NCBI GenBank assembly: GCA_004212075.1
Contig: RXIF01000004.1
Coordinates: 1-64,000 of the forward strand
DNA: 64,000 bases
Direction of reading: 5' to 3'
Source: Candidatus Methanoliparum thermophilum
GTDB taxonomy: Archaea; Halobacteriota; Methanoliparia; Methanoliparales; Methanoliparaceae
The position numbers and the translations under genes were made by a program. Positions 1 to 64,000 of the stretch are shown here, in pieces. Position 1 is the stretch's first letter. Each line of letters opens with the position of its first letter. The notes beneath the pieces were generated by a model. The model made no database searches and was not told where the DNA came from. It saw only the letters and a list, made by a program, of their open reading frames with translations.

Positions 1-56
1 GTATATATTTATATATAAATTTTTAATAATTTATATATAAATATATACTAGATAAG

Positions 57-70
57 TTTATATATAAATA
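57..70 (+). promoter_or_regulatory. TATA-like promoter element of the PHA locus
   Basis: An AT-only TTTATATATAAATA block lies about 30-45 bases before the first PHA gene, where an archaeal TATA box is expected. The upstream 1-50 region is a run of near-identical tatatataaat repeats, so the exact box is ambiguous. A strong Shine-Dalgarno site (AAAGGAGG, 86-93) follows, so the transcript is leadered. Confidence 0.45.
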
Positions 71-100
71 CAAATATTATTAATAAAGGAGGCTCGTAAT

Positions 101-1219
101 ATGACAGAAGAAAAGAGAAAGAGTTTTATGGACGAATATTTGAATATCTTTAAGTTCTGGACTGATATGGCAAAATACTGGACAGATTACACTAGTCTGA
201 TGGGTATTTCAAAGATTGGCAGTGAGAGTTTTCTAACGCCTGTTATGGACTATTTTAACAGTTGGAACAAGATGTATGAGAGATTTATAGAGACGATAAA
301 GAATGTTTACCCGTTCTATATGGGAATCGATGCATATACGGATACGTCGTTAAAAGGGGTTGATTCGTATATAAAACTCTACAATACATGGATAAAGGGT
401 ATGGATAAAATATTCTTTGAAGGATACAGAGTTATGAGCGGTATTGCTACAGGTAAAGAGACGGACGTAAAAAAGATTATATCGGATATGGAAGACTATT
501 ACAAAAAAGTATACGAATCGCTCATTAAAATGATAGAAGATGTTCCATTTATCGATGTAAACATCATAAAAGACTCGTTTGATAAGTTTACAGGTGCTTT
601 TTCAGAGGAACAAGAAAGAATGAGGGAATTCCAGGAGAAATATCTCACATATATCCAGAAGACGATCAAAGATTGGAATGAGACTGTAAGAATATTTACC
701 AAATCTATGGTTGAGAGTATAGAAAAAGGAGAATTTTCTACAGAGATCTATCAGAAGCTGATTGGAATGTACAACGAGACGTACGTCAATTTTTTAGAAT
801 CTTTAAAACCATTGTTGGATCTTGATGAGAATTTAGCAAAAGATATTATCGATTGGAATCAAAAATACTTTAACATGATCTCTGCATGGTTGGAGATACC
901 GTTGAAGATGTTCGACAGTATAAACAAGAATTATAAAGAGCTAATAAAATATATTACAGAGGTAGATAAGGAAGAGATAACATCTCCTGAAAAACTACAG
1001 GAAAAATGGGCAAAATTTTATCAGGACTTTGCTAAAAATTTTGTACAGAAGGCAAATGTCTCTAACACTATCCCAAAATTCATAGATAGTATGATTGATT
1101 ATATTAAAACGACTAACAAGTTTTTTACTAAGTATATGCCACCGTACGTAACTAAAAAAGATGTAACAAAGGCAGAAGAAGAGACTAAGCCTACTAAAAA
1201 GACGGAAACAAAAAAGTAG
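101..1219 (+). CDS. PhaE-like / phasin-like PHA granule protein
   Basis: A 372-residue, almost entirely helical protein rich in Trp, Tyr and Phe, with a Lys/Thr/Glu-rich tail over the last ~25 residues and no signal peptide or membrane span. I see no enzyme motif. It is first in a same-strand run with PhaE and PhaC, and its size and amphipathic pattern resemble PhaE subunits and large phasins, so I infer a role in PHA synthase activation or granule coating. Start: ATG 101, with AAAGGAGG ending eight bases upstream. The link to PHA rests on position and composition; an unrelated helical scaffold is possible. Confidence 0.6.
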   Translation: MTEEKRKSFMDEYLNIFKFWTDMAKYWTDYTSLMGISKIGSESFLTPVMDYFNSWNKMYERFIETIKNVYPFYMGIDAYTDTSLKGVDSYIKLYNTWIKGMDKIFFEGYRVMSGIATGKETDVKKIISDMEDYYKKVYESLIKMIEDVPFIDVNIIKDSFDKFTGAFSEEQERMREFQEKYLTYIQKTIKDWNETVRIFTKSMVESIEKGEFSTEIYQKLIGMYNETYVNFLESLKPLLDLDENLAKDIIDWNQKYFNMISAWLEIPLKMFDSINKNYKELIKYITEVDKEEITSPEKLQEKWAKFYQDFAKNFVQKANVSNTIPKFIDSMIDYIKTTNKFFTKYMPPYVTKKDVTKAEEETKPTKKTETKK

Positions 1220-1269
1220 AAGAATAACCGTATTTCATTTAAAATATTGTAATAATATCTTTTAATTTT

Positions 1270-1383
1270 TTTAAAAAGGAGGAGTTTTAATGGTAGATGA
1301 TGAAGAGATACAAGATAGGTATAAAATTTAAAAAGGAGGAGTTTTAATGGTAGATGATGAAGAGATACAAGATAGGTATAAAA
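1270..1383 (+). repeat. Perfect 57-bp tandem duplication over the phaE start
   Basis: Bases 1270-1326 are repeated exactly at 1327-1383. The unit holds the Shine-Dalgarno site (AAGGAGGAG), the ATG and the first twelve codons of phaE. The period is 57, so both ATGs (1290 and 1347) share a frame, but an ATT-TAA at the junction stops the first copy. No base differs between copies, which means very recent duplication or an assembly artefact. Confidence 0.9.
1290..1331 (+). other. 13-codon leader ORF made by the tandem duplication
   Basis: The upstream copy of the duplicated phaE start encodes MVDDEEIQDRYKI and stops at TAA 1329-1331. It has the same Shine-Dalgarno site as phaE. If the duplication is real, ribosomes would load on both sites, so this could act as a leader ORF or decoy that tunes PhaE output. 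There is no sign of selection for the peptide itself. Confidence 0.4.
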
Positions 1384-2429
1384 TGTTATTCGATGCTTAT
1401 CTTCATCTTCAAGCTGAGACGTATGAGATGATTATAAGAAACGTCTCTATTCATAACACACTAAGAGAAGTTTATGAAAGCATAGTCGAAAATCCAGATA
1501 TTGCTACAGAAGAGATATACGACATGCTCGATAAAAATTTTAGAGATATATATAAAAACATCTTTGCGATGTTCTTTAGACCATTTGAGGTAGCGACCTA
1601 TCCATTAACCTTTTTTGTTAAAGAACAGCTTGGTACTCTAACTCCTGAAACATTGTTGAACTCTTACTCTGGTATGTTCAATGCTGTTGGAAGATCGCAG
1701 ATTGATATAATGAAAGGTTTTTCAGATATCCTGAAAGGATACAGTAATGTAGTCTTAAAATACGAGACTGAAGATGAAGCTTTTTCTACACGAATAAAAG
1801 AGTTTCTACCGTTTAATATACTCAGAAATATGATAGACGAGGGATTTGAGAACTTTTTCGATGTGTTGAGCAACTTTTTTGGTTATCTTGGTGAATCCCA
1901 GTTTTTGATCCCTAAGACTTTTATTACGAACATCAACAACGTTTTTTCTACTTATTCGAAGATATTCGGATTATGGAGAAGATACGAACTGATGTTTGAT
2001 CATGTGTGGAATAGAGCTCTTAAAAAATTCTCGGAAGGGATCGTCGAGAATAAGGATGTTGATTTTGAAAAATTCTTCAATACATTCAGAAGCATTTATT
2101 CAGAAGAGTATGATGATTTATTAAGGTCTAAAGAGTTTATAGAGGTTCAAAATCGATTAAGAGATACCTTAATCGATACAATAAGATACTCAGAAGAGGC
2201 GATATATGCATTATTAGAGATGTTTCCGGTACTTCCGTTTGCTCCAAGAAGAGAGGTTGATGAGATAGAAAAAAGAGTCTATGATAATAAAAAAGTTCTT
2301 GATTCGGTAGAAAGAAGAATTGCAGAGATAGAAGAACAGATTGGTTTTTTTTCTACAATTGACGAGATAGATATGCTTAAAAAGAGAATTAATGAGTTAG
2401 AAAAAAAGATGTTGAAAGAAAAGACATAA
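1347..2429 (+). CDS. phaE: Class III PHA synthase subunit PhaE
   Basis: A 360-residue helical protein whose last ~60 residues form a charged heptad coiled coil ending in a ..DEIDMLKKRINELEKK-type segment, the characteristic C-terminus of PhaE subunits. Class III synthases are PhaC-PhaE complexes in which PhaE has no catalytic residues but is needed for activity. phaC follows after 16 bases, supporting the pairing. Start: second ATG (1347) with GGAGGAG upstream; the identical upstream ATG (1290) is closed by a stop after 13 codons. The N-terminal two thirds carry no motif I recognise. Confidence 0.8.
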   Translation: MVDDEEIQDRYKMLFDAYLHLQAETYEMIIRNVSIHNTLREVYESIVENPDIATEEIYDMLDKNFRDIYKNIFAMFFRPFEVATYPLTFFVKEQLGTLTPETLLNSYSGMFNAVGRSQIDIMKGFSDILKGYSNVVLKYETEDEAFSTRIKEFLPFNILRNMIDEGFENFFDVLSNFFGYLGESQFLIPKTFITNINNVFSTYSKIFGLWRRYELMFDHVWNRALKKFSEGIVENKDVDFEKFFNTFRSIYSEEYDDLLRSKEFIEVQNRLRDTLIDTIRYSEEAIYALLEMFPVLPFAPRREVDEIEKRVYDNKKVLDSVERRIAEIEEQIGFFSTIDEIDMLKKRINELEKKMLKEKT

Positions 2430-2445
2430 ATTAGGAGGATAAAAG

Positions 2446-3465
2446 ATGATCGATGATTTTACTTATTTTGATGTGTTGAGCCGCTTTTCTGATATAAAAA
2501 TAGATGTATGGCAATCTCCTTTCGATGTAGTAGATAAGAACGGCATATTCAGACTGTTGCATTATCACCCGACAACAAAGCGAAGATATAGAACACCTTT
2601 ATTGATATTATACGCCTTTATAAACAGGCCTTATGTCTTAGATTTGAGTCCGGATATATCCGTAGTTAAAAAATACCTGGATGCCGGCTTTGATCTCTAT
2701 ATGATAGATTGGGGTTATCCTACCCGGGTAGATCAGTATCTTAGGATAGATGACTATGTAAACTATATCGATAAATGCGTAGATTATATAAGATGGGTTG
2801 ATAATGTTAACAGAGTAAGTTTACATGGATACTGTCTTGGTGGAGACTTATCTGTGATTTATACTGTGTTACATCAAAATAAAATAAGAAATTTAATGTT
2901 ACAGGCATCACCGATCGATTTCGATACTGATAATACGTTGGCTATATGGGCAAGAAACTTGGATGTTGATAAAATTGTAGATACGTTTCGTCTTGCACCA
3001 GGTGATTTTTTAAACGTAGGATTCCTTCTTGTCGATCCAATAAACCTGCTTGTAGGTAAGTACCATGGTATGCTAGAGATGTTGGAAGAAGAACGGTTTT
3101 TAAAGAACTTTTTAAGGATGGAAAAATGGATATTCGATGCACCAGCCATACCAGGCGAGACATACCGGCAATATATAAAAGAGTGGTATCAGCAAAATCT
3201 GTTGATTAAGAACGAGTTTGTGTGTAACGGTACGAAGATAGACCTTTCTAAGATAGAGGTTCCTTTGTTGGTAATAGCAGCCACTTATGATCACATTGCA
3301 CCTTTGGAATCGCAGAAAGCAATCTTAAATGTAATATCGAGCAAAGATAAAGATGTTTATGAGTACAATAAAGGGCATATTGGTATAACGACGAGCAGAT
3401 CAAGCCATAAAGAGTACTGGCCAAAAGTAATAAAATGGTTGGAAGAGCGATCTAGAAAAGCATAA
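2446..3465 (+). CDS. phaC: Class III poly(3-hydroxyalkanoate) synthase PhaC
   Basis: An alpha/beta-hydrolase-fold polymerase joining hydroxyacyl-CoA units into PHA on granules. The lipase-box-like GYCLGG places the nucleophile at Cys130; the other expected catalytic residues are visible as Asp282 (ATYDHIAP) and His311 (KGHIGIT). The 339-residue length fits class III PhaC, which is shorter than class I/II. Shine-Dalgarno AGGAGG precedes ATG 2446. It sits 16 bases after phaE and one base before a second, frameshifted phaC, so all four genes are probably one transcript. Confidence 0.92.
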   Translation: MIDDFTYFDVLSRFSDIKIDVWQSPFDVVDKNGIFRLLHYHPTTKRRYRTPLLILYAFINRPYVLDLSPDISVVKKYLDAGFDLYMIDWGYPTRVDQYLRIDDYVNYIDKCVDYIRWVDNVNRVSLHGYCLGGDLSVIYTVLHQNKIRNLMLQASPIDFDTDNTLAIWARNLDVDKIVDTFRLAPGDFLNVGFLLVDPINLLVGKYHGMLEMLEEERFLKNFLRMEKWIFDAPAIPGETYRQYIKEWYQQNLLIKNEFVCNGTKIDLSKIEVPLLVIAATYDHIAPLESQKAILNVISSKDKDVYEYNKGHIGITTSRSSHKEYWPKVIKWLEERSRKA

Positions 3466-3466
3466 T

Positions 3467-4425
3467 ATGGGATACGCTATTTCCAAATTACTATATTTTT
3501 TCTCTCCATCTAATTGTCTGGATATTGAAGAAAGGACAGGGTTTCGTCTGGTTAGATACAACGCTGGTAAAGATGATATCCTCGTTCTTCCATCTATCAT
3601 AAACAGGTCATATATACTCGATCTAAACAAGGATGTTAGTGTTATACAACAGTTTTGCAGACGTCGATTTGGAGTTTATAAGATAGATGGGAATATTTCC
3701 ATAATGAAGACGTATCTCTATCCGATTATATAAACTACATAGATACGTCTATGGATAAGATACCTAACAGAAAGGTATCGATCATGGGATACTGTCTTGG
3801 TGGGATACTATCCCTCATTTACGCGTTTTTACACCCGGAAAAAGTGAATAAACTAATTTTGTTGGCAACCCCTATTGACTTTTCTATCTGGTTTGATCCA
3901 AGGATATTTTTCTGCACGATTATAGACTCAGATTATATCAACCTCTACTCTGGATCGATCCCAGGCAGTCTGCCGAATGCTTATGGTGTATATCTTCTTT
4001 CTTTATACCTTCCGCTCTTTATGATGCATGGCGATTTTATAGAGGAATTCTTAGAGTATGAATACCAACGAGATATCTTTAGAAGAATTACATGGATTAC
4101 AGACGCCCAATCAATACCAAAATCCGTCTATAGAACGGTGATAATCGATTTTTATCAAAAAAATAACTTTATAAAAGGATTGGTGGAGATTAATGGGGAG
4201 TATATCGATCTAAGCAAGATAAATATCCCGTTGTTGAATATTATCGCACGATACGACCATCTTATACCATACCAATCAAGTAATTTCTTAGAAAAAGTTT
4301 ATTCTGGTAAATATAAGGAGATAGTATTTCCTTCATCTCATATTGGACTATCTGTAAGCAAAAAAGCCCATAACAAACTTTGGCCAAGAGTCTGTGATTG
4401 GTTGGCTGATCAAAAGAAAGAATAA
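3467..4425 (+). pseudogene. phaC: Second PhaC paralogue, broken by a one-base frameshift
   Basis: Two consecutive frames (3467-3688, then 3691-4425) together match the upstream PhaC end to end. The break is at 3688/3689: GAT-GGG-AAT is read where GAT-TGG-GAA would restore the conserved IDW motif, so one T is missing. Beyond it the catalytic set is kept: GYCLGG, RYDHL and SSHIG. It is clearly diverged from phaC, so it is an old duplicate, not a recent copy. With the T restored it would encode about 320 residues. Retention of all catalytic residues suggests either very recent inactivation or a sequencing error. Confidence 0.8.
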
Positions 4426-4591
4426 AGATTTTTTAAGAGTCAGATCTATATCCAAATTCCACTTTTCTACGTAATTTTTAATGGCTATACACATTCGATG
4501 TTTAATTATTTCTTGAATAGAAGTTATTACGAAATATCTTCATTCTACAGAAAAAGAAAAATTAATAAAGGATGATTTTTTGTAAACAATT

Positions 4592-5491
4592 ATGGAAAAT
4601 ATTTATATTATAGGACATAAAAAACCCGATACGGATGCTATATGTTCTGCAATCGCTTACGCATATTTTAAAGATGAAAACTTTATAGCAGCCAGATGCG
4701 GAGAGATAAATGCTGAAACCCGCTATGTCCTGGAATATTTTGATGTCGATCCTCCTATCTTTATATCCGACGGTAAAGGAAAGAAATTTATCTTGGTCGA
4801 TCATAACGAGTTCTTGCAATCGGTAGATAATATTGATAAGGCAGAGATCTTAGAGGTGATAGATCATCATAAGATAAATTTCTCTTTTTTTTCTCCTATC
4901 TTCTTTCACACCGAACCTGTCGGATCTACTGCAACAATAATCGCAGATAGATATATCAATAGGATGGAGAAAAAGATTGCAGGGATACTTCTCTCATCTA
5001 TCTTATCAGATACGGTTATCCTTACCTCTTCAACTACCACGGAGAAAGATAAAGAAATAGTGAAGAAATTGGCTTCTTTATCAGGAATAGAAGACATTAA
5101 TACATTTGGTATGGATATGAAAAGAAAAAAATCCAGTTTAAAGGATTTAACCGCTTCACAGATCATATTATCCGATTTCAAGGATTTTAATTTCGGTAAG
5201 GGTAAGGTAGGAATCGGGCAGATAGAGGTAGTAGACTTCAAAGAGAGTGAAGATAGAAGGGAAGAATTGATACAGGAGTTGGAGAGACTCAAGGATAAGA
5301 ATAACTATTCTCTCCTGCTTCTTATGGTGACAAACATCGTAGAAAGGGCATCTAAATTATTTGTGGTCGGAGATAAATCAAAGGCAGAGGAAGCATTCAA
5401 GAAACCGGTGAAAAATCATTCTATCTATCTTGATGGAACAATGTCAAGAAAAAAGGATGTAGTTCCGTTTATAGAGCGTGTTTTTAAGTAA
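4592..5491 (+). CDS. ppaC: Family II (Mn-dependent) inorganic pyrophosphatase
   Basis: Soluble pyrophosphatase hydrolysing PPi to phosphate. It shows the DHH-family metal motifs in order: GHKKPDTDA (8-16), VDHNE (69-73), DHHK (91-94) and SD (139-140) in the N-terminal DHH domain, then a DHHA2 domain carrying the RKK-type phosphate-binding stretch (about residues 179-184). The 299-residue length is normal. It begins a new transcription unit after a 166-base gap. Immediately downstream is the dead 3' end of a membrane pyrophosphatase, suggesting that this enzyme took over PPi removal. Confidence 0.93.
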   Translation: MENIYIIGHKKPDTDAICSAIAYAYFKDENFIAARCGEINAETRYVLEYFDVDPPIFISDGKGKKFILVDHNEFLQSVDNIDKAEILEVIDHHKINFSFFSPIFFHTEPVGSTATIIADRYINRMEKKIAGILLSSILSDTVILTSSTTTEKDKEIVKKLASLSGIEDINTFGMDMKRKKSSLKDLTASQIILSDFKDFNFGKGKVGIGQIEVVDFKESEDRREELIQELERLKDKNNYSLLLLMVTNIVERASKLFVVGDKSKAEEAFKKPVKNHSIYLDGTMSRKKDVVPFIERVFK

Positions 5492-5512
5492 AATGGATGA
5501 GAACCGATTTTA

Positions 5513-5998
5513 TGGGACAAAGGTGCGTTTAAAATAGTGGAAGAAGTTAGACGGCAGTTTAGAGAGATTCCAGGAATTATGGAAGGTACGGGTAAACCGG
5601 AGTATGGCATGTGTAAATAAGTTACCTCTGCTTCATTGAAAGAGATGATAATACCCGGACTTATCGCAGTGGTAGTATCGCTAGTTGTAGGTTTAGTATT
5701 AGGTTCTGTTGCACTCGGTGGTCTCTTGATCGGAGTGATCATATCGGGAGTGATGCTTGCCTTGATGATGGCAAACGGTGGTGCAGCTTGGGATAATGCC
5801 AAAAAGATGATAGAAAACGGATATCTTGGAGGAAAAGGGAACGATGCGCATAAAGCAGCCGTTGTAGGGAATACGGTAGGAAATCTTTTTAAAGATACAG
5901 CAGGACCGGCTATTAATCCGCTGATAAAGACTATGAACATGATTGCAATATTGTTTTCAACCTTGTTCTTAGCATGGGGGATTTTGCCACCGATTTAA
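5513..5998 (+). pseudogene. hppA: Remnant of membrane proton/sodium-pumping pyrophosphatase (3' end)
   Basis: The frame from about 5513 reads [18 protein letters not shown] and GTGKPEYG, then an in-frame TAA at 5618-5620, then continues through two membrane spans to the hallmark [24 protein letters not shown] and [12 protein letters not shown] segments and the natural C-terminus. Membrane pyrophosphatases are about 650-750 residues; only the last ~160 remain. The upstream part is gone and the rest holds a nonsense codon, so this is a decayed gene. The downstream piece alone (TTG 5636) is open but cannot form a functional pump. Confidence 0.88.
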
Positions 5999-6073
5999 AA
6001 CATGATATCTATATGCGATAATAAATTTTATTGGGATCTTAATAATGGCAAAATACCTTGAAGGACGGGAACT

Positions 6074-6265
6074 ATGCTCTTAAACTTGATTATAACTATA
6101 TCGATAGCATTGGGTATCTTTTTCATGTTGATGGGAGCAATAGGATTTATCAGATTTCCTGATTTTTATACGAGGTTACATGCTACGGGAAAATGCGATA
6201 CTTTAGGAGAAGCGTTTATCTTCCTTGGGAGCTTTATCAAATTATTCTTGCAAATTTGGACGTAG
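6074..6265 (+). pseudogene. mnhG: Truncated Na+/H+ antiporter subunit MnhG
   Basis: 63 residues with two hydrophobic segments around the family signature GFIRFPDFYTRLHATGKCDTLG. MnhG/MrpG proteins are normally about 100-120 residues and work only inside a multi-subunit Mrp complex; no other mnh gene is in the window. The coding match ends near 6250, where the opposite strand begins to match an unrelated EF-Tu-like gene, so a deletion joined the two. I treat it as a fragment. Confidence 0.7.
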
Positions 6266-6648
6266 CTTATCGTGTCTTCTCACCATGCCAGAAACGATAA
6301 AACCTAGTACCACGGTTCCGATTCCTTTAACATTAAAAAAATGGTCTATCAAAACAGTCCCTTTCGTATTAGTAGTATTTTCATATTTTTCTTGAGCGTA
6401 TCCAATGTCACTACCATCTCGCCGAATAGGTGATCTATATCTTTAACTATAAAAATAACAAAATCACATAAGGATACCGAATAAAAAAGCGATGGAAACT
6501 TCTCAGGATACCTTGTCGGTTCTATCATTGTTACGATACTATCGCCCTGTTTTAAATTATAGAACGTTATATCAGAAGTTGTTCCGATCTTACCTAGGTT
6601 TTTGCTATAACCAATATCCCCAATGACGGCTACTGTTAAATTACTCAT
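6242..6648 (-). pseudogene. Remnant of archaeal EF-Tu/SelB-like GTPase paralogue
   Basis: Reading from ATG 6648, the first ~80 residues match the N-terminus of a divergent archaeal EF-Tu-like family (LTVAVIGD..GTTSDITFYN..IEPTRYPEKF). Near 6375 the frame changes and sequence jumps to the family's domain 2 (KGTVLIDHFFNVKGIGTVVLG, 6364-6302, ending about residue HDKLRP near 6254). The segment between is deleted and everything after domain 2's start is lost at the junction with mnhG. It therefore has an internal deletion, a frame change and a 3' truncation. The domain assignment is from remembered family patterns. Confidence 0.7.
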
Positions 6649-6693
6649 AACTATAGTTCTTTAAATTCAAATTACCTTTATGGTTACATGATG

Positions 6694-6889
6694 TCAGTAG
6701 GTTACTACATTCATAATGGCTTTGGCTGCCCTATCTATCGAAGGGAAAACAGAGATAAAAGCATCTAAAAAGTTTATTCTCTTCGTCTACCTGCTTTTCA
6801 AATTTAGGATCTTCAGCAAGATATTCCAGAAAATCCAACTCGTTCAAGTCACATCCGTTGCCATAACTGACAATCTTGCTGAATCCCAT
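6694..6889 (-). pseudogene. Scrap of ADP-forming acyl-CoA synthetase alpha subunit
   Basis: The minus strand reads [27 protein letters not shown] in one frame (6886-6800), matching the GLNKFVSSGNEADLKMEDYI region of the intact gene at 8480, then in another frame [18 protein letters not shown]-stop (about 6750-6694), which resembles the C-terminus of the same family. The middle of the gene is deleted and the frame shifted. The first part is 21-27 residues long and is quoted here in two pieces. It is a dead relic of a second acyl-CoA synthetase. Confidence 0.65.
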
Positions 6890-6954
6890 TTTTCTTTATC
6901 TTCTAATGGCTCTGAATCTAATTTTTCATCTCCTCTCGCTAAGGCTGAATTTGG

Positions 6955-7060
6955 GTGAGCACCGCAGTGCAAACCGCATACCCGTTTGTTATATGACCCG
7001 AACAAAGTGAAAGCAAGGAAGCCGAAAGTTTCCGTAGGGTCGTGGGCGAGATGTGTTATG
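6955..7060. other. GC-rich hairpin cluster, possible mobile-element end
   Basis: About 100 bases distinctly richer in GC than the surroundings. They contain a nested structure: outer GACCC (6995-6999) with GGGTC (7037-7041), and an inner 6-bp stem at 7017-7033 (GGAAGC/GTTTCC, CGAAA loop). Small stems also occur at 6959-6970 (GCAC/GTGC). No ORF is convincing here. Sets of hairpins like this occur at IS200/IS605 ends and in their guide RNAs, but I see no transposase beside it, so the assignment is open. Confidence 0.4.
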
Positions 7061-7061
7061 C

Positions 7062-7358
7062 TTATTTCAATCCACCTTTACATATCCCTTTACTAATACC
7101 TTCTTTCAATATACAGTTTTCCTCATTACATTTGGCAATATAACCACAGCTAAATAATGCTATCGGGCAATATTTGTCTTTTGCCGGAATGCAGGTATAC
7201 TCAATACCATCCTTACCAAAAGGACAGACATTACATAATTTTTTGTTACACATTCTTGGTACAAAATCAAAGGTAACATCAAATTGTTCTGGATAAAAGC
7301 TATTAACGTCTTTATTCACTTTTAATTGTTCATAAAGGTTTCTCACAATGTCTGGCAT
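7062..7358 (-). CDS. Cys-rich hypothetical protein, likely C-terminal part of the upstream ORF
   Basis: 98 residues with ten cysteines grouped as MCNKKLCNVCPFG, YTCIP, KYCPIALFSCG and KCNEENCIL, a pattern suggesting bound metal (zinc or Fe-S). I do not recognise the family. Its frame stays open upstream of ATG 7358 into the end of the 7388-8230 ORF. A one-base change in the T-run there (TTTTT on the minus strand, about 7402-7406) would fuse the two into one ~390-residue protein. I therefore suspect a frameshifted single gene. Confidence 0.5.
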   Translation of the reverse strand: MPDIVRNLYEQLKVNKDVNSFYPEQFDVTFDFVPRMCNKKLCNVCPFGKDGIEYTCIPAKDKYCPIALFSCGYIAKCNEENCILKEGISKGICKGGLK

Positions 7359-7387
7359 TTTCCATGTTTTTGGGATACTATCTAGAT

Positions 7388-8230
7388 CTATGACATTTGA
7401 AAAATATTATTTCTAAATAATGGACTATTATTCCAAACGTCTCCAGGCAACTCTATTTGATCCATAGGTAGATCATCCCATTTTTTAATCAAATCCGTAG
7501 CATTTTTTGAATCAACTTCCTTTATTGCATTACAAAATATTTGATGATAAACCCCTTTTTTGTAATCTCTAATACAACACCATAATCTTTTCTTTCCTTT
7601 TGTGGAAGTCCCTTTGAATTTCTTGAGTTTTTTCTCAAATTCTTTGCTATCATTTATAATTTTTATAATTTCTTCAGGATTTGCTTTTTTTCCATCAAGT
7701 TGATAGGTTAACAAATGTAATCCACATGCAACTCTTATCAGAAGGTCATCTTTACTTTGGAATCTTCGCATAATGTCAACAATGTAAACTATAATGTTTC
7801 TTTTATATTTTCGATGATTTAGAACCTCTAATGTTTGTAAGATGTTTTGATAATCATCGGTTACATATCGAGATGCGAAGGTAATACCGTTATTGGATTT
7901 AAATCTGAATCGTTTTTTTCCCTTATCATCGTATTCTTCATAATGATTATCAAGTATTTGATTGGGTGGCAATCCATTTCTTTGATATTCATATATTAAT
8001 TCGGAGAAGACATATCCTCCTTTATCCCAGACAATTTCAAATGGCATTTGTCTATCTGTGATATAGCAAATCCAATGGGTAAGGATTTTTTCGCAATTCG
8101 TCAGATCGCTTTTGGAGAAATTTACATAGTTATAATTATCTACTACATTCCATCTTTTATAATCTAGCCAAGAAATTGTTTTGAAGATTTTAATAAGAGC
8201 CGTTTCGTTTTTTATTTTTAATTTTGCCAT
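7388..8230 (-). CDS. Hypothetical protein (ORFan)
   Basis: 280 residues, soluble, basic, no motif I recognise. Features seen: aromatic-rich N-terminus, a Lys-rich stretch around residues 195-215, and an abrupt end in FQMS just before the Cys-rich ORF. It lies in an accessory stretch between an acyl-CoA synthetase scrap and a complete acyl-CoA synthetase, flanked by hairpins on both sides, which suggests insertion. It could belong to a mobile or defence island, but nothing in the sequence proves it. Confidence 0.55.
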   Translation of the reverse strand: MAKLKIKNETALIKIFKTISWLDYKRWNVVDNYNYVNFSKSDLTNCEKILTHWICYITDRQMPFEIVWDKGGYVFSELIYEYQRNGLPPNQILDNHYEEYDDKGKKRFRFKSNNGITFASRYVTDDYQNILQTLEVLNHRKYKRNIIVYIVDIMRRFQSKDDLLIRVACGLHLLTYQLDGKKANPEEIIKIINDSKEFEKKLKKFKGTSTKGKKRLWCCIRDYKKGVYHQIFCNAIKEVDSKNATDLIKKWDDLPMDQIELPGDVWNNSPLFRNNIFQMS

Positions 8231-8479
8231 GTTATTATCTCACCTACGATTTCATATTATGTTGAATTACTATTACATTCAATAGGATTGGAGCAGACCA
8301 AAGGGCATTTAATCCTCTAAAGTCAAGAACCCTGTCTTCGATTTTCATAAAGATAGTTTCAATTCTGTAATTATGGATTCTTAAATGTGTCGGTGCCCGA
8401 TTTAGTTTTTGCACCCAAAATGGGTGTCGCTAACTTTACATCTTACTAAAAAGAGAAATTTATAAATAGAATAAAAACG
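8231..8479. other. Intergenic region with a hairpin
   Basis: No gene seen. It holds a perfect 6-bp stem with a 3-base loop at 8412-8426 (CACCCA/TGGGTG) about 55 bases before the acyl-CoA synthetase start, and a TATA-like tttataaat at 8459-8467. The 8290-8360 part is less AT-rich than normal intergenic DNA here and may be leftover of the neighbouring accessory region. Confidence 0.4.
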
Positions 8480-10003
8480 TTGAAAAAGAGTATGATGACC
8501 GTGTCTTCTAAGATTTTTGATGAACTCGATAAATTATTTTATCCTAAAAGCATAGCACTTTTTGGTGCATCTAACAAGATAAAGATAGGTACCATCTCAT
8601 TATTAACTATTCTTGCAGGAGATTACAAGGGTAAAATATATCCTATACATCCGAGAGATGAGAGTATTTTGGGAATAAAAGCATACCCTAGATTGAAAGA
8701 TCTACCAAAACAGGTAGACCTGGCAATAATCTCCGTGCCTGCAAAGAATGTGCCTTCTGTCATGGAAGACTGCGTGGATAATGGGGTTAGTTCAGCCATT
8801 ATATACTCTTCTAACTTTTCAGAGGTCGGAGAAGAGGGAAGACGTTTAGAAGAAGAGGTCATCAGAATAGCTAGAAAAGGTGGAATACATTTTGTCGGTC
8901 CCAATTGTATGGGTATCGTAAATACTTCTATAAATCTATACGCCTTAATGAATCTTAGTATTCCTCGAAAAGGAGATGTCTCGATGGTCTCACAGAGCGG
9001 AACTTTGGGCACTATAAGCATGATGAATGCATCTTCGCACGGTGTTGGGCTTAATAAATTCGTAAGTAGTGGTAATGAGGCAGATCTCAAGATGGAAGAT
9101 TATATAGAGTATCTTATAGAGGATGAAGATACACGAGTAATAGTCGCATTTATAGAAGGAACACGAAGTGGTAAAAGGTTTATAGATGTTGCAGAGAAAG
9201 CAACGGATAAGAAACCATTTATCGTGTTAAAAGGAGGTACCACAACCGCGGGAAGCAGAGCAGCTCATTCCCATACAGGCAGTATGGCAGGCTCTGATAA
9301 AATTTACGATGCATTTTTTAGACAGAAAGGAGTAATACGAGCAGATGATGAGCAAGATATGGTAAATTTAACAAAAGGTTTTTCGAGATCGATCTTGCCT
9401 CGTGGAAAAAATGTAGCGATATATACAGCTGGTGGTGGGTTTGGAGTTTTAGCATCCGATACTTGTGAAAAAAATGGGTTAAATGTGGCTAAATTATCAA
9501 ATGAGACGATAAAAAAGCTTAATAAGATATTACCTCCTTTTTGGAGCCATGGAAATCCTGTCGATATTACTGCATCGGGTGGTATGAATTTCGATTCTAG
9601 AATTAATATAGAATCGATAGAGATTTTATTAGCTGCTGAAGAGGTAGATTCTGTAATATTCTTAGAGTTTAATTTCGATGGTTACATGAAGAAGGTACTT
9701 GAAGAGATACCAAACGAGGATATAAAGAACGTTATAAGGATGTCATTAGATGCAGGGCTTCTCAATGTAGAATCAGAGACAAAAGAGATTATAGAACTTA
9801 AAGAGAGGTATAATAAGCCGATGATCTGTGTGAACATTTCAGGCAGATATTCCAAAGATGATAAAATATTAGAGGATAGCGGAGTCCCAGTATATTTAAC
9901 AACATCTGATGCAGCTCGTGTATTATCCAAATTGTTATATTATAATGAGTTTATCAATAAAAAAAGACAGGTCGTCGATATAAAGGAAAGAATAACTAAA
10001 TAA
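8480..10003 (+). CDS. ADP-forming acyl-CoA synthetase, alpha subunit
   Basis: Converts an acyl-CoA plus ADP and phosphate to the acid, CoA and ATP (or the reverse), through a phosphohistidine. Visible: CoA-binding Rossmann domain (residues ~20-145, YPKSIALFGAS and VGPNCMG), succinyl-CoA-ligase-like domains, and the catalytic His265 in SHTGSMAG. It ends about residue 507 without an ATP-grasp domain, so it needs a separate beta subunit; a candidate is at 23.7 kb. The open frame starts at TTG 8480 but ATG 8492 or 8495 is equally likely, about 30 bases after a TATA-like box, implying a leaderless message. Substrate (acetate, branched or aryl acid) cannot be read. Confidence 0.88.
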   Translation: MKKSMMTVSSKIFDELDKLFYPKSIALFGASNKIKIGTISLLTILAGDYKGKIYPIHPRDESILGIKAYPRLKDLPKQVDLAIISVPAKNVPSVMEDCVDNGVSSAIIYSSNFSEVGEEGRRLEEEVIRIARKGGIHFVGPNCMGIVNTSINLYALMNLSIPRKGDVSMVSQSGTLGTISMMNASSHGVGLNKFVSSGNEADLKMEDYIEYLIEDEDTRVIVAFIEGTRSGKRFIDVAEKATDKKPFIVLKGGTTTAGSRAAHSHTGSMAGSDKIYDAFFRQKGVIRADDEQDMVNLTKGFSRSILPRGKNVAIYTAGGGFGVLASDTCEKNGLNVAKLSNETIKKLNKILPPFWSHGNPVDITASGGMNFDSRINIESIEILLAAEEVDSVIFLEFNFDGYMKKVLEEIPNEDIKNVIRMSLDAGLLNVESETKEIIELKERYNKPMICVNISGRYSKDDKILEDSGVPVYLTTSDAARVLSKLLYYNEFINKKRQVVDIKERITK

Positions 10004-10105
10004 CCATGTATCGATCTATTGATATAATCCAATAATAAAAAAGGAAAAAGTTAAAAGAAGCTATACGATATAGGAACGATTAAATCTCTCTTACCTTTTT
10101 TCTAA

Positions 10106-10675
10106 TCATTTAAACCATTTATCAGGTATTTCTGTGGGAGAATAGTTCTCTAAATAAGATAATGCATCTTGTGGGTCGGAAGTAATATAATACGTATTTT
10201 TGTACGCTGATTTAGCAAATTTTTCCTTATAGATCTGTTCAAAAAAATCAAACAACCTGTTATAGAACCCTTTCGTATTGAAGAAGATGATAGGTTTGTT
10301 GTGGCGTTTAAGCTGTTTCAGAGTTAGAACCTCAAATATCTCTTCGAGTGTGCCGAAACCTCCTGGAAGAGCAAAAAAAGCGTCTGACATATCTTCCATT
10401 ATTCTCTTTCTCTCATACATATCCTCTGTTACTATCAGTTGATCCGCACTACTGTTTGATATACCTTCGTCTCTTATAAACCATGGTATGACTCCTATAA
10501 CCTTTCCCCCATTTTTCTGGACAGATACGGCAATCTCCCCCATCAAACCAACGTTTGTACCACCATAAACCAGAGTATAACCTTTTTTTCCTATCAGTTC
10601 ACCAAGTTCTCCAGCCGCTTTTAAAAAATCAGAACTTACAGCATCACTCGACGATGCAAAAATACATATATTCAT
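10106..10675 (-). CDS. LOG-family nucleotide phosphoribohydrolase
   Basis: 189-residue Rossmann-fold protein with the LOG signature PGGFGTLEE (104-112) and the companion Arg-Lys around 89-91 (MYERKRIM). Family members release the base from N6-modified adenosine monophosphates or AMP; the archaeal physiological role is unknown. It is the last of a minus-strand series (peptide, radical SAM, cobT, racemase-like, this gene) with 29 bases to its upstream neighbour. Confidence 0.85.
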   Translation of the reverse strand: MNICIFASSSDAVSSDFLKAAGELGELIGKKGYTLVYGGTNVGLMGEIAVSVQKNGGKVIGVIPWFIRDEGISNSSADQLIVTEDMYERKRIMEDMSDAFFALPGGFGTLEEIFEVLTLKQLKRHNKPIIFFNTKGFYNRLFDFFEQIYKEKFAKSAYKNTYYITSDPQDALSYLENYSPTEIPDKWFK

Positions 10676-10704
10676 ATATCATCGCTTGTTAACTAGATCA
10701 AGAT

Positions 10705-11439
10705 CTACATAATACCTTCGTATCTCTTCTTAACAAGGCTTGAATAGACATAGTTTATCATAGTAATAAAATCAAAGACAGGAAGATTTACTGCTTCTTG
10801 AACGGATTGTCCATAGGGAGGTAGGCTACTGCACTCCAATAGAATTATTTTTATCTTAGGTTCATCCTCAACCATCTCTTTGGCTATTCCAACTACTTCG
10901 TCTTCAATCTTTTTTGAATCTAACCATCCACATTCTCTAAGAATTCCATTCCTAAAATTTTCTTTATCTTCTAATCCTTTGATATAGATAGAATCGGTAT
11001 TATAAATACCAACCTCTCTTAATAGATTGTTATCAAGTATCTTTGAATTAGCTGTAATTATTCCAACTTTACTTCCTCCACCGATTATTTTAATCAGAAA
11101 AGGTAGTTGAAGAAGACTGGATAAGAATACAGGGACGTTTAATAATCTTGCCATCTCTTCTTGAAATAAAATCATAAATCCACAATCACCGGTAATAGCT
11201 CTTACCCCTTCTTCTACTAATTCTTTACCAGCTTTAATTACTCGGTTTAAAAGGCTCATATCCTTATTAAATATCTTCTCGACAGTAAGTCCATCTACTT
11301 TTTTAAATCTTACGGGAAAATGATAAGTAGTGGCATTGGCAACATCACCAGGAATAAAGGGTACAAAAGATATATCCAGTAAGAGTATTCCTATAGCCTC
11401 ACCATAACTTGCTTGTCCTTTTTTGGCTTTATACAACAT
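10705..11439 (-). CDS. Asp/Glu/hydantoin racemase-family protein
   Basis: 244 residues with the paired cysteines expected in this superfamily: Cys86 in TGDCGF and Cys203 in LECSSLPPY. Known members are cofactor-independent racemases or decarboxylases using two Cys residues as acid and base; the substrate here is unknown. It begins 12 bases after cobT and so is likely cotranscribed, but no cobalamin step needs a racemase. Start ATG 11439. Confidence 0.72.
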   Translation of the reverse strand: MLYKAKKGQASYGEAIGILLLDISFVPFIPGDVANATTYHFPVRFKKVDGLTVEKIFNKDMSLLNRVIKAGKELVEEGVRAITGDCGFMILFQEEMARLLNVPVFLSSLLQLPFLIKIIGGGSKVGIITANSKILDNNLLREVGIYNTDSIYIKGLEDKENFRNGILRECGWLDSKKIEDEVVGIAKEMVEDEPKIKIILLECSSLPPYGQSVQEAVNLPVFDFITMINYVYSSLVKKRYEGIM

Positions 11440-11450
11440 ACTGCAAAATG

Positions 11451-12509
11451 TTAAATTCTATCCGAGACTCCTGCCTCATCGAACGTCTTCATCTCGTTAA
11501 GTACTCTGCATGATAACTCTATTAAACTCATTGCAAGAACAGCTCCTGTACCTTCTCCTAACCTCATATCAAGATTTAGAATTGGTTTTAATCCGTAATA
11601 GTCTAACATTACTCCATGACCAATTTCTAACGATTTATGAGATGCAATCATAAAATCTTTGATCTTTCGATCTAATTCAATCGCGATCGCCGCAGCAGCT
11701 CCTGATATAAAACCATCGATGACTACCGGCACCCGATGAGATACAGATGCCAATATCACACCTACAATACCTCCAATCTCAAACCCGCCTAATTTAGCCA
11801 ATATATCTATCGGATCTTTAAAAGGTTTGTTTATATTTATTGCTTTATCTATAACATCAATCTTCTTTTTTAGTGAAAGATCGTCTATACCCGAGCCTCT
11901 ACCAGTCGTTAATCTTGGATCACAATTTGATATAACCGAGATGATCGCACTGCTTGGAGTAGTGTTTCCTATCCCCATATCGCCTGTTCCTACTATATCT
12001 ATCTTTTTTCCTGCATACACCTCTTCAAACACTTCTATCCCTGATTCTATTGCCTTAATAGCATCTTTTCTGGTCATAGCAGGTCCTTTTGATATATTCT
12101 TCGTTCCGTATCCTATCTTCTTATCTATTAAGACAGAATAATCCATATTTGATGCGATTCCCATATCTACAACTACTACATCCGTAGATGTATGGCGTGA
12201 AAAGACATTTATTGCAGCATATCCGTTCAGAAAACTATTTACCATCTGGGCAGTAACCTCCTGAGGATATGCAGTTACTCCTTCTTCAACTACACCGTGA
12301 TCCCCCGCCATCACTATGATGGATTTATCCCTTATGTATGGTTGAGGATCTCCAGTTATGCCGGCAACTTGTATAGAGATATCTTCCAGTATACCAAGAC
12401 TTTTTTTCGGTTTTGTAAGCTCGTTTTGTCTTTTTTCTGCAAGTTTCATCGATTTTTTATCTAATTCGATACTCTCTATCTTTTTTAATATAGATTCTAG
12501 TTTTTTCAT
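11451..12509 (-). CDS. cobT: Nicotinate-nucleotide:dimethylbenzimidazole phosphoribosyltransferase family (CobT)
   Basis: Activates the lower-ligand base of cobamides by transferring ribose phosphate from nicotinate mononucleotide. The family blocks are all present: AGDHGVVEEGVTAYP (68-82), VGTGDMGIGNTTPSSA (173-188), TGRGSGIDD, and the LGEGTG segment with the catalytic Glu319. The 352-residue length is normal. Archaeal members may prefer other bases (such as adenine or 5-hydroxybenzimidazole). It is downstream of a radical SAM peptide-modifying enzyme by 60 bases, and upstream of a racemase-like gene. Confidence 0.93.
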   Translation of the reverse strand: MKKLESILKKIESIELDKKSMKLAEKRQNELTKPKKSLGILEDISIQVAGITGDPQPYIRDKSIIVMAGDHGVVEEGVTAYPQEVTAQMVNSFLNGYAAINVFSRHTSTDVVVVDMGIASNMDYSVLIDKKIGYGTKNISKGPAMTRKDAIKAIESGIEVFEEVYAGKKIDIVGTGDMGIGNTTPSSAIISVISNCDPRLTTGRGSGIDDLSLKKKIDVIDKAININKPFKDPIDILAKLGGFEIGGIVGVILASVSHRVPVVIDGFISGAAAAIAIELDRKIKDFMIASHKSLEIGHGVMLDYYGLKPILNLDMRLGEGTGAVLAMSLIELSCRVLNEMKTFDEAGVSDRI

Positions 12510-12569
12510 CGTTTAATCTTTTTTATTTTATATCTTTAATTAAAAATCAAATCTTAAATTATTTTAAAC

Positions 12570-13838
12570 CTATCTAAGATAGTACATCTCCTTTAAAACA
12601 TCCTGTTTTAATACGTACCGTACCTCATCCTGATAAATTACCCTAAACGCATGTTTTATTAACTCTTTATAAAAATCGCAGTAAAAACTTTTCTTGTACA
12701 TACTACCATCTGTAGAATGTATCTCAGAAGGACAAGGTGCACCGCATATATTTCTGATCAGGCATGTATCACAATCATCAATCTTCTCCACAACTCTTTC
12801 TCGTACTTTTTCAAAATTCTGCGATCTACATATATCGTTTATAGAGTTTTGATAGATATTACCGCCAACAAAATCCTCTTTACCTATAAATTCGCTACAA
12901 GGGTACGCACTTCCGTCCGCTGCAATAGCAAAAAACCTTCTAGCAGCACCACAGGGAGATATATCACACAACATAACTCTAGAAGATGGAGCAACGATTC
13001 CAAGCAAGATATTTGCAAAATCTCCTATTACAAACCTATACCCTCCTTTTGTCGATTTTAGAGTAAGGTTTACAGCATCTATATACTCCTTTGCCAGAAT
13101 AATCGGATCAGGACGGAAAGATAGCGCAGATTTTTGTGTTCCTCTCACCGGATTCATCAAGCAGAGGTGAATCTCTTTTTCTATGAGAAAATTAACCATA
13201 CTGGAGAGCTGATGTACATTGTGCTTGGTAACCGTCGTGTTTATATTCAACTGTTTGTATCCGTTAAACCAATCCAAAACATTATTTATCTTTTTAAAAT
13301 GTCCTTTCCCTCTTAGAAAATCGTCTGTCTTTTCATAAGGCGAGTCTAGTGAGATACCAATCTTGACATCATTCTCTTTTATAAATGTTGTATCTTCTTC
13401 GTTCAGTAAAAAGCCGTTGGTCTGAATGCCAAAAAATACATCGTTCTTATAAATCTCGATGATCTTGAATATATCATCTTTCAAGAGTAAAGGCTCTACA
13501 CCATGGAATATGACCGAACCATCGATGTTTTTATCATCATAATATTCAATAAACTTGTTTATGATCGATTCGATATGATTATAACTCATATCTATTCCTC
13601 TCGCCTTTATATCGTTAAAATGGTAACAATATGGACAACTTGCATTACACCTATCGGTAGGATTCAGATATAACAGAATGATATCAGTGTTAAACCGAAG
13701 GTTCTGCATCTCTCGAGTAATATCTTCTCTAACTTTGTTATATAACTCTTCTAATGCAGGATATTCACCTATACCCCAAAAGCATGTATCTGGATCGAGA
13801 TTAAACTCGATATCATCCACTTTAAAAGACTCTAACAT
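12570..13838 (-). CDS. Radical SAM/SPASM peptide-modifying enzyme
   Basis: 422 residues. The radical SAM cluster motif is CNASCPYC (Cys64, 68, 71). A C-terminal SPASM region with cysteines at about 291, 296, 314, 337, 356, 359, 365, 369 and 387 would hold two more Fe-S clusters. SPASM enzymes commonly crosslink or otherwise modify ribosomal peptides, and a 30-codon peptide gene lies 20 bases upstream (13859-13951). Shine-Dalgarno AGGTG precedes ATG 13838. From memory, a radical SAM/peptide pair named CbpB/CbpA was defined beside cobalamin genes; this could be that family, but I cannot confirm it. A heme-d1/PQQ-type role is less likely. Confidence 0.85.
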   Translation of the reverse strand: MLESFKVDDIEFNLDPDTCFWGIGEYPALEELYNKVREDITREMQNLRFNTDIILLYLNPTDRCNASCPYCYHFNDIKARGIDMSYNHIESIINKFIEYYDDKNIDGSVIFHGVEPLLLKDDIFKIIEIYKNDVFFGIQTNGFLLNEEDTTFIKENDVKIGISLDSPYEKTDDFLRGKGHFKKINNVLDWFNGYKQLNINTTVTKHNVHQLSSMVNFLIEKEIHLCLMNPVRGTQKSALSFRPDPIILAKEYIDAVNLTLKSTKGGYRFVIGDFANILLGIVAPSSRVMLCDISPCGAARRFFAIAADGSAYPCSEFIGKEDFVGGNIYQNSINDICRSQNFEKVRERVVEKIDDCDTCLIRNICGAPCPSEIHSTDGSMYKKSFYCDFYKELIKHAFRVIYQDEVRYVLKQDVLKEMYYLR

Positions 13839-13858
13839 ATTAAGTACACCTAAAAAAA

Positions 13859-13951
13859 TTAAAAGGGAGAATCCTCACTCTGTATAACAAAATGAGTCAA
13901 TCCTGCCCCCTTATTGTCGCATTTAAACCTATAACTAATCGTTCCTTCCAT
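13859..13951 (-). CDS. 30-residue candidate RiPP precursor peptide
   Basis: ATG 13951 opens a 30-codon ORF with a single Cys (position 11) in a KCDNKGAGLTH context, ending QSEDSPF. A GGTG-type ribosome site lies about 8 bases upstream (TTTTGGTGAAAAAATAATG), and the stop is 20 bases from the radical SAM/SPASM start, whose own Shine-Dalgarno lies in the gap. A longer in-frame ORF exists (to 14110), but that extension overlaps the divergent gene and its promoter. The Cys plus GAG turn motif is where a thioether or other crosslink would plausibly form. Function inferred from size and neighbour only. Confidence 0.65.
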   Translation of the reverse strand: MEGTISYRFKCDNKGAGLTHFVIQSEDSPF

Positions 13952-14018
13952 TATTTTTTCACCAAAATTAAAGTAATAATGACAATACTTAAATATTTCT
14001 AATTGTATTACATTTGTG

Positions 14019-14936
14019 ATGCAACAGTTAAACTTTAGAGTACCTAAAAAGATGTTGGATCGAATAGATGAGATATCCTCTAAAAATGGTTTATCTAGAT
14101 CTGAGATCATACGATCATCTTTAGTTTTTTATTTGAATTTTTTGGAGAGTTTGGATGATTTTGTAAGCCTGAGAAACCTTAAATTTTTTGAAAAAGAGAT
14201 AAAAATAGACAGAATAAGAGATACATCGATATTGAATCTTAAAGATTTTTATATTCTGATTACATCCACCTCATCAGGTGCAATAGGTCAGAAAGAACGA
14301 GATATCGTAAAGGTAGACGAGACTATGCTTGGAAAGATAATGACGCGATGCATCCTAACAAAAATAATATCGTTAGGTGTAAAACCTGTTGTTTTGATCT
14401 CAAATTTTTCGGTAGAGTATAATCCAACCGGTATTAAGATATTTGACGGAATATTGCAGGAAGGAGAAAAAGTTGGTGTAACAGAGATAATAAAAGGACA
14501 TACAGAGGAGAATTTTAAGACGGATCAGACATCTTTCTCGATAATAGGGATAGGAGTAGCTAAAAAAAAGGAATTAAAGTTTAAATTGAGTAAGCATGGA
14601 GATTTTGTTTTCATGATAGGTGAACCGAAGGTCGGATATGAAGTAATCCAGTCGGATCTAGTGGATATAAAAAAAATAAAACTAATGAGAGAACTTTTTT
14701 ATGTGCATGATATGATACCTGTAGGAAACGAAGGTATCAAAGAGCATATATCGGAATTTACCGGTTTTTTAGGTCATAAAATTGAAATAACGGATAATTT
14801 GGATATTAATATAAATAAATCTGCCGGTCCGTCTACGACCCTTTTAATAACTATAGATAAAAGATATAAGACCGAATTTACCAGCCTATCTAATAAACAT
14901 GGGATAAAGATAAGATATATCGGTAAGATTATATAA
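14019..14936 (+). CDS. Ribbon-helix-helix domain fused to AIR-synthase/ThiL-like domain
   Basis: Residues 1-45 form a CopG/NikR-type ribbon-helix-helix (LNFRVPKKMLDRIDE..GLSRSEIIR). The rest (about 60-305) resembles the AIR synthase superfamily (PurM, ThiL, SelD, HypE), with a SSGAIGQKERD segment where ThiL-like proteins bind nucleotide. An unusual fusion: a DNA-binding domain on a small-molecule kinase-like fold suggests a ligand-sensing repressor. AIR-synthase relatives include alpha-ribazole kinase (CblS) of bacteria, which is relevant given the divergent cobT block, but that is speculation. ATG 14019 (or GTG 14016) lies about 25-30 bases after TTAAATATT, so it is probably leaderless. Confidence 0.7.
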   Translation: MQQLNFRVPKKMLDRIDEISSKNGLSRSEIIRSSLVFYLNFLESLDDFVSLRNLKFFEKEIKIDRIRDTSILNLKDFYILITSTSSGAIGQKERDIVKVDETMLGKIMTRCILTKIISLGVKPVVLISNFSVEYNPTGIKIFDGILQEGEKVGVTEIIKGHTEENFKTDQTSFSIIGIGVAKKKELKFKLSKHGDFVFMIGEPKVGYEVIQSDLVDIKKIKLMRELFYVHDMIPVGNEGIKEHISEFTGFLGHKIEITDNLDININKSAGPSTTLLITIDKRYKTEFTSLSNKHGIKIRYIGKII

Positions 14937-14950
14937 CAATAAAAAGAATT

Positions 14951-16441
14951 ATGATAGATATGTCTTTGATCTTACTGACGTCGGATGAGACTTTGATGAG
15001 CAATCATCACGGAAAAGAGTTTCTTGGTTTTGGAACATCTGTCCCGCATAATGTGATTCCAGATCCGATCTTCAAATTAATATTTTTTAATAGAATTCCA
15101 ACGAAAAAAGGGATACCTATACAGGCACCATACGGTTTGAGAAAGATTGAGGCAAAACTCTTGGACGATGGTTTTAATGTATTGACTGTGGCACCTTTTC
15201 GTTTAAAAAATTACATCCACGATGCAGATGTGCTATGTATTAGTGAAATGGATCCTTTCGGATGGGGTCCCTCCTCCAGCACGTTTTCGAAAGTATTAAA
15301 GACAGGAAAACCATTCGTTGCACTCTATTTTCAAAAGCTTTTGGAGAGTAAAGAGGTAAGAAAGGCAAAAAAGAGAGGGTTAAAGATAATTGTAGGAGGG
15401 CCAGGGGCATGGCAGTTGAAACATAAACCAGAGTTTTTGAGTGATCACGGCATCGATTGTGTAGTGGTGGGTGAAGGAGATATAGTTGTTTCTAAAATAA
15501 TAAAAATGGCTATTAATGGTGGTAAAATCCCACAATTCTACGATGTCCAACCGGAAGAAGTACCATCCGTAGATGAGATACCTGAAATAAAAAATCCCTC
15601 TATTAACGGGCTGATAGAGGTAGGACGCGGTTGTGTCAGGCGATGTAAATTTTGTGAAGTAACAAAAAGACCATTGCGGTGGTATCCGTTAGATAAGATC
15701 GAGAGAGAGATAAAGGCCAACACAACAAAAAATGATAGAGCAGAGAGTATCATACTGCATGCAGAAGATGTTTTACTATACGGATCGAAGAATACTATAC
15801 CTAATCGAGAGAAAGTAACCGATTTGATGAGATTGGCAAAAAGATATACGGACTCGGTAACATGGAGCCATGCATCGATCGCTGCTATAGCTGCAGATCC
15901 TAAACTAATGGAAGAATGTTCTGATATCATAATAGACGATAATCAAAAATGGTGGGGTGCCGAGATAGGATTGGAGAGTGGTAGTCCTAGAATAATGAAA
16001 AAAACAATGGCAGGGAAGGCACATCCTTTTAATATAGACGATTGGCCTGAGATCGTAAAAGATGGCATGGGTATAGCAAACGATAACAAGCTCATACCCG
16101 CCTGTACTTTAATCGTCGGGTTGCCAGGGGAGACGGATGATGATGTCATAAAGACGATAGAGATGGTTGAAGATTTAAGAGATTACAGCTGTATTATTGT
16201 ACCTTTATTTTTCGTACCTTTAGGCCAGCTTACCAAAGAGAACTGGTTTGAATCAGAGATGATAACAGATATTCAGAAAGAACTCCTTATAATATGTCTA
16301 AAGCATGGGATAAAATGGTCTAGAGAGTTTTTAGATAACTATTTTGACCAGAAAAATTTATCTAATAAAATTATGTCCGTATTTATAAAATTTTTTATAA
16401 ATGCTATCGAACGCAAAGCATCAAAAGAGGGGCTTATCTAG
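14951..16441 (+). CDS. B12-binding-type radical SAM protein
   Basis: 496 residues. N-terminal Rossmann-like B12-binding-type domain (about 60-200, with KIIVGGPGAWQ and VVVGEGD), then radical SAM cluster motif GCVRRCKFC (Cys228, 232, 235) and a TIM-barrel region with GAEIGLESGS and LIVGLPGETDDD. Such enzymes catalyse methylations or C-C/C-S bond formation in cofactors, lipids or proteins. Fourteen bases after the RHH-AIRS gene, so likely one operon. The domain lacks the canonical DxHxxG cobalamin-ligand motif, so cobalamin binding may be base-off/His-off or lost. Substrate not predictable. Confidence 0.85.
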   Translation: MIDMSLILLTSDETLMSNHHGKEFLGFGTSVPHNVIPDPIFKLIFFNRIPTKKGIPIQAPYGLRKIEAKLLDDGFNVLTVAPFRLKNYIHDADVLCISEMDPFGWGPSSSTFSKVLKTGKPFVALYFQKLLESKEVRKAKKRGLKIIVGGPGAWQLKHKPEFLSDHGIDCVVVGEGDIVVSKIIKMAINGGKIPQFYDVQPEEVPSVDEIPEIKNPSINGLIEVGRGCVRRCKFCEVTKRPLRWYPLDKIEREIKANTTKNDRAESIILHAEDVLLYGSKNTIPNREKVTDLMRLAKRYTDSVTWSHASIAAIAADPKLMEECSDIIIDDNQKWWGAEIGLESGSPRIMKKTMAGKAHPFNIDDWPEIVKDGMGIANDNKLIPACTLIVGLPGETDDDVIKTIEMVEDLRDYSCIIVPLFFVPLGQLTKENWFESEMITDIQKELLIICLKHGIKWSREFLDNYFDQKNLSNKIMSVFIKFFINAIERKASKEGLI

Positions 16442-16465
16442 ATAAAAACGTAAGGAAGATATGGA

Positions 16466-16639
16466 ATGAAATTTTGTCCCAATTGTGGATCTAAAAACCT
16501 GAATTACAAGCCATGGCTTGGAGAGATATATGAATGTAGAGAATGCGGTTATCAGGGTGTTTTTGTAATAGAAGATGGTGAGATTGCAAAAGATATAGTA
16601 GAGAATTATAAAAATAGCATATCAAAAAAGCCTGAATGA
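16466..16639 (+). CDS. Small zinc-ribbon protein
   Basis: 57 residues beginning MKFCPNCGSKNL with a second CRECGYQG: a CxxC...CxxC zinc ribbon followed by an acidic/lysine helix. Start ATG 16466 with AAGGAAGAT about 8 bases upstream. It follows the B12 radical SAM gene by 24 bases and may be cotranscribed. Similar small ribbons are common in archaea, function unknown. Confidence 0.75.
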   Translation: MKFCPNCGSKNLNYKPWLGEIYECRECGYQGVFVIEDGEIAKDIVENYKNSISKKPE

Positions 16640-16694
16640 ATTGAGAGCAGCAACTCTTTGATTTTAAAACTATAATTATGCAGTTATGAAAATG

Positions 16695-16780
16695 CGCCGG
16701 GGAAGGGATTTGAACCCTTGCATCCCGCATGGGATACCGGCTCTCAAGGCCGGCGCCTTAGTCCGCTCAGCCACCCCGGC
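16695..16780 (-). tRNA. tRNA-Ser (anticodon TGA)
   Basis: Read on the minus strand: acceptor GCCGGGG pairs CCCCGGC, D arm with GGCTGAGCGG, anticodon stem CCGGC/GCCGG around CTTGAGA (anticodon TGA, reads UCA), long variable arm typical of serine tRNAs, T arm GGGTTCAAATCCC. The discriminator is G and CCA is not encoded. No intron. Confidence 0.96.
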
Positions 16781-16922
16781 ATTCGTTATATACATTATGA
16801 AATCTTTTTCTCTATATTACACTTTTGTTTTCTCTTATAAGATTTTGTTCTGTTTATAGATATACAGGTTAAGTTATATTAATAGAAGATATTTTAAAAG
16901 AATACAAAAGGGATGATTTTGT

Positions 16923-17096
16923 ATGATTTATGTGGATAGATACAAATGTGGTTACTGTGGAACATGCGTGGCAGTCTGTCCAGAGGCAGCAATCGATCTT
17001 TTGGAGACGTTTATCGATATAAATGATAATATGTGTAAAGCATGCGATATCTGTGTTAAAATTTGTCCGATAGGAGCGTTGGTAGATGAAGAATAG
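16923..17096 (+). CDS. 2[4Fe-4S] ferredoxin
   Basis: 57 residues with two classic clusters: CGYCGTCVAVCP and CKACDICVKICP. The stop overlaps the start of the geranylgeranyl reductase gene (ATG 17086 within the last codons), so translation is coupled. In archaeal lipid synthesis the FAD-dependent reductase needs a low-potential donor; a ferredoxin encoded directly upstream is the natural candidate. Too short for automated callers that cut at 60 residues. Confidence 0.92.
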   Translation: MIYVDRYKCGYCGTCVAVCPEAAIDLLETFIDINDNMCKACDICVKICPIGALVDEE

Positions 17097-18282
17097 GTAC
17101 GATATCGTAGTTGTTGGTGCAGGACCGGGAGGATCTATGGCTGCCAAAGTTGCAGCAATGGGCGGATTAGACGTCTTACTTGTGGAGAAAAGGCAAGAGA
17201 TAGGTAGTCCAATTCGGTGTGCGGAGGGTGTAAGCAAAAAAGGATTAAAAAAATTTTTACCCCAGATAAAAAAAGAATGGATATCTTGTGAAGTGGAAGG
17301 AGCAAGGATATATTCTCCAGATGGTACAATGGTAGAGATGGCTGAAGAGATGGCTGGTTCAGAGGTTGGTTATGTATTAGAGAGAAAGATCTTTGATAGA
17401 GATTTAGCAACACTCTCGGGAGATGCGGGTGCGGACGTTTATGCCAAGACCAATGTTACGGATCTTGTCTTAAAAGATGGGGTTGTAAAAGGTGTCAAAG
17501 GTAAACATCTGGGCAGATCTTTCGAGGTAGAATGCAATCTTGTCATCGGTGCAGATGGGACGGAATCAAAGATCGGCAGAATGGGGGGTATCGATACTAC
17601 TCTTAAACCGATAGATATAGAAAGTGGAGTAGAATATATAATGACCGATATAGAGGTAAACGATCTCTGCAATTTTTATCTGGGCAACGATATTGCACCG
17701 GGCGGTTATGCTTGGATGTTTCCTAAAGGTGATAATATGGCAAATATAGGTTTAGCTGTCCTTGGCAAATATTTGATTAAAAAAAATGTAAAAAGACCGA
17801 TAGATTATTTAAACAAGTTTGTAAAAGAACATTATAAAGATGGTAAAATTGTCTCTGTTGTGTTTGGTGGTATCCCAGTATCGAGGCCGATTAAGACTAT
17901 AAGTAATGGAATAATGCTGGTAGGAGATGCAGCAAGGTTTACCGATCCTATAACTGGAGGAGGAATATTAAAAGCGATGGAGTCTGGTATTATGGCAGGA
18001 GAGACTGCTATTGATGCAATAGAAGCAGAAGATTTCTCTGAAAATGAGTTAAAAAAGTATGAGGATAAATGGAGACCCACGATAGGTATGAAGAATGAGA
18101 GAAACTATTTGATTAAAGAGTTTTTCATAAATTTGAGCGATGAGAAGCTTAACGATCTTGCTCGATCAATCAACGAGGTAAAGATTAAAGAGATGTCCGT
18201 GACAGGTTTGATCGCCATGTTGATCGAGAAAAACCCAAAAACGCTCGAAAATTTATCTGAGATTTTGTTAAAGTATTTATAG
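17086..18282 (+). CDS. Digeranylgeranylglycerophospholipid reductase (geranylgeranyl reductase family)
   Basis: FAD enzyme saturating the isoprenoid chains of archaeal membrane lipids. Shows the dinucleotide site VVVGAGPGGS (7-16), EKR..GSPIRCAEGV near 50, the second FAD motif GADGTESK, the family GGYAWMFPKG segment and the GDAARFTDPITGGG motif. The 398-residue length is normal. Coupled to the upstream ferredoxin by overlap; nadX follows after 30 bases. Confidence 0.92.
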   Translation: MKNRYDIVVVGAGPGGSMAAKVAAMGGLDVLLVEKRQEIGSPIRCAEGVSKKGLKKFLPQIKKEWISCEVEGARIYSPDGTMVEMAEEMAGSEVGYVLERKIFDRDLATLSGDAGADVYAKTNVTDLVLKDGVVKGVKGKHLGRSFEVECNLVIGADGTESKIGRMGGIDTTLKPIDIESGVEYIMTDIEVNDLCNFYLGNDIAPGGYAWMFPKGDNMANIGLAVLGKYLIKKNVKRPIDYLNKFVKEHYKDGKIVSVVFGGIPVSRPIKTISNGIMLVGDAARFTDPITGGGILKAMESGIMAGETAIDAIEAEDFSENELKKYEDKWRPTIGMKNERNYLIKEFFINLSDEKLNDLARSINEVKIKEMSVTGLIAMLIEKNPKTLENLSEILLKYL

Positions 18283-18312
18283 CAATACGATACAATTTTA
18301 AAAAAATCAGAT

Positions 18313-19068
18313 ATGAAAATAGGAATCGTTGGATACGGGTCGATAGGTAAGACTATAATAGATAACTCAGGTATGTTAGATATCGATGTCGTTGCAGTTT
18401 ACGACAAAGACTATTCTAAATTATCGGATTTTAAAATATCGAATTTTAAAATTTGTAAGACTTTTGATGAGTTTTTAGATCAAGACACCGATCTGATAGT
18501 GGAAGCTGCCTCACAAGATGCGATAAGAGAGTATGGAGTCAAAATATTAAAAATGCACAAAAATCTTGTGATTATGAGTGTTGGTGCATTGATGGATGAA
18601 GATTTGAGAGATAAGTTAATAAAATCGGCACAGGAGAACAACTCTTGTATATATATACCATCGGGAGCGATATTAGGACTTGACAACCTTAAGATATTCC
18701 AGTTTGTCGAAGGGAATATCGAATTAACAACGATAAAAAATCCTAAAAGTCTAGGATTAAAAGATTTTAATGGTAGAAAAACAGTTTTTAAAGGTAAAGC
18801 CAGCAAGGCGGTAAAAGAGTTCCCTTACAATATCAATGTCGCTGCAACACTCTCTCTTGCAACTGGTAAAGATATAGATGTGGAGATTATTGCGGATAGC
18901 AAGGTTACTGAAAATATTCATCAAATAAGGGCAAACGGCGTATTTGGGTCTATAAAAATAGATATAAACAACGTAACTTTTCCAAAAAATCCAAAAACAA
19001 GTTATTTAGCCGCTTTATCTATTTTAGGGATGATTAAATCCATAAAAGAACCTATTAAAATAGGTTGA
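18313..19068 (+). CDS. nadX: L-aspartate dehydrogenase
   Basis: Oxidises aspartate to iminoaspartate, the first step of NAD synthesis in archaea lacking aspartate oxidase. N-terminal Rossmann GIVGYGSIGK (3-12), an EAASQDA block near 60, SGAILGLDN near 116, and the C-terminal KVTENIHQI segment typical of NadX. 251 residues, normal for the family. No nadA or nadC is adjacent in the window. Confidence 0.9.
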   Translation: MKIGIVGYGSIGKTIIDNSGMLDIDVVAVYDKDYSKLSDFKISNFKICKTFDEFLDQDTDLIVEAASQDAIREYGVKILKMHKNLVIMSVGALMDEDLRDKLIKSAQENNSCIYIPSGAILGLDNLKIFQFVEGNIELTTIKNPKSLGLKDFNGRKTVFKGKASKAVKEFPYNINVAATLSLATGKDIDVEIIADSKVTENIHQIRANGVFGSIKIDINNVTFPKNPKTSYLAALSILGMIKSIKEPIKIG

Positions 19069-19096
19069 TAGGCTAAGAATGATAAATCGTTCGAGA

Positions 19097-19738
19097 TTAT
19101 TTTTTTGTATTGAACAAGGATTGCATCTTCGATAGATTATCACGGAACCAGTTGTGAATGTCGTCTAACTTACGTGGTGTTAGATTGAATACTTCTATCT
19201 CTTCAGAAAACGGTATTCGATGATTTTCACCGAAAAAGATGATCCCGATCTCATCCTCGCCAAGAGTCTTATCTATCATCTCTGCAACAAATCTATATCT
19301 CTTGTTACTAGTCTCTATATAAAATTCAGATACTTTTGATCTGACTTCATTGTTTATCAATCCTATAGTCAAGCATCTTTCCCAATCGATACAAGCTTCT
19401 GATATATCTTTATCCTCTGTTTGTATCAATTTTGCACCAGTTATTACGAATTTTTTGATAATATCATAGCTATTCTCATTTATCTCTTTTAACGAACTTA
19501 GTTCGTTCTCTCCTTGCGAATAAAAAAATTCATGATATATCTTATCAACTCCGCCCAGTTTAGCTGTTAACTTCTTTAACTGTTCTCTGACCTCATTCCA
19601 ATACCCTTTCACCAATTCTGTATACTCAATGGGTGCATCTTCCCATGTATGTATTAGAGGGATATAAATAATCTTCCTCCTTCCTTTATACTCGTCAACC
19701 GTTGGTTTTTCTATTCTTATTTCTTCCATCGTATCCAC
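19097..19738 (-). CDS. Conserved-looking hypothetical protein
   Basis: 213 residues, no signal peptide or membrane span. Visible landmarks: IIYIPLIHTWED near the N-terminus, YHEFFYSQGE near 70, and GIIFFGENHRIPF near 170; the last His-containing strand could be catalytic or structural. I do not recognise the family. Convergent with nadX. Confidence 0.6.
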   Translation of the reverse strand: MDTMEEIRIEKPTVDEYKGRRKIIYIPLIHTWEDAPIEYTELVKGYWNEVREQLKKLTAKLGGVDKIYHEFFYSQGENELSSLKEINENSYDIIKKFVITGAKLIQTEDKDISEACIDWERCLTIGLINNEVRSKVSEFYIETSNKRYRFVAEMIDKTLGEDEIGIIFFGENHRIPFSEEIEVFNLTPRKLDDIHNWFRDNLSKMQSLFNTKK

Positions 19739-19901
19739 CTCTATTAAAAAATTTTAATAATAGTGGCTATAAAGTTATTGCTTTTATTAAATAATCTTTG
19801 GTATATTAAAGATCAAGGATTTTCGAAAGTTTATTAACAGGTAGGTCTTAAAGTATATTATATCAAAATATATATAATAACTCGATCCCATTTGAATTTT
19901 A

Positions 19902-20612
19902 ATGATAGATATCAACAGAATACTGACACGTCTGGAAGACCCTATTTTAGATGTACGTTATCTTTTGGATAGAAAATATCCTAAAAAATCAGTTATAACC
20001 TATGTATCCAACCATTACGGTTTAACAAAAGACGATCGAAATATCTTGGCTCGGATTGCATGTAAAAAAGATGTTGCAGACGATCGAAAGAGAAAAGTCG
20101 TTTCTATAGAATCTATATATAATAAAAAATTGTTTATCGACGGATTTAATGTTCTTATTACAGTAGAAAGTTTAATTCTTGGATATCCTGTCTTTCTATG
20201 TGATGATGGAATATTAAAAGATGTAAGATCTTTATTTCATAGATATAAGATGGGACTTATGACTAGAGAAGCACTCTATAAGATAGAGACGATAACATCA
20301 AAGTATAATCCAAAAGAGATTTTAATAATATTCGATTCTCAAATAAGCAAGAGTGGAGAGCTCTCAAAGTTAACAAGAGATATTTTTAATAAAGATAACT
20401 GTTTTGTTTTTATATCTAAAAATACTGATAAAGATATAATAGAAAATAGTAAAAAAGAAATAGTAGCCACAAGCGATGGAATAATTATCGATAACGTAGA
20501 AAAGGTAATAGATATACCTATTTATATTGCCAATGAGTTTAAATATAATTACTACATACCTACAAGGGCTAGATATGGTCGATATAATCAAAGTGAGATT
20601 GGCGTCTGTTAA
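19902..20612 (+). CDS. DUF434 domain protein
   Basis: 236 residues. The N-terminal ~60 residues fit DUF434 (VRYLLDRKYPKKSVITYVSN..LTKDDRNILAR, quoted with a gap), followed by a domain with FIDGFNVLITVES and CDDGILKDV, resembling a nuclease-like PIN fold in arrangement of acidic residues. Function unknown. Probably leaderless: a TATA-like atatatata run lies about 30 bases upstream of ATG 19902. Overlaps the next gene by 38 bases. Confidence 0.75.
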   Translation: MIDINRILTRLEDPILDVRYLLDRKYPKKSVITYVSNHYGLTKDDRNILARIACKKDVADDRKRKVVSIESIYNKKLFIDGFNVLITVESLILGYPVFLCDDGILKDVRSLFHRYKMGLMTREALYKIETITSKYNPKEILIIFDSQISKSGELSKLTRDIFNKDNCFVFISKNTDKDIIENSKKEIVATSDGIIIDNVEKVIDIPIYIANEFKYNYYIPTRARYGRYNQSEIGVC

Positions 20613-21018
20613 AGAGTTACCTTATATTGAAAAAATGTGGAAAAAACTCGAACCGAGTAACAATTATCAAGATATCTTGATATTTTATCTGATGTTTAGA
20701 AGATATATCTACATTGCAGGGTTGGATAATAATCCGATAGGATTCGCCGCAGGAAGTATTAAAAACGATATTCGTGGTCATTTAAGCGCTATTTATGTAG
20801 AAGAGCTATATAGACGGCATGGTGTCGGCCAAAAATTGATTAATGTATTAGAAAATAAATTTAGACAGGAAAATTTCAAAAAGATGACGTTAGAGGTTAA
20901 AGAGGACAATTATAATGCAATATCATTTTATGAGAAGAATAACTTTGTCCGTATCGGAAAAAAACCGAGGTACTATGGTACAAAAGATGCCTTGTTATAT
21001 ATTAAAGAATTGATCTAA
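20575..21018 (+). CDS. GNAT-family N-acetyltransferase
   Basis: About 147 residues with the acetyl-CoA-binding signature YRRHGVGQKLI and the downstream NYNAISFYEKNNF block of GNAT enzymes. The open frame extends up to TTG 20527, but ATG 20575 gives the normal N-terminus (MVDIIKVRLA), inside the 3' end of the DUF434 gene. Resembles RimI-type protein N-acetyltransferases, but substrate is not clear. Its 3' end overlaps the convergent pgi gene by 17 bases. Confidence 0.85.
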   Translation: MVDIIKVRLASVKELPYIEKMWKKLEPSNNYQDILIFYLMFRRYIYIAGLDNNPIGFAAGSIKNDIRGHLSAIYVEELYRRHGVGQKLINVLENKFRQENFKKMTLEVKEDNYNAISFYEKNNFVRIGKKPRYYGTKDALLYIKELI

Positions 21019-21706
21019 AGCTATAGATATCTTCGAACTCTTCAGGATGGTTTAAAAATTTTAATAACTCTAAATTATTCACCAATTGGTAGAGATCGAT
21101 CCTATTTGTCAATCCAAATTCAGGATATTCTCTCGGTTTTATAACCCTTAATTCCGGAACCTCCTCATAATTTTCATTCCTGATGATATCATCCACCGTT
21201 TCATAATATGCCCCGCCTTTCCTTTTTTTAATAGGATCGTATATGGCTATAAAATTTCTTGAAACCCAATTTGCCAGTTTTAACACATTTTTTGATGGAT
21301 TTATTGTTATATGGCCATAACCGGGGGGTATTATAACCTTGTCTCTTTCTTTTGCCTTAATCAACACGACATCTTCCAATCTGTCTATACCTTTCTGAAA
21401 TAAAAAGTGTGCCTCTCCTTCTATCACCTCATATACTTCTGTGTAATGGTGGGGATGATAATGCCCTGCCGTTTTTGTATACTCTATTCCGAGAGTTCTC
21501 GGTGGTATTATCGTAATATCATATCTTAAACAATTAGATAGAATCTTCTTTCTATCATGCTCTGTAAGCGAAAGATCTCTATAGATATAATAAAGAGGGA
21601 TATTCTCGGTCTTTTTTAGCCAATCTTTACAATATATAAGGTCTTTTATATCATAAAGCATTCTAATTTCAGGTCTATATCTTTTTGTGCCAAAAATAAG
21701 ATCCAT
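21002..21706 (-). CDS. pgi: Archaeal cupin-type glucose-6-phosphate isomerase
   Basis: Metal-dependent cupin interconverting glucose-6-phosphate and fructose-6-phosphate. Metal-site motif TAGHYHPHHYTEVYEVIEGE and the second cupin motif PPGYGHITIN are clear, and the 234 residues fit the family (about 190 plus extensions). Unrelated to bacterial PGI. Monocistronic, diverging from the paaK-like gene across a 300-base gap. Confidence 0.9.
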   Translation of the reverse strand: MDLIFGTKRYRPEIRMLYDIKDLIYCKDWLKKTENIPLYYIYRDLSLTEHDRKKILSNCLRYDITIIPPRTLGIEYTKTAGHYHPHHYTEVYEVIEGEAHFLFQKGIDRLEDVVLIKAKERDKVIIPPGYGHITINPSKNVLKLANWVSRNFIAIYDPIKKRKGGAYYETVDDIIRNENYEEVPELRVIKPREYPEFGLTNRIDLYQLVNNLELLKFLNHPEEFEDIYSFRSIL

Positions 21707-22010
21707 TTTTGCTTATCCTTTATTTGTTTAATATAATATTAAATTAACTACTTTTTAACTCACTGATATTAAAATATAGAATATTAAGATGTTATAACAA
21801 AATATTAAAGAATATTCATATAAAAAGGACTTATGCATTATTTTTGTGTTTAACCGTATAAAAAGCATATATTTCGCAAAAATAATTATTTTTAATGGAT
21901 AATTTTATATATCATTATCTCTTTTATCTTTGTTTTGGTAAACGATCGATAGATAGCCGTTTATTTAAAGCTTGATCATAAGATAACGATTTTATGATGG
22001 TTGTATAATT
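21707..22010. other. Intergenic region between pgi and the paaK-like gene
   Basis: About 300 bases, very AT-rich, with no ORF or structured RNA that I can see. Two divergent promoters are expected here; TATA-like stretches include tttaatataatatta (21721-21742) and aattttatatatcatt (21901-21916). Confidence 0.4.
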
Positions 22011-23301
<1,291 letters not shown>

Positions 23302-23364
23302 CATATTATTACTAGATGGAGAAAAATATATATTACACAAAGTATCTGACTTTAATAGATAAAT

Positions 23365-23658
23365 ATGCAAAGAGATATAACTGATTTTATTGGGCTCGAT
23401 GTTTATACGGACAAGGGCATAAAGATGGCGAGGGTAGAAGACGTTGTTATAGATACTGATGACGGTAGAATAAAACAGCTTGCATTGACGGATGTTCGGG
23501 AGGAGTTTAGAGATCCTTCCAAACGTGGGCTTTTGATACCTTTTAGATGGATATCGAATATGGGAGAGATAATCATAATCAAATGGCCGATCAATTCTGA
23601 GATGCATAAAGATGTTGCAAAAGAAGAGACGGATAAAGAAAAAGTTAAAAAAGATTAG
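23365..23658 (+). CDS. PRC-barrel domain protein
   Basis: 97 residues with the PRC-barrel pattern DFIGLDVYTDKG..VEDVVIDTDDGRI, ending in a Lys-rich tail. PRC-barrel proteins are small beta-barrel adaptors in archaea (some linked to cell division and RNA metabolism). Just upstream of the acyl-CoA synthetase beta gene; cotranscription plausible. Confidence 0.8.
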   Translation: MQRDITDFIGLDVYTDKGIKMARVEDVVIDTDDGRIKQLALTDVREEFRDPSKRGLLIPFRWISNMGEIIIIKWPINSEMHKDVAKEETDKEKVKKD

Positions 23659-23680
23659 AGATTAAAAAGAGGTGTTAAAA

Positions 23681-24382
23681 TTGTCTAAGGAAGATACAAT
23701 AAAGATAATAAAGAAAGTAAGAGAGGAAGGAAGGAAGGTTCTTACAGAATACGAGAGTAAAAAGATTCTTTCAGTATATGGGATTCCTATAACCAGAGAA
23801 AAACTTGCTAAGGATCTTGACGAATCTATAAAATTTGCAGAAGAGATCGGTTATCCTGTGGTCTTAAAGATTGTTTCACCTGATATTACTCATAAAACGG
23901 ATTTAGGCGGAGTTAAAATAGGTATAAAATCTCAAAAAGAGTTGGAAGAGGCTTATACTGACTTGATGAGGATAAAAGATAGAGTCAAGGATGCTAACAT
24001 ACACGGAGTTTTAGTGCAAGAGATGCTACGAAAAGGAAACGAGGTGATACTTGGTATGACTCAAGATCCACAGTTTGGTCCTGTAATAATGTTCGGTCTG
24101 GGTGGAGTGTTCGTCGAAGTATTGAAAGATGTATCATTCAAGATACCACCGTTAACTAGGCGAGATGCAGAAGATATGATAAAAGAGATAAAAGCATATC
24201 CTATTCTGGAGGGGGCACGAGGAGGAGTAGTCTCGGATATGAATGCTTTGATAGATTGTATTCTAAAACTATCAGAATTAAGTTTGGACCTTGAAGAGGA
24301 GTTAAAAGAGATGGATATAAATCCTCTTTTTGCAATGGAGAAAGGGGCCGCGGCAGTCGATTCATTGATACTGTTGAGATAA
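23681..24382 (+). CDS. ADP-forming acyl-CoA synthetase, beta subunit (ATP-grasp)
   Basis: About 233 residues, an ATP-grasp protein of the acetyl-CoA synthetase (ADP) beta family: YESKKILSVYGIPI near the N-terminus, the KIVSPDITHKTDLGG motif, and EMDINPLFA at the end. It supplies the nucleotide-binding half missing from the alpha protein at 8.5 kb. Start: TTG 23681, seven bases after GAGGTG; the GTG at 23672 would sit inside that ribosome site. The two subunits are 14 kb apart here, whereas they are often adjacent or fused. Confidence 0.88.
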   Translation: MSKEDTIKIIKKVREEGRKVLTEYESKKILSVYGIPITREKLAKDLDESIKFAEEIGYPVVLKIVSPDITHKTDLGGVKIGIKSQKELEEAYTDLMRIKDRVKDANIHGVLVQEMLRKGNEVILGMTQDPQFGPVIMFGLGGVFVEVLKDVSFKIPPLTRRDAEDMIKEIKAYPILEGARGGVVSDMNALIDCILKLSELSLDLEEELKEMDINPLFAMEKGAAAVDSLILLR

Positions 24383-24448
24383 TAAGACTAAAAATAAGCA
24401 AGGTTTATTGATACTTTATCTCGATACTAACTAGTTTGATCTTTAATT

Positions 24449-24523
24449 GGGCTCGTAGCTTAGCTTGGTTGGAGCGCACGGCTGATAACCGTGAGGTCGC
24501 CGGTTCAAATCCGGCCGGGCCCA
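24449..24523 (+). tRNA. tRNA-Ile (anticodon GAT)
   Basis: Acceptor GGGCTCG pairs CGGGCCC (with one G-T), D arm GCTTAGCTTGGTTGGAGC, anticodon stem-loop ACGGCTGATAACCGT (anticodon GAT), T arm CCGGTTCAAATCCGG, discriminator A. No encoded CCA, no intron. The RNase Z gene, which trims such 3' ends, begins 36 bases downstream. Confidence 0.97.
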
Positions 24524-24559
24524 TACGCTTTTTTATTTAATATTAGATAGTTGAGTTAT

Positions 24560-25477
24560 ATGTTAGAGATTATATTTTTAGGGACCGGTGGTGCAATTCC
24601 TACTCCTAAAAAAAATACCGCTGCTGTGATGATTAAATATGGTGGTAATAAAATTCTATTTGATTGTGGAGAAGGAACACAGAGACAGATGGCTATCGCT
24701 AAAACTGGAATAAATAAGGGACTCAATCAGATATTCATATCTCATTTTCATGGAGACCATTTTATAGGACTACCTGGACTTATTCAGACGATGAATTTCA
24801 ATGGTAGGAAGGAGGATCTATTCGTATACGGTCCGAGACATACTAAAAAATTTTTAACAACGGTAAAAGATATGGGTTACTGTAAATTTAATTTTGATAT
24901 AATCGGTTATGAATTGAGAAACGGCGACCGTATAGAAGGCGACGGTTACAGTATTACTGCATTCGATACAGATCATAACGTTCCCAGCCTTGGATACATA
25001 TTTCAAGAAAATAAGAGGGCTGGAAGATTTAACGTTGATGCTGCAATCTCCTTGGGTCTTAAACCAGGACCATTATATTCTAAACTTATATCAGGAAAGG
25101 CAGTTGAAGTCGATGGTAGAATTATATTACCGGATATGGTAATAGGACCACCCAGGGATGGCAGAAAGATAGTTTATTCAGGAGATACAAGACCGTGTGA
25201 GACACTTTTTAATGCAGTAAAAAATGCGGATGTCGCTATATTGGATGGCACTTTTGATAGCTCTTTAAAAGATTGGGCAGATCGGACGGGACATTCTACT
25301 ATCAAAGAAAGCATAGAATGTGGATTAAAAGCGGGTGCAAAAAAGATTATTTTGATTCATACAAGTCCAAGATACTCTGCTAATAAAGAGATGTTATATT
25401 CGGATATAAGAAAAGATATGACCAATGTGATTATATCGGAAGATTTTCTCAGATTAAATGTCCCATTTTGTGATTAG
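24560..25477 (+). CDS. rnz: Ribonuclease Z (tRNA 3' endonuclease)
   Basis: Zinc metallo-beta-lactamase enzyme that removes tRNA 3' trailers. Signature SHFHGDH gives His62, His64, Asp66, His67; downstream YSGDTRPC and HTSPRYS complete the metal site and the exosite-free short form. 305 residues, normal. ATG 24560 gives the standard MLEIIFLGTGGA start; TTG 24551 is also open. No tRNA modification genes adjacent except the tRNA-Ile itself. Confidence 0.94.
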   Translation: MLEIIFLGTGGAIPTPKKNTAAVMIKYGGNKILFDCGEGTQRQMAIAKTGINKGLNQIFISHFHGDHFIGLPGLIQTMNFNGRKEDLFVYGPRHTKKFLTTVKDMGYCKFNFDIIGYELRNGDRIEGDGYSITAFDTDHNVPSLGYIFQENKRAGRFNVDAAISLGLKPGPLYSKLISGKAVEVDGRIILPDMVIGPPRDGRKIVYSGDTRPCETLFNAVKNADVAILDGTFDSSLKDWADRTGHSTIKESIECGLKAGAKKIILIHTSPRYSANKEMLYSDIRKDMTNVIISEDFLRLNVPFCD

Positions 25478-25522
25478 TTTTCTCATTATAAGATACATTT
25501 TTAGATCTTTGTCATTGATATT

Positions 25523-26425
25523 ATGAAAAAAAAAGATTTAATCGGGTTTGGAGCAATTAATATTGATTTTATCTGTCTTATTAGAAAATTGGCTAATTTA
25601 GGTGAAGTGATACCGGTGGAAAAATTTTTTATGTATCCTGGTGGATCGGTTCCCAATACAATAATAACTCTTTCTCTATTGGATAAAAAAGTAGCATTAT
25701 CGGGTGCAGTTGGGACTGATAATGTTGGAAGGTATCTATTAGAGTTTTATAAAAAAAATAATATCAATATAGAAGAGATATCGATTAAAAACGGCATTAC
25801 TGGTAGAGCTTTAATATTTTTGCCGAAATTAAAGAGAAAGAGAGTAATATATCCATATATCGGAGTAAATAAGGATATAAAAGATGAAGATATGAACTAT
25901 AAGAGGTTTGAAGATTTTAAAATCGTCCATATGGAATATCTCGATATTCCTGAGCAATTTGAGATTCAAAAGCATCTAACCAGGTTAGATACTGATATTA
26001 GCCTATCTATAGGAATGATATATGCTAAAAACGGATTAAAAAAGATTAAAAAGATGTTGCCTAATTGTAAATTTATTTTTTTAAATGAGAGAGAGATAAA
26101 GGTATTAACAGGGTTGTCTGTCGTTGATGGTGCATTATTGCTCAATAAACTTGGTATAAAGATCGTAATTGTTACATTAGGAAGAAAAGGATGTATCGTT
26201 AGTTCAGATAAGGTGATAAAACAGGTGCCAACAGAAAAAATAAAAGTGATAGATGATACCGGTGCGGGAGATGTATTTACAGGCGGGTTTCTCTATGGGA
26301 TTATGGAAGGCTTATCTTTAGAAGACTGTGCAAAGATGGGAAACAAGATGGCATCTTACTCTCTTAGAGACTTTGGGGCAACCAGCGGATTATTCAAACA
26401 AAAAGATAAAGGGTTTTTTAGATAA
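25523..26425 (+). CDS. PfkB-family carbohydrate/nucleoside kinase
   Basis: 300 residues with both PfkB signatures: the Gly-rich N-terminal GGSVPNTIITLS and the C-terminal DDTGAGDVFTGGF holding the catalytic Asp. Ribokinase-fold enzymes phosphorylate sugars, nucleosides or ADP-dependent substrates; archaeal members of this size often use nucleosides. Substrate not determined. Confidence 0.87.
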   Translation: MKKKDLIGFGAINIDFICLIRKLANLGEVIPVEKFFMYPGGSVPNTIITLSLLDKKVALSGAVGTDNVGRYLLEFYKKNNINIEEISIKNGITGRALIFLPKLKRKRVIYPYIGVNKDIKDEDMNYKRFEDFKIVHMEYLDIPEQFEIQKHLTRLDTDISLSIGMIYAKNGLKKIKKMLPNCKFIFLNEREIKVLTGLSVVDGALLLNKLGIKIVIVTLGRKGCIVSSDKVIKQVPTEKIKVIDDTGAGDVFTGGFLYGIMEGLSLEDCAKMGNKMASYSLRDFGATSGLFKQKDKGFFR

Positions 26426-26503
26426 AGTTTATCAATTATCAAATCTTCACAAATTAAAAATTTGTGGACTACGAATCTTCTATTCGTAACTCCTTTCTGT
26501 CCT

Positions 26504-27517
26504 CTAAATATTCTTTAAACGCCTCATTACATCTTTTAAATCTGGTGCATCAAATATTTTTCTTTTTATGATCTTGTTAGTAGCAGATTTATACATATCG
26601 CTTATAATATCTTTAAAAACCAAGTCCAACCTTTCTGGTTTTAAACGGCAGAGACCCCTCCAATCTTCAATATTCTTCTCTCTTGCCTCTTTTTTCGCCC
26701 TATCTATCTCTTTCTTCCAATCTGTCTTTGCGTAATAACTTCTTATCACCTCTTTACTCAAGTTCATCTTGTCATAGACAAATCTGCACTCATCTAAAGT
26801 TCCAACGGTATCCACAACCATCAAATCTTTTTCTTCTGTATATGCAAGTTCTAATTTACCATCTACATTCTCTATATCAACAGCGGATACTTCTTTATCT
26901 ATAATTTTAACCACAGATAAAACAAGATTTTTTATCTCTTTAATATCTAATTTTACCAAATCTTTTGCCTCTTGCCACCTTAAATACCTGTCACTCTCTT
27001 CTAATTTTGTGCTTATATCCAATATTGGCTTATTTAGACGTTCATTGATTTTTATATCATCCTCATTAAGATCAATATCGCCTTCCATGAACCTTTTAAA
27101 AAAAGAAGATTCCGATACGATCTTATTTCTATATATAAATTCAAAAGGTATCAGATAGTTACCCTCTATACTATTAAAAACAGAATAATCGTATAACCCC
27201 ATGTTAGGCTCAAACTTTGGTCTTATAACCCTAACTAATTTTATCTTCATCTTGTTGACGGGCAGATCAAGCTCATCCAATCTATAAACCTTATCTTTAT
27301 AGACCAAACCGTTATAATGGGTTTTTATACCATCCTCCTCCAATCTTTCAAAGAAAAAAGCCGATAAGATACAGAGTGATTTACCTTTATCGGGTATATG
27401 ATCGGGCATCTCACCCCAGTCAAAAATAGAATATCTATCTGAGAAAGAGAATATTCCAATGCCGAGTTTGTCTCTCTTTGGCTCTTTTATAACCTTTAAA
27501 TCCTTTACGCTACCCAA
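26504..27517 (-). CDS. purC: SAICAR synthetase (PurC)
   Basis: Joins aspartate to carboxyaminoimidazole ribotide in purine synthesis. N-terminal GSVKDLKVI and the archaeal FSDRYSIFDWGEMPD block are diagnostic; 337 residues, the longer archaeal form. It follows a regulator gene by 18 bases on the minus strand. Other pur genes are not in the window. Confidence 0.9.
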   Translation of the reverse strand: MGSVKDLKVIKEPKRDKLGIGIFSFSDRYSIFDWGEMPDHIPDKGKSLCILSAFFFERLEEDGIKTHYNGLVYKDKVYRLDELDLPVNKMKIKLVRVIRPKFEPNMGLYDYSVFNSIEGNYLIPFEFIYRNKIVSESSFFKRFMEGDIDLNEDDIKINERLNKPILDISTKLEESDRYLRWQEAKDLVKLDIKEIKNLVLSVVKIIDKEVSAVDIENVDGKLELAYTEEKDLMVVDTVGTLDECRFVYDKMNLSKEVIRSYYAKTDWKKEIDRAKKEAREKNIEDWRGLCRLKPERLDLVFKDIISDMYKSATNKIIKRKIFDAPDLKDVMRRLKNI

Positions 27518-27535
27518 ATTTCTTACCTCTTATCA

Positions 27536-28525
27536 TCAAGATGCTTTTCTGTTCGAGATTAATTCTATGAGATCTTCTATATCTTTCATATATTTCATAT
27601 CATCTTTATGTAACATGATTATATCATCGATCTTATTCATCGGCGGCTCTTTATCAAGTATGAACATTGCAGGGCGATCTATCACGAAAGAGATACTACT
27701 AGTAAGTTTTGCTTTTTTTAATGCCATATTATCAAGATGTGTTACTCCAGTCAATATAATCTCATCTTTTATCTTGGATAATACGTTGAATGGTGAATAA
27801 TTAATCAAAGAGATATCGAGACCCATATTTATCAGGTGTTTGATCATTTTTCTCTCCAACATAGGAATTTTATCTTTGATAATAGCCTTATCATCTTCTT
27901 CAGGATTATATTCTATAATATCATCGGAAAAGATATTTATCTCTTTGATAAGTTCTGCTTTTAAGATTTTTTCTAAGTTGATGGCTATATCTACTGTAGT
28001 CTTCATCCCTTCTTCATATTTGCTGACAGTTCTCCTAGATACTCCCAACATTGATGCAAAATTTCCAATGCTTATATTTCTTTCTTTACGAGCAAGACTA
28101 AGTTTTTCTCCATCTATTTTGATATAGTATCCTCCCCTCTCTGCGTAGACAATAGGAAAGATACCATTTATAACACAATCGCGAAATGTATCTATATTGA
28201 GGGCAGGTATGCCCCATCTACAATATACAACATCCTGTTTCATATATAAATTACCAGCTTTTTCGCCGATTAATAACGGATGTGCAAATATTTTACTGGC
28301 TAATTTTTTGATTTCTTTTACTATATCTTCTTTAATGCTATCTATATTCAATAAAATTTTTAATATCAAAGATAGTGCATCTCTTTTGGCAACTATATCA
28401 AAACATCTTGGTGTAATCGTACATTTTTCTGAAACTATGAAACCTGCATCCAGCAGTATATCTATTACCCTTCCTATAAATTCCTCTCTTCTGCTTATCA
28501 TTTTATCTGGTATTTTTTTATTCAA
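27536..28525 (-). CDS. Archaeal XRE-type helix-turn-helix regulator
   Basis: 329 residues; HTH around 155-178 (NISIGNFASMLGVSRRTVSKYE), an N-terminal domain resembling an archaeal restriction-endonuclease-like fold (VIDILLDAGFIVSEK..CFDIVAKRD) and a C-terminal region with DRPAMFIL. Matches the widespread archaeal putative transcription-regulator family of this layout. Located just upstream of purC; regulating it, or itself, is a guess. Confidence 0.82.
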   Translation of the reverse strand: MNKKIPDKMISRREEFIGRVIDILLDAGFIVSEKCTITPRCFDIVAKRDALSLILKILLNIDSIKEDIVKEIKKLASKIFAHPLLIGEKAGNLYMKQDVVYCRWGIPALNIDTFRDCVINGIFPIVYAERGGYYIKIDGEKLSLARKERNISIGNFASMLGVSRRTVSKYEEGMKTTVDIAINLEKILKAELIKEINIFSDDIIEYNPEEDDKAIIKDKIPMLERKMIKHLINMGLDISLINYSPFNVLSKIKDEIILTGVTHLDNMALKKAKLTSSISFVIDRPAMFILDKEPPMNKIDDIIMLHKDDMKYMKDIEDLIELISNRKAS

Positions 28526-28581
28526 ATATATATTATATAATTATAAAATTAATAATACTATATATTAATGTTTTGTTAATT

Positions 28582-29889
28582 TTAAATATCATATACTCTC
28601 TTTATAAGGTTGCCGTAACCTTCTTTAACATAAAACTCACCATTTTTGAACGCAATATCTCCACGAATGATCGTTGTTTGTGGAAATATCGCTTGAAATC
28701 CTTCGTATGGAGTCCAACCACATCGAGTATGAAGATCACCAGCCACTATCCTTTTTTTATCTTTAAGATTATACAATACTAAATCGGCATCGTATCCCTC
28801 TTTTAAAAATCCTTTTCGTCTTAGTCCCCAGATCTTAGCAGGATTATAAGATGTTAACTCTACAAGCCTACCAATGCTCATCTCATCCTTGGCAACAAGG
28901 TTAAGCAAAAGCGGAATCATCGTTTCTACACCAGGAATTCCTGATTTGGCATTATAAATATCTCCCTCTTTCTCTTCAATACTGTGTGGGGCATGATCAG
29001 ATGCTATAACATCAATCATACCGTATCTGACCATATTCCATAAAAAATTTCTGTCCGCTTTATCTCTTATCGGTGGATTAACCTTTATCTTTGTCTTTAA
29101 AAGATTATAATCGTCTGCCGAGAATAAGAGATGATGCGGAGTCACCTCGCATGTTATTCCTCTTGCCGTTTTTATTATTTTTATAGCCTCTTTAGTAGAT
29201 ACATGGCATATATGCATTCTACATCCAACTTGTTCAGCTATTCTTACTAATTTAGCCGTAGCAATCTCTTCACAACTGTTAGGTCTTGCAAAAAGATGAG
29301 ATTGTGATGATTTTATCTGATATGCTATTTTATTCGATGCTATACAAGAATAATCTTCCGCATGTATCGTTGGAAGCAGATGGGTATCTTTTATTATCTT
29401 CAAAGCAGTATTCAACATATCATACGATATTACATCCTCTTCATCATCTTCTCCCAGAAAAATCTCACCAAACGCAGTCGTATATCCTGCCAGGTCTTTT
29501 ATAAGATGGATATTCTTGTTTGTTACTGCAGCATTTACTCCAAAATCCACAAGCGATTTTTTTTTGGCGATCTCTATCTTGTTCAGCAGGATCTCTGGAG
29601 ATGTAACCATAGGATAAGTATTTGGTTGATCTATGACCGAAGTTATTCCGCCAGCCAGAGCAGATTTTGATCCACTAATCCAGTCTTCTTTATATGTAAA
29701 TCCAGGATCCCTGAAATGGACGTGGGCATCTATCCCGCCTGGTAAGACCAGCAAATTTTTAGCATCGAGCAATAGTTCTCCTTTCAAGTCTTTACCTATC
29801 TTTTTTATGATTCCGTTATCTATCCCTATCGATACTCCTTCCTCTATTCTTCTATTCAACAGAACTTTACAATTTTTGACTATCTGCAT
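28582..29889 (-). CDS. pyrC: Dihydroorotase
   Basis: Zinc amidohydrolase closing N-carbamoyl-aspartate to dihydroorotate. Metal ligands His56 and His58 in DAHVHFRDPG, then HAEDYS, HICHVST, EVTPHHLL and ASDHAPHS; the bridging carboxylated residue is as expected in the class I form. 435 residues. pyrB and pyrI are elsewhere, at 57.2-58.6 kb. Confidence 0.94.
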   Translation of the reverse strand: MQIVKNCKVLLNRRIEEGVSIGIDNGIIKKIGKDLKGELLLDAKNLLVLPGGIDAHVHFRDPGFTYKEDWISGSKSALAGGITSVIDQPNTYPMVTSPEILLNKIEIAKKKSLVDFGVNAAVTNKNIHLIKDLAGYTTAFGEIFLGEDDEEDVISYDMLNTALKIIKDTHLLPTIHAEDYSCIASNKIAYQIKSSQSHLFARPNSCEEIATAKLVRIAEQVGCRMHICHVSTKEAIKIIKTARGITCEVTPHHLLFSADDYNLLKTKIKVNPPIRDKADRNFLWNMVRYGMIDVIASDHAPHSIEEKEGDIYNAKSGIPGVETMIPLLLNLVAKDEMSIGRLVELTSYNPAKIWGLRRKGFLKEGYDADLVLYNLKDKKRIVAGDLHTRCGWTPYEGFQAIFPQTTIIRGDIAFKNGEFYVKEGYGNLIKRVYDI

Positions 29890-29933
29890 TTTAATTTGAT
29901 AATGTTTAAATCGACAGATGTATAATAAAGATT

Positions 29934-30713
29934 ATGAAAAAAATAATCTCATTGCTAACGGATTTCGGCACTTTTTATCCTGCCATTATGAAAGGGGTTA
30001 TCTTTAAGATCAATCCAGATGTAGAGATTATAGATATCACCCATTCTGTAAATAGGATAAAAGAGGGAGCATTTTTATTGAGATCCTGTATCAATTATTT
30101 TCCAGATGGAACAATATTTGTTGTGGTAGTAGATCCAGGAGTAGGAAGTCGTAGAAACATTCTTATCGTTGATGGAAAGATAGACAATTCTCCTAAAATA
30201 CTTATAGGTCCTGATAACGGAATACTAAGCCTTGCTATCGCTGAGATGGATAGTTATAAGGTTTATCAAGCATTCAATAAAAAATACTTCTTAAAGGATG
30301 TTTCAAGAAGCTTTCATGGTCGAGATATATTCGCACCGATCGCTGCTCATATCTCTAAAGGAGTATCTATAGATGAGATAGGTAAGACTTGCAGTAAGTT
30401 TGAAAAACTGGATATATTCTTGAAGATAAATAGTAGGGAGATAATAGGAGAAGTTTTATATATAGATGATTTTGGAGATATCATAACAAGTATTCCTAAC
30501 AATCTTATAAATGATATCAAGACGGTTGAATTTAACGATAGAAAGATAAATATCTATGATACCTATTCTGATGTGAAAAAGGGAGATTTATTGGTTCTCA
30601 AAGGAAGTCATGGGAGAGTAGAATTGGCTATGAATGCAGGAAATGCGGCAAAATTTTTGGGTATAGATATAGAGGATAAAGTAACTTTAAAGGTCATAAA
30701 TGCATATAGTTAA
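29934..30713 (+). CDS. SAM hydroxide adenosyltransferase (DUF62)
   Basis: 259 residues of the fluorinase-related family: LTDFGTFYPAIMKG near the N-terminus, VVVVDPGVGSRR and IGPDNGILS, FHGRDIFAPIAAH. Archaeal members hydrolyse SAM to adenosine and methionine. It diverges from pyrC and lies 48 bases before rpl1. Confidence 0.87.
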   Translation: MKKIISLLTDFGTFYPAIMKGVIFKINPDVEIIDITHSVNRIKEGAFLLRSCINYFPDGTIFVVVVDPGVGSRRNILIVDGKIDNSPKILIGPDNGILSLAIAEMDSYKVYQAFNKKYFLKDVSRSFHGRDIFAPIAAHISKGVSIDEIGKTCSKFEKLDIFLKINSREIIGEVLYIDDFGDIITSIPNNLINDIKTVEFNDRKINIYDTYSDVKKGDLLVLKGSHGRVELAMNAGNAAKFLGIDIEDKVTLKVINAYS

Positions 30714-30761
30714 ATTAATATACCAATATTTATTACTTTGTATCGCATAGGTGTAAGGGAG

Positions 30762-31397
30762 ATGAATATAGTAGATCCGGAAAAAAAGATTAAAGAGGTG
30801 ATAGAAGAATCACCCAAGAGGAAATTTGTAGAAAGTGTAGATGTCGCTATAAATTTGAAGAATATAGATATGAAAAATCCAAATAATCGTATTAAAGAGG
30901 AGATCATGCTACCGGAAGGGCTGGGTGTAGAGCGGAATATTGCCGTTTTTGCAAAAGGAGATCTTGCAACTAGAGCAAGAAAGGCAGGTACGGATGTTTT
31001 TTCTGATGAAGATATAGAAGATATTGGAAAAAATAAGAGAGATGCAAAAAAATTGGCATCGAAATATGATTTCTTCCTTGCCGAACCGCGATATATGGCA
31101 TCGATCGGTAAAAAGTTTGGTCCTATACTGGGACCGCGAGGAAAGATGCCGATACCGATAGTAGATGATTCGGCGATAGAAGATATGATTGCACGATACA
31201 AGAAGAGTATAAGAATAAATACGAAAGATAATCTTACGTTTCATGCAACACTTGGCAAAACTACTTTAGGATCTGATAGTTTATCCAAAAACTTGATGAC
31301 AGTGCTAGATAGGGTTACTGCTAGATTAAAAGATGAATCTAACCTTAAATCTGTCTTTATAAAGACGACGATGGGCGTATCTAAAAAAATAAAGTAA
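30762..31397 (+). CDS. rpl1: Ribosomal protein uL1
   Basis: About 211 residues, binds 23S rRNA at the L1 stalk and is also an autoregulator of its operon mRNA in archaea. Visible: YDFFLAEPRYM, GPILGPRGKMP, a strong family signature. The open frame begins at 30738, but ATG 30762 (MNIVDPEKKI) fits the family, with AGGTG eight bases upstream. First of a uL1-uL10-P1 operon; uL11, usually in front, is absent. Confidence 0.93.
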   Translation: MNIVDPEKKIKEVIEESPKRKFVESVDVAINLKNIDMKNPNNRIKEEIMLPEGLGVERNIAVFAKGDLATRARKAGTDVFSDEDIEDIGKNKRDAKKLASKYDFFLAEPRYMASIGKKFGPILGPRGKMPIPIVDDSAIEDMIARYKKSIRINTKDNLTFHATLGKTTLGSDSLSKNLMTVLDRVTARLKDESNLKSVFIKTTMGVSKKIK

Positions 31398-31410
31398 CGT
31401 AGATGATAAA

Positions 31411-32310
31411 ATGAGCATCATAGCAAAAAATAGAGGGATCGATTGGAAAAAAAGTACTGTAGACGAGATAAGTACTGATATATCAAAATACAAAACAATC
31501 GGGATTGTCGGAATGAAAGATGTGCCAGCCAGGCAGATGCAGGAGATAAGAGAGAAGCTTAGAAGAGATGCCGTCATAAGAATGAACAAAAATGTGCTTA
31601 TCCGTCGTGCCTTATCCTCACAAGGATTAGAAAGGTTATCTGATGAAGTAAAAGATCAAACTGCACTTGTATTTTCAAATAAAGATGCTTTTAAACTTTT
31701 TAAGTTATTAGAGTCTTCAAAGAGTTTTGCACCTTTAAAAGCAGGAGAGCTGGCACCTACTGATATCATCATTAAAAAAGGTCCCACACCGTTTAAACCA
31801 GGTCCAATTGTTGGAGAATTACAAAGAGTAGGAATTCCAGCTGCTATAGAGAGCGGAAAAGTAATAATTAGAGAAGATAAGGTAATATTAAAATCAGGAG
31901 AAGAAGTATCGCCTAAAATTGCAGAAGTATTAAATCTGTTAAAGATTTATCCAAAGAGATTAGGACTTGATCTTAAGGTAGCTTTTGAGGAAGGAGAAAC
32001 CTTTTATAAATCTGATCTTTATATAGACATCGAAAAGTATAAAACAGATGTTATTAATGCCGTAAATAGTGCGTACAATCTTGCATTTAATACAGCATAT
32101 CCAATTCCAGAGGTTCTTCCGAGTTTGATCGCTAAGGCTGTAAATGATGCTAAAAACCTTGTGTTTAATGCAAATATTTATGAGCCTGCCGTTATAGATA
32201 TGTTACTCTTGAAAGGCTGGAGAAATATGCTTTCTTTAGCATCAAGAATCAACGAAGATGCTTTAGATAAAGATTTGAAAGATAAATTAAATATTGGAGG
32301 TGTTTTATAA
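31411..32310 (+). CDS. rplP0: Ribosomal protein uL10 (P0)
   Basis: 299 residues anchoring the P1 stalk. The rRNA-binding N-terminal domain (KYKTIGIVGMKDVPARQ) and inserted domain (GPTPFKPGPIVGELQ) are present, as is the helical spine that docks P1 dimers. It ends in LKDKLNIGGVL without the acidic linker and GLGALF tail that most archaeal P0 proteins carry; the stop codon sits in the ribosome site of the next gene. Confidence 0.92.
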   Translation: MSIIAKNRGIDWKKSTVDEISTDISKYKTIGIVGMKDVPARQMQEIREKLRRDAVIRMNKNVLIRRALSSQGLERLSDEVKDQTALVFSNKDAFKLFKLLESSKSFAPLKAGELAPTDIIIKKGPTPFKPGPIVGELQRVGIPAAIESGKVIIREDKVILKSGEEVSPKIAEVLNLLKIYPKRLGLDLKVAFEEGETFYKSDLYIDIEKYKTDVINAVNSAYNLAFNTAYPIPEVLPSLIAKAVNDAKNLVFNANIYEPAVIDMLLLKGWRNMLSLASRINEDALDKDLKDKLNIGGVL

Positions 32311-32628
32311 ATGGAGTATATTTATGCAGCACTCATGTTGCACAGTTTTGGTAAGGAGATAACAGAAGAGAATATTACAAACGTAGTTAAGACAGCCGGT
32401 GCAGATGCCGATTTAGTGAGGATTAAAGCTTTGGTCTCTGCATTAAAAGAGGTAAATATAGATGAGGCTATATCAAGCGCAGCAGTTATACCAACCGCTA
32501 CACCAGAGATAAAAAAAGAGGAAAAAAAGGAAGAAAAGGAAAAAGAGGAAAAAAAGGAAGAAGAAGAGAAGGAGAAAGAAGAAGAGGAAGAAAGCGCTTT
32601 AGAAGGACTTGGTGCTTTATTTGGTTGA
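32311..32628 (+). CDS. rpl12: Ribosomal protein P1 (archaeal L12)
   Basis: 105 residues: N-terminal dimerisation domain starting [11 protein letters not shown], a long Lys/Glu hinge (about residues 70-95), and the GLGALFG tail that recruits translation GTPases. Directly follows P0 with no gap; GGAGGTG within P0's last codons is its ribosome site. Confidence 0.94.
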
Positions 32629-32634
32629 GTTTAA

Positions 32635-33783
32635 ATGGAAAAAGAGACAATAATGCTTCCTGGACCTGTGGCAATAAATCCACGGGTTTTAGAAGCAATG
32701 TCAAGACCGATAATCAACCATCGAGGTGAAAAGTTTGGAGAGATCCTTGAATACTCTACTCAAGGGTTGAAAAAAGTTTTTAAAACAAAAAATGACCTTT
32801 TTATTCTCTCTGGATCTGGCACATCTGCGATGGAGAGTGCATTGGGAAATCTTCTGAATAAAGACGATAAAATCTTAGCAATAGTCAATGGGAAATTTGG
32901 TGAGAGGTTCAGTGAAATCGGATCTATCTATGGCAATTGTATCTCGTTAAATTATGAATGGGGAGACTCAGTAAATCTCGAAAATATCAAGGAAGTTTTT
33001 GAGGAGAATGAAGATATAAAGGTGGTAACTCTTGTCCATAACGAAACATCGACCGGAATTATAAATCCTGCAAAAGAAGTCTCCAAGATTGCGAAGGATA
33101 ACGGTGCTGTATTCGTCATGGATGGTGTATCTTCTATAGGTGGGAATTATGTTAATGTCGATGATTGGGGGGTTGATATAGCCATATTAGGCTCTCAAAA
33201 ATGTCTGGCAGCACCACCTGGGCTTGCTATGATATCCGTAAGTGATGATGCATGGGATATGATAGAGAAGACTAAACATAGGCCATACTATACGGATCTA
33301 AAAGCATACAGAAAAAGTTTGAATAAAAAACCACCACAGACACCATATACTCCTGCTGTTTCGTTATTTTTTGCTTTAGAAGAGGCTATCAAGATATTTT
33401 TGGAGGAGGGAATAGAGAATATTATTCTACGTTATAAAAAATACTCTGATGCAATAAGAGAAGCAATAAAATCGTTAGGGTTGGAATTATTTCCGAAGCT
33501 GAACGAATATAGCAATTACTCTAATACGGTTAATGCAATAAGATTGCCTGAAGGAATAAACGAGACCGATTTAAAGAAAGGGATGAAAGACAGAGGCATA
33601 GTAATATCTGGTGGGCAGGAACGATTGAAAAACAAGATATTCCGTATAGGAACCATGGGTTATCTCTCTTCGCAAGATATAATCAACGCTATATCTGCCC
33701 TTGAATTTGTGTTAAAAAGTCTTAAATGCGATATATCGATTGGTAGTGGTGTCAGCCGAGCGAACGATATACTTTTCAATTAA
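32635..33783 (+). CDS. Class V aminotransferase (alanine-glyoxylate/serine-pyruvate type)
   Basis: 382 residues, PLP-dependent. MLPGPVAINPRVLEAM start, SGSGTSAMESAL, MDGVSSIGG and the PLP lysine Lys189 in GSQKCLAAPPG. In archaea this group acts in serine/glycine metabolism or aspartate transamination. Six bases after rpl12, so it may be read through from the ribosomal operon, and 19 bases before ribC. Confidence 0.88.
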   Translation: MEKETIMLPGPVAINPRVLEAMSRPIINHRGEKFGEILEYSTQGLKKVFKTKNDLFILSGSGTSAMESALGNLLNKDDKILAIVNGKFGERFSEIGSIYGNCISLNYEWGDSVNLENIKEVFEENEDIKVVTLVHNETSTGIINPAKEVSKIAKDNGAVFVMDGVSSIGGNYVNVDDWGVDIAILGSQKCLAAPPGLAMISVSDDAWDMIEKTKHRPYYTDLKAYRKSLNKKPPQTPYTPAVSLFFALEEAIKIFLEEGIENIILRYKKYSDAIREAIKSLGLELFPKLNEYSNYSNTVNAIRLPEGINETDLKKGMKDRGIVISGGQERLKNKIFRIGTMGYLSSQDIINAISALEFVLKSLKCDISIGSGVSRANDILFN

Positions 33784-33790
33784 AAGATAA

Positions 33791-34267
<477 letters not shown>

Positions 34268-34294
34268 ATCTAAATTTCAACGAGGTTTTTATTA

Positions 34295-34711
34295 ATGGAT
34301 GTAAAATTGGGTTTTGTGGTAGCCGAGTTTAATAGGGAGATAACGTATCAGATGGAGATTGTAGGAAAAGAACATGCCAGTTTTTTAGGTGCAAAGGTGG
34401 AGAAGATCGTCTATACTCCAGGTGTCTTCGATATGCCGATAATGATCAAAAAGTTAGGAAGATGTGAGGAGATAGATGCGATCGTTGCAATAGGTGCTGT
34501 AATCGAGGGTGATACGGAACATGATGAGATTGTTGCTCAGCATGCAGCAAGAAAGATTATGGATCTCTCGCTAGAGTTGGACAAACCTGTTACTTTAGGA
34601 ATATCTGGTCCAGGCATGACACGATTGGGTGCATACGAGCGAGTTGATTATGCTAAAAGGGCTGTAGAAAGCGCAGTAAAGATGGTTAAGAGATTGAAAG
34701 AGCTGGATTAA
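34295..34711 (+). CDS. ribH: 6,7-dimethyl-8-ribityllumazine synthase
   Basis: 138 residues. Family hallmarks: VAEFNREIT near the start, VYTPGVFDMPIMI, AIGAVIEGDTEHDEIV with the catalytic His, and GISGPGMTR. Condenses the pyrimidine and 3,4-dihydroxybutanone phosphate; its product feeds the adjacent riboflavin synthase. T-rich tracts at 34835-34842 may end the operon. Confidence 0.94.
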   Translation: MDVKLGFVVAEFNREITYQMEIVGKEHASFLGAKVEKIVYTPGVFDMPIMIKKLGRCEEIDAIVAIGAVIEGDTEHDEIVAQHAARKIMDLSLELDKPVTLGISGPGMTRLGAYERVDYAKRAVESAVKMVKRLKELD

Positions 34712-34945
34712 TAGCGAAGTAACACAAAATAAGATCTAAAAAGAACAAAAATATAAAAGACGGTTTGTTTTGTTAAAATTATATACCTTATTTTATAACT
34801 ATCTTATTTCATAAAATTTTTAAAACCTTTTTTTATTAGATCTTATATTATCAAATGATTTTATATATAAATAACTCACAAATATAGATTATGGATAAAA
34901 AATTATATTTTTTGACTCTCTTCTAAAAAGACATGAAAGGAGGAT

Positions 34946-36010
34946 ATGGAACGGTATAGAGAAAAAAATTATGGATGAAGATCCGAATTATTTTTTTTGG
35001 GTTTAATTTTCAATCTTTAACGAAAGGCACAGAGAGAGTTTTTTGTTTTTAATACGAATGAAGAATACGTAGGTCGTGGTATTGCAATACTGGATAATAG
35101 TTGGGGTAAAGATAAAAGAACGGTCGGATTCGTCGAAGATTTCATGGTAGTTAAAGAATACCGTGATGATATAGATACTCTCGTACAAAGATTGATAGAT
35201 TCTTTAAAGAAGAGGGGTGCAGAAGAGATAATAGTACGTGGTGGGCTCTTTCCTGCTATTGAAATAGCCGGCTATGAAGAGTTGCCATCTTTCGGTTGTC
35301 CGCATAATCTTCCATGGTATGCTGAGATTTTTGAACGAAACGGGTTTAAAACAATAAGAAAATTTGTAAACTATCGTATAAAATTGCCAGAATTACAGAT
35401 AGATGGAAAAAGTGGTAGAGAGATTACCGATGACGAAGGGCGGGTGATAAGAGAGTTAAACAGAACAAATATAGACGAAGTTAAAAAAAGTCGAGATAAT
35501 GAAAAAATGCATCGTTTGCACACTTTTTTTGGCTGGGATACATCAGGTATAGAAGAAGGAATCGCCCCTTCCCGTATAAAAATGTATATAAACAACTTTT
35601 TTGTCCGTCTCATTAATTATAAAACGCTCTACACATTTGAAAACGGAGAGATGGTCTCCTGTACGACGATTCATCCAGATTACAACGCAATATTGAACGA
35701 TTTAACCAAAGGAAAGAGAGGGTTTATACCGGGAATAAAACTCCTTAAATTTCCATTTGTAATACGAAAATCACGAAGATACGTGTTTGGTGGAACAGTA
35801 CAGGTTGAAAAAAGGAGGGGAAAAGGATACGGTACTGCTAAGATGGTTTGGGGAGTTTATAACGTTCTTCCTCTGTTAAAAAACGTTGATGAGTTTGATA
35901 CCGGACCGATCGTATCCGAGAACTTGCCGCCGATAAAGATGGTAAGATCGTTTGTTGGAGAAGATGGAGTTAAGGAGATGAGTTATGCAATGATGAGTTA
36001 CAAGATATGA
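34946..36010 (+). pseudogene. Acetyltransferase-like protein broken by three homopolymer frameshifts
   Basis: The gene begins with AAGGAGG and ATG 34946 (MERYREK), then needs one base removed from each of an A7 (34962-34968), a T8 (34991-34998) and a T6 (35039-35044) to join in frame to NTNEEYVGRGIAILDNSWG and the long intact frame (GFVEDFMVV at 35144 on). The N-terminal piece resembles GNAT enzymes: VGRGIAIL then GFVEDFMVVKEYR. The intact remainder (288 residues) also holds a VQVEKRRGKGYGTAKM-like acetyl-CoA-binding segment near 220. Either a dying gene or sequencing error; all three excess bases are in runs. Confidence 0.6.
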
Positions 36011-36106
36011 GTAGTTAAATTTGGCAATTAGAAAAAAGATTACGAGGACGATTTAATAAAGTCAAAAATAGAAGGATTAATAAAATTTTAAGGGTATTCT
36101 CCTCTT

Positions 36107-36202
36107 TTATTTCATAAAAAATCTATATACGGTATTTATATAGAGTCCATACCATGTCGAGCAGATGTCGCTACATTTTACACAACAATCCAACCATTTC
36201 AT
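36107..36202 (-). CDS. 31-residue Cys-rich peptide
   Basis: ATG 36202, preceded by AAAAGGTGAT, encodes 31 residues with four cysteines (6, 7, 10, 14: DCCVKCSDIC) and an aromatic C-terminal half. It is third in a tandem of three small-peptide genes on the same strand. Too short for standard gene callers. Function unknown; metal binding, a toxin-like role or a modified peptide are all possible. Confidence 0.5.
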   Translation of the reverse strand: MKWLDCCVKCSDICSTWYGLYINTVYRFFMK

Positions 36203-36240
36203 CGCGTATCACCTTTTAAATTTTTTATTTCTTGTAAAGA

Positions 36241-36453
36241 TTATGCTTTGCCTAACATTCCGGGAAATGCAGATATTATGGATCCGCAAACTTCTCCTAT
36301 TCCTCCGATAGTACTACCGAAAATTCCTTCTACTATACTACCACAGACCATTCCTAACGGCTCGGCAATAGCACCAAGAAAGTTGGCTCCTATATTGCAT
36401 AACTCTAACCAGCTTACAACTGTCTCACTAATTGTAGATACTAATTCAACCAT
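36241..36453 (-). CDS. 70-residue hydrophobic Gly/Cys peptide
   Basis: Strong ribosome site AAAGGAGGA (36460-36468) before ATG 36453. The product is hydrophobic and small-residue-rich, with cysteines at 19, 37 and 56 and an internal repeat (VCGSIVEGIFG near 36-46 and VCGSIISAFPG near 55-65). It resembles class II bacteriocins or membrane-active peptides in composition. It lies 37 bases after its upstream neighbour of similar type. Confidence 0.6.
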   Translation of the reverse strand: MVELVSTISETVVSWLELCNIGANFLGAIAEPLGMVCGSIVEGIFGSTIGGIGEVCGSIISAFPGMLGKA

Positions 36454-36490
36454 TTTAAAATCCTCCTTTTATTTGATATTTTAATTATTT

Positions 36491-36727
36491 CTATTTACCA
36501 AAACACCTTAAGAGAGTATCGACTATACATTCCATAAGCATACCTTCTAACCCTGTTAATGTCTCTATAGCAATGATAACTCCATCAATACACGAAGCTA
36601 TTATATGAGTGCCACATATATCGCCTATGGTTACCATGCATCCCGTAAGACTTGCAAGTGCACCTATCCAGCTAGGAATGACACCCAATCCGCCATCATC
36701 CTTTAACATCTTTTTTATATTCAACAT
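36491..36727 (-). CDS. 78-residue hydrophobic Gly/Cys peptide
   Basis: Five cysteines (30, 38, 46, 67, 75) at roughly regular spacing in a hydrophobic Gly-rich chain. After a short charged N-terminus (MLNIKKMLKDDGG) comes the hydrophobic part, so a cleavage after Gly-Gly could be imagined but the leader would be only 13 residues. It is first in the tandem and has a TATA-like ttatatattttaaa upstream on the other strand (36751-36764). No homologue recognised. Confidence 0.6.
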   Translation of the reverse strand: MLNIKKMLKDDGGLGVIPSWIGALASLTGCMVTIGDICGTHIIASCIDGVIIAIETLTGLEGMLMECIVDTLLRCFGK

Positions 36728-36832
36728 TTTTTCATCTTTTGATATATAGATTTATATATTTTAAATAGATTTTATGATCGAAAAAAGAATTTTGTATTTA
36801 CGATACTTAAAAAATTGAACAAAATATATAAA

Positions 36833-37252
36833 TTATAATCGCACCTGTCTGCTTTTACCTAACAATTCATCGAAATCCATCCATGTTTGTCTTGTCTCTC
36901 TTAGATCAATCCTATAATTGCCATCCTTTGTGATACTATCCAATCGTTCAACACAGATAAATGCCCATCTTTCACCGTTAAATTTAACTCCAAGGTACGG
37001 CTCTGCACCGAACTTTTTAGAAAAAGCTGCTAAATCTTCTATCTCTCTCTTTTTTATATAAATTTTACCCTTTGAGGACGATTTAACCTCTATGCTTAGA
37101 TATCTCTTACCATTACCCGCTATAATATCTGGCAAAGGATTTTTCGTTGCAGCACCACTTGCAGGAGATCTGATAGCTGCAAATCCAGCCTTCCATAACA
37201 TATTAACCAGTTCTCTCTCAGAATCTGTACCTTTCCGTCCTCTATGCTTCAT
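36833..37252 (-). CDS. hjc: Holliday junction resolvase Hjc
   Basis: 139 residues, archaeal four-way-junction endonuclease of the PD-(D/E)XK type: Glu12 in GTDSERELV, Asp42 in PLPDIIAG, and Glu55-Lys57 in SIEVKSSSKG. Acts as a dimer with RadA-type recombination (radA at 62.5 kb). Diverges from dphB with a 90-base gap; a TATA-like tttataaa precedes both. Confidence 0.93.
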   Translation of the reverse strand: MKHRGRKGTDSERELVNMLWKAGFAAIRSPASGAATKNPLPDIIAGNGKRYLSIEVKSSSKGKIYIKKREIEDLAAFSKKFGAEPYLGVKFNGERWAFICVERLDSITKDGNYRIDLRETRQTWMDFDELLGKSRQVRL

Positions 37253-37341
37253 CTTGATGATCCTTTATTTATAAAGTTAATTTATAAACTTAATCTCGGT
37301 GGAATTACGTATATATGATACATGTATTGAAGTATCTGTAT

Positions 37342-38124
37342 ATGTTAATATTTGTCGGTCTTGGATTGTACGATGAGATGGACATCTCTATAAAAGGTTT
37401 GGAAACGATAAAAAGATCAAAAAAAGTATTTGTCGAATTTTATACATCTAAAATGATGGGTACGACCATCGATAGATTAGAAAAATTTTATGGGAAAGAT
37501 ATAGAACTGCTTGGGAGAGAAGATATAGAGATCAGACCTGATAAGATTATAGAGACAGCAAGAAATAAAGATGTCGCCTTTTTATGCGCCGGAGATCCTA
37601 TGATCGCTACAACACATATCGATCTGCGGATAAGGGCAGAGGACGCTGGTGTAAAGACACGAATAATACATGGATCATCGATACAGACTGCTGTAATAGG
37701 GTTATCCGGTCTGCAAAATTACAAATTTGGTAGATCTACAACGATACCTCGTCCATATAAAAATATAATTGCCGAATCGCCATACGATGTATTCAAAAAC
37801 AACTTAGATAACAATCTGCATACTTTATTCTTGTTAGATATATCAGACGAGCCGATGACAATCAATGAAGGATTGAAAATACTTTTAAACATATCTGATA
37901 AGAGGAAAGATTATAAATTCAAGGATAATCTATGTGTAGGCATCGCTCGAGCAGGTTCTGACAACCCTGTGGTCAAGGCAGACTTTATCAAAGATATTTT
38001 AGACTACAATTTCGGTCCGCCACTTCATACGTTTATACTTCCAGCAAAACTTCATTTTATGGAGAAGGAAGCATTAATCAGGTTTGCAAAAGCGCCTAAA
38101 GAGATATTAACAAAGGAGACGTAG
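37342..38124 (+). CDS. dphB: Diphthine synthase
   Basis: Tetrapyrrole-methylase-fold enzyme making diphthine on EF-2. Start ATG 37342 gives MLIFVGLGLYDEMDIS, as in the family; the frame is open further upstream (37315). FLCAGDPMIATTH and the GRSTTIPRPY segment match. 260 residues, normal. Followed by DUF357 and a GPN GTPase, an arrangement that recurs in archaea. Confidence 0.93.
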   Translation: MLIFVGLGLYDEMDISIKGLETIKRSKKVFVEFYTSKMMGTTIDRLEKFYGKDIELLGREDIEIRPDKIIETARNKDVAFLCAGDPMIATTHIDLRIRAEDAGVKTRIIHGSSIQTAVIGLSGLQNYKFGRSTTIPRPYKNIIAESPYDVFKNNLDNNLHTLFLLDISDEPMTINEGLKILLNISDKRKDYKFKDNLCVGIARAGSDNPVVKADFIKDILDYNFGPPLHTFILPAKLHFMEKEALIRFAKAPKEILTKET

Positions 38125-38152
38125 AATATAAAGAGATGCTTAACATACCAAC

Positions 38153-38449
38153 GTGATGAGGATGCAGGATAAACTTATAAAGAAGACATATAAATACAAA
38201 AAAATGCTACAAGATGCATTGGTTAGCATAGAAATAACTCCCAGAAAGGATTCTTACTTTATGAAGATTTCCGACGATTTTTTGAGGATGGCACAATCTT
38301 ACTATCAGGATGGGGTATATTTTTTAAATAAAGAGAATTACGAAGATGCTTTGGCAAGTTTCAGTTATGGTCATGCCTGGTTGGATGCTGGTATGAGATT
38401 AGGAATATTCAAAAGCAGTAGTAACGATTATAAACTATTTTCGATATAA
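38153..38449 (+). CDS. DUF357 protein
   Basis: 98 residues with the conserved SYYQDGVYFLNKENYEDALAS-type helical repeat followed by YGHAWLDAGMRLG, abbreviated. Archaeal, helical, function unknown; often beside dphB. It begins 28 bases after dphB. Confidence 0.83.
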   Translation: MMRMQDKLIKKTYKYKKMLQDALVSIEITPRKDSYFMKISDDFLRMAQSYYQDGVYFLNKENYEDALASFSYGHAWLDAGMRLGIFKSSSNDYKLFSI

Positions 38450-38473
38450 AACGGTTTTCAAGAGGTGTGAATA

Positions 38474-39253
38474 TTGAGCAGAAGATTGAATCAAGTTAAA
38501 GTATATATGTTAGGTACTGCAGGAAGTGGAAAGACCTCTTTTACTGCATCTTTTCAAGAATGGCTTAAACTATTAGATATAGAGGTAGTAACGGTGAATT
38601 TAGATCCGGGTGAGATGAACCTGCCGTATGATCCGGAGGTAGATATACGTGATTGGATCAATCTTTACGATGTAATGGAGAAGTTCAAATTGGGGCCGAA
38701 CGGTTCCCAGATTGTATGTTCAGACGAGATAGCTCTCAAAGCAGACGAAATAAAAGACAGCATAAATTTTTTTGATGCAGATATCATATTAATAGATACA
38801 CCAGGTCAGATCGAATTGTTCGCATATCGAGAGACAGGAAAAATTCTTATAGAAAGATTAGGCGTCGATAATTCAGTAATACTCTTTCTCTTTGATCCGA
38901 TAATATCAAAAAGAGCGAACGGGTTTGTATCATTACAGATGCTTTCTTTATCTACCCAGTTTATCTTTTCCCTTCCTCAGCTTAATATCTTGTCAAAATC
39001 GGACGTAATTGACGAAGATTTATTAAAAAAAATTATGGAATGGTATTATACACCAGAAACCCTTTATAATGATCTGATAAACCAGAAAGGTATCTCAAAA
39101 GAGATAAGCATAGAAGTTTTAAAGATGTTAGAAGTAATCGGTATGCAAGGATCGTTGATCTCGGTATCATCTGAGAGTTTGGAGGGGATGGATGATGTAT
39201 ATAACTTTATTATACAGCTCTTTAAAGGCGGAGAAGACATAACAGATAAATAA
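38474..39253 (+). CDS. GPN-loop GTPase
   Basis: 259 residues. P-loop GTAGSGKT (14-21), the insertion LGPNG (73-77) that names the family, and the IDTPGQIELF switch II. GPN GTPases dimerise and in eukaryotes help RNA polymerase assembly; the archaeal role is open. TTG 38474 is the start, seven bases after AGGTG. Confidence 0.92.
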   Translation: MSRRLNQVKVYMLGTAGSGKTSFTASFQEWLKLLDIEVVTVNLDPGEMNLPYDPEVDIRDWINLYDVMEKFKLGPNGSQIVCSDEIALKADEIKDSINFFDADIILIDTPGQIELFAYRETGKILIERLGVDNSVILFLFDPIISKRANGFVSLQMLSLSTQFIFSLPQLNILSKSDVIDEDLLKKIMEWYYTPETLYNDLINQKGISKEISIEVLKMLEVIGMQGSLISVSSESLEGMDDVYNFIIQLFKGGEDITDK

Positions 39254-39266
39254 AAGGGGTTATTAA

Positions 39267-39482
39267 ATGAGTAAAAAAGATTATAATGAGGATAGTAAAA
39301 CAAAAAACAAGAATGATCTATCCAAGGATACCGATGAGGAACTTTTAAATAAAGAGTTTGAGAAACAGATTATACAAGATAGATATCATCGTAAATACCT
39401 TGGTATAGAATCAAGTAGTAGATACAAGGATGAACTAATAAAAAAAGCTATTAAAAAAGAAAAAGATAAAGATAAGCCATAA
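39267..39482 (+). CDS. Small highly charged hypothetical protein
   Basis: 71 residues, more than half Lys, Asp, Glu, Asn or Ser, with a Lys-rich tail; no domain recognised. ATG 39267 follows AAAGGGG. Downstream of the GPN GTPase by 13 bases and so probably cotranscribed. Likely disordered. Confidence 0.6.
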   Translation: MSKKDYNEDSKTKNKNDLSKDTDEELLNKEFEKQIIQDRYHRKYLGIESSSRYKDELIKKAIKKEKDKDKP

Positions 39483-39490
39483 TAAAATAC

Positions 39491-39976
39491 TCAAATAACT
39501 TTTTTAATCGCCTCTTTAAGTTTATTATAAGTTTTTTCGAGCGCCTCCGGTATTACTTTTGTATCCGCCAAGACGGGCATAAAATTGATATCGCCTTCCC
39601 ATCTTGGAACTATATGAAGATGGATATGATCTGCTACTCCCGCACCGGCAGTTTTTCCCAAGTTCATTCCTATATTAAACCCATCTGGTGTCATACATTC
39701 TTTAATTGCTTTTACAGAACGATTGCATAGGTCTATTATCTCATAGATCTCTTCTTTATCCAGTTTATCTATGCAATTAACATGTTTATAAGGTGCGATC
39801 ATAACGTGTCCAGGATTATACGGAAATCTGTTCATTATTATAAAAGAGTTCGTGCCTCTAAATAAGATTAAATTCTCTGTGTCTTTTTTCTCTTTTGGAA
39901 AGTTGCATAAAAAACAACCTTCATCTTTTTCTCCTCCAATATACTTCATCCTCCATGGTGCAAATAGATGTTTCAT
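39491..39976 (-). CDS. HIT-family hydrolase
   Basis: 161 residues with the histidine triad HIHLHIVPRW (His117, 119, 121) and a zinc-binding CFLC (21-24) plus the HVNCID region. Hydrolyses or transfers nucleoside monophosphates from adducts such as AMP-lysine. Family length normal. Convergent with the previous gene. Confidence 0.92.
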   Translation of the reverse strand: MKHLFAPWRMKYIGGEKDEGCFLCNFPKEKKDTENLILFRGTNSFIIMNRFPYNPGHVMIAPYKHVNCIDKLDKEEIYEIIDLCNRSVKAIKECMTPDGFNIGMNLGKTAGAGVADHIHLHIVPRWEGDINFMPVLADTKVIPEALEKTYNKLKEAIKKVI

Positions 39977-40048
39977 AAAAACATTTCCTCCTTTTTTGCA
40001 AAATGTTTATATATAAAATAATAAAATATAAGTAATACTCCTTTTTTT

Positions 40049-40133
40049 GTCGGGATAGCCTAGCCCGGTAAGGCGCAGGATTGCTAATCCTGTGTTCGAT
40101 ACGAACTCGGGGGTTCGAATCCCCCTCCCGACG
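40049..40133 (+). tRNA. tRNA-Ser (anticodon GCT)
   Basis: Acceptor GTCGGGA pairs TCCCGAC, D arm with TAGCCCGGTAAGG, anticodon stem-loop CAGGATTGCTAATCCTG (anticodon GCT, reads AGC/AGU), long variable arm GTTCGATACGAAC, T arm GGGGTTCGAATCCCC, discriminator G. CCA not encoded. A TATA-like gtttatatataaaat lies about 35 bases upstream. Confidence 0.97.
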
Positions 40134-40178
40134 TTTTTTAAGGACAAAAATTATAAGAGATTAAAATTATAAAAATAT

Positions 40179-40628
40179 ATGGATAGTATATTATCTATGA
40201 CTATGATAACATTAAAACCTATCGGGGTTCTTCATTCAAGAGTAACACGATTGGAAGAGGTACCATTCCAATGGATGATATCTAGTTTGGAAGGAGATAT
40301 AGAGATTTTTGAGGAGTATACTGAAGGATTGCAAGGAATAGAAGATCTGGATTATATAGTTGTCATATTTTTCTTCCATAAATCAACGAAAGAGTATTCT
40401 CTAATACAGAAGCCACCGTGGTCCGACAAAATGAGAGGAGTATTCTCTATCTGTTCTCCTCTCCGGCCAAATCCTATAGGTCTATCGGTAGTTAGGCTAT
40501 TAAGTGTTAAAGATAACATTTTGCATGTAAAAAATATAGATATGGTAGATGGAACTCCTATTTTGGATATCAAGCCGTATATCCCTTTAAAAAAAGATAA
40601 TGAACCTTTAAATAGCATTAATTTATAG
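40179..40628 (+). CDS. TrmO/TsaA-like SAM-dependent tRNA methyltransferase
   Basis: 149 residues of the TrmO fold (N6-methyl-t6A37 in tRNA). Motifs: LKPIGVLHS near the start and SPLRPNPIGLSVVRLL in the core. Three ATGs are possible (40179, 40197, 40203); with a TATA-like ttataaaaata at 40167 the message would start near 40195, so 40197 or 40203 is likelier. Placed just after a tRNA gene and 14 bases before DNA polymerase B. Confidence 0.85.
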   Translation: MDSILSMTMITLKPIGVLHSRVTRLEEVPFQWMISSLEGDIEIFEEYTEGLQGIEDLDYIVVIFFFHKSTKEYSLIQKPPWSDKMRGVFSICSPLRPNPIGLSVVRLLSVKDNILHVKNIDMVDGTPILDIKPYIPLKKDNEPLNSINL

Positions 40629-40642
40629 GGTGTTATACTATT

Positions 40643-43489
40643 ATGATTTATGAATATTTAAAGAACGATGTATTACTCGGCGTATCGCATGATTTTGCTT
40701 ATTTTTTAAGAGCAGGTCCTGTAGATATTTCAAAGCTACATTCTCCCTTCTTATTAGTATTAGGCGGAGAAAAAGAGAGAAAGCAAATTTTGGATCTTTG
40801 GAATAGATACAAAACTAACAAAGAGAATATCTTATCTAACATAAAAGATATAAAAGATTTAGAAGAATACAAAAGTTTTTGGAATCCATCCAAAGTGCAA
40901 AACGTATTTAAAGTAGAGACCTACGAGTCTTATCTGGTACCCGAGGTTAGCAATTATATATTCTCAGAATTTGGAATTCCTACCGCAGAGCATGATATTC
41001 CTTATGTAAATCGTGCTTTAGTTGATTTTGCTGTAGATAACCTTTGGTTGTTTGATACAAAAGGGCATGAAGAAAGATTGAATATTCTGGTTTATGATAT
41101 CGAGATAAGCAACTATGGTAAAGATCAAGCCGGTATGCAACCTATCGATATAATAGGCTACTCTGAGTTTGGTATATCTTTTAAGTCCGATAAAGATTTA
41201 GAAAATGAAGATTTCTTTTTTAATATAACAGATATGCCAGATAATTGGGAAGGTTTAGAGATAAAACAGCTTATATCTAATAACGAAGACGAAGAACTTG
41301 AAAATTTTGTTATTTTTCTAAAAGAGATAATGAGTCATGATATTATTGCCGGTCATAACATCCTAAATTTTGATAATATAAATATCTATAATAGGGCAGA
41401 ATATCTTAATAATAAGAACAAAGATGGTTTATCCTCTGACGAAAAAAAGTTATTTATAGATTTTTTAACAAAATACGCGAGAAAAGAGCGAATATTTAAT
41501 TTTGGCTCAATACAAGGATCTGTCAATCTATATCCGACATCCTTCGATACATACTACGCGGTTAGAAAATTCTTTCCTAATCTTGACTCTTATGGTCTAA
41601 AATATCTAGCGCCGTTTTTCGGTATAAAGATCGAAGATAGAACATACTTAAACCACAATGAGATAGCGCTAAATGAGATAACGTTCAAGTATAATAGAGA
41701 TGATATCGCCGAACAGAATGGTATAACTCTCCTGTTATTACAACAGGCGCTTCCTTTAGCCTTTTTAACAGGATTACCCTTCGAAATTTTGCTTCCTGCC
41801 GGTACTACCAAGATATGGGATCATATGGCAATGATAAGAGCGGCAAAATATAAAAAAATATTTCCTGCCACATGTAGAGTATCAACAGTTTCTCGACAAC
41901 TTTTAAACGATTTTGGATTGAATAAGGTAAGAAAGAGTAAGGAAGAGATATTCAAAGAGGCGAGAGACAAAAAAAATAAAGATGATCTGAAAGAATCCTT
42001 ACGTGTTATTAAATACGGGGAAGAGATGCCAGATTGGGTTGAGTATCCTTATGTAAACTTGGATTACCATTTTCCTGGTGGTAAAACTATCAAACCAAGC
42101 GAGGTTAAATCTGATTTTTTGATTTGGTGGGACGTGATTGTGGCAGATGTCGGTGCTATGTATCCAACGATACTGAGAGCCGATAACATAGGTGCAGATA
42201 CCATTAGATTGGCTAGACGGGAGGATACACCTGACGATTATGTATGGATTAAAAAGATACCTGAAAGGTTTTTAGATGAAGAAGATATCGCTTACATCGA
42301 GAAAGAGACAAACGGATATCTGATAGGTATCAAAAAATCTAAGGATGAAGGAGTGGTCAACCTGGCAATGAAGGGTATCTTAAAGATGATATCCAATATA
42401 AAAAGAGAGCTTGCTATTTTAAAAACTGAAAATACAGATAAAGAACAGATTAAAAGAATGCAGATGATTTATAACTCATTAAAAGGTATAAGGAACGCAG
42501 GCACACATGGTATAATGACAGCACCGAACGTCTCGTGCAGGCAGTTCAACCTTTGGGCGGGTGCTGCGATAACTACTAAAGGGCAGGAGATATTGGATGA
42601 TGTCTTAAAAAGGCTCAAAAATAACGATATCCGGGTTGTTTATGGTGACACAGATGGTATCTATGTAGCCTGTTCAAAGAGAGCCCCACGAGATGTATAT
42701 GAGATCTTAGGAATTAAAAAAGATGGTTTGGATCTATCGGATTATGAGTTTATCACTCCTCCCGAAAAAATCTTTGACGTCATAGAAGAGTGCAACAAAG
42801 TATGGAGAGAACGATTAAACTATCCTGACTTTGAATTAGAGCCAGAACGTCATACAGCGATGTTTTTCCTCAAACATAAAAATTATCTTGTATGGGATAT
42901 AGAAGATGGCAACCTGGTAATGAAGACGAAAGGGAATAACTTTAAAGCAAGCGATAAAGCAGAGTTAGCAGTTAAAATATTGGAAAAGATAATGTATAAC
43001 GTATTAAAGAATCATCTATCCTGGAATGATGAGAACGAAGAGCAAGAACGGGTCAAAAGATCGATACGTGATATAACAAAGGATATAGTGTCTAGTTTAA
43101 ACTTGGATGAGGTAGATATATCTGATTTAATAATGACTCAGACGGTCTCTCCACCTAATAGTTATGCAAGAAACAAAGATGGCTCTATGAACATTTTTGG
43201 TCAAAGATCTGCCGCTTTGGAGAAGATTGTAGGGAGGATTAATACATCTACAAAATACAGATTTGTAGTTACAAGATCGCCTCTTCCTGGAATCGATAAT
43301 CCTATTAAGAGTAGTATCAAACCGATCCAATATATGTATCCCGTGGATTATCTATCTGATTACAATGATATCGATATAGATTGGTATAGAAAGATGGTTA
43401 AAAATTATATAAAAGGTGCGTTTGGTTTTGAAGATGTGAGAGAAGATATAAATAAAGGAAAAAATCTTTCTTTGGATCTTTTCATGTAA
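40643..43489 (+). CDS. polB: Family B DNA polymerase
   Basis: 948 residues, replicative or repair polymerase with proofreading. Exonuclease: Exo I VYDIEISN (near residue 150), Exo II HNILNFDN, Exo III KYNRDDIAE. Polymerase: motif A DVGAMYPTILRADN (near 500) and motif C YGDTDGIYV (near 668), both metal aspartates kept. Motif B is divergent: NSLKGIRNAGTHGIM instead of the usual NSxYGxxG, and motif C has DTDG where DTDS is usual. A divergent archaeal branch; whether this is the main replicase cannot be said without PolD in view. Confidence 0.93.
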   Translation: MIYEYLKNDVLLGVSHDFAYFLRAGPVDISKLHSPFLLVLGGEKERKQILDLWNRYKTNKENILSNIKDIKDLEEYKSFWNPSKVQNVFKVETYESYLVPEVSNYIFSEFGIPTAEHDIPYVNRALVDFAVDNLWLFDTKGHEERLNILVYDIEISNYGKDQAGMQPIDIIGYSEFGISFKSDKDLENEDFFFNITDMPDNWEGLEIKQLISNNEDEELENFVIFLKEIMSHDIIAGHNILNFDNINIYNRAEYLNNKNKDGLSSDEKKLFIDFLTKYARKERIFNFGSIQGSVNLYPTSFDTYYAVRKFFPNLDSYGLKYLAPFFGIKIEDRTYLNHNEIALNEITFKYNRDDIAEQNGITLLLLQQALPLAFLTGLPFEILLPAGTTKIWDHMAMIRAAKYKKIFPATCRVSTVSRQLLNDFGLNKVRKSKEEIFKEARDKKNKDDLKESLRVIKYGEEMPDWVEYPYVNLDYHFPGGKTIKPSEVKSDFLIWWDVIVADVGAMYPTILRADNIGADTIRLARREDTPDDYVWIKKIPERFLDEEDIAYIEKETNGYLIGIKKSKDEGVVNLAMKGILKMISNIKRELAILKTENTDKEQIKRMQMIYNSLKGIRNAGTHGIMTAPNVSCRQFNLWAGAAITTKGQEILDDVLKRLKNNDIRVVYGDTDGIYVACSKRAPRDVYEILGIKKDGLDLSDYEFITPPEKIFDVIEECNKVWRERLNYPDFELEPERHTAMFFLKHKNYLVWDIEDGNLVMKTKGNNFKASDKAELAVKILEKIMYNVLKNHLSWNDENEEQERVKRSIRDITKDIVSSLNLDEVDISDLIMTQTVSPPNSYARNKDGSMNIFGQRSAALEKIVGRINTSTKYRFVVTRSPLPGIDNPIKSSIKPIQYMYPVDYLSDYNDIDIDWYRKMVKNYIKGAFGFEDVREDINKGKNLSLDLFM

Positions 43490-43499
43490 TTAAAAACTC

Positions 43500-43640
43500 A
43501 CAGATTGAAAAACCTCGGCTCTTTTCGAATCTTTGATTTGAGACCTCACTCCTACCAGCGTTATGCTGGACAGTTTTTTTATTATTGCATTTTGTAACGT
43601 CTGTTCTCAAACCCACAGGAGCATAATTGTGATCTCATCA
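43500..43640 (-). mobile_element. Probable remnant of an IS200/IS605-type element end
   Basis: On the minus strand, GTTTGAGAACAGACGTT (about 43613-43597) resembles the tnpB 3' region seen at 58.8 kb (GTTTGAGAACCAACATGC), and is followed by a perfect hairpin CCAGCATAACGCTGG (43557-43571) and TAGGAGTGAGG, which resembles the right-end hairpin context at 58.8 kb (GCGGTGGGAGT). No ORF survives. The rest of the 43490-43816 gap shows no gene. Confidence 0.4.
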
Positions 43641-43816
43641 TAAGAGTATTTTTGAGATCGCTATAAATTCATCCAATTAATTCTCTCTTTAAAACCGCTT
43701 TAATACCACTTTATTACATTCTCCGTGTTATTTATATCCGTACTCTTTGATCCAATCTTAAATTCCAGTAATCTGCCGAATATCTATCAAGATATTTTAC
43801 AAAATTTTTTGCTGTC

Positions 43817-45085
43817 TCAGCTCCTAATTTTATCCTTAATAAGATGATTATTTATTGCATTTTTACAACGATCTCCCATTCGTTCCGAATCTACTGCATA
43901 CTCTTCTAATCCCGGAACTATTACTCTTACAACTGGAATATTAAGCTCTTTTCTTGTCAAATCTACAAATATCACTCTTTCTATACCTACTTTTTTTAAA
44001 TTTCCTATTATATAGTTTATATCGTCTAAAAAATCATCATGATTGAGCGATGTTACTTCATTAAGGGTTTTTTTTGTTGAAGCGGGCTTGAACCAATGGC
44101 TATTCATTTTCTTCATCCTCTCATATCCGATCTTTTCTCTTATCTCTCTGTTTATCGTCGTATCTTCTCTTGCACCATAAATCTGCGTAGCTCTACTTTG
44201 TGCGGTCTCTGTTAAAGCTCTTATTATTGCTACTTCTGCGTTTGTATGAGTTCCCACTCCTATCATAAGAAGTGCAGGATCTTTTAGGATAGTGTCATCC
44301 GATGCCGCTGCAAACGTAGGAATATTTACATCACTGGTTATATCTTTTATCTTGATCTCTATTCCCGCTCTATTAAATTTATCAATAAGATCTAAAATGC
44401 TTGAAATAGCGCTATTTGGTAGTAAAGGCTCTAAAATTTCTTTATCTATTAATATATCATCACCAGTATCGTTTGTTACTTCCACAAGAGACCAAGCATC
44501 TCGTTCTACTACCTCTGCTAATCCATGAAATATTGCTTCTTCTAATTCGTTACCTGATGCCAATCCATTGGTATTAGTACGAAATAAAGATCTGTATTGC
44601 AAATCTAAAGGATGTACTACCGCATTCATCGGAACAAATATACTTTCCTCGTTTATTAGATCGTATCCTTTCATCCAAGGTATATTCATGTTATCTATAT
44701 CCAATTTAGATATTTGTTGAGGTAGGATAAGATCTCTTGGATCTAATGCGACCTCTTTATCGGATAATTTTGAAAAACTTGTTAATATGTCCGGTTTATC
44801 GCAAACCTCTGCAGAGTACCTCTCAAATCCTTCCATTATGGCAGAGACTTTTGCCTCGGTCGGTGAGATACCTTTCCCGCTATATGCGGATATTGTCCCA
44901 GACTTTACCTTCGACCGTATGCTTGAGAATACAGGTATTCCTACACGATCTATGTTTGTTATATCTATCACTTTTTTTATACCTGCTATGTTAACCAGGG
45001 GTTCTACCATCTTTAAAGTTTCTTCGGGTGATATCACTCGATGAGTATCTTTTTTATATCTCTTTTTACAAGATTTAATCATCAT
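43817..45085 (-). CDS. ycaO: YcaO-domain thioamidation protein, methanogenesis-marker-1 type
   Basis: 422 residues. ATP-dependent YcaO enzymes of this group convert a backbone amide to thioamide (thioglycine) in McrA. Features seen: GKGISPTEAKVSAIMEGFERYSAE (abbreviated: GKGISPTEAKVSAIMEG), DPRDLILPQQ, RTNTNGLASGNELEEAIFHGL (here split: TNTNGLASGN and EEAIFHGLAEVVERDAWS), and TAQSRATQIYGARED. TfuA, the usual partner, is not adjacent. It is my strongest indication that the organism carries methyl- or alkyl-coenzyme M reductase. RiPP thioamide or azoline formation is the alternative. Confidence 0.85.
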   Translation of the reverse strand: MMIKSCKKRYKKDTHRVISPEETLKMVEPLVNIAGIKKVIDITNIDRVGIPVFSSIRSKVKSGTISAYSGKGISPTEAKVSAIMEGFERYSAEVCDKPDILTSFSKLSDKEVALDPRDLILPQQISKLDIDNMNIPWMKGYDLINEESIFVPMNAVVHPLDLQYRSLFRTNTNGLASGNELEEAIFHGLAEVVERDAWSLVEVTNDTGDDILIDKEILEPLLPNSAISSILDLIDKFNRAGIEIKIKDITSDVNIPTFAAASDDTILKDPALLMIGVGTHTNAEVAIIRALTETAQSRATQIYGAREDTTINREIREKIGYERMKKMNSHWFKPASTKKTLNEVTSLNHDDFLDDINYIIGNLKKVGIERVIFVDLTRKELNIPVVRVIVPGLEEYAVDSERMGDRCKNAINNHLIKDKIRS

Positions 45086-45217
45086 TCTTTAACATACTCC
45101 ATAATCTCTATATAAGAAACTTATTTTTAATAAGTTCTTCTTTATCTATTACATATTTAAATTGGTTATATATTTAGCTGATTTTGTTGCTTAAATTGAG
45201 ACTAGCATTGAATATTC

Positions 45218-46999
45218 TTATTTAAATCTTTTTAATTGTAATTTGTACATCTCTATTATCTCAGGCGTAGTCGTTGCATCGAAAGGATTTTTATCATCTC
45301 TCCATCGTCCGGTAAACCTCGGAAACCTTATCGCAAGGCCAAAATCATCTTTTATAGATCCAAGCCCGCACGTATGTATAGGACTTAAAGTTATCTCTGC
45401 ACCAAGAATCTCCATCACAACAGAAGGAACAAACCAGTAATCTGCATCTATCCTTGATTCAACGCTTTTATCTATTTCCTTGAGTCTATATTCTTCAAAT
45501 TTGGCGGGTAATCTCATTAATGTATCATCATCGAATCCTGTACCAAGCTTGCATACCGTCTCGAAACAGTCTTTATCCGGATTATACGCTGCCATTAGCA
45601 ACGCACCATACGTTCCCGCCCGCCGCCCTCTCCCACTAAAGGCGCCGACCGCCACTAAGTCAACAGTATCTACTAGCTCTGATTTATACTCCCTTTTATA
45701 CTTTATCCAGTTCCATCCTCTTGCTCCCGCCATGTATTTGGAATCGGGAGATTTTGCAATGATACCTTCACATCCAATCTCTAGAGCTCTATCAAAAAAT
45801 TTTTCAAAATCTTTTATATTATCAATTATCTCATAGTTAGATATATCGATCTTATCAAACGGTTTTATAACTGATTCAAGTATTTTTCTCCGTTCAAGAT
45901 AGCTCTTTACCGTTAAATCTTCACCATCTTTATATAAACAATCAAATAAAAAGAGACATACCGGATAGTCCTCAATTGCTTGGATAATTCCTTGTTTTCT
46001 CCCTCTTCGATGAGATATTTCTTGGAAAGGAAGAATTTCTCCGGTATTTTGATTGAAAGCGACACATTCTCCCTCAAAAATGGCATCACGAATCTTTGAT
46101 TCTTTTAAATCCATTCTTATATCTGGAAACTGATCGGTTATATCTTCCAATCGTCGTGAGAATAATTTTATAATATCATCTTTAATATGGCACTGCATTC
46201 TTATCCCATCATATTTGTTTTCAACGGCAGATAGCGGAATTTTTTCCAATATCTCTTTTATATTGTAAAGACGCTCTGCAAGCATAGGTCTGATAGGTAT
46301 TCCTGGTGTTATTTTTATGGATAAGACACCATCCAATCCTTCCTTAGCAAGTACTTTTGCAATCATGCCAAGATCTGGATATATGTTGTATGCTCTTTCT
46401 ATCACGTTTCTATCCGTTTTTTTTGCAAATGCGATCGATAATGCATCTATTATTAACATATCTCCTATTCCAAGCCTTAATTTTCCAGTAACTGTTTTTA
46501 TTATATATTTTGCCTCTACTGGCTCTGCATATTGTAATAGATCTGATAAAATCTGTATTTTTGCTTTTTGAGAGCCCTTACCGCTTAATTTGGCAATATG
46601 ATCCAAAACCATGTATACTGCCTCGATGGTCAATGGTTTTTTTATAGAATAAGAATTTTTTTTGCTCTCTTCCTCTTTTGTCTGATTTGATATCAAAATC
46701 TCGGTAACAGTTCCTAAATCTCCTATCTCTTGCCATTTTTTTAATATATCTTCTTCTGGAATAGAAGTAGCAGCAGAGATCGATTTTATAGTTAATTTTT
46801 CTGCAATACCAAGCTCTATTCCCAAAAAATCCGGATAAAGCCCTCCTTTTATCAGATAAACTACTTTATCAATAACATCAGAAGGTATCTTTTTAAAAAG
46901 ATCTGATAGATAATCGGTAATCTCAAGCCGTTTGCTTGTTTTTTCTATTTTTTCAAATGCATCTACTAATTCCCTATATAGTACATCCAATAATAACAC
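45218..46999 (-). CDS. lig: ATP-dependent DNA ligase
   Basis: 593 residues, normal for archaeal ligase I. The AMP-accepting lysine is Lys262 in ENKYDGIR; downstream motifs include FEGECVAFN and the SLRRGRKQGI-like stretch (SHRRGRKQG), with C-terminal RFPRFTGRWRDDK. Joins Okazaki fragments and closes recombination intermediates. Confidence 0.94.
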   Translation of the reverse strand: MLLLDVLYRELVDAFEKIEKTSKRLEITDYLSDLFKKIPSDVIDKVVYLIKGGLYPDFLGIELGIAEKLTIKSISAATSIPEEDILKKWQEIGDLGTVTEILISNQTKEEESKKNSYSIKKPLTIEAVYMVLDHIAKLSGKGSQKAKIQILSDLLQYAEPVEAKYIIKTVTGKLRLGIGDMLIIDALSIAFAKKTDRNVIERAYNIYPDLGMIAKVLAKEGLDGVLSIKITPGIPIRPMLAERLYNIKEILEKIPLSAVENKYDGIRMQCHIKDDIIKLFSRRLEDITDQFPDIRMDLKESKIRDAIFEGECVAFNQNTGEILPFQEISHRRGRKQGIIQAIEDYPVCLFLFDCLYKDGEDLTVKSYLERRKILESVIKPFDKIDISNYEIIDNIKDFEKFFDRALEIGCEGIIAKSPDSKYMAGARGWNWIKYKREYKSELVDTVDLVAVGAFSGRGRRAGTYGALLMAAYNPDKDCFETVCKLGTGFDDDTLMRLPAKFEEYRLKEIDKSVESRIDADYWFVPSVVMEILGAEITLSPIHTCGLGSIKDDFGLAIRFPRFTGRWRDDKNPFDATTTPEIIEMYKLQLKRFK

Positions 47000-47021
47000 A
47001 TCCGTTTATAAAAATCTAATA

Positions 47022-47582
47022 TTAACGATTCAATCTTCTACATATCTCGACAAAATTTTTAAATATCGTTATTCCCCCCTCTGTTTGATAAACTTCAGGA
47101 TGCCATTGAACACCATAAATAGGTCTTTTGATATGTCTTATTGCCTCATATTTACAGTAATCAGATCTTGCCAGGCTTTTTAAATTTGAAGAGATTTCAT
47201 ACACCTCATCTTTGTGCGATGACCATACTTTGATTTTTTTTGGTAAACCCATTAAGATATCATCAAAGTCATTGATCTCTATCTCTGTTATAGCATATTC
47301 TTCTATTCCTTCTTTTATCTTCCCTCCAAAACTTTTTGCAATCAGTTGATGCCCTAAACATATCCCTAAAAATGGTATATCTATCTTCTCCAGATAAACT
47401 TGACAATTTCCAATTCTATCGAGAGAGGGACCTCCACTTAATATAATCCCAATAGGAGACTCATCTATAATATATTCAAGATTACTTTTGTTATTTATTA
47501 TCTTATTCTCGATATTTAAATCCTCTAAACATCGGTGGATTAAATGACAGTATTGACCATAATTATCTATGATAAAGATCAT
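47022..47582 (-). CDS. guaAA: GMP synthase glutaminase subunit (GuaAA)
   Basis: 186 residues, class I glutamine amidotransferase: Cys75 in GICLGHQ, and His plus Glu in VQWHPEV. In many archaea GMP synthase is split into this ammonia-producing subunit and a separate ATP-pyrophosphatase (not in this window). It begins 23 bases after the ligase gene in the same direction but with its own start. Confidence 0.93.
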   Translation of the reverse strand: MIFIIDNYGQYCHLIHRCLEDLNIENKIINNKSNLEYIIDESPIGIILSGGPSLDRIGNCQVYLEKIDIPFLGICLGHQLIAKSFGGKIKEGIEEYAITEIEINDFDDILMGLPKKIKVWSSHKDEVYEISSNLKSLARSDYCKYEAIRHIKRPIYGVQWHPEVYQTEGGITIFKNFVEICRRLNR

Positions 47583-47630
47583 TTACAAGATTTTTTGTTT
47601 TTACAGTATATAAATTTCATCTTCTACCAT

Positions 47631-47710
47631 TAATGATATTATTGTCATTAAATGGTTTTTATAGGAAAACAATGTTTATAAATATCTATAGATGTCATTT
47701 ATTGTCATAA
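47631..47710 (+). promoter_or_regulatory. Candidate operator/promoter of the AbrB-prenyl synthase operon
   Basis: An inverted repeat TAATGA-N8-TCATTA (47631-47650) overlaps the first of two TATTGTCAT direct repeats (47640-47648 and 47700-47708), 60 bases apart, roughly six helical turns. A TATA-like TTTATAAATA sits between them at 47675-47684. The arrangement fits autoregulation by the AbrB-like protein encoded 53 bases downstream. Binding is not shown by sequence. Confidence 0.4.
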
Positions 47711-47762
47711 TAGCAAGATTAATATGATATATTGATGAATTTAATACTAATGGGGTGAGTTT

Positions 47763-48011
47763 ATGGAGAAAAGTTTATTGAATCAAAGCATATCACAATT
47801 TATACGAGATGCCAGGAATGAGTTATGGGAGACAGTTACAGACATCGTCAGAAGAAACTCGGTGTTCAAGGTTAGAATTGGTAAACAGAATAGAATAACT
47901 ATACCAGATGCGGAAGTTGAAGCACTTGGAGTAAAAGAGGGAGATCTTGTCCAAGTTATAATTATACCTCTTAATATTTCTCAAAAGAAAGATAAAAAGG
48001 AGGATGTATAA
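47763..48011 (+). CDS. AbrB/SpoVT-type DNA-binding protein
   Basis: 82 residues with the swapped-hairpin AbrB core KVRIGKQNRITIPDAEVEALGVKEGDLVQV (quoted in part: KQNRITIPDAEVEALGV) near residues 35-68. GGGGTGAG precedes ATG 47763. AbrB proteins are small dimeric regulators; here it is the first gene of an operon with a prenyl synthase, whose start overlaps its stop region. Confidence 0.87.
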   Translation: MEKSLLNQSISQFIRDARNELWETVTDIVRRNSVFKVRIGKQNRITIPDAEVEALGVKEGDLVQVIIIPLNISQKKDKKEDV

Positions 48012-48012
48012 G

Positions 48013-49065
48013 ATGGACATAGAACGGTTTGTAAATGATGCAACAGATAATGTAAATTTAAAGATCAAAGAAGTAATATCAAAGAGCGGATATCCGTATC
48101 AAGAGATACTAACAGATACACTACATATATTCGATAAAAGATGGGATGCTGCACTGGAAATTTGTGGTGTTCGAGCATTGAAAGGATCAAAAGATGTTGC
48201 AGAGAGTGTTGCAGTAGTAACTGGATTGATAACGCAAGCAATTTTTGTTTTGGACGATGTTATTGATAAAACAGATAGGCGAGAGGGAAAAACGGCAGCA
48301 TGGGCAAAGTATGGAATAAACAGCACGTTAATTGCCATTCATTCTCTGCTTAACCTATCATTAGAAGAACTAATTTGGATAGGCGGGGATAAAAACGTAA
48401 TATATTCCGCTTTGAAGAGTTTAGATGCTTTGTTGTTAGGAGAGTATAGAGATATAAAGAGGAACAGAAGAGACGTACTCACTAAGGACGAGTATTGGAA
48501 GCTATGCAGTGAGAAAGCCGGAGAGATCACTAAAATGTTCATGTCCATCGCATCGAACTTTACCAACGCAACCGAAGAGGAGCGATATACGGTAACCGCA
48601 TGCAGTGAGCTTGTTGGTGTGTTATCTCAGGTACTGGACGATCTTCTCGATCTAGAAGATGATATCAAAGAGGGAAAAACCTCGTTGCCTGTTATTTTAT
48701 TAAAGGAAAAGAAAGGGAGTGTAGATGAAGAGACTATTTGGGGCGATCTCAGAGAGTTTGGTGTCTTGGCCGATATAAAAGACAGCATAAAAATTATGAC
48801 CGATGAAGGAACTAATTTGACGTATAAGTTGGATGATAACTCTTATACAAGACTTTTAAGAGATGTTTTCGTTCTTTGGGACAAGTTTTGTTCTATATTG
48901 TTAAAACGGGACGATGTAGAAGATTTATTTAAATTATTAGGTGAAAATGGTATCGAAAGATCGTTTAAAGTGATGTTCATAGATCTCAAACAGGATATGA
49001 GTGATGATGAGGTAAATATTGTATTCGATTCATTAATAAAAAAGAATTTAAATAAGTTGAGATGA
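48013..49065 (+). CDS. Polyprenyl (isoprenyl) diphosphate synthase family protein
   Basis: 350 residues. First Asp-rich motif DDVID (81-85) with RREGK after it, second DDLLD (209-213) with LEDDIKEGK; these bind the Mg-diphosphates. Family enzymes chain IPP units (GGPP and longer). ATG 48013, nine bases after AAGGAGG, is the start rather than the earlier ATG 48004. It is longer and more diverged than usual archaeal GGPP synthases, so a specialised product is possible. Confidence 0.82.
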   Translation: MDIERFVNDATDNVNLKIKEVISKSGYPYQEILTDTLHIFDKRWDAALEICGVRALKGSKDVAESVAVVTGLITQAIFVLDDVIDKTDRREGKTAAWAKYGINSTLIAIHSLLNLSLEELIWIGGDKNVIYSALKSLDALLLGEYRDIKRNRRDVLTKDEYWKLCSEKAGEITKMFMSIASNFTNATEEERYTVTACSELVGVLSQVLDDLLDLEDDIKEGKTSLPVILLKEKKGSVDEETIWGDLREFGVLADIKDSIKIMTDEGTNLTYKLDDNSYTRLLRDVFVLWDKFCSILLKRDDVEDLFKLLGENGIERSFKVMFIDLKQDMSDDEVNIVFDSLIKKNLNKLR

Positions 49066-49075
49066 TAGATCAAAT

Positions 49076-50086
49076 ATGAAAAAATATAGATCGCTAATTT
49101 CAATATTTGTGATATTGGTTTTTATTTTGTCAACAGTGCCTGTTCAGGGGATAACAGTTGTTCCTCCACCGAATCCTTTACCTAAAGAACTAAACGATTA
49201 TTATTGGGATTTAAGGGAAGAGAACAATAGTTGGATTAGTTCAGTTTATTGTGGATGTCCGCCGATTGATAATTTAGGATATGTTATAAAAAACTTTGCG
49301 ATATTTTCCCCATATAAAGAGTTTGAATGGCTCAAGTTTGCAATATATCATGATTCAGGGAGTTATAATACAGAAACATCAAAGATGGCTCAGCAATATT
49401 TAATGCATAATGTGATAGATCCGATCTTAAAGTATAAAGCTCTTAAATTAGAGGATGGTAGTATCTTAACTTATGAAGATATTATAGATAAACATAAGGA
49501 CAAAAATCTTGATAAAGAATCGTTAGACCGGTTAGTAACCGCAGAGATGTTATACTACTATTGTAGAGACTATATCTATTTTCCAAACCCAGGAGAAAAC
49601 CCGGAAGATCAGATGGCCGCCATGGCATTACCACACGTCTTAGCGTCTCCATGCGAGACGATATCGATGCAGAAAGGGATCTGTTGGAATCAAGGAATAG
49701 CTTTGGCAACGCTTTACAAGATGATGGGATACGATGTAGCACTTTACCTCATGCCGGCATCGCCTTTACCACCATACCCAATCGGAGGATACCATGCAGT
49801 AGTATTATTAAAAGATGAAGGATGGGGCATAGGAACGATGCAACTAGAGGAAGATTATCTCGGTAACGATATAAGTGGGACTTACATCCAATTGGATCCA
49901 ATGTACGATCTCTCGTATATTATGAATGGCAGTCCTGAGGTGATCGAATCAAGAAAAGAGACAATAGGGGAACTTGGCTTGGAGTTTGGAGATCCATCCC
50001 CTTATCTGGAACAACCGTTGTTATTATTTTCCCAACTTTTTGATTATATTCCTGGAATACAGACGATGTTTATAGGAGGGCTATAA
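49076..50086 (+). CDS. Secreted transglutaminase-like cysteine protease/transferase fold
   Basis: 336 residues. Signal peptide: MKKYRS then hydrophobic 7-22 and a VQG cleavage-like site near 25. A triad is visible: Cys203 (KGICWNQ), His240 (GYHAVV), Asp274 (LDPMYD), in the order of the transglutaminase-like superfamily. Ten bases after the prenyl synthase, so in the same operon. Could process a surface peptide or envelope component. Function not established. Confidence 0.7.
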   Translation: MKKYRSLISIFVILVFILSTVPVQGITVVPPPNPLPKELNDYYWDLREENNSWISSVYCGCPPIDNLGYVIKNFAIFSPYKEFEWLKFAIYHDSGSYNTETSKMAQQYLMHNVIDPILKYKALKLEDGSILTYEDIIDKHKDKNLDKESLDRLVTAEMLYYYCRDYIYFPNPGENPEDQMAAMALPHVLASPCETISMQKGICWNQGIALATLYKMMGYDVALYLMPASPLPPYPIGGYHAVVLLKDEGWGIGTMQLEEDYLGNDISGTYIQLDPMYDLSYIMNGSPEVIESRKETIGELGLEFGDPSPYLEQPLLLFSQLFDYIPGIQTMFIGGL

Positions 50087-50217
50087 CAAAGCGTAATACG
50101 TAATACTTGGAAATAAATATGTTTTTATTTAATATTTAAGTCTTTTTTATTATTTATCCGAGCTTTTCAAGATATCTCTTAATATAATATGGAAATTTTT
50201 AAAAATTATTAAAAAGA

Positions 50218-51054
50218 TTAGTCCACCTCCATCTTAGAGAAGGTATATGCGCCTAGCAACAAAAATACTACTGCCACAGTGATCAAGACAATGATATCGA
50301 TCCATATTGGGAAGAATGGCGTACTTCCTGTAAGTGCCGATCTCAAACCATCCACACCATACGTCAGTGGATTAATAAACTGTATTTGGTATAATACTGG
50401 TACTCCTTTTAGTTGGCTTATAGGAATCATAGCACCAGATAAGAAGAATAATGGCATCTGTATAAGATTTACGAATGCCATGAATCCTTCCGTCCCTTCA
50501 AATAATCCGCCTAAGATTATACCAAAGCATGAAAATATAAAGAAGGTAAGCACACAGAATACTATTGCCAACAAAAAACCGCTCAGGCTGCTAATTTTGA
50601 ATCCATACCATATACCGAAGACCGAGGCTACTCCGATCGTTATCAATGCTTGCAACATGCCAACCGTTAACCCTCCAAAGGTACGTCCTAACATGAGAGA
50701 GGTGCGTCGGACAGGAGCGACCATAACCTCTTTCAAAAACCCAAAATCTTTATCCCATAATACCGTAACTCCTGACATAGTACCACCAAAAAGTAGTCCT
50801 ATACCAACGATACCCGGTACAAGGAAACTGAAAAAGTTTAATCCGCCAAACATCGTCTGTTCCATCTCTGGAGGGGCTCCATGAAACAACTTGCTCATAG
50901 GTAATGCTAACAACGCCAGAAATAAGACGGGTTGCACTATCGTACTTATAACTCTGGGTTTCATGTTAAAAAAACGTATAACCTCTCTCAACCACATACT
51001 ATATATAGGCTGAATCTCTGTAAATTTTCTTTTAAACTCTATCTTTTCACTCAT
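50218..51054 (-). CDS. ABC-2-type exporter permease
   Basis: 278 residues with about six hydrophobic segments; family motifs GGLFEGTEGFMAFVNLIQMP and ALTGSTPFFP are of the ABC-2 (drug/lipid/polysaccharide exporter) type. It lies just after two ATPase genes with short spacings (4 and 19 bases), and would form a dimeric channel with them. Confidence 0.85.
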   Translation of the reverse strand: MSEKIEFKRKFTEIQPIYSMWLREVIRFFNMKPRVISTIVQPVLFLALLALPMSKLFHGAPPEMEQTMFGGLNFFSFLVPGIVGIGLLFGGTMSGVTVLWDKDFGFLKEVMVAPVRRTSLMLGRTFGGLTVGMLQALITIGVASVFGIWYGFKISSLSGFLLAIVFCVLTFFIFSCFGIILGGLFEGTEGFMAFVNLIQMPLFFLSGAMIPISQLKGVPVLYQIQFINPLTYGVDGLRSALTGSTPFFPIWIDIIVLITVAVVFLLLGAYTFSKMEVD

Positions 51055-51058
51055 TTTC

Positions 51059-52021
51059 TTATCCTCCCTCTGCTTCTCTTATAGTTCTACCAGTATAATA
51101 CAGGAACGCATCCTCCAGATTTGGCTCTCGTTCGTCTATAGAGATAATTTCAAATCCAATCTTGTCAGCAAACTCGATCAGGTCTAGAACTCTTCCTTCT
51201 CCTTTTTCTATCTTTAAAATAATAGGATTATTATCTTTTAAGACACCAATTACCCAGTCTAATCTTTTAACTCTATCAATAAAATAAGAAAGACCGTTTC
51301 CATTCTTATCTCCTATCTGGAAGGATATAAGCATTGTACCTACAGATTTTTTTAAATTTTCGGGTGTATCTATTGCTACAATCTTAGCATGATCTATTAT
51401 CGCAACTCTATCACATAAATAATCCGCCTCCTCGATATAATGGGTAGTTAATAAGACAGCAGAACCCTCTTTCTCTTTTGCATCTTTTATCTGGCTCCAT
51501 AAATCTCTTCTAGCCTTTATATCAAATCCTATCGTTGGTTCATCCAGAAATACAACCTTCGGATTTGTCATAAACCCCCGGGCAACCTCAAACCTACGCC
51601 TGACTCCTTCTGGAAGAGAGTTTAATCTGATGTTTTCCACTCCTTCAAGTTCAAGCAATCTTAGAACTTCTTTAATCTTTTTTTCTCTCTCTTCTTTACT
51701 CATAGTGTACATTCTGCCGTGAAGATCAAGATTCTGTCGTCCGGTTAATACCCTATCGCTCGATCTATCCTGAAAAACAACACCTATTTTCTTTCTAACG
51801 TTGTACGGCTCTTTGACCACATCGTATCCACAAATTTTTGCCGATCCCGATGTTGGATGTAAAAGAGTGATCAGTATCTTTATCGTGGTACTTTTTCCTG
51901 CTCCGTTTGGACCTAAAAAGCCAAAAATTTCTCTTTCTTTTACGGTAAAATCGATATTATTTACGGCAACAAAATTACCAAACCTTTTAGTCAATCCTTC
52001 GACTACTATGACATCTTCCAT
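51059..52021 (-). CDS. ABC transporter ATPase 1 of exporter (degenerate signature)
   Basis: 320 residues. Walker A GPNGAGKST (37-45), Q-loop VVFQD (Gln84), Walker B VVFLDEP and H-loop His194 (LTTHYIEEAD) are intact. The ABC signature that should be LSGG is LPEG (136-139). The second ATPase (52041-52985) has the reverse set, so the pair forms one working and one degenerate ATP site. C-terminal ~90 residues are the extra domain common in such ATPases. Confidence 0.88.
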   Translation of the reverse strand: MEDVIVVEGLTKRFGNFVAVNNIDFTVKEREIFGFLGPNGAGKSTTIKILITLLHPTSGSAKICGYDVVKEPYNVRKKIGVVFQDRSSDRVLTGRQNLDLHGRMYTMSKEEREKKIKEVLRLLELEGVENIRLNSLPEGVRRRFEVARGFMTNPKVVFLDEPTIGFDIKARRDLWSQIKDAKEKEGSAVLLTTHYIEEADYLCDRVAIIDHAKIVAIDTPENLKKSVGTMLISFQIGDKNGNGLSYFIDRVKRLDWVIGVLKDNNPIILKIEKGEGRVLDLIEFADKIGFEIISIDEREPNLEDAFLYYTGRTIREAEGG

Positions 52022-52040
52022 CTTACTTCTCCTTATTTGT

Positions 52041-52985
52041 TTATCCTATTTTATCGATATGATGTAGAACAACATCGTTAAGACTTGGTTTTTGCATCTT
52101 GATAGACAATATAGAGAATCCTTTTTCTTTTGCAAACTTTACAATATCTGGTATTCTAACATTGGCTCCTTTAACACTTAGTCTTATCCAATTATTCCCT
52201 TCCTCATCCTCGAATATATCGACTCTATCCACCCACGGCTCTTTAAAGAGAATCCCTGAAAATTCATCAAAACTGTTAGATACTTTCAAAAAGATTAGAT
52301 TTTCTCCTAATTCATATTTTAACTTTTCAGGTGTACCCATAGATAATATTCTACCTTCATGTATGATTGCAACCCTATCACATAGATAATCTGCCTCATC
52401 CATATAAGAAGTTGTTAAAAATATGGTCATACAGTACTCCTTATTAACCTTTTTTAGATAATCCCATAGATATCTTCTCGTCTGTACATCAACCCCGATC
52501 GTCGGTTCGTCCAACAATAATACTCTTGGATAAATTAACATACCTCTTGCTATCTCCAATCGGCGTAACATCCCACCTGAATAATCTTTTACTTTATCAT
52601 CTGCCCGATCAGATAGCCCTACTGACTCTAAAACACGGGATATTCGCTCAATCCGTTCTTTTTTTGGCAGATTATACATTCTGGCAGTAAAATCCAAATT
52701 TTGTCTCCCTGTCAAGTAAATATCTACCGCCTGTTCTTCAAATACAAGACCTATAGAAGATCTAACATCCTTTTTATTCTTTATAATATCATACCCACAT
52801 ACTTTTGCAGTACCCGATGTCGGGTTTAATAAAGTGGATAACATAAGGATGAATGTCGTCTTTCCAGCACCGTTAAGACCTACAAATCCGAATATATCAC
52901 CTTCTTCAACATCTAAATTAATATGGTCTACTGCTAACGTATTTTTAAATTTCTTTGTCAAATCTTTAGTAGATATTGCATACAT
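52041..52985 (-). CDS. ABC transporter ATPase 2 of exporter (degenerate H- and Q-loops)
   Basis: 314 residues. Walker A GLNGAGKT (36-43), signature YSGG (135-138), Walker B LLLDEP are present, but the switch His is Ser193 (TTSYMDEAD) and the Q-loop Gln is Glu (VFEEQ, about 84). Complementary to the other ATPase. Together they should make an asymmetric heterodimer. No promoter-proximal gene; starts about 430 bases after the valS divergent region. Confidence 0.88.
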   Translation of the reverse strand: MYAISTKDLTKKFKNTLAVDHINLDVEEGDIFGFVGLNGAGKTTFILMLSTLLNPTSGTAKVCGYDIIKNKKDVRSSIGLVFEEQAVDIYLTGRQNLDFTARMYNLPKKERIERISRVLESVGLSDRADDKVKDYSGGMLRRLEIARGMLIYPRVLLLDEPTIGVDVQTRRYLWDYLKKVNKEYCMTIFLTTSYMDEADYLCDRVAIIHEGRILSMGTPEKLKYELGENLIFLKVSNSFDEFSGILFKEPWVDRVDIFEDEEGNNWIRLSVKGANVRIPDIVKFAKEKGFSILSIKMQKPSLNDVVLHHIDKIG

Positions 52986-53415
52986 TTATAAATCATCCTT
53001 AGTAAAAGTTTTAATCTTTAGATTCCTGATAATTTCTACTTGCTTAAAAATAGGTTGTAAAATGCTTTTATAGGATTAAGATTAAACAAGATGTGTAATT
53101 AACTAACTTATATATAAACCTTGTAGTAATTTTGCTATATTGATAAAATAATTTTTAAGTTTATTTATCATTATCTAAATTTCTCCTATAACCATTCCTT
53201 ATACCTCTGAGATAACATTGAAAATCCCCAGAAGATACTGTAAAAAATATTATGATTCCATGGTGATTATTTATTTTTTGTTTTTGTAAAATTGCATCTC
53301 TTCCTGATATAATACGATGGCTTTTAAAACTTACTGTATATTCGACACGGTATTAAAACAAAAAGCTTTTTAATAGATTTGTTTTTAAGCAATATATTAT
53401 AAAAGAGAAATAAAG
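52986..53415. other. Divergent intergenic region upstream of valS and the ABC operon
   Basis: About 430 bases, AT-rich, no gene seen. Contains T-tracts and TATA-like stretches (for example tatatataaacc at 53111-53122 and tttttaatagatttg at 53367-53382). No convincing RNA structure. Confidence 0.4.
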
Positions 53416-56058
53416 ATGAGTGCGAGACAAGATATCACAAAAGATTACAGATTCAACGAGATAGAGGAGAAATGGCTGAATACTTGGGATAAAAAGATGT
53501 ACTTTTTTGATGAATCGTCTAAGAAAGATAATTTTATAATAGATACTCCACCGCCGTATCCAACAGGAGATTTCCATATTGGTAATGGTTTAAATTGGTC
53601 TTATATAGATTTTATTGCAAGATATAAACGAATGAACGGATTCAATGTGATGTTTCCTCAAGGTTGGGATTGTCATGGTCTTCCAACAGAAGTTAAAGTA
53701 GAAGAGACGTATAATATAACAAAAAAAAACGTTGGAAGAGATAAGTTCAGACAATTATGTGAAGACCTTACGTTAAAGAACATATCTCAAATGAAGAAAA
53801 CAATGATAAGATTGGGGTATTCCATCGATTGGAGTAAAGAGTATATAACAATGTTTCCCAAGTATTACAAAAAAACGCAGATATCTTTCGTCAAGATGTA
53901 CAATAAAGGTCTAATCTACAGAGAAGAACACCCTGTCAATTATTGCCCTAGATGTGGAACTGCAATAGCTTTCGCAGAAGTAGAATATACCTCACAAGAA
54001 TCAAAACTAAATTTTATAAAATTTGATATCGATGACGAGAAAGAAGATCTCGTCTATATATTAATCGCTACTACCAGACCAGAACTTTTATCGGCATGTG
54101 TTGCGGTTGCTGTAAATCCAAGCGATGACAAAAATAATTACTTGATTGGAAAAAAGGTTAAAGTTCCTTTGTTTGGCCATAAGGTAGAAGTAATAGGCGA
54201 TAACGATGTAGATCCAGAATTTGGGACAGGGATAGTTATGATCTGTACTTTTGGAGATAAAAATGATGTGAGATGGTGGAAAAAGCACTCTTTGGATTTG
54301 AGGCGGGCAATAGACTTAAATGGAAGAATGACAGCGATTGCTGGAAAATATGAGGGATTGACAATCGAAGATTGTAGAAAGGCAATAATAAACGATTTGA
54401 AGAAGGAAGGATTATTAGTCGATGAGAGAAAGATTGAACAAAGCATTGGTTGTTGTTGGAGATGTAATACTCCCATAGAGATATTTTCAGAGGTTCAATG
54501 GTTTATGCAGGTAGAGAGTGAAAAAGTATCGAAGATGGCAGAATCTATCGAGTGGATACCAGAATACATGTTATACAGGCTTAAAAACTGGGCAGAATCT
54601 ATGGAATGGGATTGGTGTATCTCAAGACAGAGAGTCTTTGCGACTCCTTTACCTGTATGGTACTGCAAAAATTGTGGTGAGATTAAAGTTAGTGAGTTAG
54701 ACTGGTTGCCCTTAGATCCGACCAACAGCAAGCCTAAGACTCCTTGTTCCAGATGCGGATCGACAGAGTTTATCGGTGAGGAGGATGTCTTGGATACATG
54801 GATGGATAGCTCATTATCTGCGGTAAATGTAGCTGGATGGGATGGATACAACGAAGATAGATTAAAACCGTTAGAATTAAGACCGCAAGGGCATGATATA
54901 ATACGGACGTGGGCGTTTTATACTATTCTAAGAACAATGGAATTGACCGGAAAAAAACCATGGAATAGTATATTCATTAACGGAATGGTTTTAGGAGAAG
55001 ACGGGTATAAAATGAGTAAAAGCCGTGGAAACGTAATATCTCCCGAAGAAATAATAGGAAACTATGGAGCAGATACTTTTAGATTATGGGCAGCATCTGC
55101 AGGGAGACCCGGTTCGGATATACTATTTAGGTGGGACGATGTAAAGGCAGCGTCCAGATTTTTGAGAAAGTTATGGAACGTCTTCAGATTCTGTATACCT
55201 CATTTAAAAAATTGTTCTGTGGAAGATACAAAGATAGCGAGTAAAAACGTGGTAGATCTATGGCTTTTAAGCGAGTTGCATGAAGTAGTAGTAGATATAG
55301 AAGAAGATATGAAGAAGTATAGATTTGATGAGGTGATAAAAGAGATAAGATCGTTTGTATGGGGTGTTTTTGCGGATAACTATATAGAGATGGTTAAACA
55401 CAGGCTATACTATAAGAACGATAAATCTGCAGTAGATACCATAAGAACAACATTAAAGATCGTATCGAGATTATTAGCACCTTTTGCCCCTTTTATTTCT
55501 GAAGAGATTTATTCTAATATATCAAGCGAGAGTGTCCATATACAACCCTATCCCCATCCTTACGAGGTTCTTTACGATAAAGATGCATATAAAAGAGGAT
55601 CTGCAATAAAAGATGTTATAAAAGAAGTAAGGCGATACAAATCAGATTCGGGTATCCCATTAAACAGAGAGATATCCAGCTTAAAGATATATGACGAGGA
55701 AGGATTGTTAAAAGATGAAGATCTCTATGATATAGAAAAGACTGTAAATTCTAGGGAGATAAAATTATATCGAGAAAAACCAAATTTTGGCTTAAAAGTG
55801 GTTGATGTCATACCAAACATGAAGAAGATTGGACAAACGTTTAAAGGGAGATCAAAAAGTGTTGTAGAGTTAATTAAAAAAGAAAAAGAGTTAGGAAGGC
55901 TAGAAAAAGGTAACAAAATTACCATAGAGGTAGATGAGCAAAAAATAGAGATAGATGATAGCTATTACCAGGTTAAAGAGGAGTATGTTACAGAGGACGG
56001 GGTCGAGATAAAACTATTATTCATCAATGATAAGATAACGGTGGCGGTTCTTCTTTAG
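53416..56058 (+). CDS. valS: Valyl-tRNA synthetase
   Basis: 880 residues, class I. PPPYPTGDFHIGNGLNW (HIGH region near residue 55), PQGWDCHGLPTEVKVEE, four-cysteine zinc region around 170 and 460, and KMSKS near 532 (DGYKMSKSRGN). PTGDFHIGNALNW and the DVDPEFGTGIVM editing block are archaeal ValS features rather than IleRS. C-terminal coiled coil helical region ends in QKIEIDDS-like sequence. Confidence 0.92.
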   Translation: MSARQDITKDYRFNEIEEKWLNTWDKKMYFFDESSKKDNFIIDTPPPYPTGDFHIGNGLNWSYIDFIARYKRMNGFNVMFPQGWDCHGLPTEVKVEETYNITKKNVGRDKFRQLCEDLTLKNISQMKKTMIRLGYSIDWSKEYITMFPKYYKKTQISFVKMYNKGLIYREEHPVNYCPRCGTAIAFAEVEYTSQESKLNFIKFDIDDEKEDLVYILIATTRPELLSACVAVAVNPSDDKNNYLIGKKVKVPLFGHKVEVIGDNDVDPEFGTGIVMICTFGDKNDVRWWKKHSLDLRRAIDLNGRMTAIAGKYEGLTIEDCRKAIINDLKKEGLLVDERKIEQSIGCCWRCNTPIEIFSEVQWFMQVESEKVSKMAESIEWIPEYMLYRLKNWAESMEWDWCISRQRVFATPLPVWYCKNCGEIKVSELDWLPLDPTNSKPKTPCSRCGSTEFIGEEDVLDTWMDSSLSAVNVAGWDGYNEDRLKPLELRPQGHDIIRTWAFYTILRTMELTGKKPWNSIFINGMVLGEDGYKMSKSRGNVISPEEIIGNYGADTFRLWAASAGRPGSDILFRWDDVKAASRFLRKLWNVFRFCIPHLKNCSVEDTKIASKNVVDLWLLSELHEVVVDIEEDMKKYRFDEVIKEIRSFVWGVFADNYIEMVKHRLYYKNDKSAVDTIRTTLKIVSRLLAPFAPFISEEIYSNISSESVHIQPYPHPYEVLYDKDAYKRGSAIKDVIKEVRRYKSDSGIPLNREISSLKIYDEEGLLKDEDLYDIEKTVNSREIKLYREKPNFGLKVVDVIPNMKKIGQTFKGRSKSVVELIKKEKELGRLEKGNKITIEVDEQKIEIDDSYYQVKEEYVTEDGVEIKLLFINDKITVAVLL

Positions 56059-56088
56059 ATTTAATATCTAACGAAGATATTACTCTGG

Positions 56089-56994
56089 TTATGATCGTTG
56101 ACGGTTGATTCTTAAAGAAGAAATATTTCGCAATTTTGCCAGATAAAATATCTTTTCGTCTTTTTCAACTCTATCTATAAACCTTTCGCTCTCTAAAAAT
56201 TTTAAATGTGATATCGTCTCTCCTATCGCCATCCATTTTTGAAACGGATCAAATTGATTCCATGAAGTACAATCGACGTTCCAATGAAGTAGAGAGGCTA
56301 TCTGATACGCATTTAATTCTTCTTCCCATATAATTTGTAATATCTCGTTGCATCGGTCCAAATGATGATCTCTCAATTCTTGAATCCTTCTATGACACCC
56401 TGTGAAAACATTTTGATGACCTGGAAGCACTTTTTTTACATCGTAATCATCTATCTTATCGAGACTTTCAAAATAATCGTACAATGGATTACTATCTTCT
56501 TTATAGGGTATGATATTTGGTGTAATTTTTGGAAGAATATGGTCTCCTGCTATCAAAAATTTAAAATTTGTCTCATACAAACAGATGTGACCAGGAGAAT
56601 GCCCTGGTGTAAGAATAATCTTGAAAGAATAATTTTCTGTTGAAATTTTATCCCCATCGGTCAAGATTATATCTGGCCTGGTCAATAATCTATAACTTTT
56701 ACTAAAACTGCAGTCAACATTCTTTTTTATATTATAGAGCAGCCCAACATGATCTATATGGTGATGTGTCAGCAAAATATCGGTTATCTCAGAGATACCA
56801 ACATCTATCCTACTTAACGAATCTTTTATTCCGTCTAAAGATCCGCTTAGATTGAATCCTGTATCTATTAGGAGCTTTTTTTACCATCGTTTATAAAATA
56901 AGTGTTTATATGCCCCCAATGGATTGCTTTCAAACGGTATTTTAATTTTAAAAAGATTTGGATATACTTTTTCTATTTTACAACCATTACTCAA
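56089..56994 (-). pseudogene. Metallo-beta-lactamase-fold hydrolase broken by two homopolymer indels
   Basis: Open frame 56089-56775 begins inside HHHIDHVG, the zinc site, so the N-terminus is missing there. Upstream, TTG 56994 (with AAAGGAG before it) starts a frame that joins only after one base is removed from the G5 run at 56913-56917 (giving NPLGHINTYFIND) and one A added to the A7 run at 56876-56882 (giving KKLLIDTGFNLSG). Together they give a roughly 300-residue MBL protein, glyoxalase II-like in layout (DTGFN, GHSPGH, AGDHILP). Real decay or sequencing error. Confidence 0.75.
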
Positions 56995-57187
56995 CAGAAC
57001 ATCTCCTTTTTATCGTTTTATCAGCAATTAAAACGTACAAAGTATAATTTATTTGTTTATATAATTGTTTCATTCTAATCTTTTCTATCATAATTTTAAA
57101 AATATCGTTAAGTTTATAAGTCCATGTTTTGAGGAAGATTCATCGAAGGCGGTATATTAATTATTGATATTACTTACTAACAATCTT

Positions 57188-57628
57188 CTACAAAAATTCT
57201 ATAGTATCTAACCTCATCTCACAATAGGCACATTTAAGGATCAATGGATCTTTGGACTCTAGTTTGAACTTTGTCTCTATCTCTTCAAGATTGGTGATGC
57301 AGTTTCTATTCTTACATTTAATGATTCCTCTCACTACATCAGGAATTTTTACCTTATACTTTTCTACAATCTTATTATCTTTAACAATGTTTATCGTGGC
57401 ATTCGTTGCTATCAGCGCGATCTTATTGAGTTCCTCTTTTTTAAGCATTCTGTTTTCGATCTTTACGATATCTTTCCTCTTTATCTTCTTGCTTGAAACA
57501 TTCATCACCATGCTTACCGTCTCTTTCGAATATGGAGTTATATGTAGAATTTTCAGAACGTTTAATGCCTGTCCTGCAGTAATATGGTCTATTACGGTTC
57601 CATCTTTTATAGATTCTATTCTCAACAT
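57188..57628 (-). CDS. pyrI: Aspartate carbamoyltransferase regulatory subunit
   Basis: 146 residues. N-terminal nucleotide-binding domain (IKDGTVIDHITAGQALNVL), C-terminal zinc domain with Cys105, 110, 133 and 136. It sits 10 bases downstream of pyrB and gives allosteric CTP/ATP control of ATCase, as in many archaea. Confidence 0.95.
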   Translation of the reverse strand: MLRIESIKDGTVIDHITAGQALNVLKILHITPYSKETVSMVMNVSSKKIKRKDIVKIENRMLKKEELNKIALIATNATINIVKDNKIVEKYKVKIPDVVRGIIKCKNRNCITNLEEIETKFKLESKDPLILKCAYCEMRLDTIEFL

Positions 57629-57638
57629 AGTATCTCAA

Positions 57639-58559
57639 TCACTCAAATGCACCCATGATAAGTCCAAGGAGTGCCATCCTTACATAAATCCCATATTCTA
57701 TCTGTAAAAAATATTTTGCATAATGTGTCTCGTCCAACTCTTTCTCAATCTCATTCTTTTTTGGTAAAGGGTGTAACAATATTAGATCATCCTTTGCTTT
57801 GCTCTCTAATAGGTTTTTGGTTATCTTATAACTATCCGATACTGCATAATACTCGCTAACATCCGGAAACCTCTCTTGTTGAATCCTCGTTACATAAAGA
57901 ACATCTATATCCTCTATTACTTCCTCTATATCGTTACATTCTTTATATTTGATCTTATTTTTTACTAAGTATTCTATAATCCCATCCGGTAATCTCAACG
58001 AAGGGGGATATATGAAAGTCATCTCTACATCATACAAAGTAAGTGCGTATACCAGAGAATGAACAGTTCGACTATATTTTAAATCTCCAACAATACCTAT
58101 ATTGACTCTTTCTAATTTATTCTCTTTCTTTAACGTGAATAGGTCAAGTAGAGTCTGAGTAGGATGCTGTCCTGTTCCATCTCCTCCGTTTATTATGGGT
58201 ATATCGACAATCTCGGACACGTATCTGGCAACACCATCTGCAGGATGCCTGATTACCATTAAATCAGCATATCTTGAGACTACTTTAATAGTATCTGTAA
58301 AAGATTCGCCTTTTTTTAAAGAAGAGGCATCTATCGGTCCCAGATCGATACATTTACCGCCGAATCTATACATGGCAGATTCGAATGACATCCGAGTTCT
58401 TGTACTCGGTTCAAAAAAGAGTAGAGCCATTATCTTATTATTTAAGAGATTATTATAATCTGTCGGATTTTTTTCTACCATCTCTGCAACATCTAAGATG
58501 TGATCTATCTCTTCTCGTGAAAAATCTGCCATAGATATGATGTCTCTATTTTTGAACAT
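57639..58559 (-). CDS. pyrB: Aspartate carbamoyltransferase catalytic subunit
   Basis: 306 residues. Carbamoyl phosphate site FFEPSTRTRMSFE (48-60), then HPADGVARYVSE and IINGGDGTGQHPTQTLLD. Committed step of pyrimidine synthesis. Operon pyrBI; the downstream partner pyrI follows. Confidence 0.95.
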   Translation of the reverse strand: MFKNRDIISMADFSREEIDHILDVAEMVEKNPTDYNNLLNNKIMALLFFEPSTRTRMSFESAMYRFGGKCIDLGPIDASSLKKGESFTDTIKVVSRYADLMVIRHPADGVARYVSEIVDIPIINGGDGTGQHPTQTLLDLFTLKKENKLERVNIGIVGDLKYSRTVHSLVYALTLYDVEMTFIYPPSLRLPDGIIEYLVKNKIKYKECNDIEEVIEDIDVLYVTRIQQERFPDVSEYYAVSDSYKITKNLLESKAKDDLILLHPLPKKNEIEKELDETHYAKYFLQIEYGIYVRMALLGLIMGAFE

Positions 58560-58670
58560 TTTCTTTTTTTTATCTATACATTATTCCAGTATTTATTTGT
58601 TTTTCTTCTATGCGTTTCAGACAAATTTATTCTAAGTAGTAGTTTATTTATATGATATTATCAACAATCC

Positions 58671-58832
58671 AAAAAGTTCGAACCACAATACACAAGCCAA
58701 AGATGTAACAAGTGTGGTCACGGAAACCTGTTCCACTGTAGGAATTGTGGAGCAGTTGAGGATGCTGCGTATTTGCACCAACAAGCACTGATACCCCTAA
58801 AGAAGCTCTGTTTGAGAACCAACATGCTTTAG
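58671..58832 (+). mobile_element. Remnant of an IS200/IS605-type TnpB C-terminus
   Basis: In frame from about 58671: KKFEPQYTSQRCNKCGH, NLFHCRNCGAVEDAAYLHQQ and PLKKLCLRTNML, stop at 58830. The zinc ribbon CxxC...CxxC with the TSQRCxxCG context is the TnpB hallmark. Only the last ~50 residues remain, and the flanking DNA (AACATGCTTTAGCGGTGGGAGTATG) looks like the element's right end. No tnpA or N-terminus; immobile. Confidence 0.75.
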
Positions 58833-58965
58833 CGGTGGGAGTATGTCAGATATTATTCTATTATATTTAAAAAGCATAATTTTAAAAAGCATAATTTATA
58901 TAATATAAGTAAGATGGCTTTATATATAGAAGCACATTTTATATACGTATAAAAGGAGGATAAAA

Positions 58966-59328
58966 ATGGAGAGAAAAAATAAGCCTTTCAAAATTGGAGT
59001 TATACTGTCTATTATTGCAGGCATCATCATCCTGTTCTTTGGAATATCTATGTATACCACACCGACCGATGTTTATTTACAAACGTTGCAAGAGCAGTAT
59101 CCCGAGATGACTGCAGAAGAATTAGATCTTATCGTGGCAAGCTATCCTACCCTGGGTATTACCTTCATAGTTATGAGTATCCTTATACTGGTTGGAGCAT
59201 TCTTAGGTTATAAGGATAGAAATAAGATAGGCGGTATATTAGTTATAATTTTTTCGATACTTCCATCTTTTAGTTTGATCGGTATACCGGGCGTAATCGG
59301 TGGAATTCTTTTATATTTTAATAGATAG
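58966..59328 (+). CDS. Small membrane protein (DUF4064-like)
   Basis: 120 residues with three to four membrane spans (about 10-30, 60-85, 92-115) and an acidic loop (EMTAEELD). AAAGGAGGATAAAA precedes ATG 58966. Upstream of htpX with a 97-base gap. Function unknown; position suggests membrane-stress context. Confidence 0.7.
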   Translation: MERKNKPFKIGVILSIIAGIIILFFGISMYTTPTDVYLQTLQEQYPEMTAEELDLIVASYPTLGITFIVMSILILVGAFLGYKDRNKIGGILVIIFSILPSFSLIGIPGVIGGILLYFNR

Positions 59329-59425
59329 TTTTTAATTATCTAAATCTAAAGAATAATTTTTATTTATATTTTTAGTAACTTTTATATATCAAGAACTTTC
59401 TTTTTATATAAAGGTGTAAAATCAA

Positions 59426-60295
59426 ATGAAAAAAGAGTGGGAAAAAGATAGAGGGCTGTTTATACGAATGTTTTTAACTATGTTCTTTTTAGCAGCTCTT
59501 TATCTGGCATTCATAGCAGTTTTGTCCGTTTTGGGTGTATCTATAATACCGCTCGTCTTTATGGCAGGTGTCATGTTATTTGCCCAATACTATTTTTCAG
59601 ATAGGCTGGTTTTGATGAGCACTGGTGCCCAAATCGTGAGCGAGGAAGAGGCGCCAGAGTTGCATGAGATTGTATCTAGATTATGTATCAATGCAGATAT
59701 ACCAAAACCAAAGATAGCGATCGTCCAGTCATCTATTCCAAACGCTTTTGCCACTGGAAGAAACAGTAAAAGGGCAGTGGTTGCTGTAACGGCAGCACTC
59801 ATGAAACAGTTGAATAAAGGTGAGCTGGAAGCAGTATTAGCACATGAGTTGTCCCATATCAAGAACAAGGATGTCTTGGTATTGACTATAGCGGGTTTTT
59901 TCTCTACAATAGCCTTCTTCCTAGTTAGATATTTAATATTCTTTGGAGGAAGAGACCGAAATTCTGGTGGTATTATGATAGCATGGATCGTTTCGGTTAT
60001 TGTCTGGTTACTGAGTTTTCTGTTGATAAGAGCATTATCCAGATACAGAGAATTTGCTGCAGATAGAGGATCTGCCATACTTACAGGACAACCATCAAAT
60101 CTGATCTTGGCATTGCTCAAGATAAGCGGCAGGATGGAACAGGTTCCGAAAGACGATCTTAGAAAAGCGGAAGGAATGAACGCTTTTTATATCATCCCTG
60201 CGCTCTCTGGTGAGTCTATATTAGGATTACTCTCCACACATCCACCCATTGAGAAGAGAATAGAGGCTTTAGAAAAGATTGAGCAGAGGTTATGA
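59426..60295 (+). CDS. htpX: Membrane zinc metalloprotease HtpX
   Basis: 289 residues. Zinc site HELSH (140-144) plus downstream RALSRYREFAADRGS with the third ligand Glu; N-terminal spans around 12-50, two more around 155-205. Degrades misfolded membrane proteins. Its stop overlaps the start of the pspAB gene (ATGA). Confidence 0.94.
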   Translation: MKKEWEKDRGLFIRMFLTMFFLAALYLAFIAVLSVLGVSIIPLVFMAGVMLFAQYYFSDRLVLMSTGAQIVSEEEAPELHEIVSRLCINADIPKPKIAIVQSSIPNAFATGRNSKRAVVAVTAALMKQLNKGELEAVLAHELSHIKNKDVLVLTIAGFFSTIAFFLVRYLIFFGGRDRNSGGIMIAWIVSVIVWLLSFLLIRALSRYREFAADRGSAILTGQPSNLILALLKISGRMEQVPKDDLRKAEGMNAFYIIPALSGESILGLLSTHPPIEKRIEALEKIEQRL

Positions 60296-60834
60296 AATTT
60301 TTTGATATTTTGTTAGGACGAACACGTATCAAAAAACCGAATATAGATGGTCTCTTCTCCTTATCCACCGCTTATTTAACGCTTAAAGATAATAGTTTCG
60401 ATCCAAAGGGCATAGCAGGAATCTGTTTTAAACCTATGGAGTCTAAAACCTTCGTAGATGCGAAGAATGATATATTATCTCTGCTCGATCTATCTACTTC
60501 TGATTTAAAATACTCTATTATAAAAGATGATTACGGATACGAATGGTTTGTTCTAAAGAACGATGATTTTGAGGATCTGATCGTTAATATCCATATGATC
60601 AGCGAAGTTTTAATAGATAAAGGGTTCGAAGAAAGGTTATTATCCTCTGTTTTTGCTTTTAATCGCTTTTATCTCATATATAATTACAAAAGTGGAAAAT
60701 TCTATCCTTTTGCACCATTAAATAATGAGAGGGATAATAAATTAGAATTTAAAATAAAGTCAATGCTAAAGGAAGAGATACCTATCGAGGAAGATATAAC
60801 AAGATGGTATCCTATCAAGAATATGCCTCTTTAA
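60292..60834 (+). CDS. pspAB: PspA-associated protein PspAB
   Basis: 180 residues, soluble; begins MKFFDILLGRTRIKKPN and carries the AGICFKPMESKTF segment seen in PspA-associated proteins. Overlaps htpX by four bases, so translation is coupled. The family accompanies PspA and HtpX in archaea and actinobacteria. Its 3' end overlaps the convergent pspAA gene by four bases. Confidence 0.85.
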   Translation: MKFFDILLGRTRIKKPNIDGLFSLSTAYLTLKDNSFDPKGIAGICFKPMESKTFVDAKNDILSLLDLSTSDLKYSIIKDDYGYEWFVLKNDDFEDLIVNIHMISEVLIDKGFEERLLSSVFAFNRFYLIYNYKSGKFYPFAPLNNERDNKLEFKIKSMLKEEIPIEEDITRWYPIKNMPL

Positions 60835-61106
60835 TCTGGGAATATACCCTCTCCCATGAATATCTTCTTTGCCTCATCTAACCTTATATCTTCAGGCGGA
60901 ATTATTATATCAGAATTTTTAAGCAAAGAATCATCCAAAATCTTTCCTCTCTCCTTGACAATCTTGATAAGCTTTTTCAAATCATCTATGAAGGATTCGT
61001 CATCCTTTTCAACCAACGATACGATCCTATTGTCTATTTCATTCAATTCTTCTAAGAGAGAATCATCCACCTCGTATTGATGATCTGTCATTATTCTAAC
61101 GATCAT
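60831..61106 (-). CDS. pspAA: PspA-associated protein PspAA
   Basis: 91 residues, MIVRIMTDHQYEVDDSLLEELNEID start and EDIRLDEAKKIFMGEGIFPD end, matching the small PspAA family (quoted in pieces). Overlaps the pspA gene by eleven bases. Probably binds PspA. Confidence 0.85.
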   Translation of the reverse strand: MIVRIMTDHQYEVDDSLLEELNEIDNRIVSLVEKDDESFIDDLKKLIKIVKERGKILDDSLLKNSDIIIPPEDIRLDEAKKIFMGEGIFPD

Positions 61107-61791
61107 CGTTTACCTCCTTCTTAAGTCTTTCCATCTCTTCTTCTACTTCCGTACTAAGTCTTGTCTCTCTCAGCTCTCTCTCGATATCATTCTCCCCCAT
61201 ATCTATAACGCCTATCTCCTCCATCTCGTCCAATGCTTCAGATCTTCCGACCATCTCCTCGGTCTTCTCTCTTGCTCTCTCCATAGCAAAACCTACATCT
61301 GCCATCTCTTCAGATATTCCGCCAATCGCCTCTTTCACACGAATCTCTGCTTCAGCAGATGAATATTTTGCTTTTATTATCTCTTTCTCCGATCTAAACG
61401 TCTCAATCTTGGCAGATAATTTTTTCTCACTCTCTACTAATTTTTCCTCCTCTTTTTTGGAGATCTCTATCTGTTTAGAGAGATCATCCAATCTAATCTC
61501 ATATTCTTTCTTTCTTTTTATTGCCAAACGTGCCAAATCCTCCCTGCCTGCTTTTAAAGAGTCTTTTGCCTGTCTATCCAGCTTTTTAATCTCTTCTTCT
61601 ATCTTATTCTTCTGTAATTCGAGCCTTTTTCTTGCCGTAATAATGCTTGCAATATTCCGTTTGATCTGCTGAAGAAGTTCCAATTGCTTACGATAAGAAT
61701 AATCGAGCATCTCTCTGGGGTCTTCAAAATTATTCATAATCTTATCTATCTTAGCCTTTATGATAGTACTTGCCCGCTTAAATATGCCCAT
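61096..61791 (-). CDS. pspA: PspA/IM30 family membrane-shaping protein
   Basis: 231 residues, almost all coiled coil (about 25-190), with the N-terminal amphipathic helix MGIFKRASTIIKAKIDKIM used to bind membranes. ESCRT-III-like scaffold that responds to envelope stress. Forms an operon with pspAA; convergent with htpX-pspAB. Confidence 0.92.
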   Translation of the reverse strand: MGIFKRASTIIKAKIDKIMNNFEDPREMLDYSYRKQLELLQQIKRNIASIITARKRLELQKNKIEEEIKKLDRQAKDSLKAGREDLARLAIKRKKEYEIRLDDLSKQIEISKKEEEKLVESEKKLSAKIETFRSEKEIIKAKYSSAEAEIRVKEAIGGISEEMADVGFAMERAREKTEEMVGRSEALDEMEEIGVIDMGENDIERELRETRLSTEVEEEMERLKKEVNDDR

Positions 61792-61878
61792 GTATAAACA
61801 CCATCAGCTATTATTATATTAAACTTACTGCTTGGGAGTACGTATTTATCTATATTTAAGTTTTGAAGTTTTATCGCC

Positions 61879-62538
61879 TCAAACGAGGTTTAAATACGTT
61901 AACGCCTCGACTACTCCATCTCCGTATCTTCCTTTTGTCACGTAATCTGCATGCATTTTTAAATCCTCATCTGAATTACCAACCGCTATTCCAAATCCAA
62001 CCCCTTTAATCATCTCGAGATCATTTTCTGAATCTCCTATTGCTACCATTCTGTCGATATTCCATCCTTTTTTACCTGCCAAATAGGATAATCCTGTCAT
62101 CTTGTTAATACCACGCTTTTTGATATGAATGGCAAAACCAGAATCGACTATCTCAACATCAAACTCTTTTAAAATATCATTTGCCATTTTTATATCTATT
62201 CCAGACTTGATAGTAACTTCCGAGAGTCTATACCGCATATCGATCAGTTTTACATCTAAAAAATTTTTAAGATGATTGTATGCTTTAATACAGAGATTTT
62301 TATCCCCAAGTATGATCTCTTCGCCATCGTAACTTAATTTTACCACACCACCGTTCTCTGCTACAACCTCTTCGGATGCATCTATAAGCCGGGATATAGC
62401 CGATACAAAACATGCAACGTTACCACTCACTAAAACTACAGGGATCGAGAGACGCTGTATTGTATCTAATGCATTTGGATTTAATATTCTATCTTTGTTT
62501 GTAAGTGTTCCATCTATATCTATCGCTATACAATCGAT
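61879..62538 (-). CDS. HAD-superfamily phosphoglycolate phosphatase-like (archaeal TA0175 type)
   Basis: About 219 residues. N-terminal DxDGT motif DIDGTLTNKDR, the second motif Ser in VLVSGNV, GDSENDLEMI at the end: HAD type IIB phosphatase, archaeal phosphoglycolate phosphatase family. The coding frame clearly extends through DIDGT, upstream of the first GTG in frame (62430), but no ATG, GTG or TTG exists before the radA stop. ATC 62538 (IDCIAIDIDGT) sits where Met is expected; CTG 62562 is the only other candidate. Overlapping the radA stop closely, it may depend on translation coupling. Confidence 0.85.
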   Translation of the reverse strand: MDCIAIDIDGTLTNKDRILNPNALDTIQRLSIPVVLVSGNVACFVSAISRLIDASEEVVAENGGVVKLSYDGEEIILGDKNLCIKAYNHLKNFLDVKLIDMRYRLSEVTIKSGIDIKMANDILKEFDVEIVDSGFAIHIKKRGINKMTGLSYLAGKKGWNIDRMVAIGDSENDLEMIKGVGFGIAVGNSDEDLKMHADYVTKGRYGDGVVEALTYLNLV

Positions 62539-62539
62539 A

Positions 62540-63511
62540 TTACTCGTCTGTAATCCCTTCAGGTGTTATTCTAAATACTACCTCTCCCTCTGGCAGACTG
62601 GGTGAGTCCACCAACCGTGCAATACGCTTATCTCCTTTTGACTTGCGTATATATATCCTGAACGTCGCAGTATGGCCAACGATGTGTCCCCCTATTGGAC
62701 GGGTAGGATCGCCGAAAAATGCGTCAGGTTTCGACATAACCTGGTTTGTCACGAGTATTGCGGCATTATAAAGGTTTCCAAATTGTAAGAGGTTATGCAT
62801 ATACTTGTTGAGCTTTTGCTGTCTATCGGCAAGAGTACCTCGTCCTACATATTCTGATCTAAAATGAGCCGTCAAAGAATCGACAATAAGCAATCTTGCA
62901 GGTTTATCCGTATCTTTTATCTCTTTTGCAACATCTATAGCTTTATCCATCAATAGAATCTGATGATTAGAATTGTATGCCCGTGCTACATATATATTTT
63001 TTAACACATCGTTCGCATCAAGTTTTAATGATGTCGCCATCTGGCTAATCCTTTCTGGTCGAAATGTGTTCTCGGTATCTATCATGATTACAGAGCCGTT
63101 CAGTCCTCCTTCTTCCTTAAGTAACTGGGTATTTACACATAACTGATGCACAAGCTGCGTTTTGCCACACCCAAACTCTCCATAAACCTCTGTTATTGAT
63201 TGTGTCTCTATACCTCCACCGATCAATTCATCTAATGCTTTAGATCCCGTAGTAATCTTCTCTATACTCTTTCTTCTCTCGAGTAACGTTTCTCCTCTCT
63301 CAAAATTACCAATATCAGCCGCTTTTCGAGCTGCATTTATAATCTTTGATGCGGTATTTTCACCCATCTCTGTAGCAGCTGCAAGCTCTGCTGGTGAAGC
63401 GATAGCAATCTCTTCTATTGAGTCGAATCCTGCCTCTCTTAGTTTTTCTGCTGTAGCAGGCCCTACCCCTGGTAGATCATCTATGAATAAAATCTTTTGA
63501 TTCTCAGCCAT
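62540..63511 (-). CDS. radA: DNA repair and recombination protein RadA
   Basis: 323 residues, archaeal RecA/Rad51 homologue: N-terminal HhH domain ([12 protein letters not shown]), Walker A GEFGCGKT (111-118), Walker B LLIVDSLT, and the C-terminal [18 protein letters not shown] motif. Assembles on ssDNA for strand exchange. Upstream of the phosphatase by overlap; radB lies 116 bases behind it on the same strand. Confidence 0.96.
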
Positions 63512-63627
63512 TTAATCTCCTTTTAATTTTTCATCTTAATGTTATTACTATTATGATAAACCATATAATAAACATATTGTAAAACAGATAACATTTACTT
63601 AGATCAAAATCAACGATTAATTAAATT

Positions 63628-64000
63628 TTATTCTATACCATTATTTTTAATCTTAAAATCGATGGATGCACCCTCTGGAAGAGACCTATGTTTCAAAAGT
63701 GTAGCCCTTCTTAATCCTTTATCTATTTTTTCAAGCTTTATTATAGTTTTTGACAAATGGCATAAAATATTTCCTCCAATCGGCATATCTATTCCTTTGT
63801 TTATATCTGTATAAACCTGATTGGTTATGACTACTGGTATGTTCTGTTTACGTGCAATACCGACTAAGTATGTCATCTGATTACCTAATTCTCTGATAAG
63901 CCCCATCATATCTGACTTAGGAGAGACTCTATATAGTGAAGTAGCCGAGTCTACTATAATCACACCTATATCATTGGTTATCTTACCAAGGTCTTTTATA
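63628..64000 (-). CDS. radB: RadB (partial, runs off the window)
   Basis: The last ~120 residues of a RadA paralogue are visible: Walker B VIIVDSATSLYR, the ITNQVYTDINKG block and GGNILCHLSKTI..RHRSLPEGAS-type end. RadB lacks the N-terminal HhH domain and helps RadA. The frame is open to base 64000; the rest is outside the window. Confidence 0.9.
   Translation of the reverse strand, partial: IKDLGKITNDIGVIIVDSATSLYRVSPKSDMMGLIRELGNQMTYLVGIARKQNIPVVITNQVYTDINKGIDMPIGGNILCHLSKTIIKLEKIDKGLRRATLLKHRSLPEGASIDFKIKNNGIE

Follow-up and report, generated by a model that had tools for sequence, protein, structure and literature searches.

The locus lies within a 64,000-nucleotide stretch of DNA (the window, meaning that whole stretch), where a short gene and the genes following it are read from the minus strand and another gene diverges from them on the plus strand. 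The following features were assigned:

11451–12509, minus strand: cobT, bacterial-type nicotinate-nucleotide:dimethylbenzimidazole phosphoribosyltransferase (TIGR03160, 434.2 bits; cut-off 319.3)
12570–13838, minus strand: cbpB, radical SAM/SPASM peptide maturase of 422 aa (TIGR04163, PF04055, and PF13186 for SPASM)
13847–13851, minus strand: AGGTG, Shine-Dalgarno-like site upstream of the cbpB ATG (read from the sequence)
13859–13951, minus strand: cbpA-like precursor peptide gene of 30 codons and a stop (from the translation: Cys11, GAGLTHF core, His20, SPF end)
13959–13963, minus strand: GGTGA, Shine-Dalgarno-like site of the peptide gene, 7 bases ahead of its ATG (read from the sequence)
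14016–14936, plus strand: divergent gene with an N-terminal ribbon-helix-helix (PF01402) and an AIR-synthase-like domain (PF00586, matched weakly in homologues); below, the RHH-AIR gene

The peptide MEGTISYRFKCDNKGAGLTHFVIQSEDSPF is the translation of positions 13951–13862 on the minus strand, and its Cys is residue 11. The TAA stop occupies 13859–13861, and 20 bases separate the peptide gene from the radical SAM gene, which starts at 13838. A first-pass annotation of the same DNA had described exactly this arrangement (a 30-codon gene with Cys11 and its own ribosome site, separated by 20 bases from the SPASM radical SAM gene that follows), and it was confirmed. An 83-residue longer frame contains the peptide and overlaps the divergent neighbour gene; the family match is confined to its last 30 residues. 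The GGTGA site is also present in a relative from the genus of the window organism (L032), and the peptide genes of the two differ silently at five codons and by five residue-changing differences, none of them at invariant core positions.

The enzyme was compared with curated models, as the first-pass annotation had advised, and scored 460.9 bits against the NCBIfam CbpB model TIGR04163 (curated cut-off 375); all seven further archaeal and bacterial CbpBs tested also scored with this model. The radical SAM CxxxCxxC motif is formed by Cys64, Cys68, and Cys71, and the canonical seven SPASM cysteines are residues 296, 314, 356, 359, 365, 369, and 387, spaced as C296-x12-G-x4-C314 and C356-x2-C359-x5-C365-x3-C369-x17-C387. 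An eighth, Cys291, lies in the motif CDISPCG. The three radical SAM cysteines, the seven SPASM cysteines, and Cys291 were invariant in an alignment of 42 diverse sequences. The AlphaFold2 model had a pLDDT of 92.5, with residues 292–295, adjoining Cys291, as the sole poor stretch. The nearest solved folds in Foldseek were CteB, anSME, TigE, and ChlB, all of which are SPASM enzymes modifying peptides or proteins.

The peptide itself scored 23.8 bits (E 2.3e-5) with the CbpA model TIGR04164, below the cut-off of 35, so the NCBI pipeline would not call it, in line with the earlier expectation that it escapes annotation. Its conservation was assessed in a scan of 84,980 species, which yielded 80 CbpB loci (26 archaeal, 54 bacterial). 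The pattern C-x(2-8)-G-x(0-2)-[LM]-[ST]-H-[YFW], sought up to 600 bp upstream of CbpB, was found in 74 of the 80 loci, archaeal and bacterial alike, and only once elsewhere in 1.05 Mb searched on both strands; four of the six loci missing it begin about 400 bp or less from the end of a contig. The peptide is real, since a matching one recurs in this position. Nine other CbpB loci of the window phylum all had a matching upstream peptide, including one with a broken frame. Conservation upstream of orthologous radical SAM genes, on which the first-pass annotation had staked its proposal of a peptide and SPASM maturation pair, was thus found, and the proposal is supported, with the modification itself predicted. 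In the frame-broken locus (L010, genome G022), the frame is lost after GGLTHFV and the CbpB has neither Cys359 nor an N-terminus; this copy is apparently decayed.

The family core is C-x(4-6)-G-L-[ST]-H-[FY]. Its C, G, L, [ST], H, and [FY] positions were invariant across the 80 peptides compared, 63 of them had a five-residue spacer from Cys to G-L, and the core was near-invariant between phyla. The peptides fall into types: GAGL in Methanoliparia, Hydrothermarchaeota, and Bathyarchaeota; GGGL in Archaeoglobi; NGGL in ANME-1; and xNGL, with a Lys-rich variable leader, in bacteria. Peptide type tracks the CbpB tree (7 changes vs 21.6 in shuffles). The TIGR04164 cut-off was reached by two of ten other CbpA-like peptides beside CbpB, and the model looks too narrow because the remaining eight missed it; in its present form it misses most precursors. 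Among peptides checked individually against the model (L007, L034, L044, L005, L002, L072, and L088), only a small part was recognised, and the bacterial KCAKTANGLTHFVMYGD peptides fell far below the cut-off or gave no score.

The window enzyme is above its curated cut-off and the short peptide upstream has the GL[ST]H[FY] core and a single Cys, so by sequence the pair is placed as a divergent (GAGL) variant of the named CbpA/CbpB kind. The window peptide differs from the GGL type of a Ferroglobus-like genome (L011, 53.6 bits) in having one residue more, and the local set adds cobT and the divergent RHH-AIR gene. Both parts already have NCBI names, so the system is not of a new kind; what the analysis adds is a set of peptide types that the present model leaves out (GAGL and others), carriers with salvage only, and the divergent RHH-AIR arrangement. 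The NCBIfam names (cobo_pep, rSAM_cobopep) suggest that the curators may already have seen a link to cobalt or cobamides. No paper naming TIGR04163 or TIGR04164 was found in a literature search, and nothing on the family came up under CbpA/CbpB, under SPASM enzymes in cobalamin biosynthesis, or under radical SAM enzymes and corrinoids.

Neighbouring genes were named by eye from cluster representatives, save those backed by HMM searches. Cobamide or corrinoid genes surrounded CbpAB in 58 of the 80 loci (51/54 bacterial, 7/26 archaeal); the other 19 archaeal loci had no cobamide gene near. The order was cbiB-cobD-cbiA-cbiX-cbiMNQO-CbpAB-cbiD-cbiET-cbiL in Thermodesulfovibrionia and cobCUTS-cobD-cbiP-cbiB-CbpAB-cbiA in Omnitrophota. 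Cobalamin riboswitches lay upstream of same-strand clusters holding CbpAB in four loci (L060, L062, L075, and L111); in the window, an Rfam search of positions 5000–25000 returned two tRNAs only and no cobalamin riboswitch. The bacterial company bears out the link to cobamide metabolism drawn in the first-pass annotation, as does the co-occurrence with CobS described below.

A small precursor next to a SPASM enzyme is a common layout of antimicrobial RiPPs, and by that layout the peptide could be a secreted, bacteriocin-like product merely located in cobamide clusters. This is extremely unlikely: across the 80 loci no exporter, immunity gene, protease, or other tailoring enzyme recurs, the core does not diversify between phyla, and the clusters are riboswitch-led. 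As no exporter, protease, or signal sequence accompanies CbpA, its product is expected to stay in the cell.

Two side observations were made in these clusters. In the cobamide operons of L052, L087, L091, L094, L097, L100, and L109, a second CbiL-like methylase gene occupies the place of cbiD, and genome-wide searches of L052 and L100 gave no CbiD match; the second methylase may stand in for CbiD. A PF01902 Dph6-like ATP pyrophosphatase gene adjoined btuF or cobS in clusters for corrinoid salvage (L177, L180, L184, L190, L075, and L092), with or without CbpAB. Its position after cbpB in several salvage clusters prompted its consideration as a tailoring partner of CbpA (a Dph6-like amidase). 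This was rejected: the gene also stands beside cobS in many CbpB-negative Omnitrophota and therefore belongs to salvage clusters generally.

The window host is presumably an oil- and alkane-associated archaeon of the Methanoliparia, a group described in PMC6703427. By tblastn, its genome holds homologues of CbiA, B, D, E, F, G, H, L, T, P, and X, as well as of CobD, CobS, CobT, CobO, CbiMQO, and BtuFC; CobU and CobC were not found in the same search. The anaerobic cobamide pathway is accordingly nearly full as judged from homologues. Also in the window, positions 14951–16441 (plus strand) encode a B12-binding-type radical SAM protein (TIGR04013 score 93 bits, far below the cut-off of 251), and positions 8480–10003 (plus strand) an acetate-CoA ligase alpha-type protein, of which the genome has at least six paralogues.

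Downstream of cobT come genes for an Asp/Glu racemase-like protein (PRK07475 type) and a LOG-type protein (TIGR00730), the order given in the first-pass annotation; the racemase-like protein, there called two-Cys, has three (Cys86, Cys170, and Cys203). Their inclusion in the set is not supported, as the racemase gene is found beside cobT in the same genus only and the LOG gene in no other CbpB locus. The RHH-AIR gene occupies the same position divergent to CbpA-CbpB-CobT in Methanoliparia and ANME-1, an arrangement common to the two, and stands beside cbiMNQO in ANME-1 L074 (3846–4775). It is a probable regulator of the divergon and a candidate for a cobalt- or cobamide-responsive one. We know of no earlier description of this fusion architecture, and a search of the divergent promoter for operator palindromes gave nothing convincing.

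The first-pass annotation had tied the peptide to lower-ligand metabolism. A peptide specific to lower-ligand synthesis or activation, with CobT as its partner, would account for the cbpA-cbpB-cobT order in Methanoliparia and ANME-1 (cobT also directly follows cbpB in Methanolliviera L033 and ANME-1 L045, L049, L056, and L059) and for bacterial-type CobT in 35 of 41 CbpB genomes. However, Archaeoglobi with CbpAB gave only weak matches to bacterial-type CobT, 20 of 60 genomes of the window phylum had bacterial CobT above the cut-off, mostly without CbpB, and other cob genes adjoin CbpAB in most bacterial loci. A strict link of CbpB to bacterial-type CobT was tested in the window phylum and was weak. 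We consider this reading very unlikely, and the lower-ligand claim was not established. Outside Methanoliparia and ANME-1, the neighbours are CbiO/CbiD, CbiB/CbiA, CobU/CobT, CobT/CobS, or BtuFCD. No single cobamide gene is a constant neighbour, and therefore no single step is singled out.

The DISCRIMINATING test was prompted by the resemblance of several CbpB loci to salvage loci. In the first sampled set, six genomes had CbpB, neither CbiD nor CbiC, and one or two TP-methylases only. Most genomes are draft MAGs, so that ring genes missing from any one of them are weak evidence, and related genomes are not independent. Among 190 Omnitrophota genomes, CbpB was found in 20, CbiD in 9, and CobS in 67. 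CobS was present in all 20 CbpB-positive genomes vs 47 of the 170 CbpB-negative ones (Fisher p = 1e-10, a value whose strength is limited both by relatedness and by the draft state of genomes), and lay at most 6 kb from CbpB in 16 of the 20. CbiD was present in 7 of the 20 carriers. Across phyla, CobS was detected in 39 of 41 CbpB carriers. Because CobS accompanied CbpB in all 20 Omnitrophota carriers while 13 had no CbiD, CbpAB tracks nucleotide-loop assembly and salvage, with no need for ring synthesis or cobalt insertion. Nor is it essential to nucleotide-loop assembly, since many genomes with CobS, such as those 47, do without it. These results narrow CbpAB function to post-ring steps.

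The same survey bears on whether the modified peptide is a metallochaperone that receives Co(II) from the importer CbiMNQO and delivers it to the chelatase CbiX. Such a role would suit the invariant Cys and His, the Thermodesulfovibrionia loci, where cbiMNQO and cbiD flank CbpAB and cbiX lies upstream, and the RHH-AIR gene beside cbiMNQO in ANME-1 L074. Yet the 13 Omnitrophota carriers without CbiD, and the six first-set genomes without CbiC and CbiD, are not expected to insert cobalt, and most such ring-less carriers keep CbpAB in salvage clusters, which makes a cobalt chaperone quite unlikely. Another possibility is a redox or structural cofactor of one late enzyme, for example one that reduces the Co(II) corrinoid on which the adenosyltransferase CobO acts. 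Peptide-derived redox cofactors have precedents in PQQ and mycofactocin, and cobO is the next gene after cbpB in some eight bacterial loci and is also present in several salvage clusters. We hold this to be unlikely too, given the lack of a constant neighbour and of any recurring peptidase or other tailoring enzyme.

The reading that we prefer, at a probability of roughly 0.65, is that a radical-modified intracellular peptide serves post-ring corrinoid handling. CbpB would bind the 30-residue CbpA and introduce a radical modification in which the G-L-[ST]-H-[FY] core and the invariant Cys11 take part. The chemistry is a matter of reasonable guesswork; judged by CteB and PapB, a thioether cross-link is the likeliest. 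The modified CbpA would remain in the cell and serve cobamide metabolism once the corrin ring exists, in corrinoid salvage, adenosylation, or nucleotide-loop assembly, possibly as a small corrinoid-handling ligand. Its invariant His and modified Cys might bind or shield the cobalt while a corrinoid is incomplete and still awaits its lower ligand; such direct ligation is the mechanism that we favour, doubtful as it is taken by itself. The gene pair, its conservation, its gene company, and its co-occurrence with CobS where ring synthesis is lacking are observations, from which we infer the modification, its chemistry, the molecular role, and the precise step.

The assembly of cobamides is seen as a solved pathway in which enzymes act on small molecules. 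With slightly less than even confidence, we suggest that a radically modified ribosomal peptide, distributed from archaea to several bacterial phyla, helps cobamide salvage or late assembly by acting directly on corrinoids. If this is true, a so far unrecognised housekeeping RiPP operates inside vitamin B12 metabolism, a peptide-derived part is added to cobamide assembly, and a named but unstudied NCBI family is explained. The question is testable in salvage-only bacteria and in cultivated Archaeoglobi.

Among known systems, the SCIFF maturase CteB (5wgg/5why), which forms thioethers, has the solved fold closest to the CbpB model (Foldseek E 5e-20, TM 0.71) and is likewise a SPASM enzyme acting on Cys of a small peptide, although the two share 20% identity. 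SCIFF precursors carry six Cys, whereas the window peptide has a single one; the CbpB model has a short beta-hairpin and helix N-terminus and the extra invariant Cys291, and the window enzyme scored 82.5 bits with the SCIFF maturase model TIGR03974, missing its cut-off of 425. The ranthipeptide maturase PapB (NF047865) was the second-best NCBIfam match at 136.9 bits, far below the cut-off of 340; SPASM Cys-linking chemistry is possible in both, but the repeated CX3D pattern of PapA is absent from the window peptide. The closest PDB sequence match was anSMEcpe (4k37, E 5e-20), and two auxiliary clusters are expected in both enzymes; however, the window enzyme reached 111 bits with the anaerobic sulfatase maturase model TIGR03942, whose cut-off is 349, and the window locus has no sulfatase target. 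CbpAB differs from the PQQ and mycofactocin systems in having no protease, no separate RRE chaperone, and no known product. If the preferred reading is right, it would nevertheless resemble them in outline, as an analogy rather than by membership: a conserved peptide would be turned into a housekeeping factor by a SPASM enzyme.
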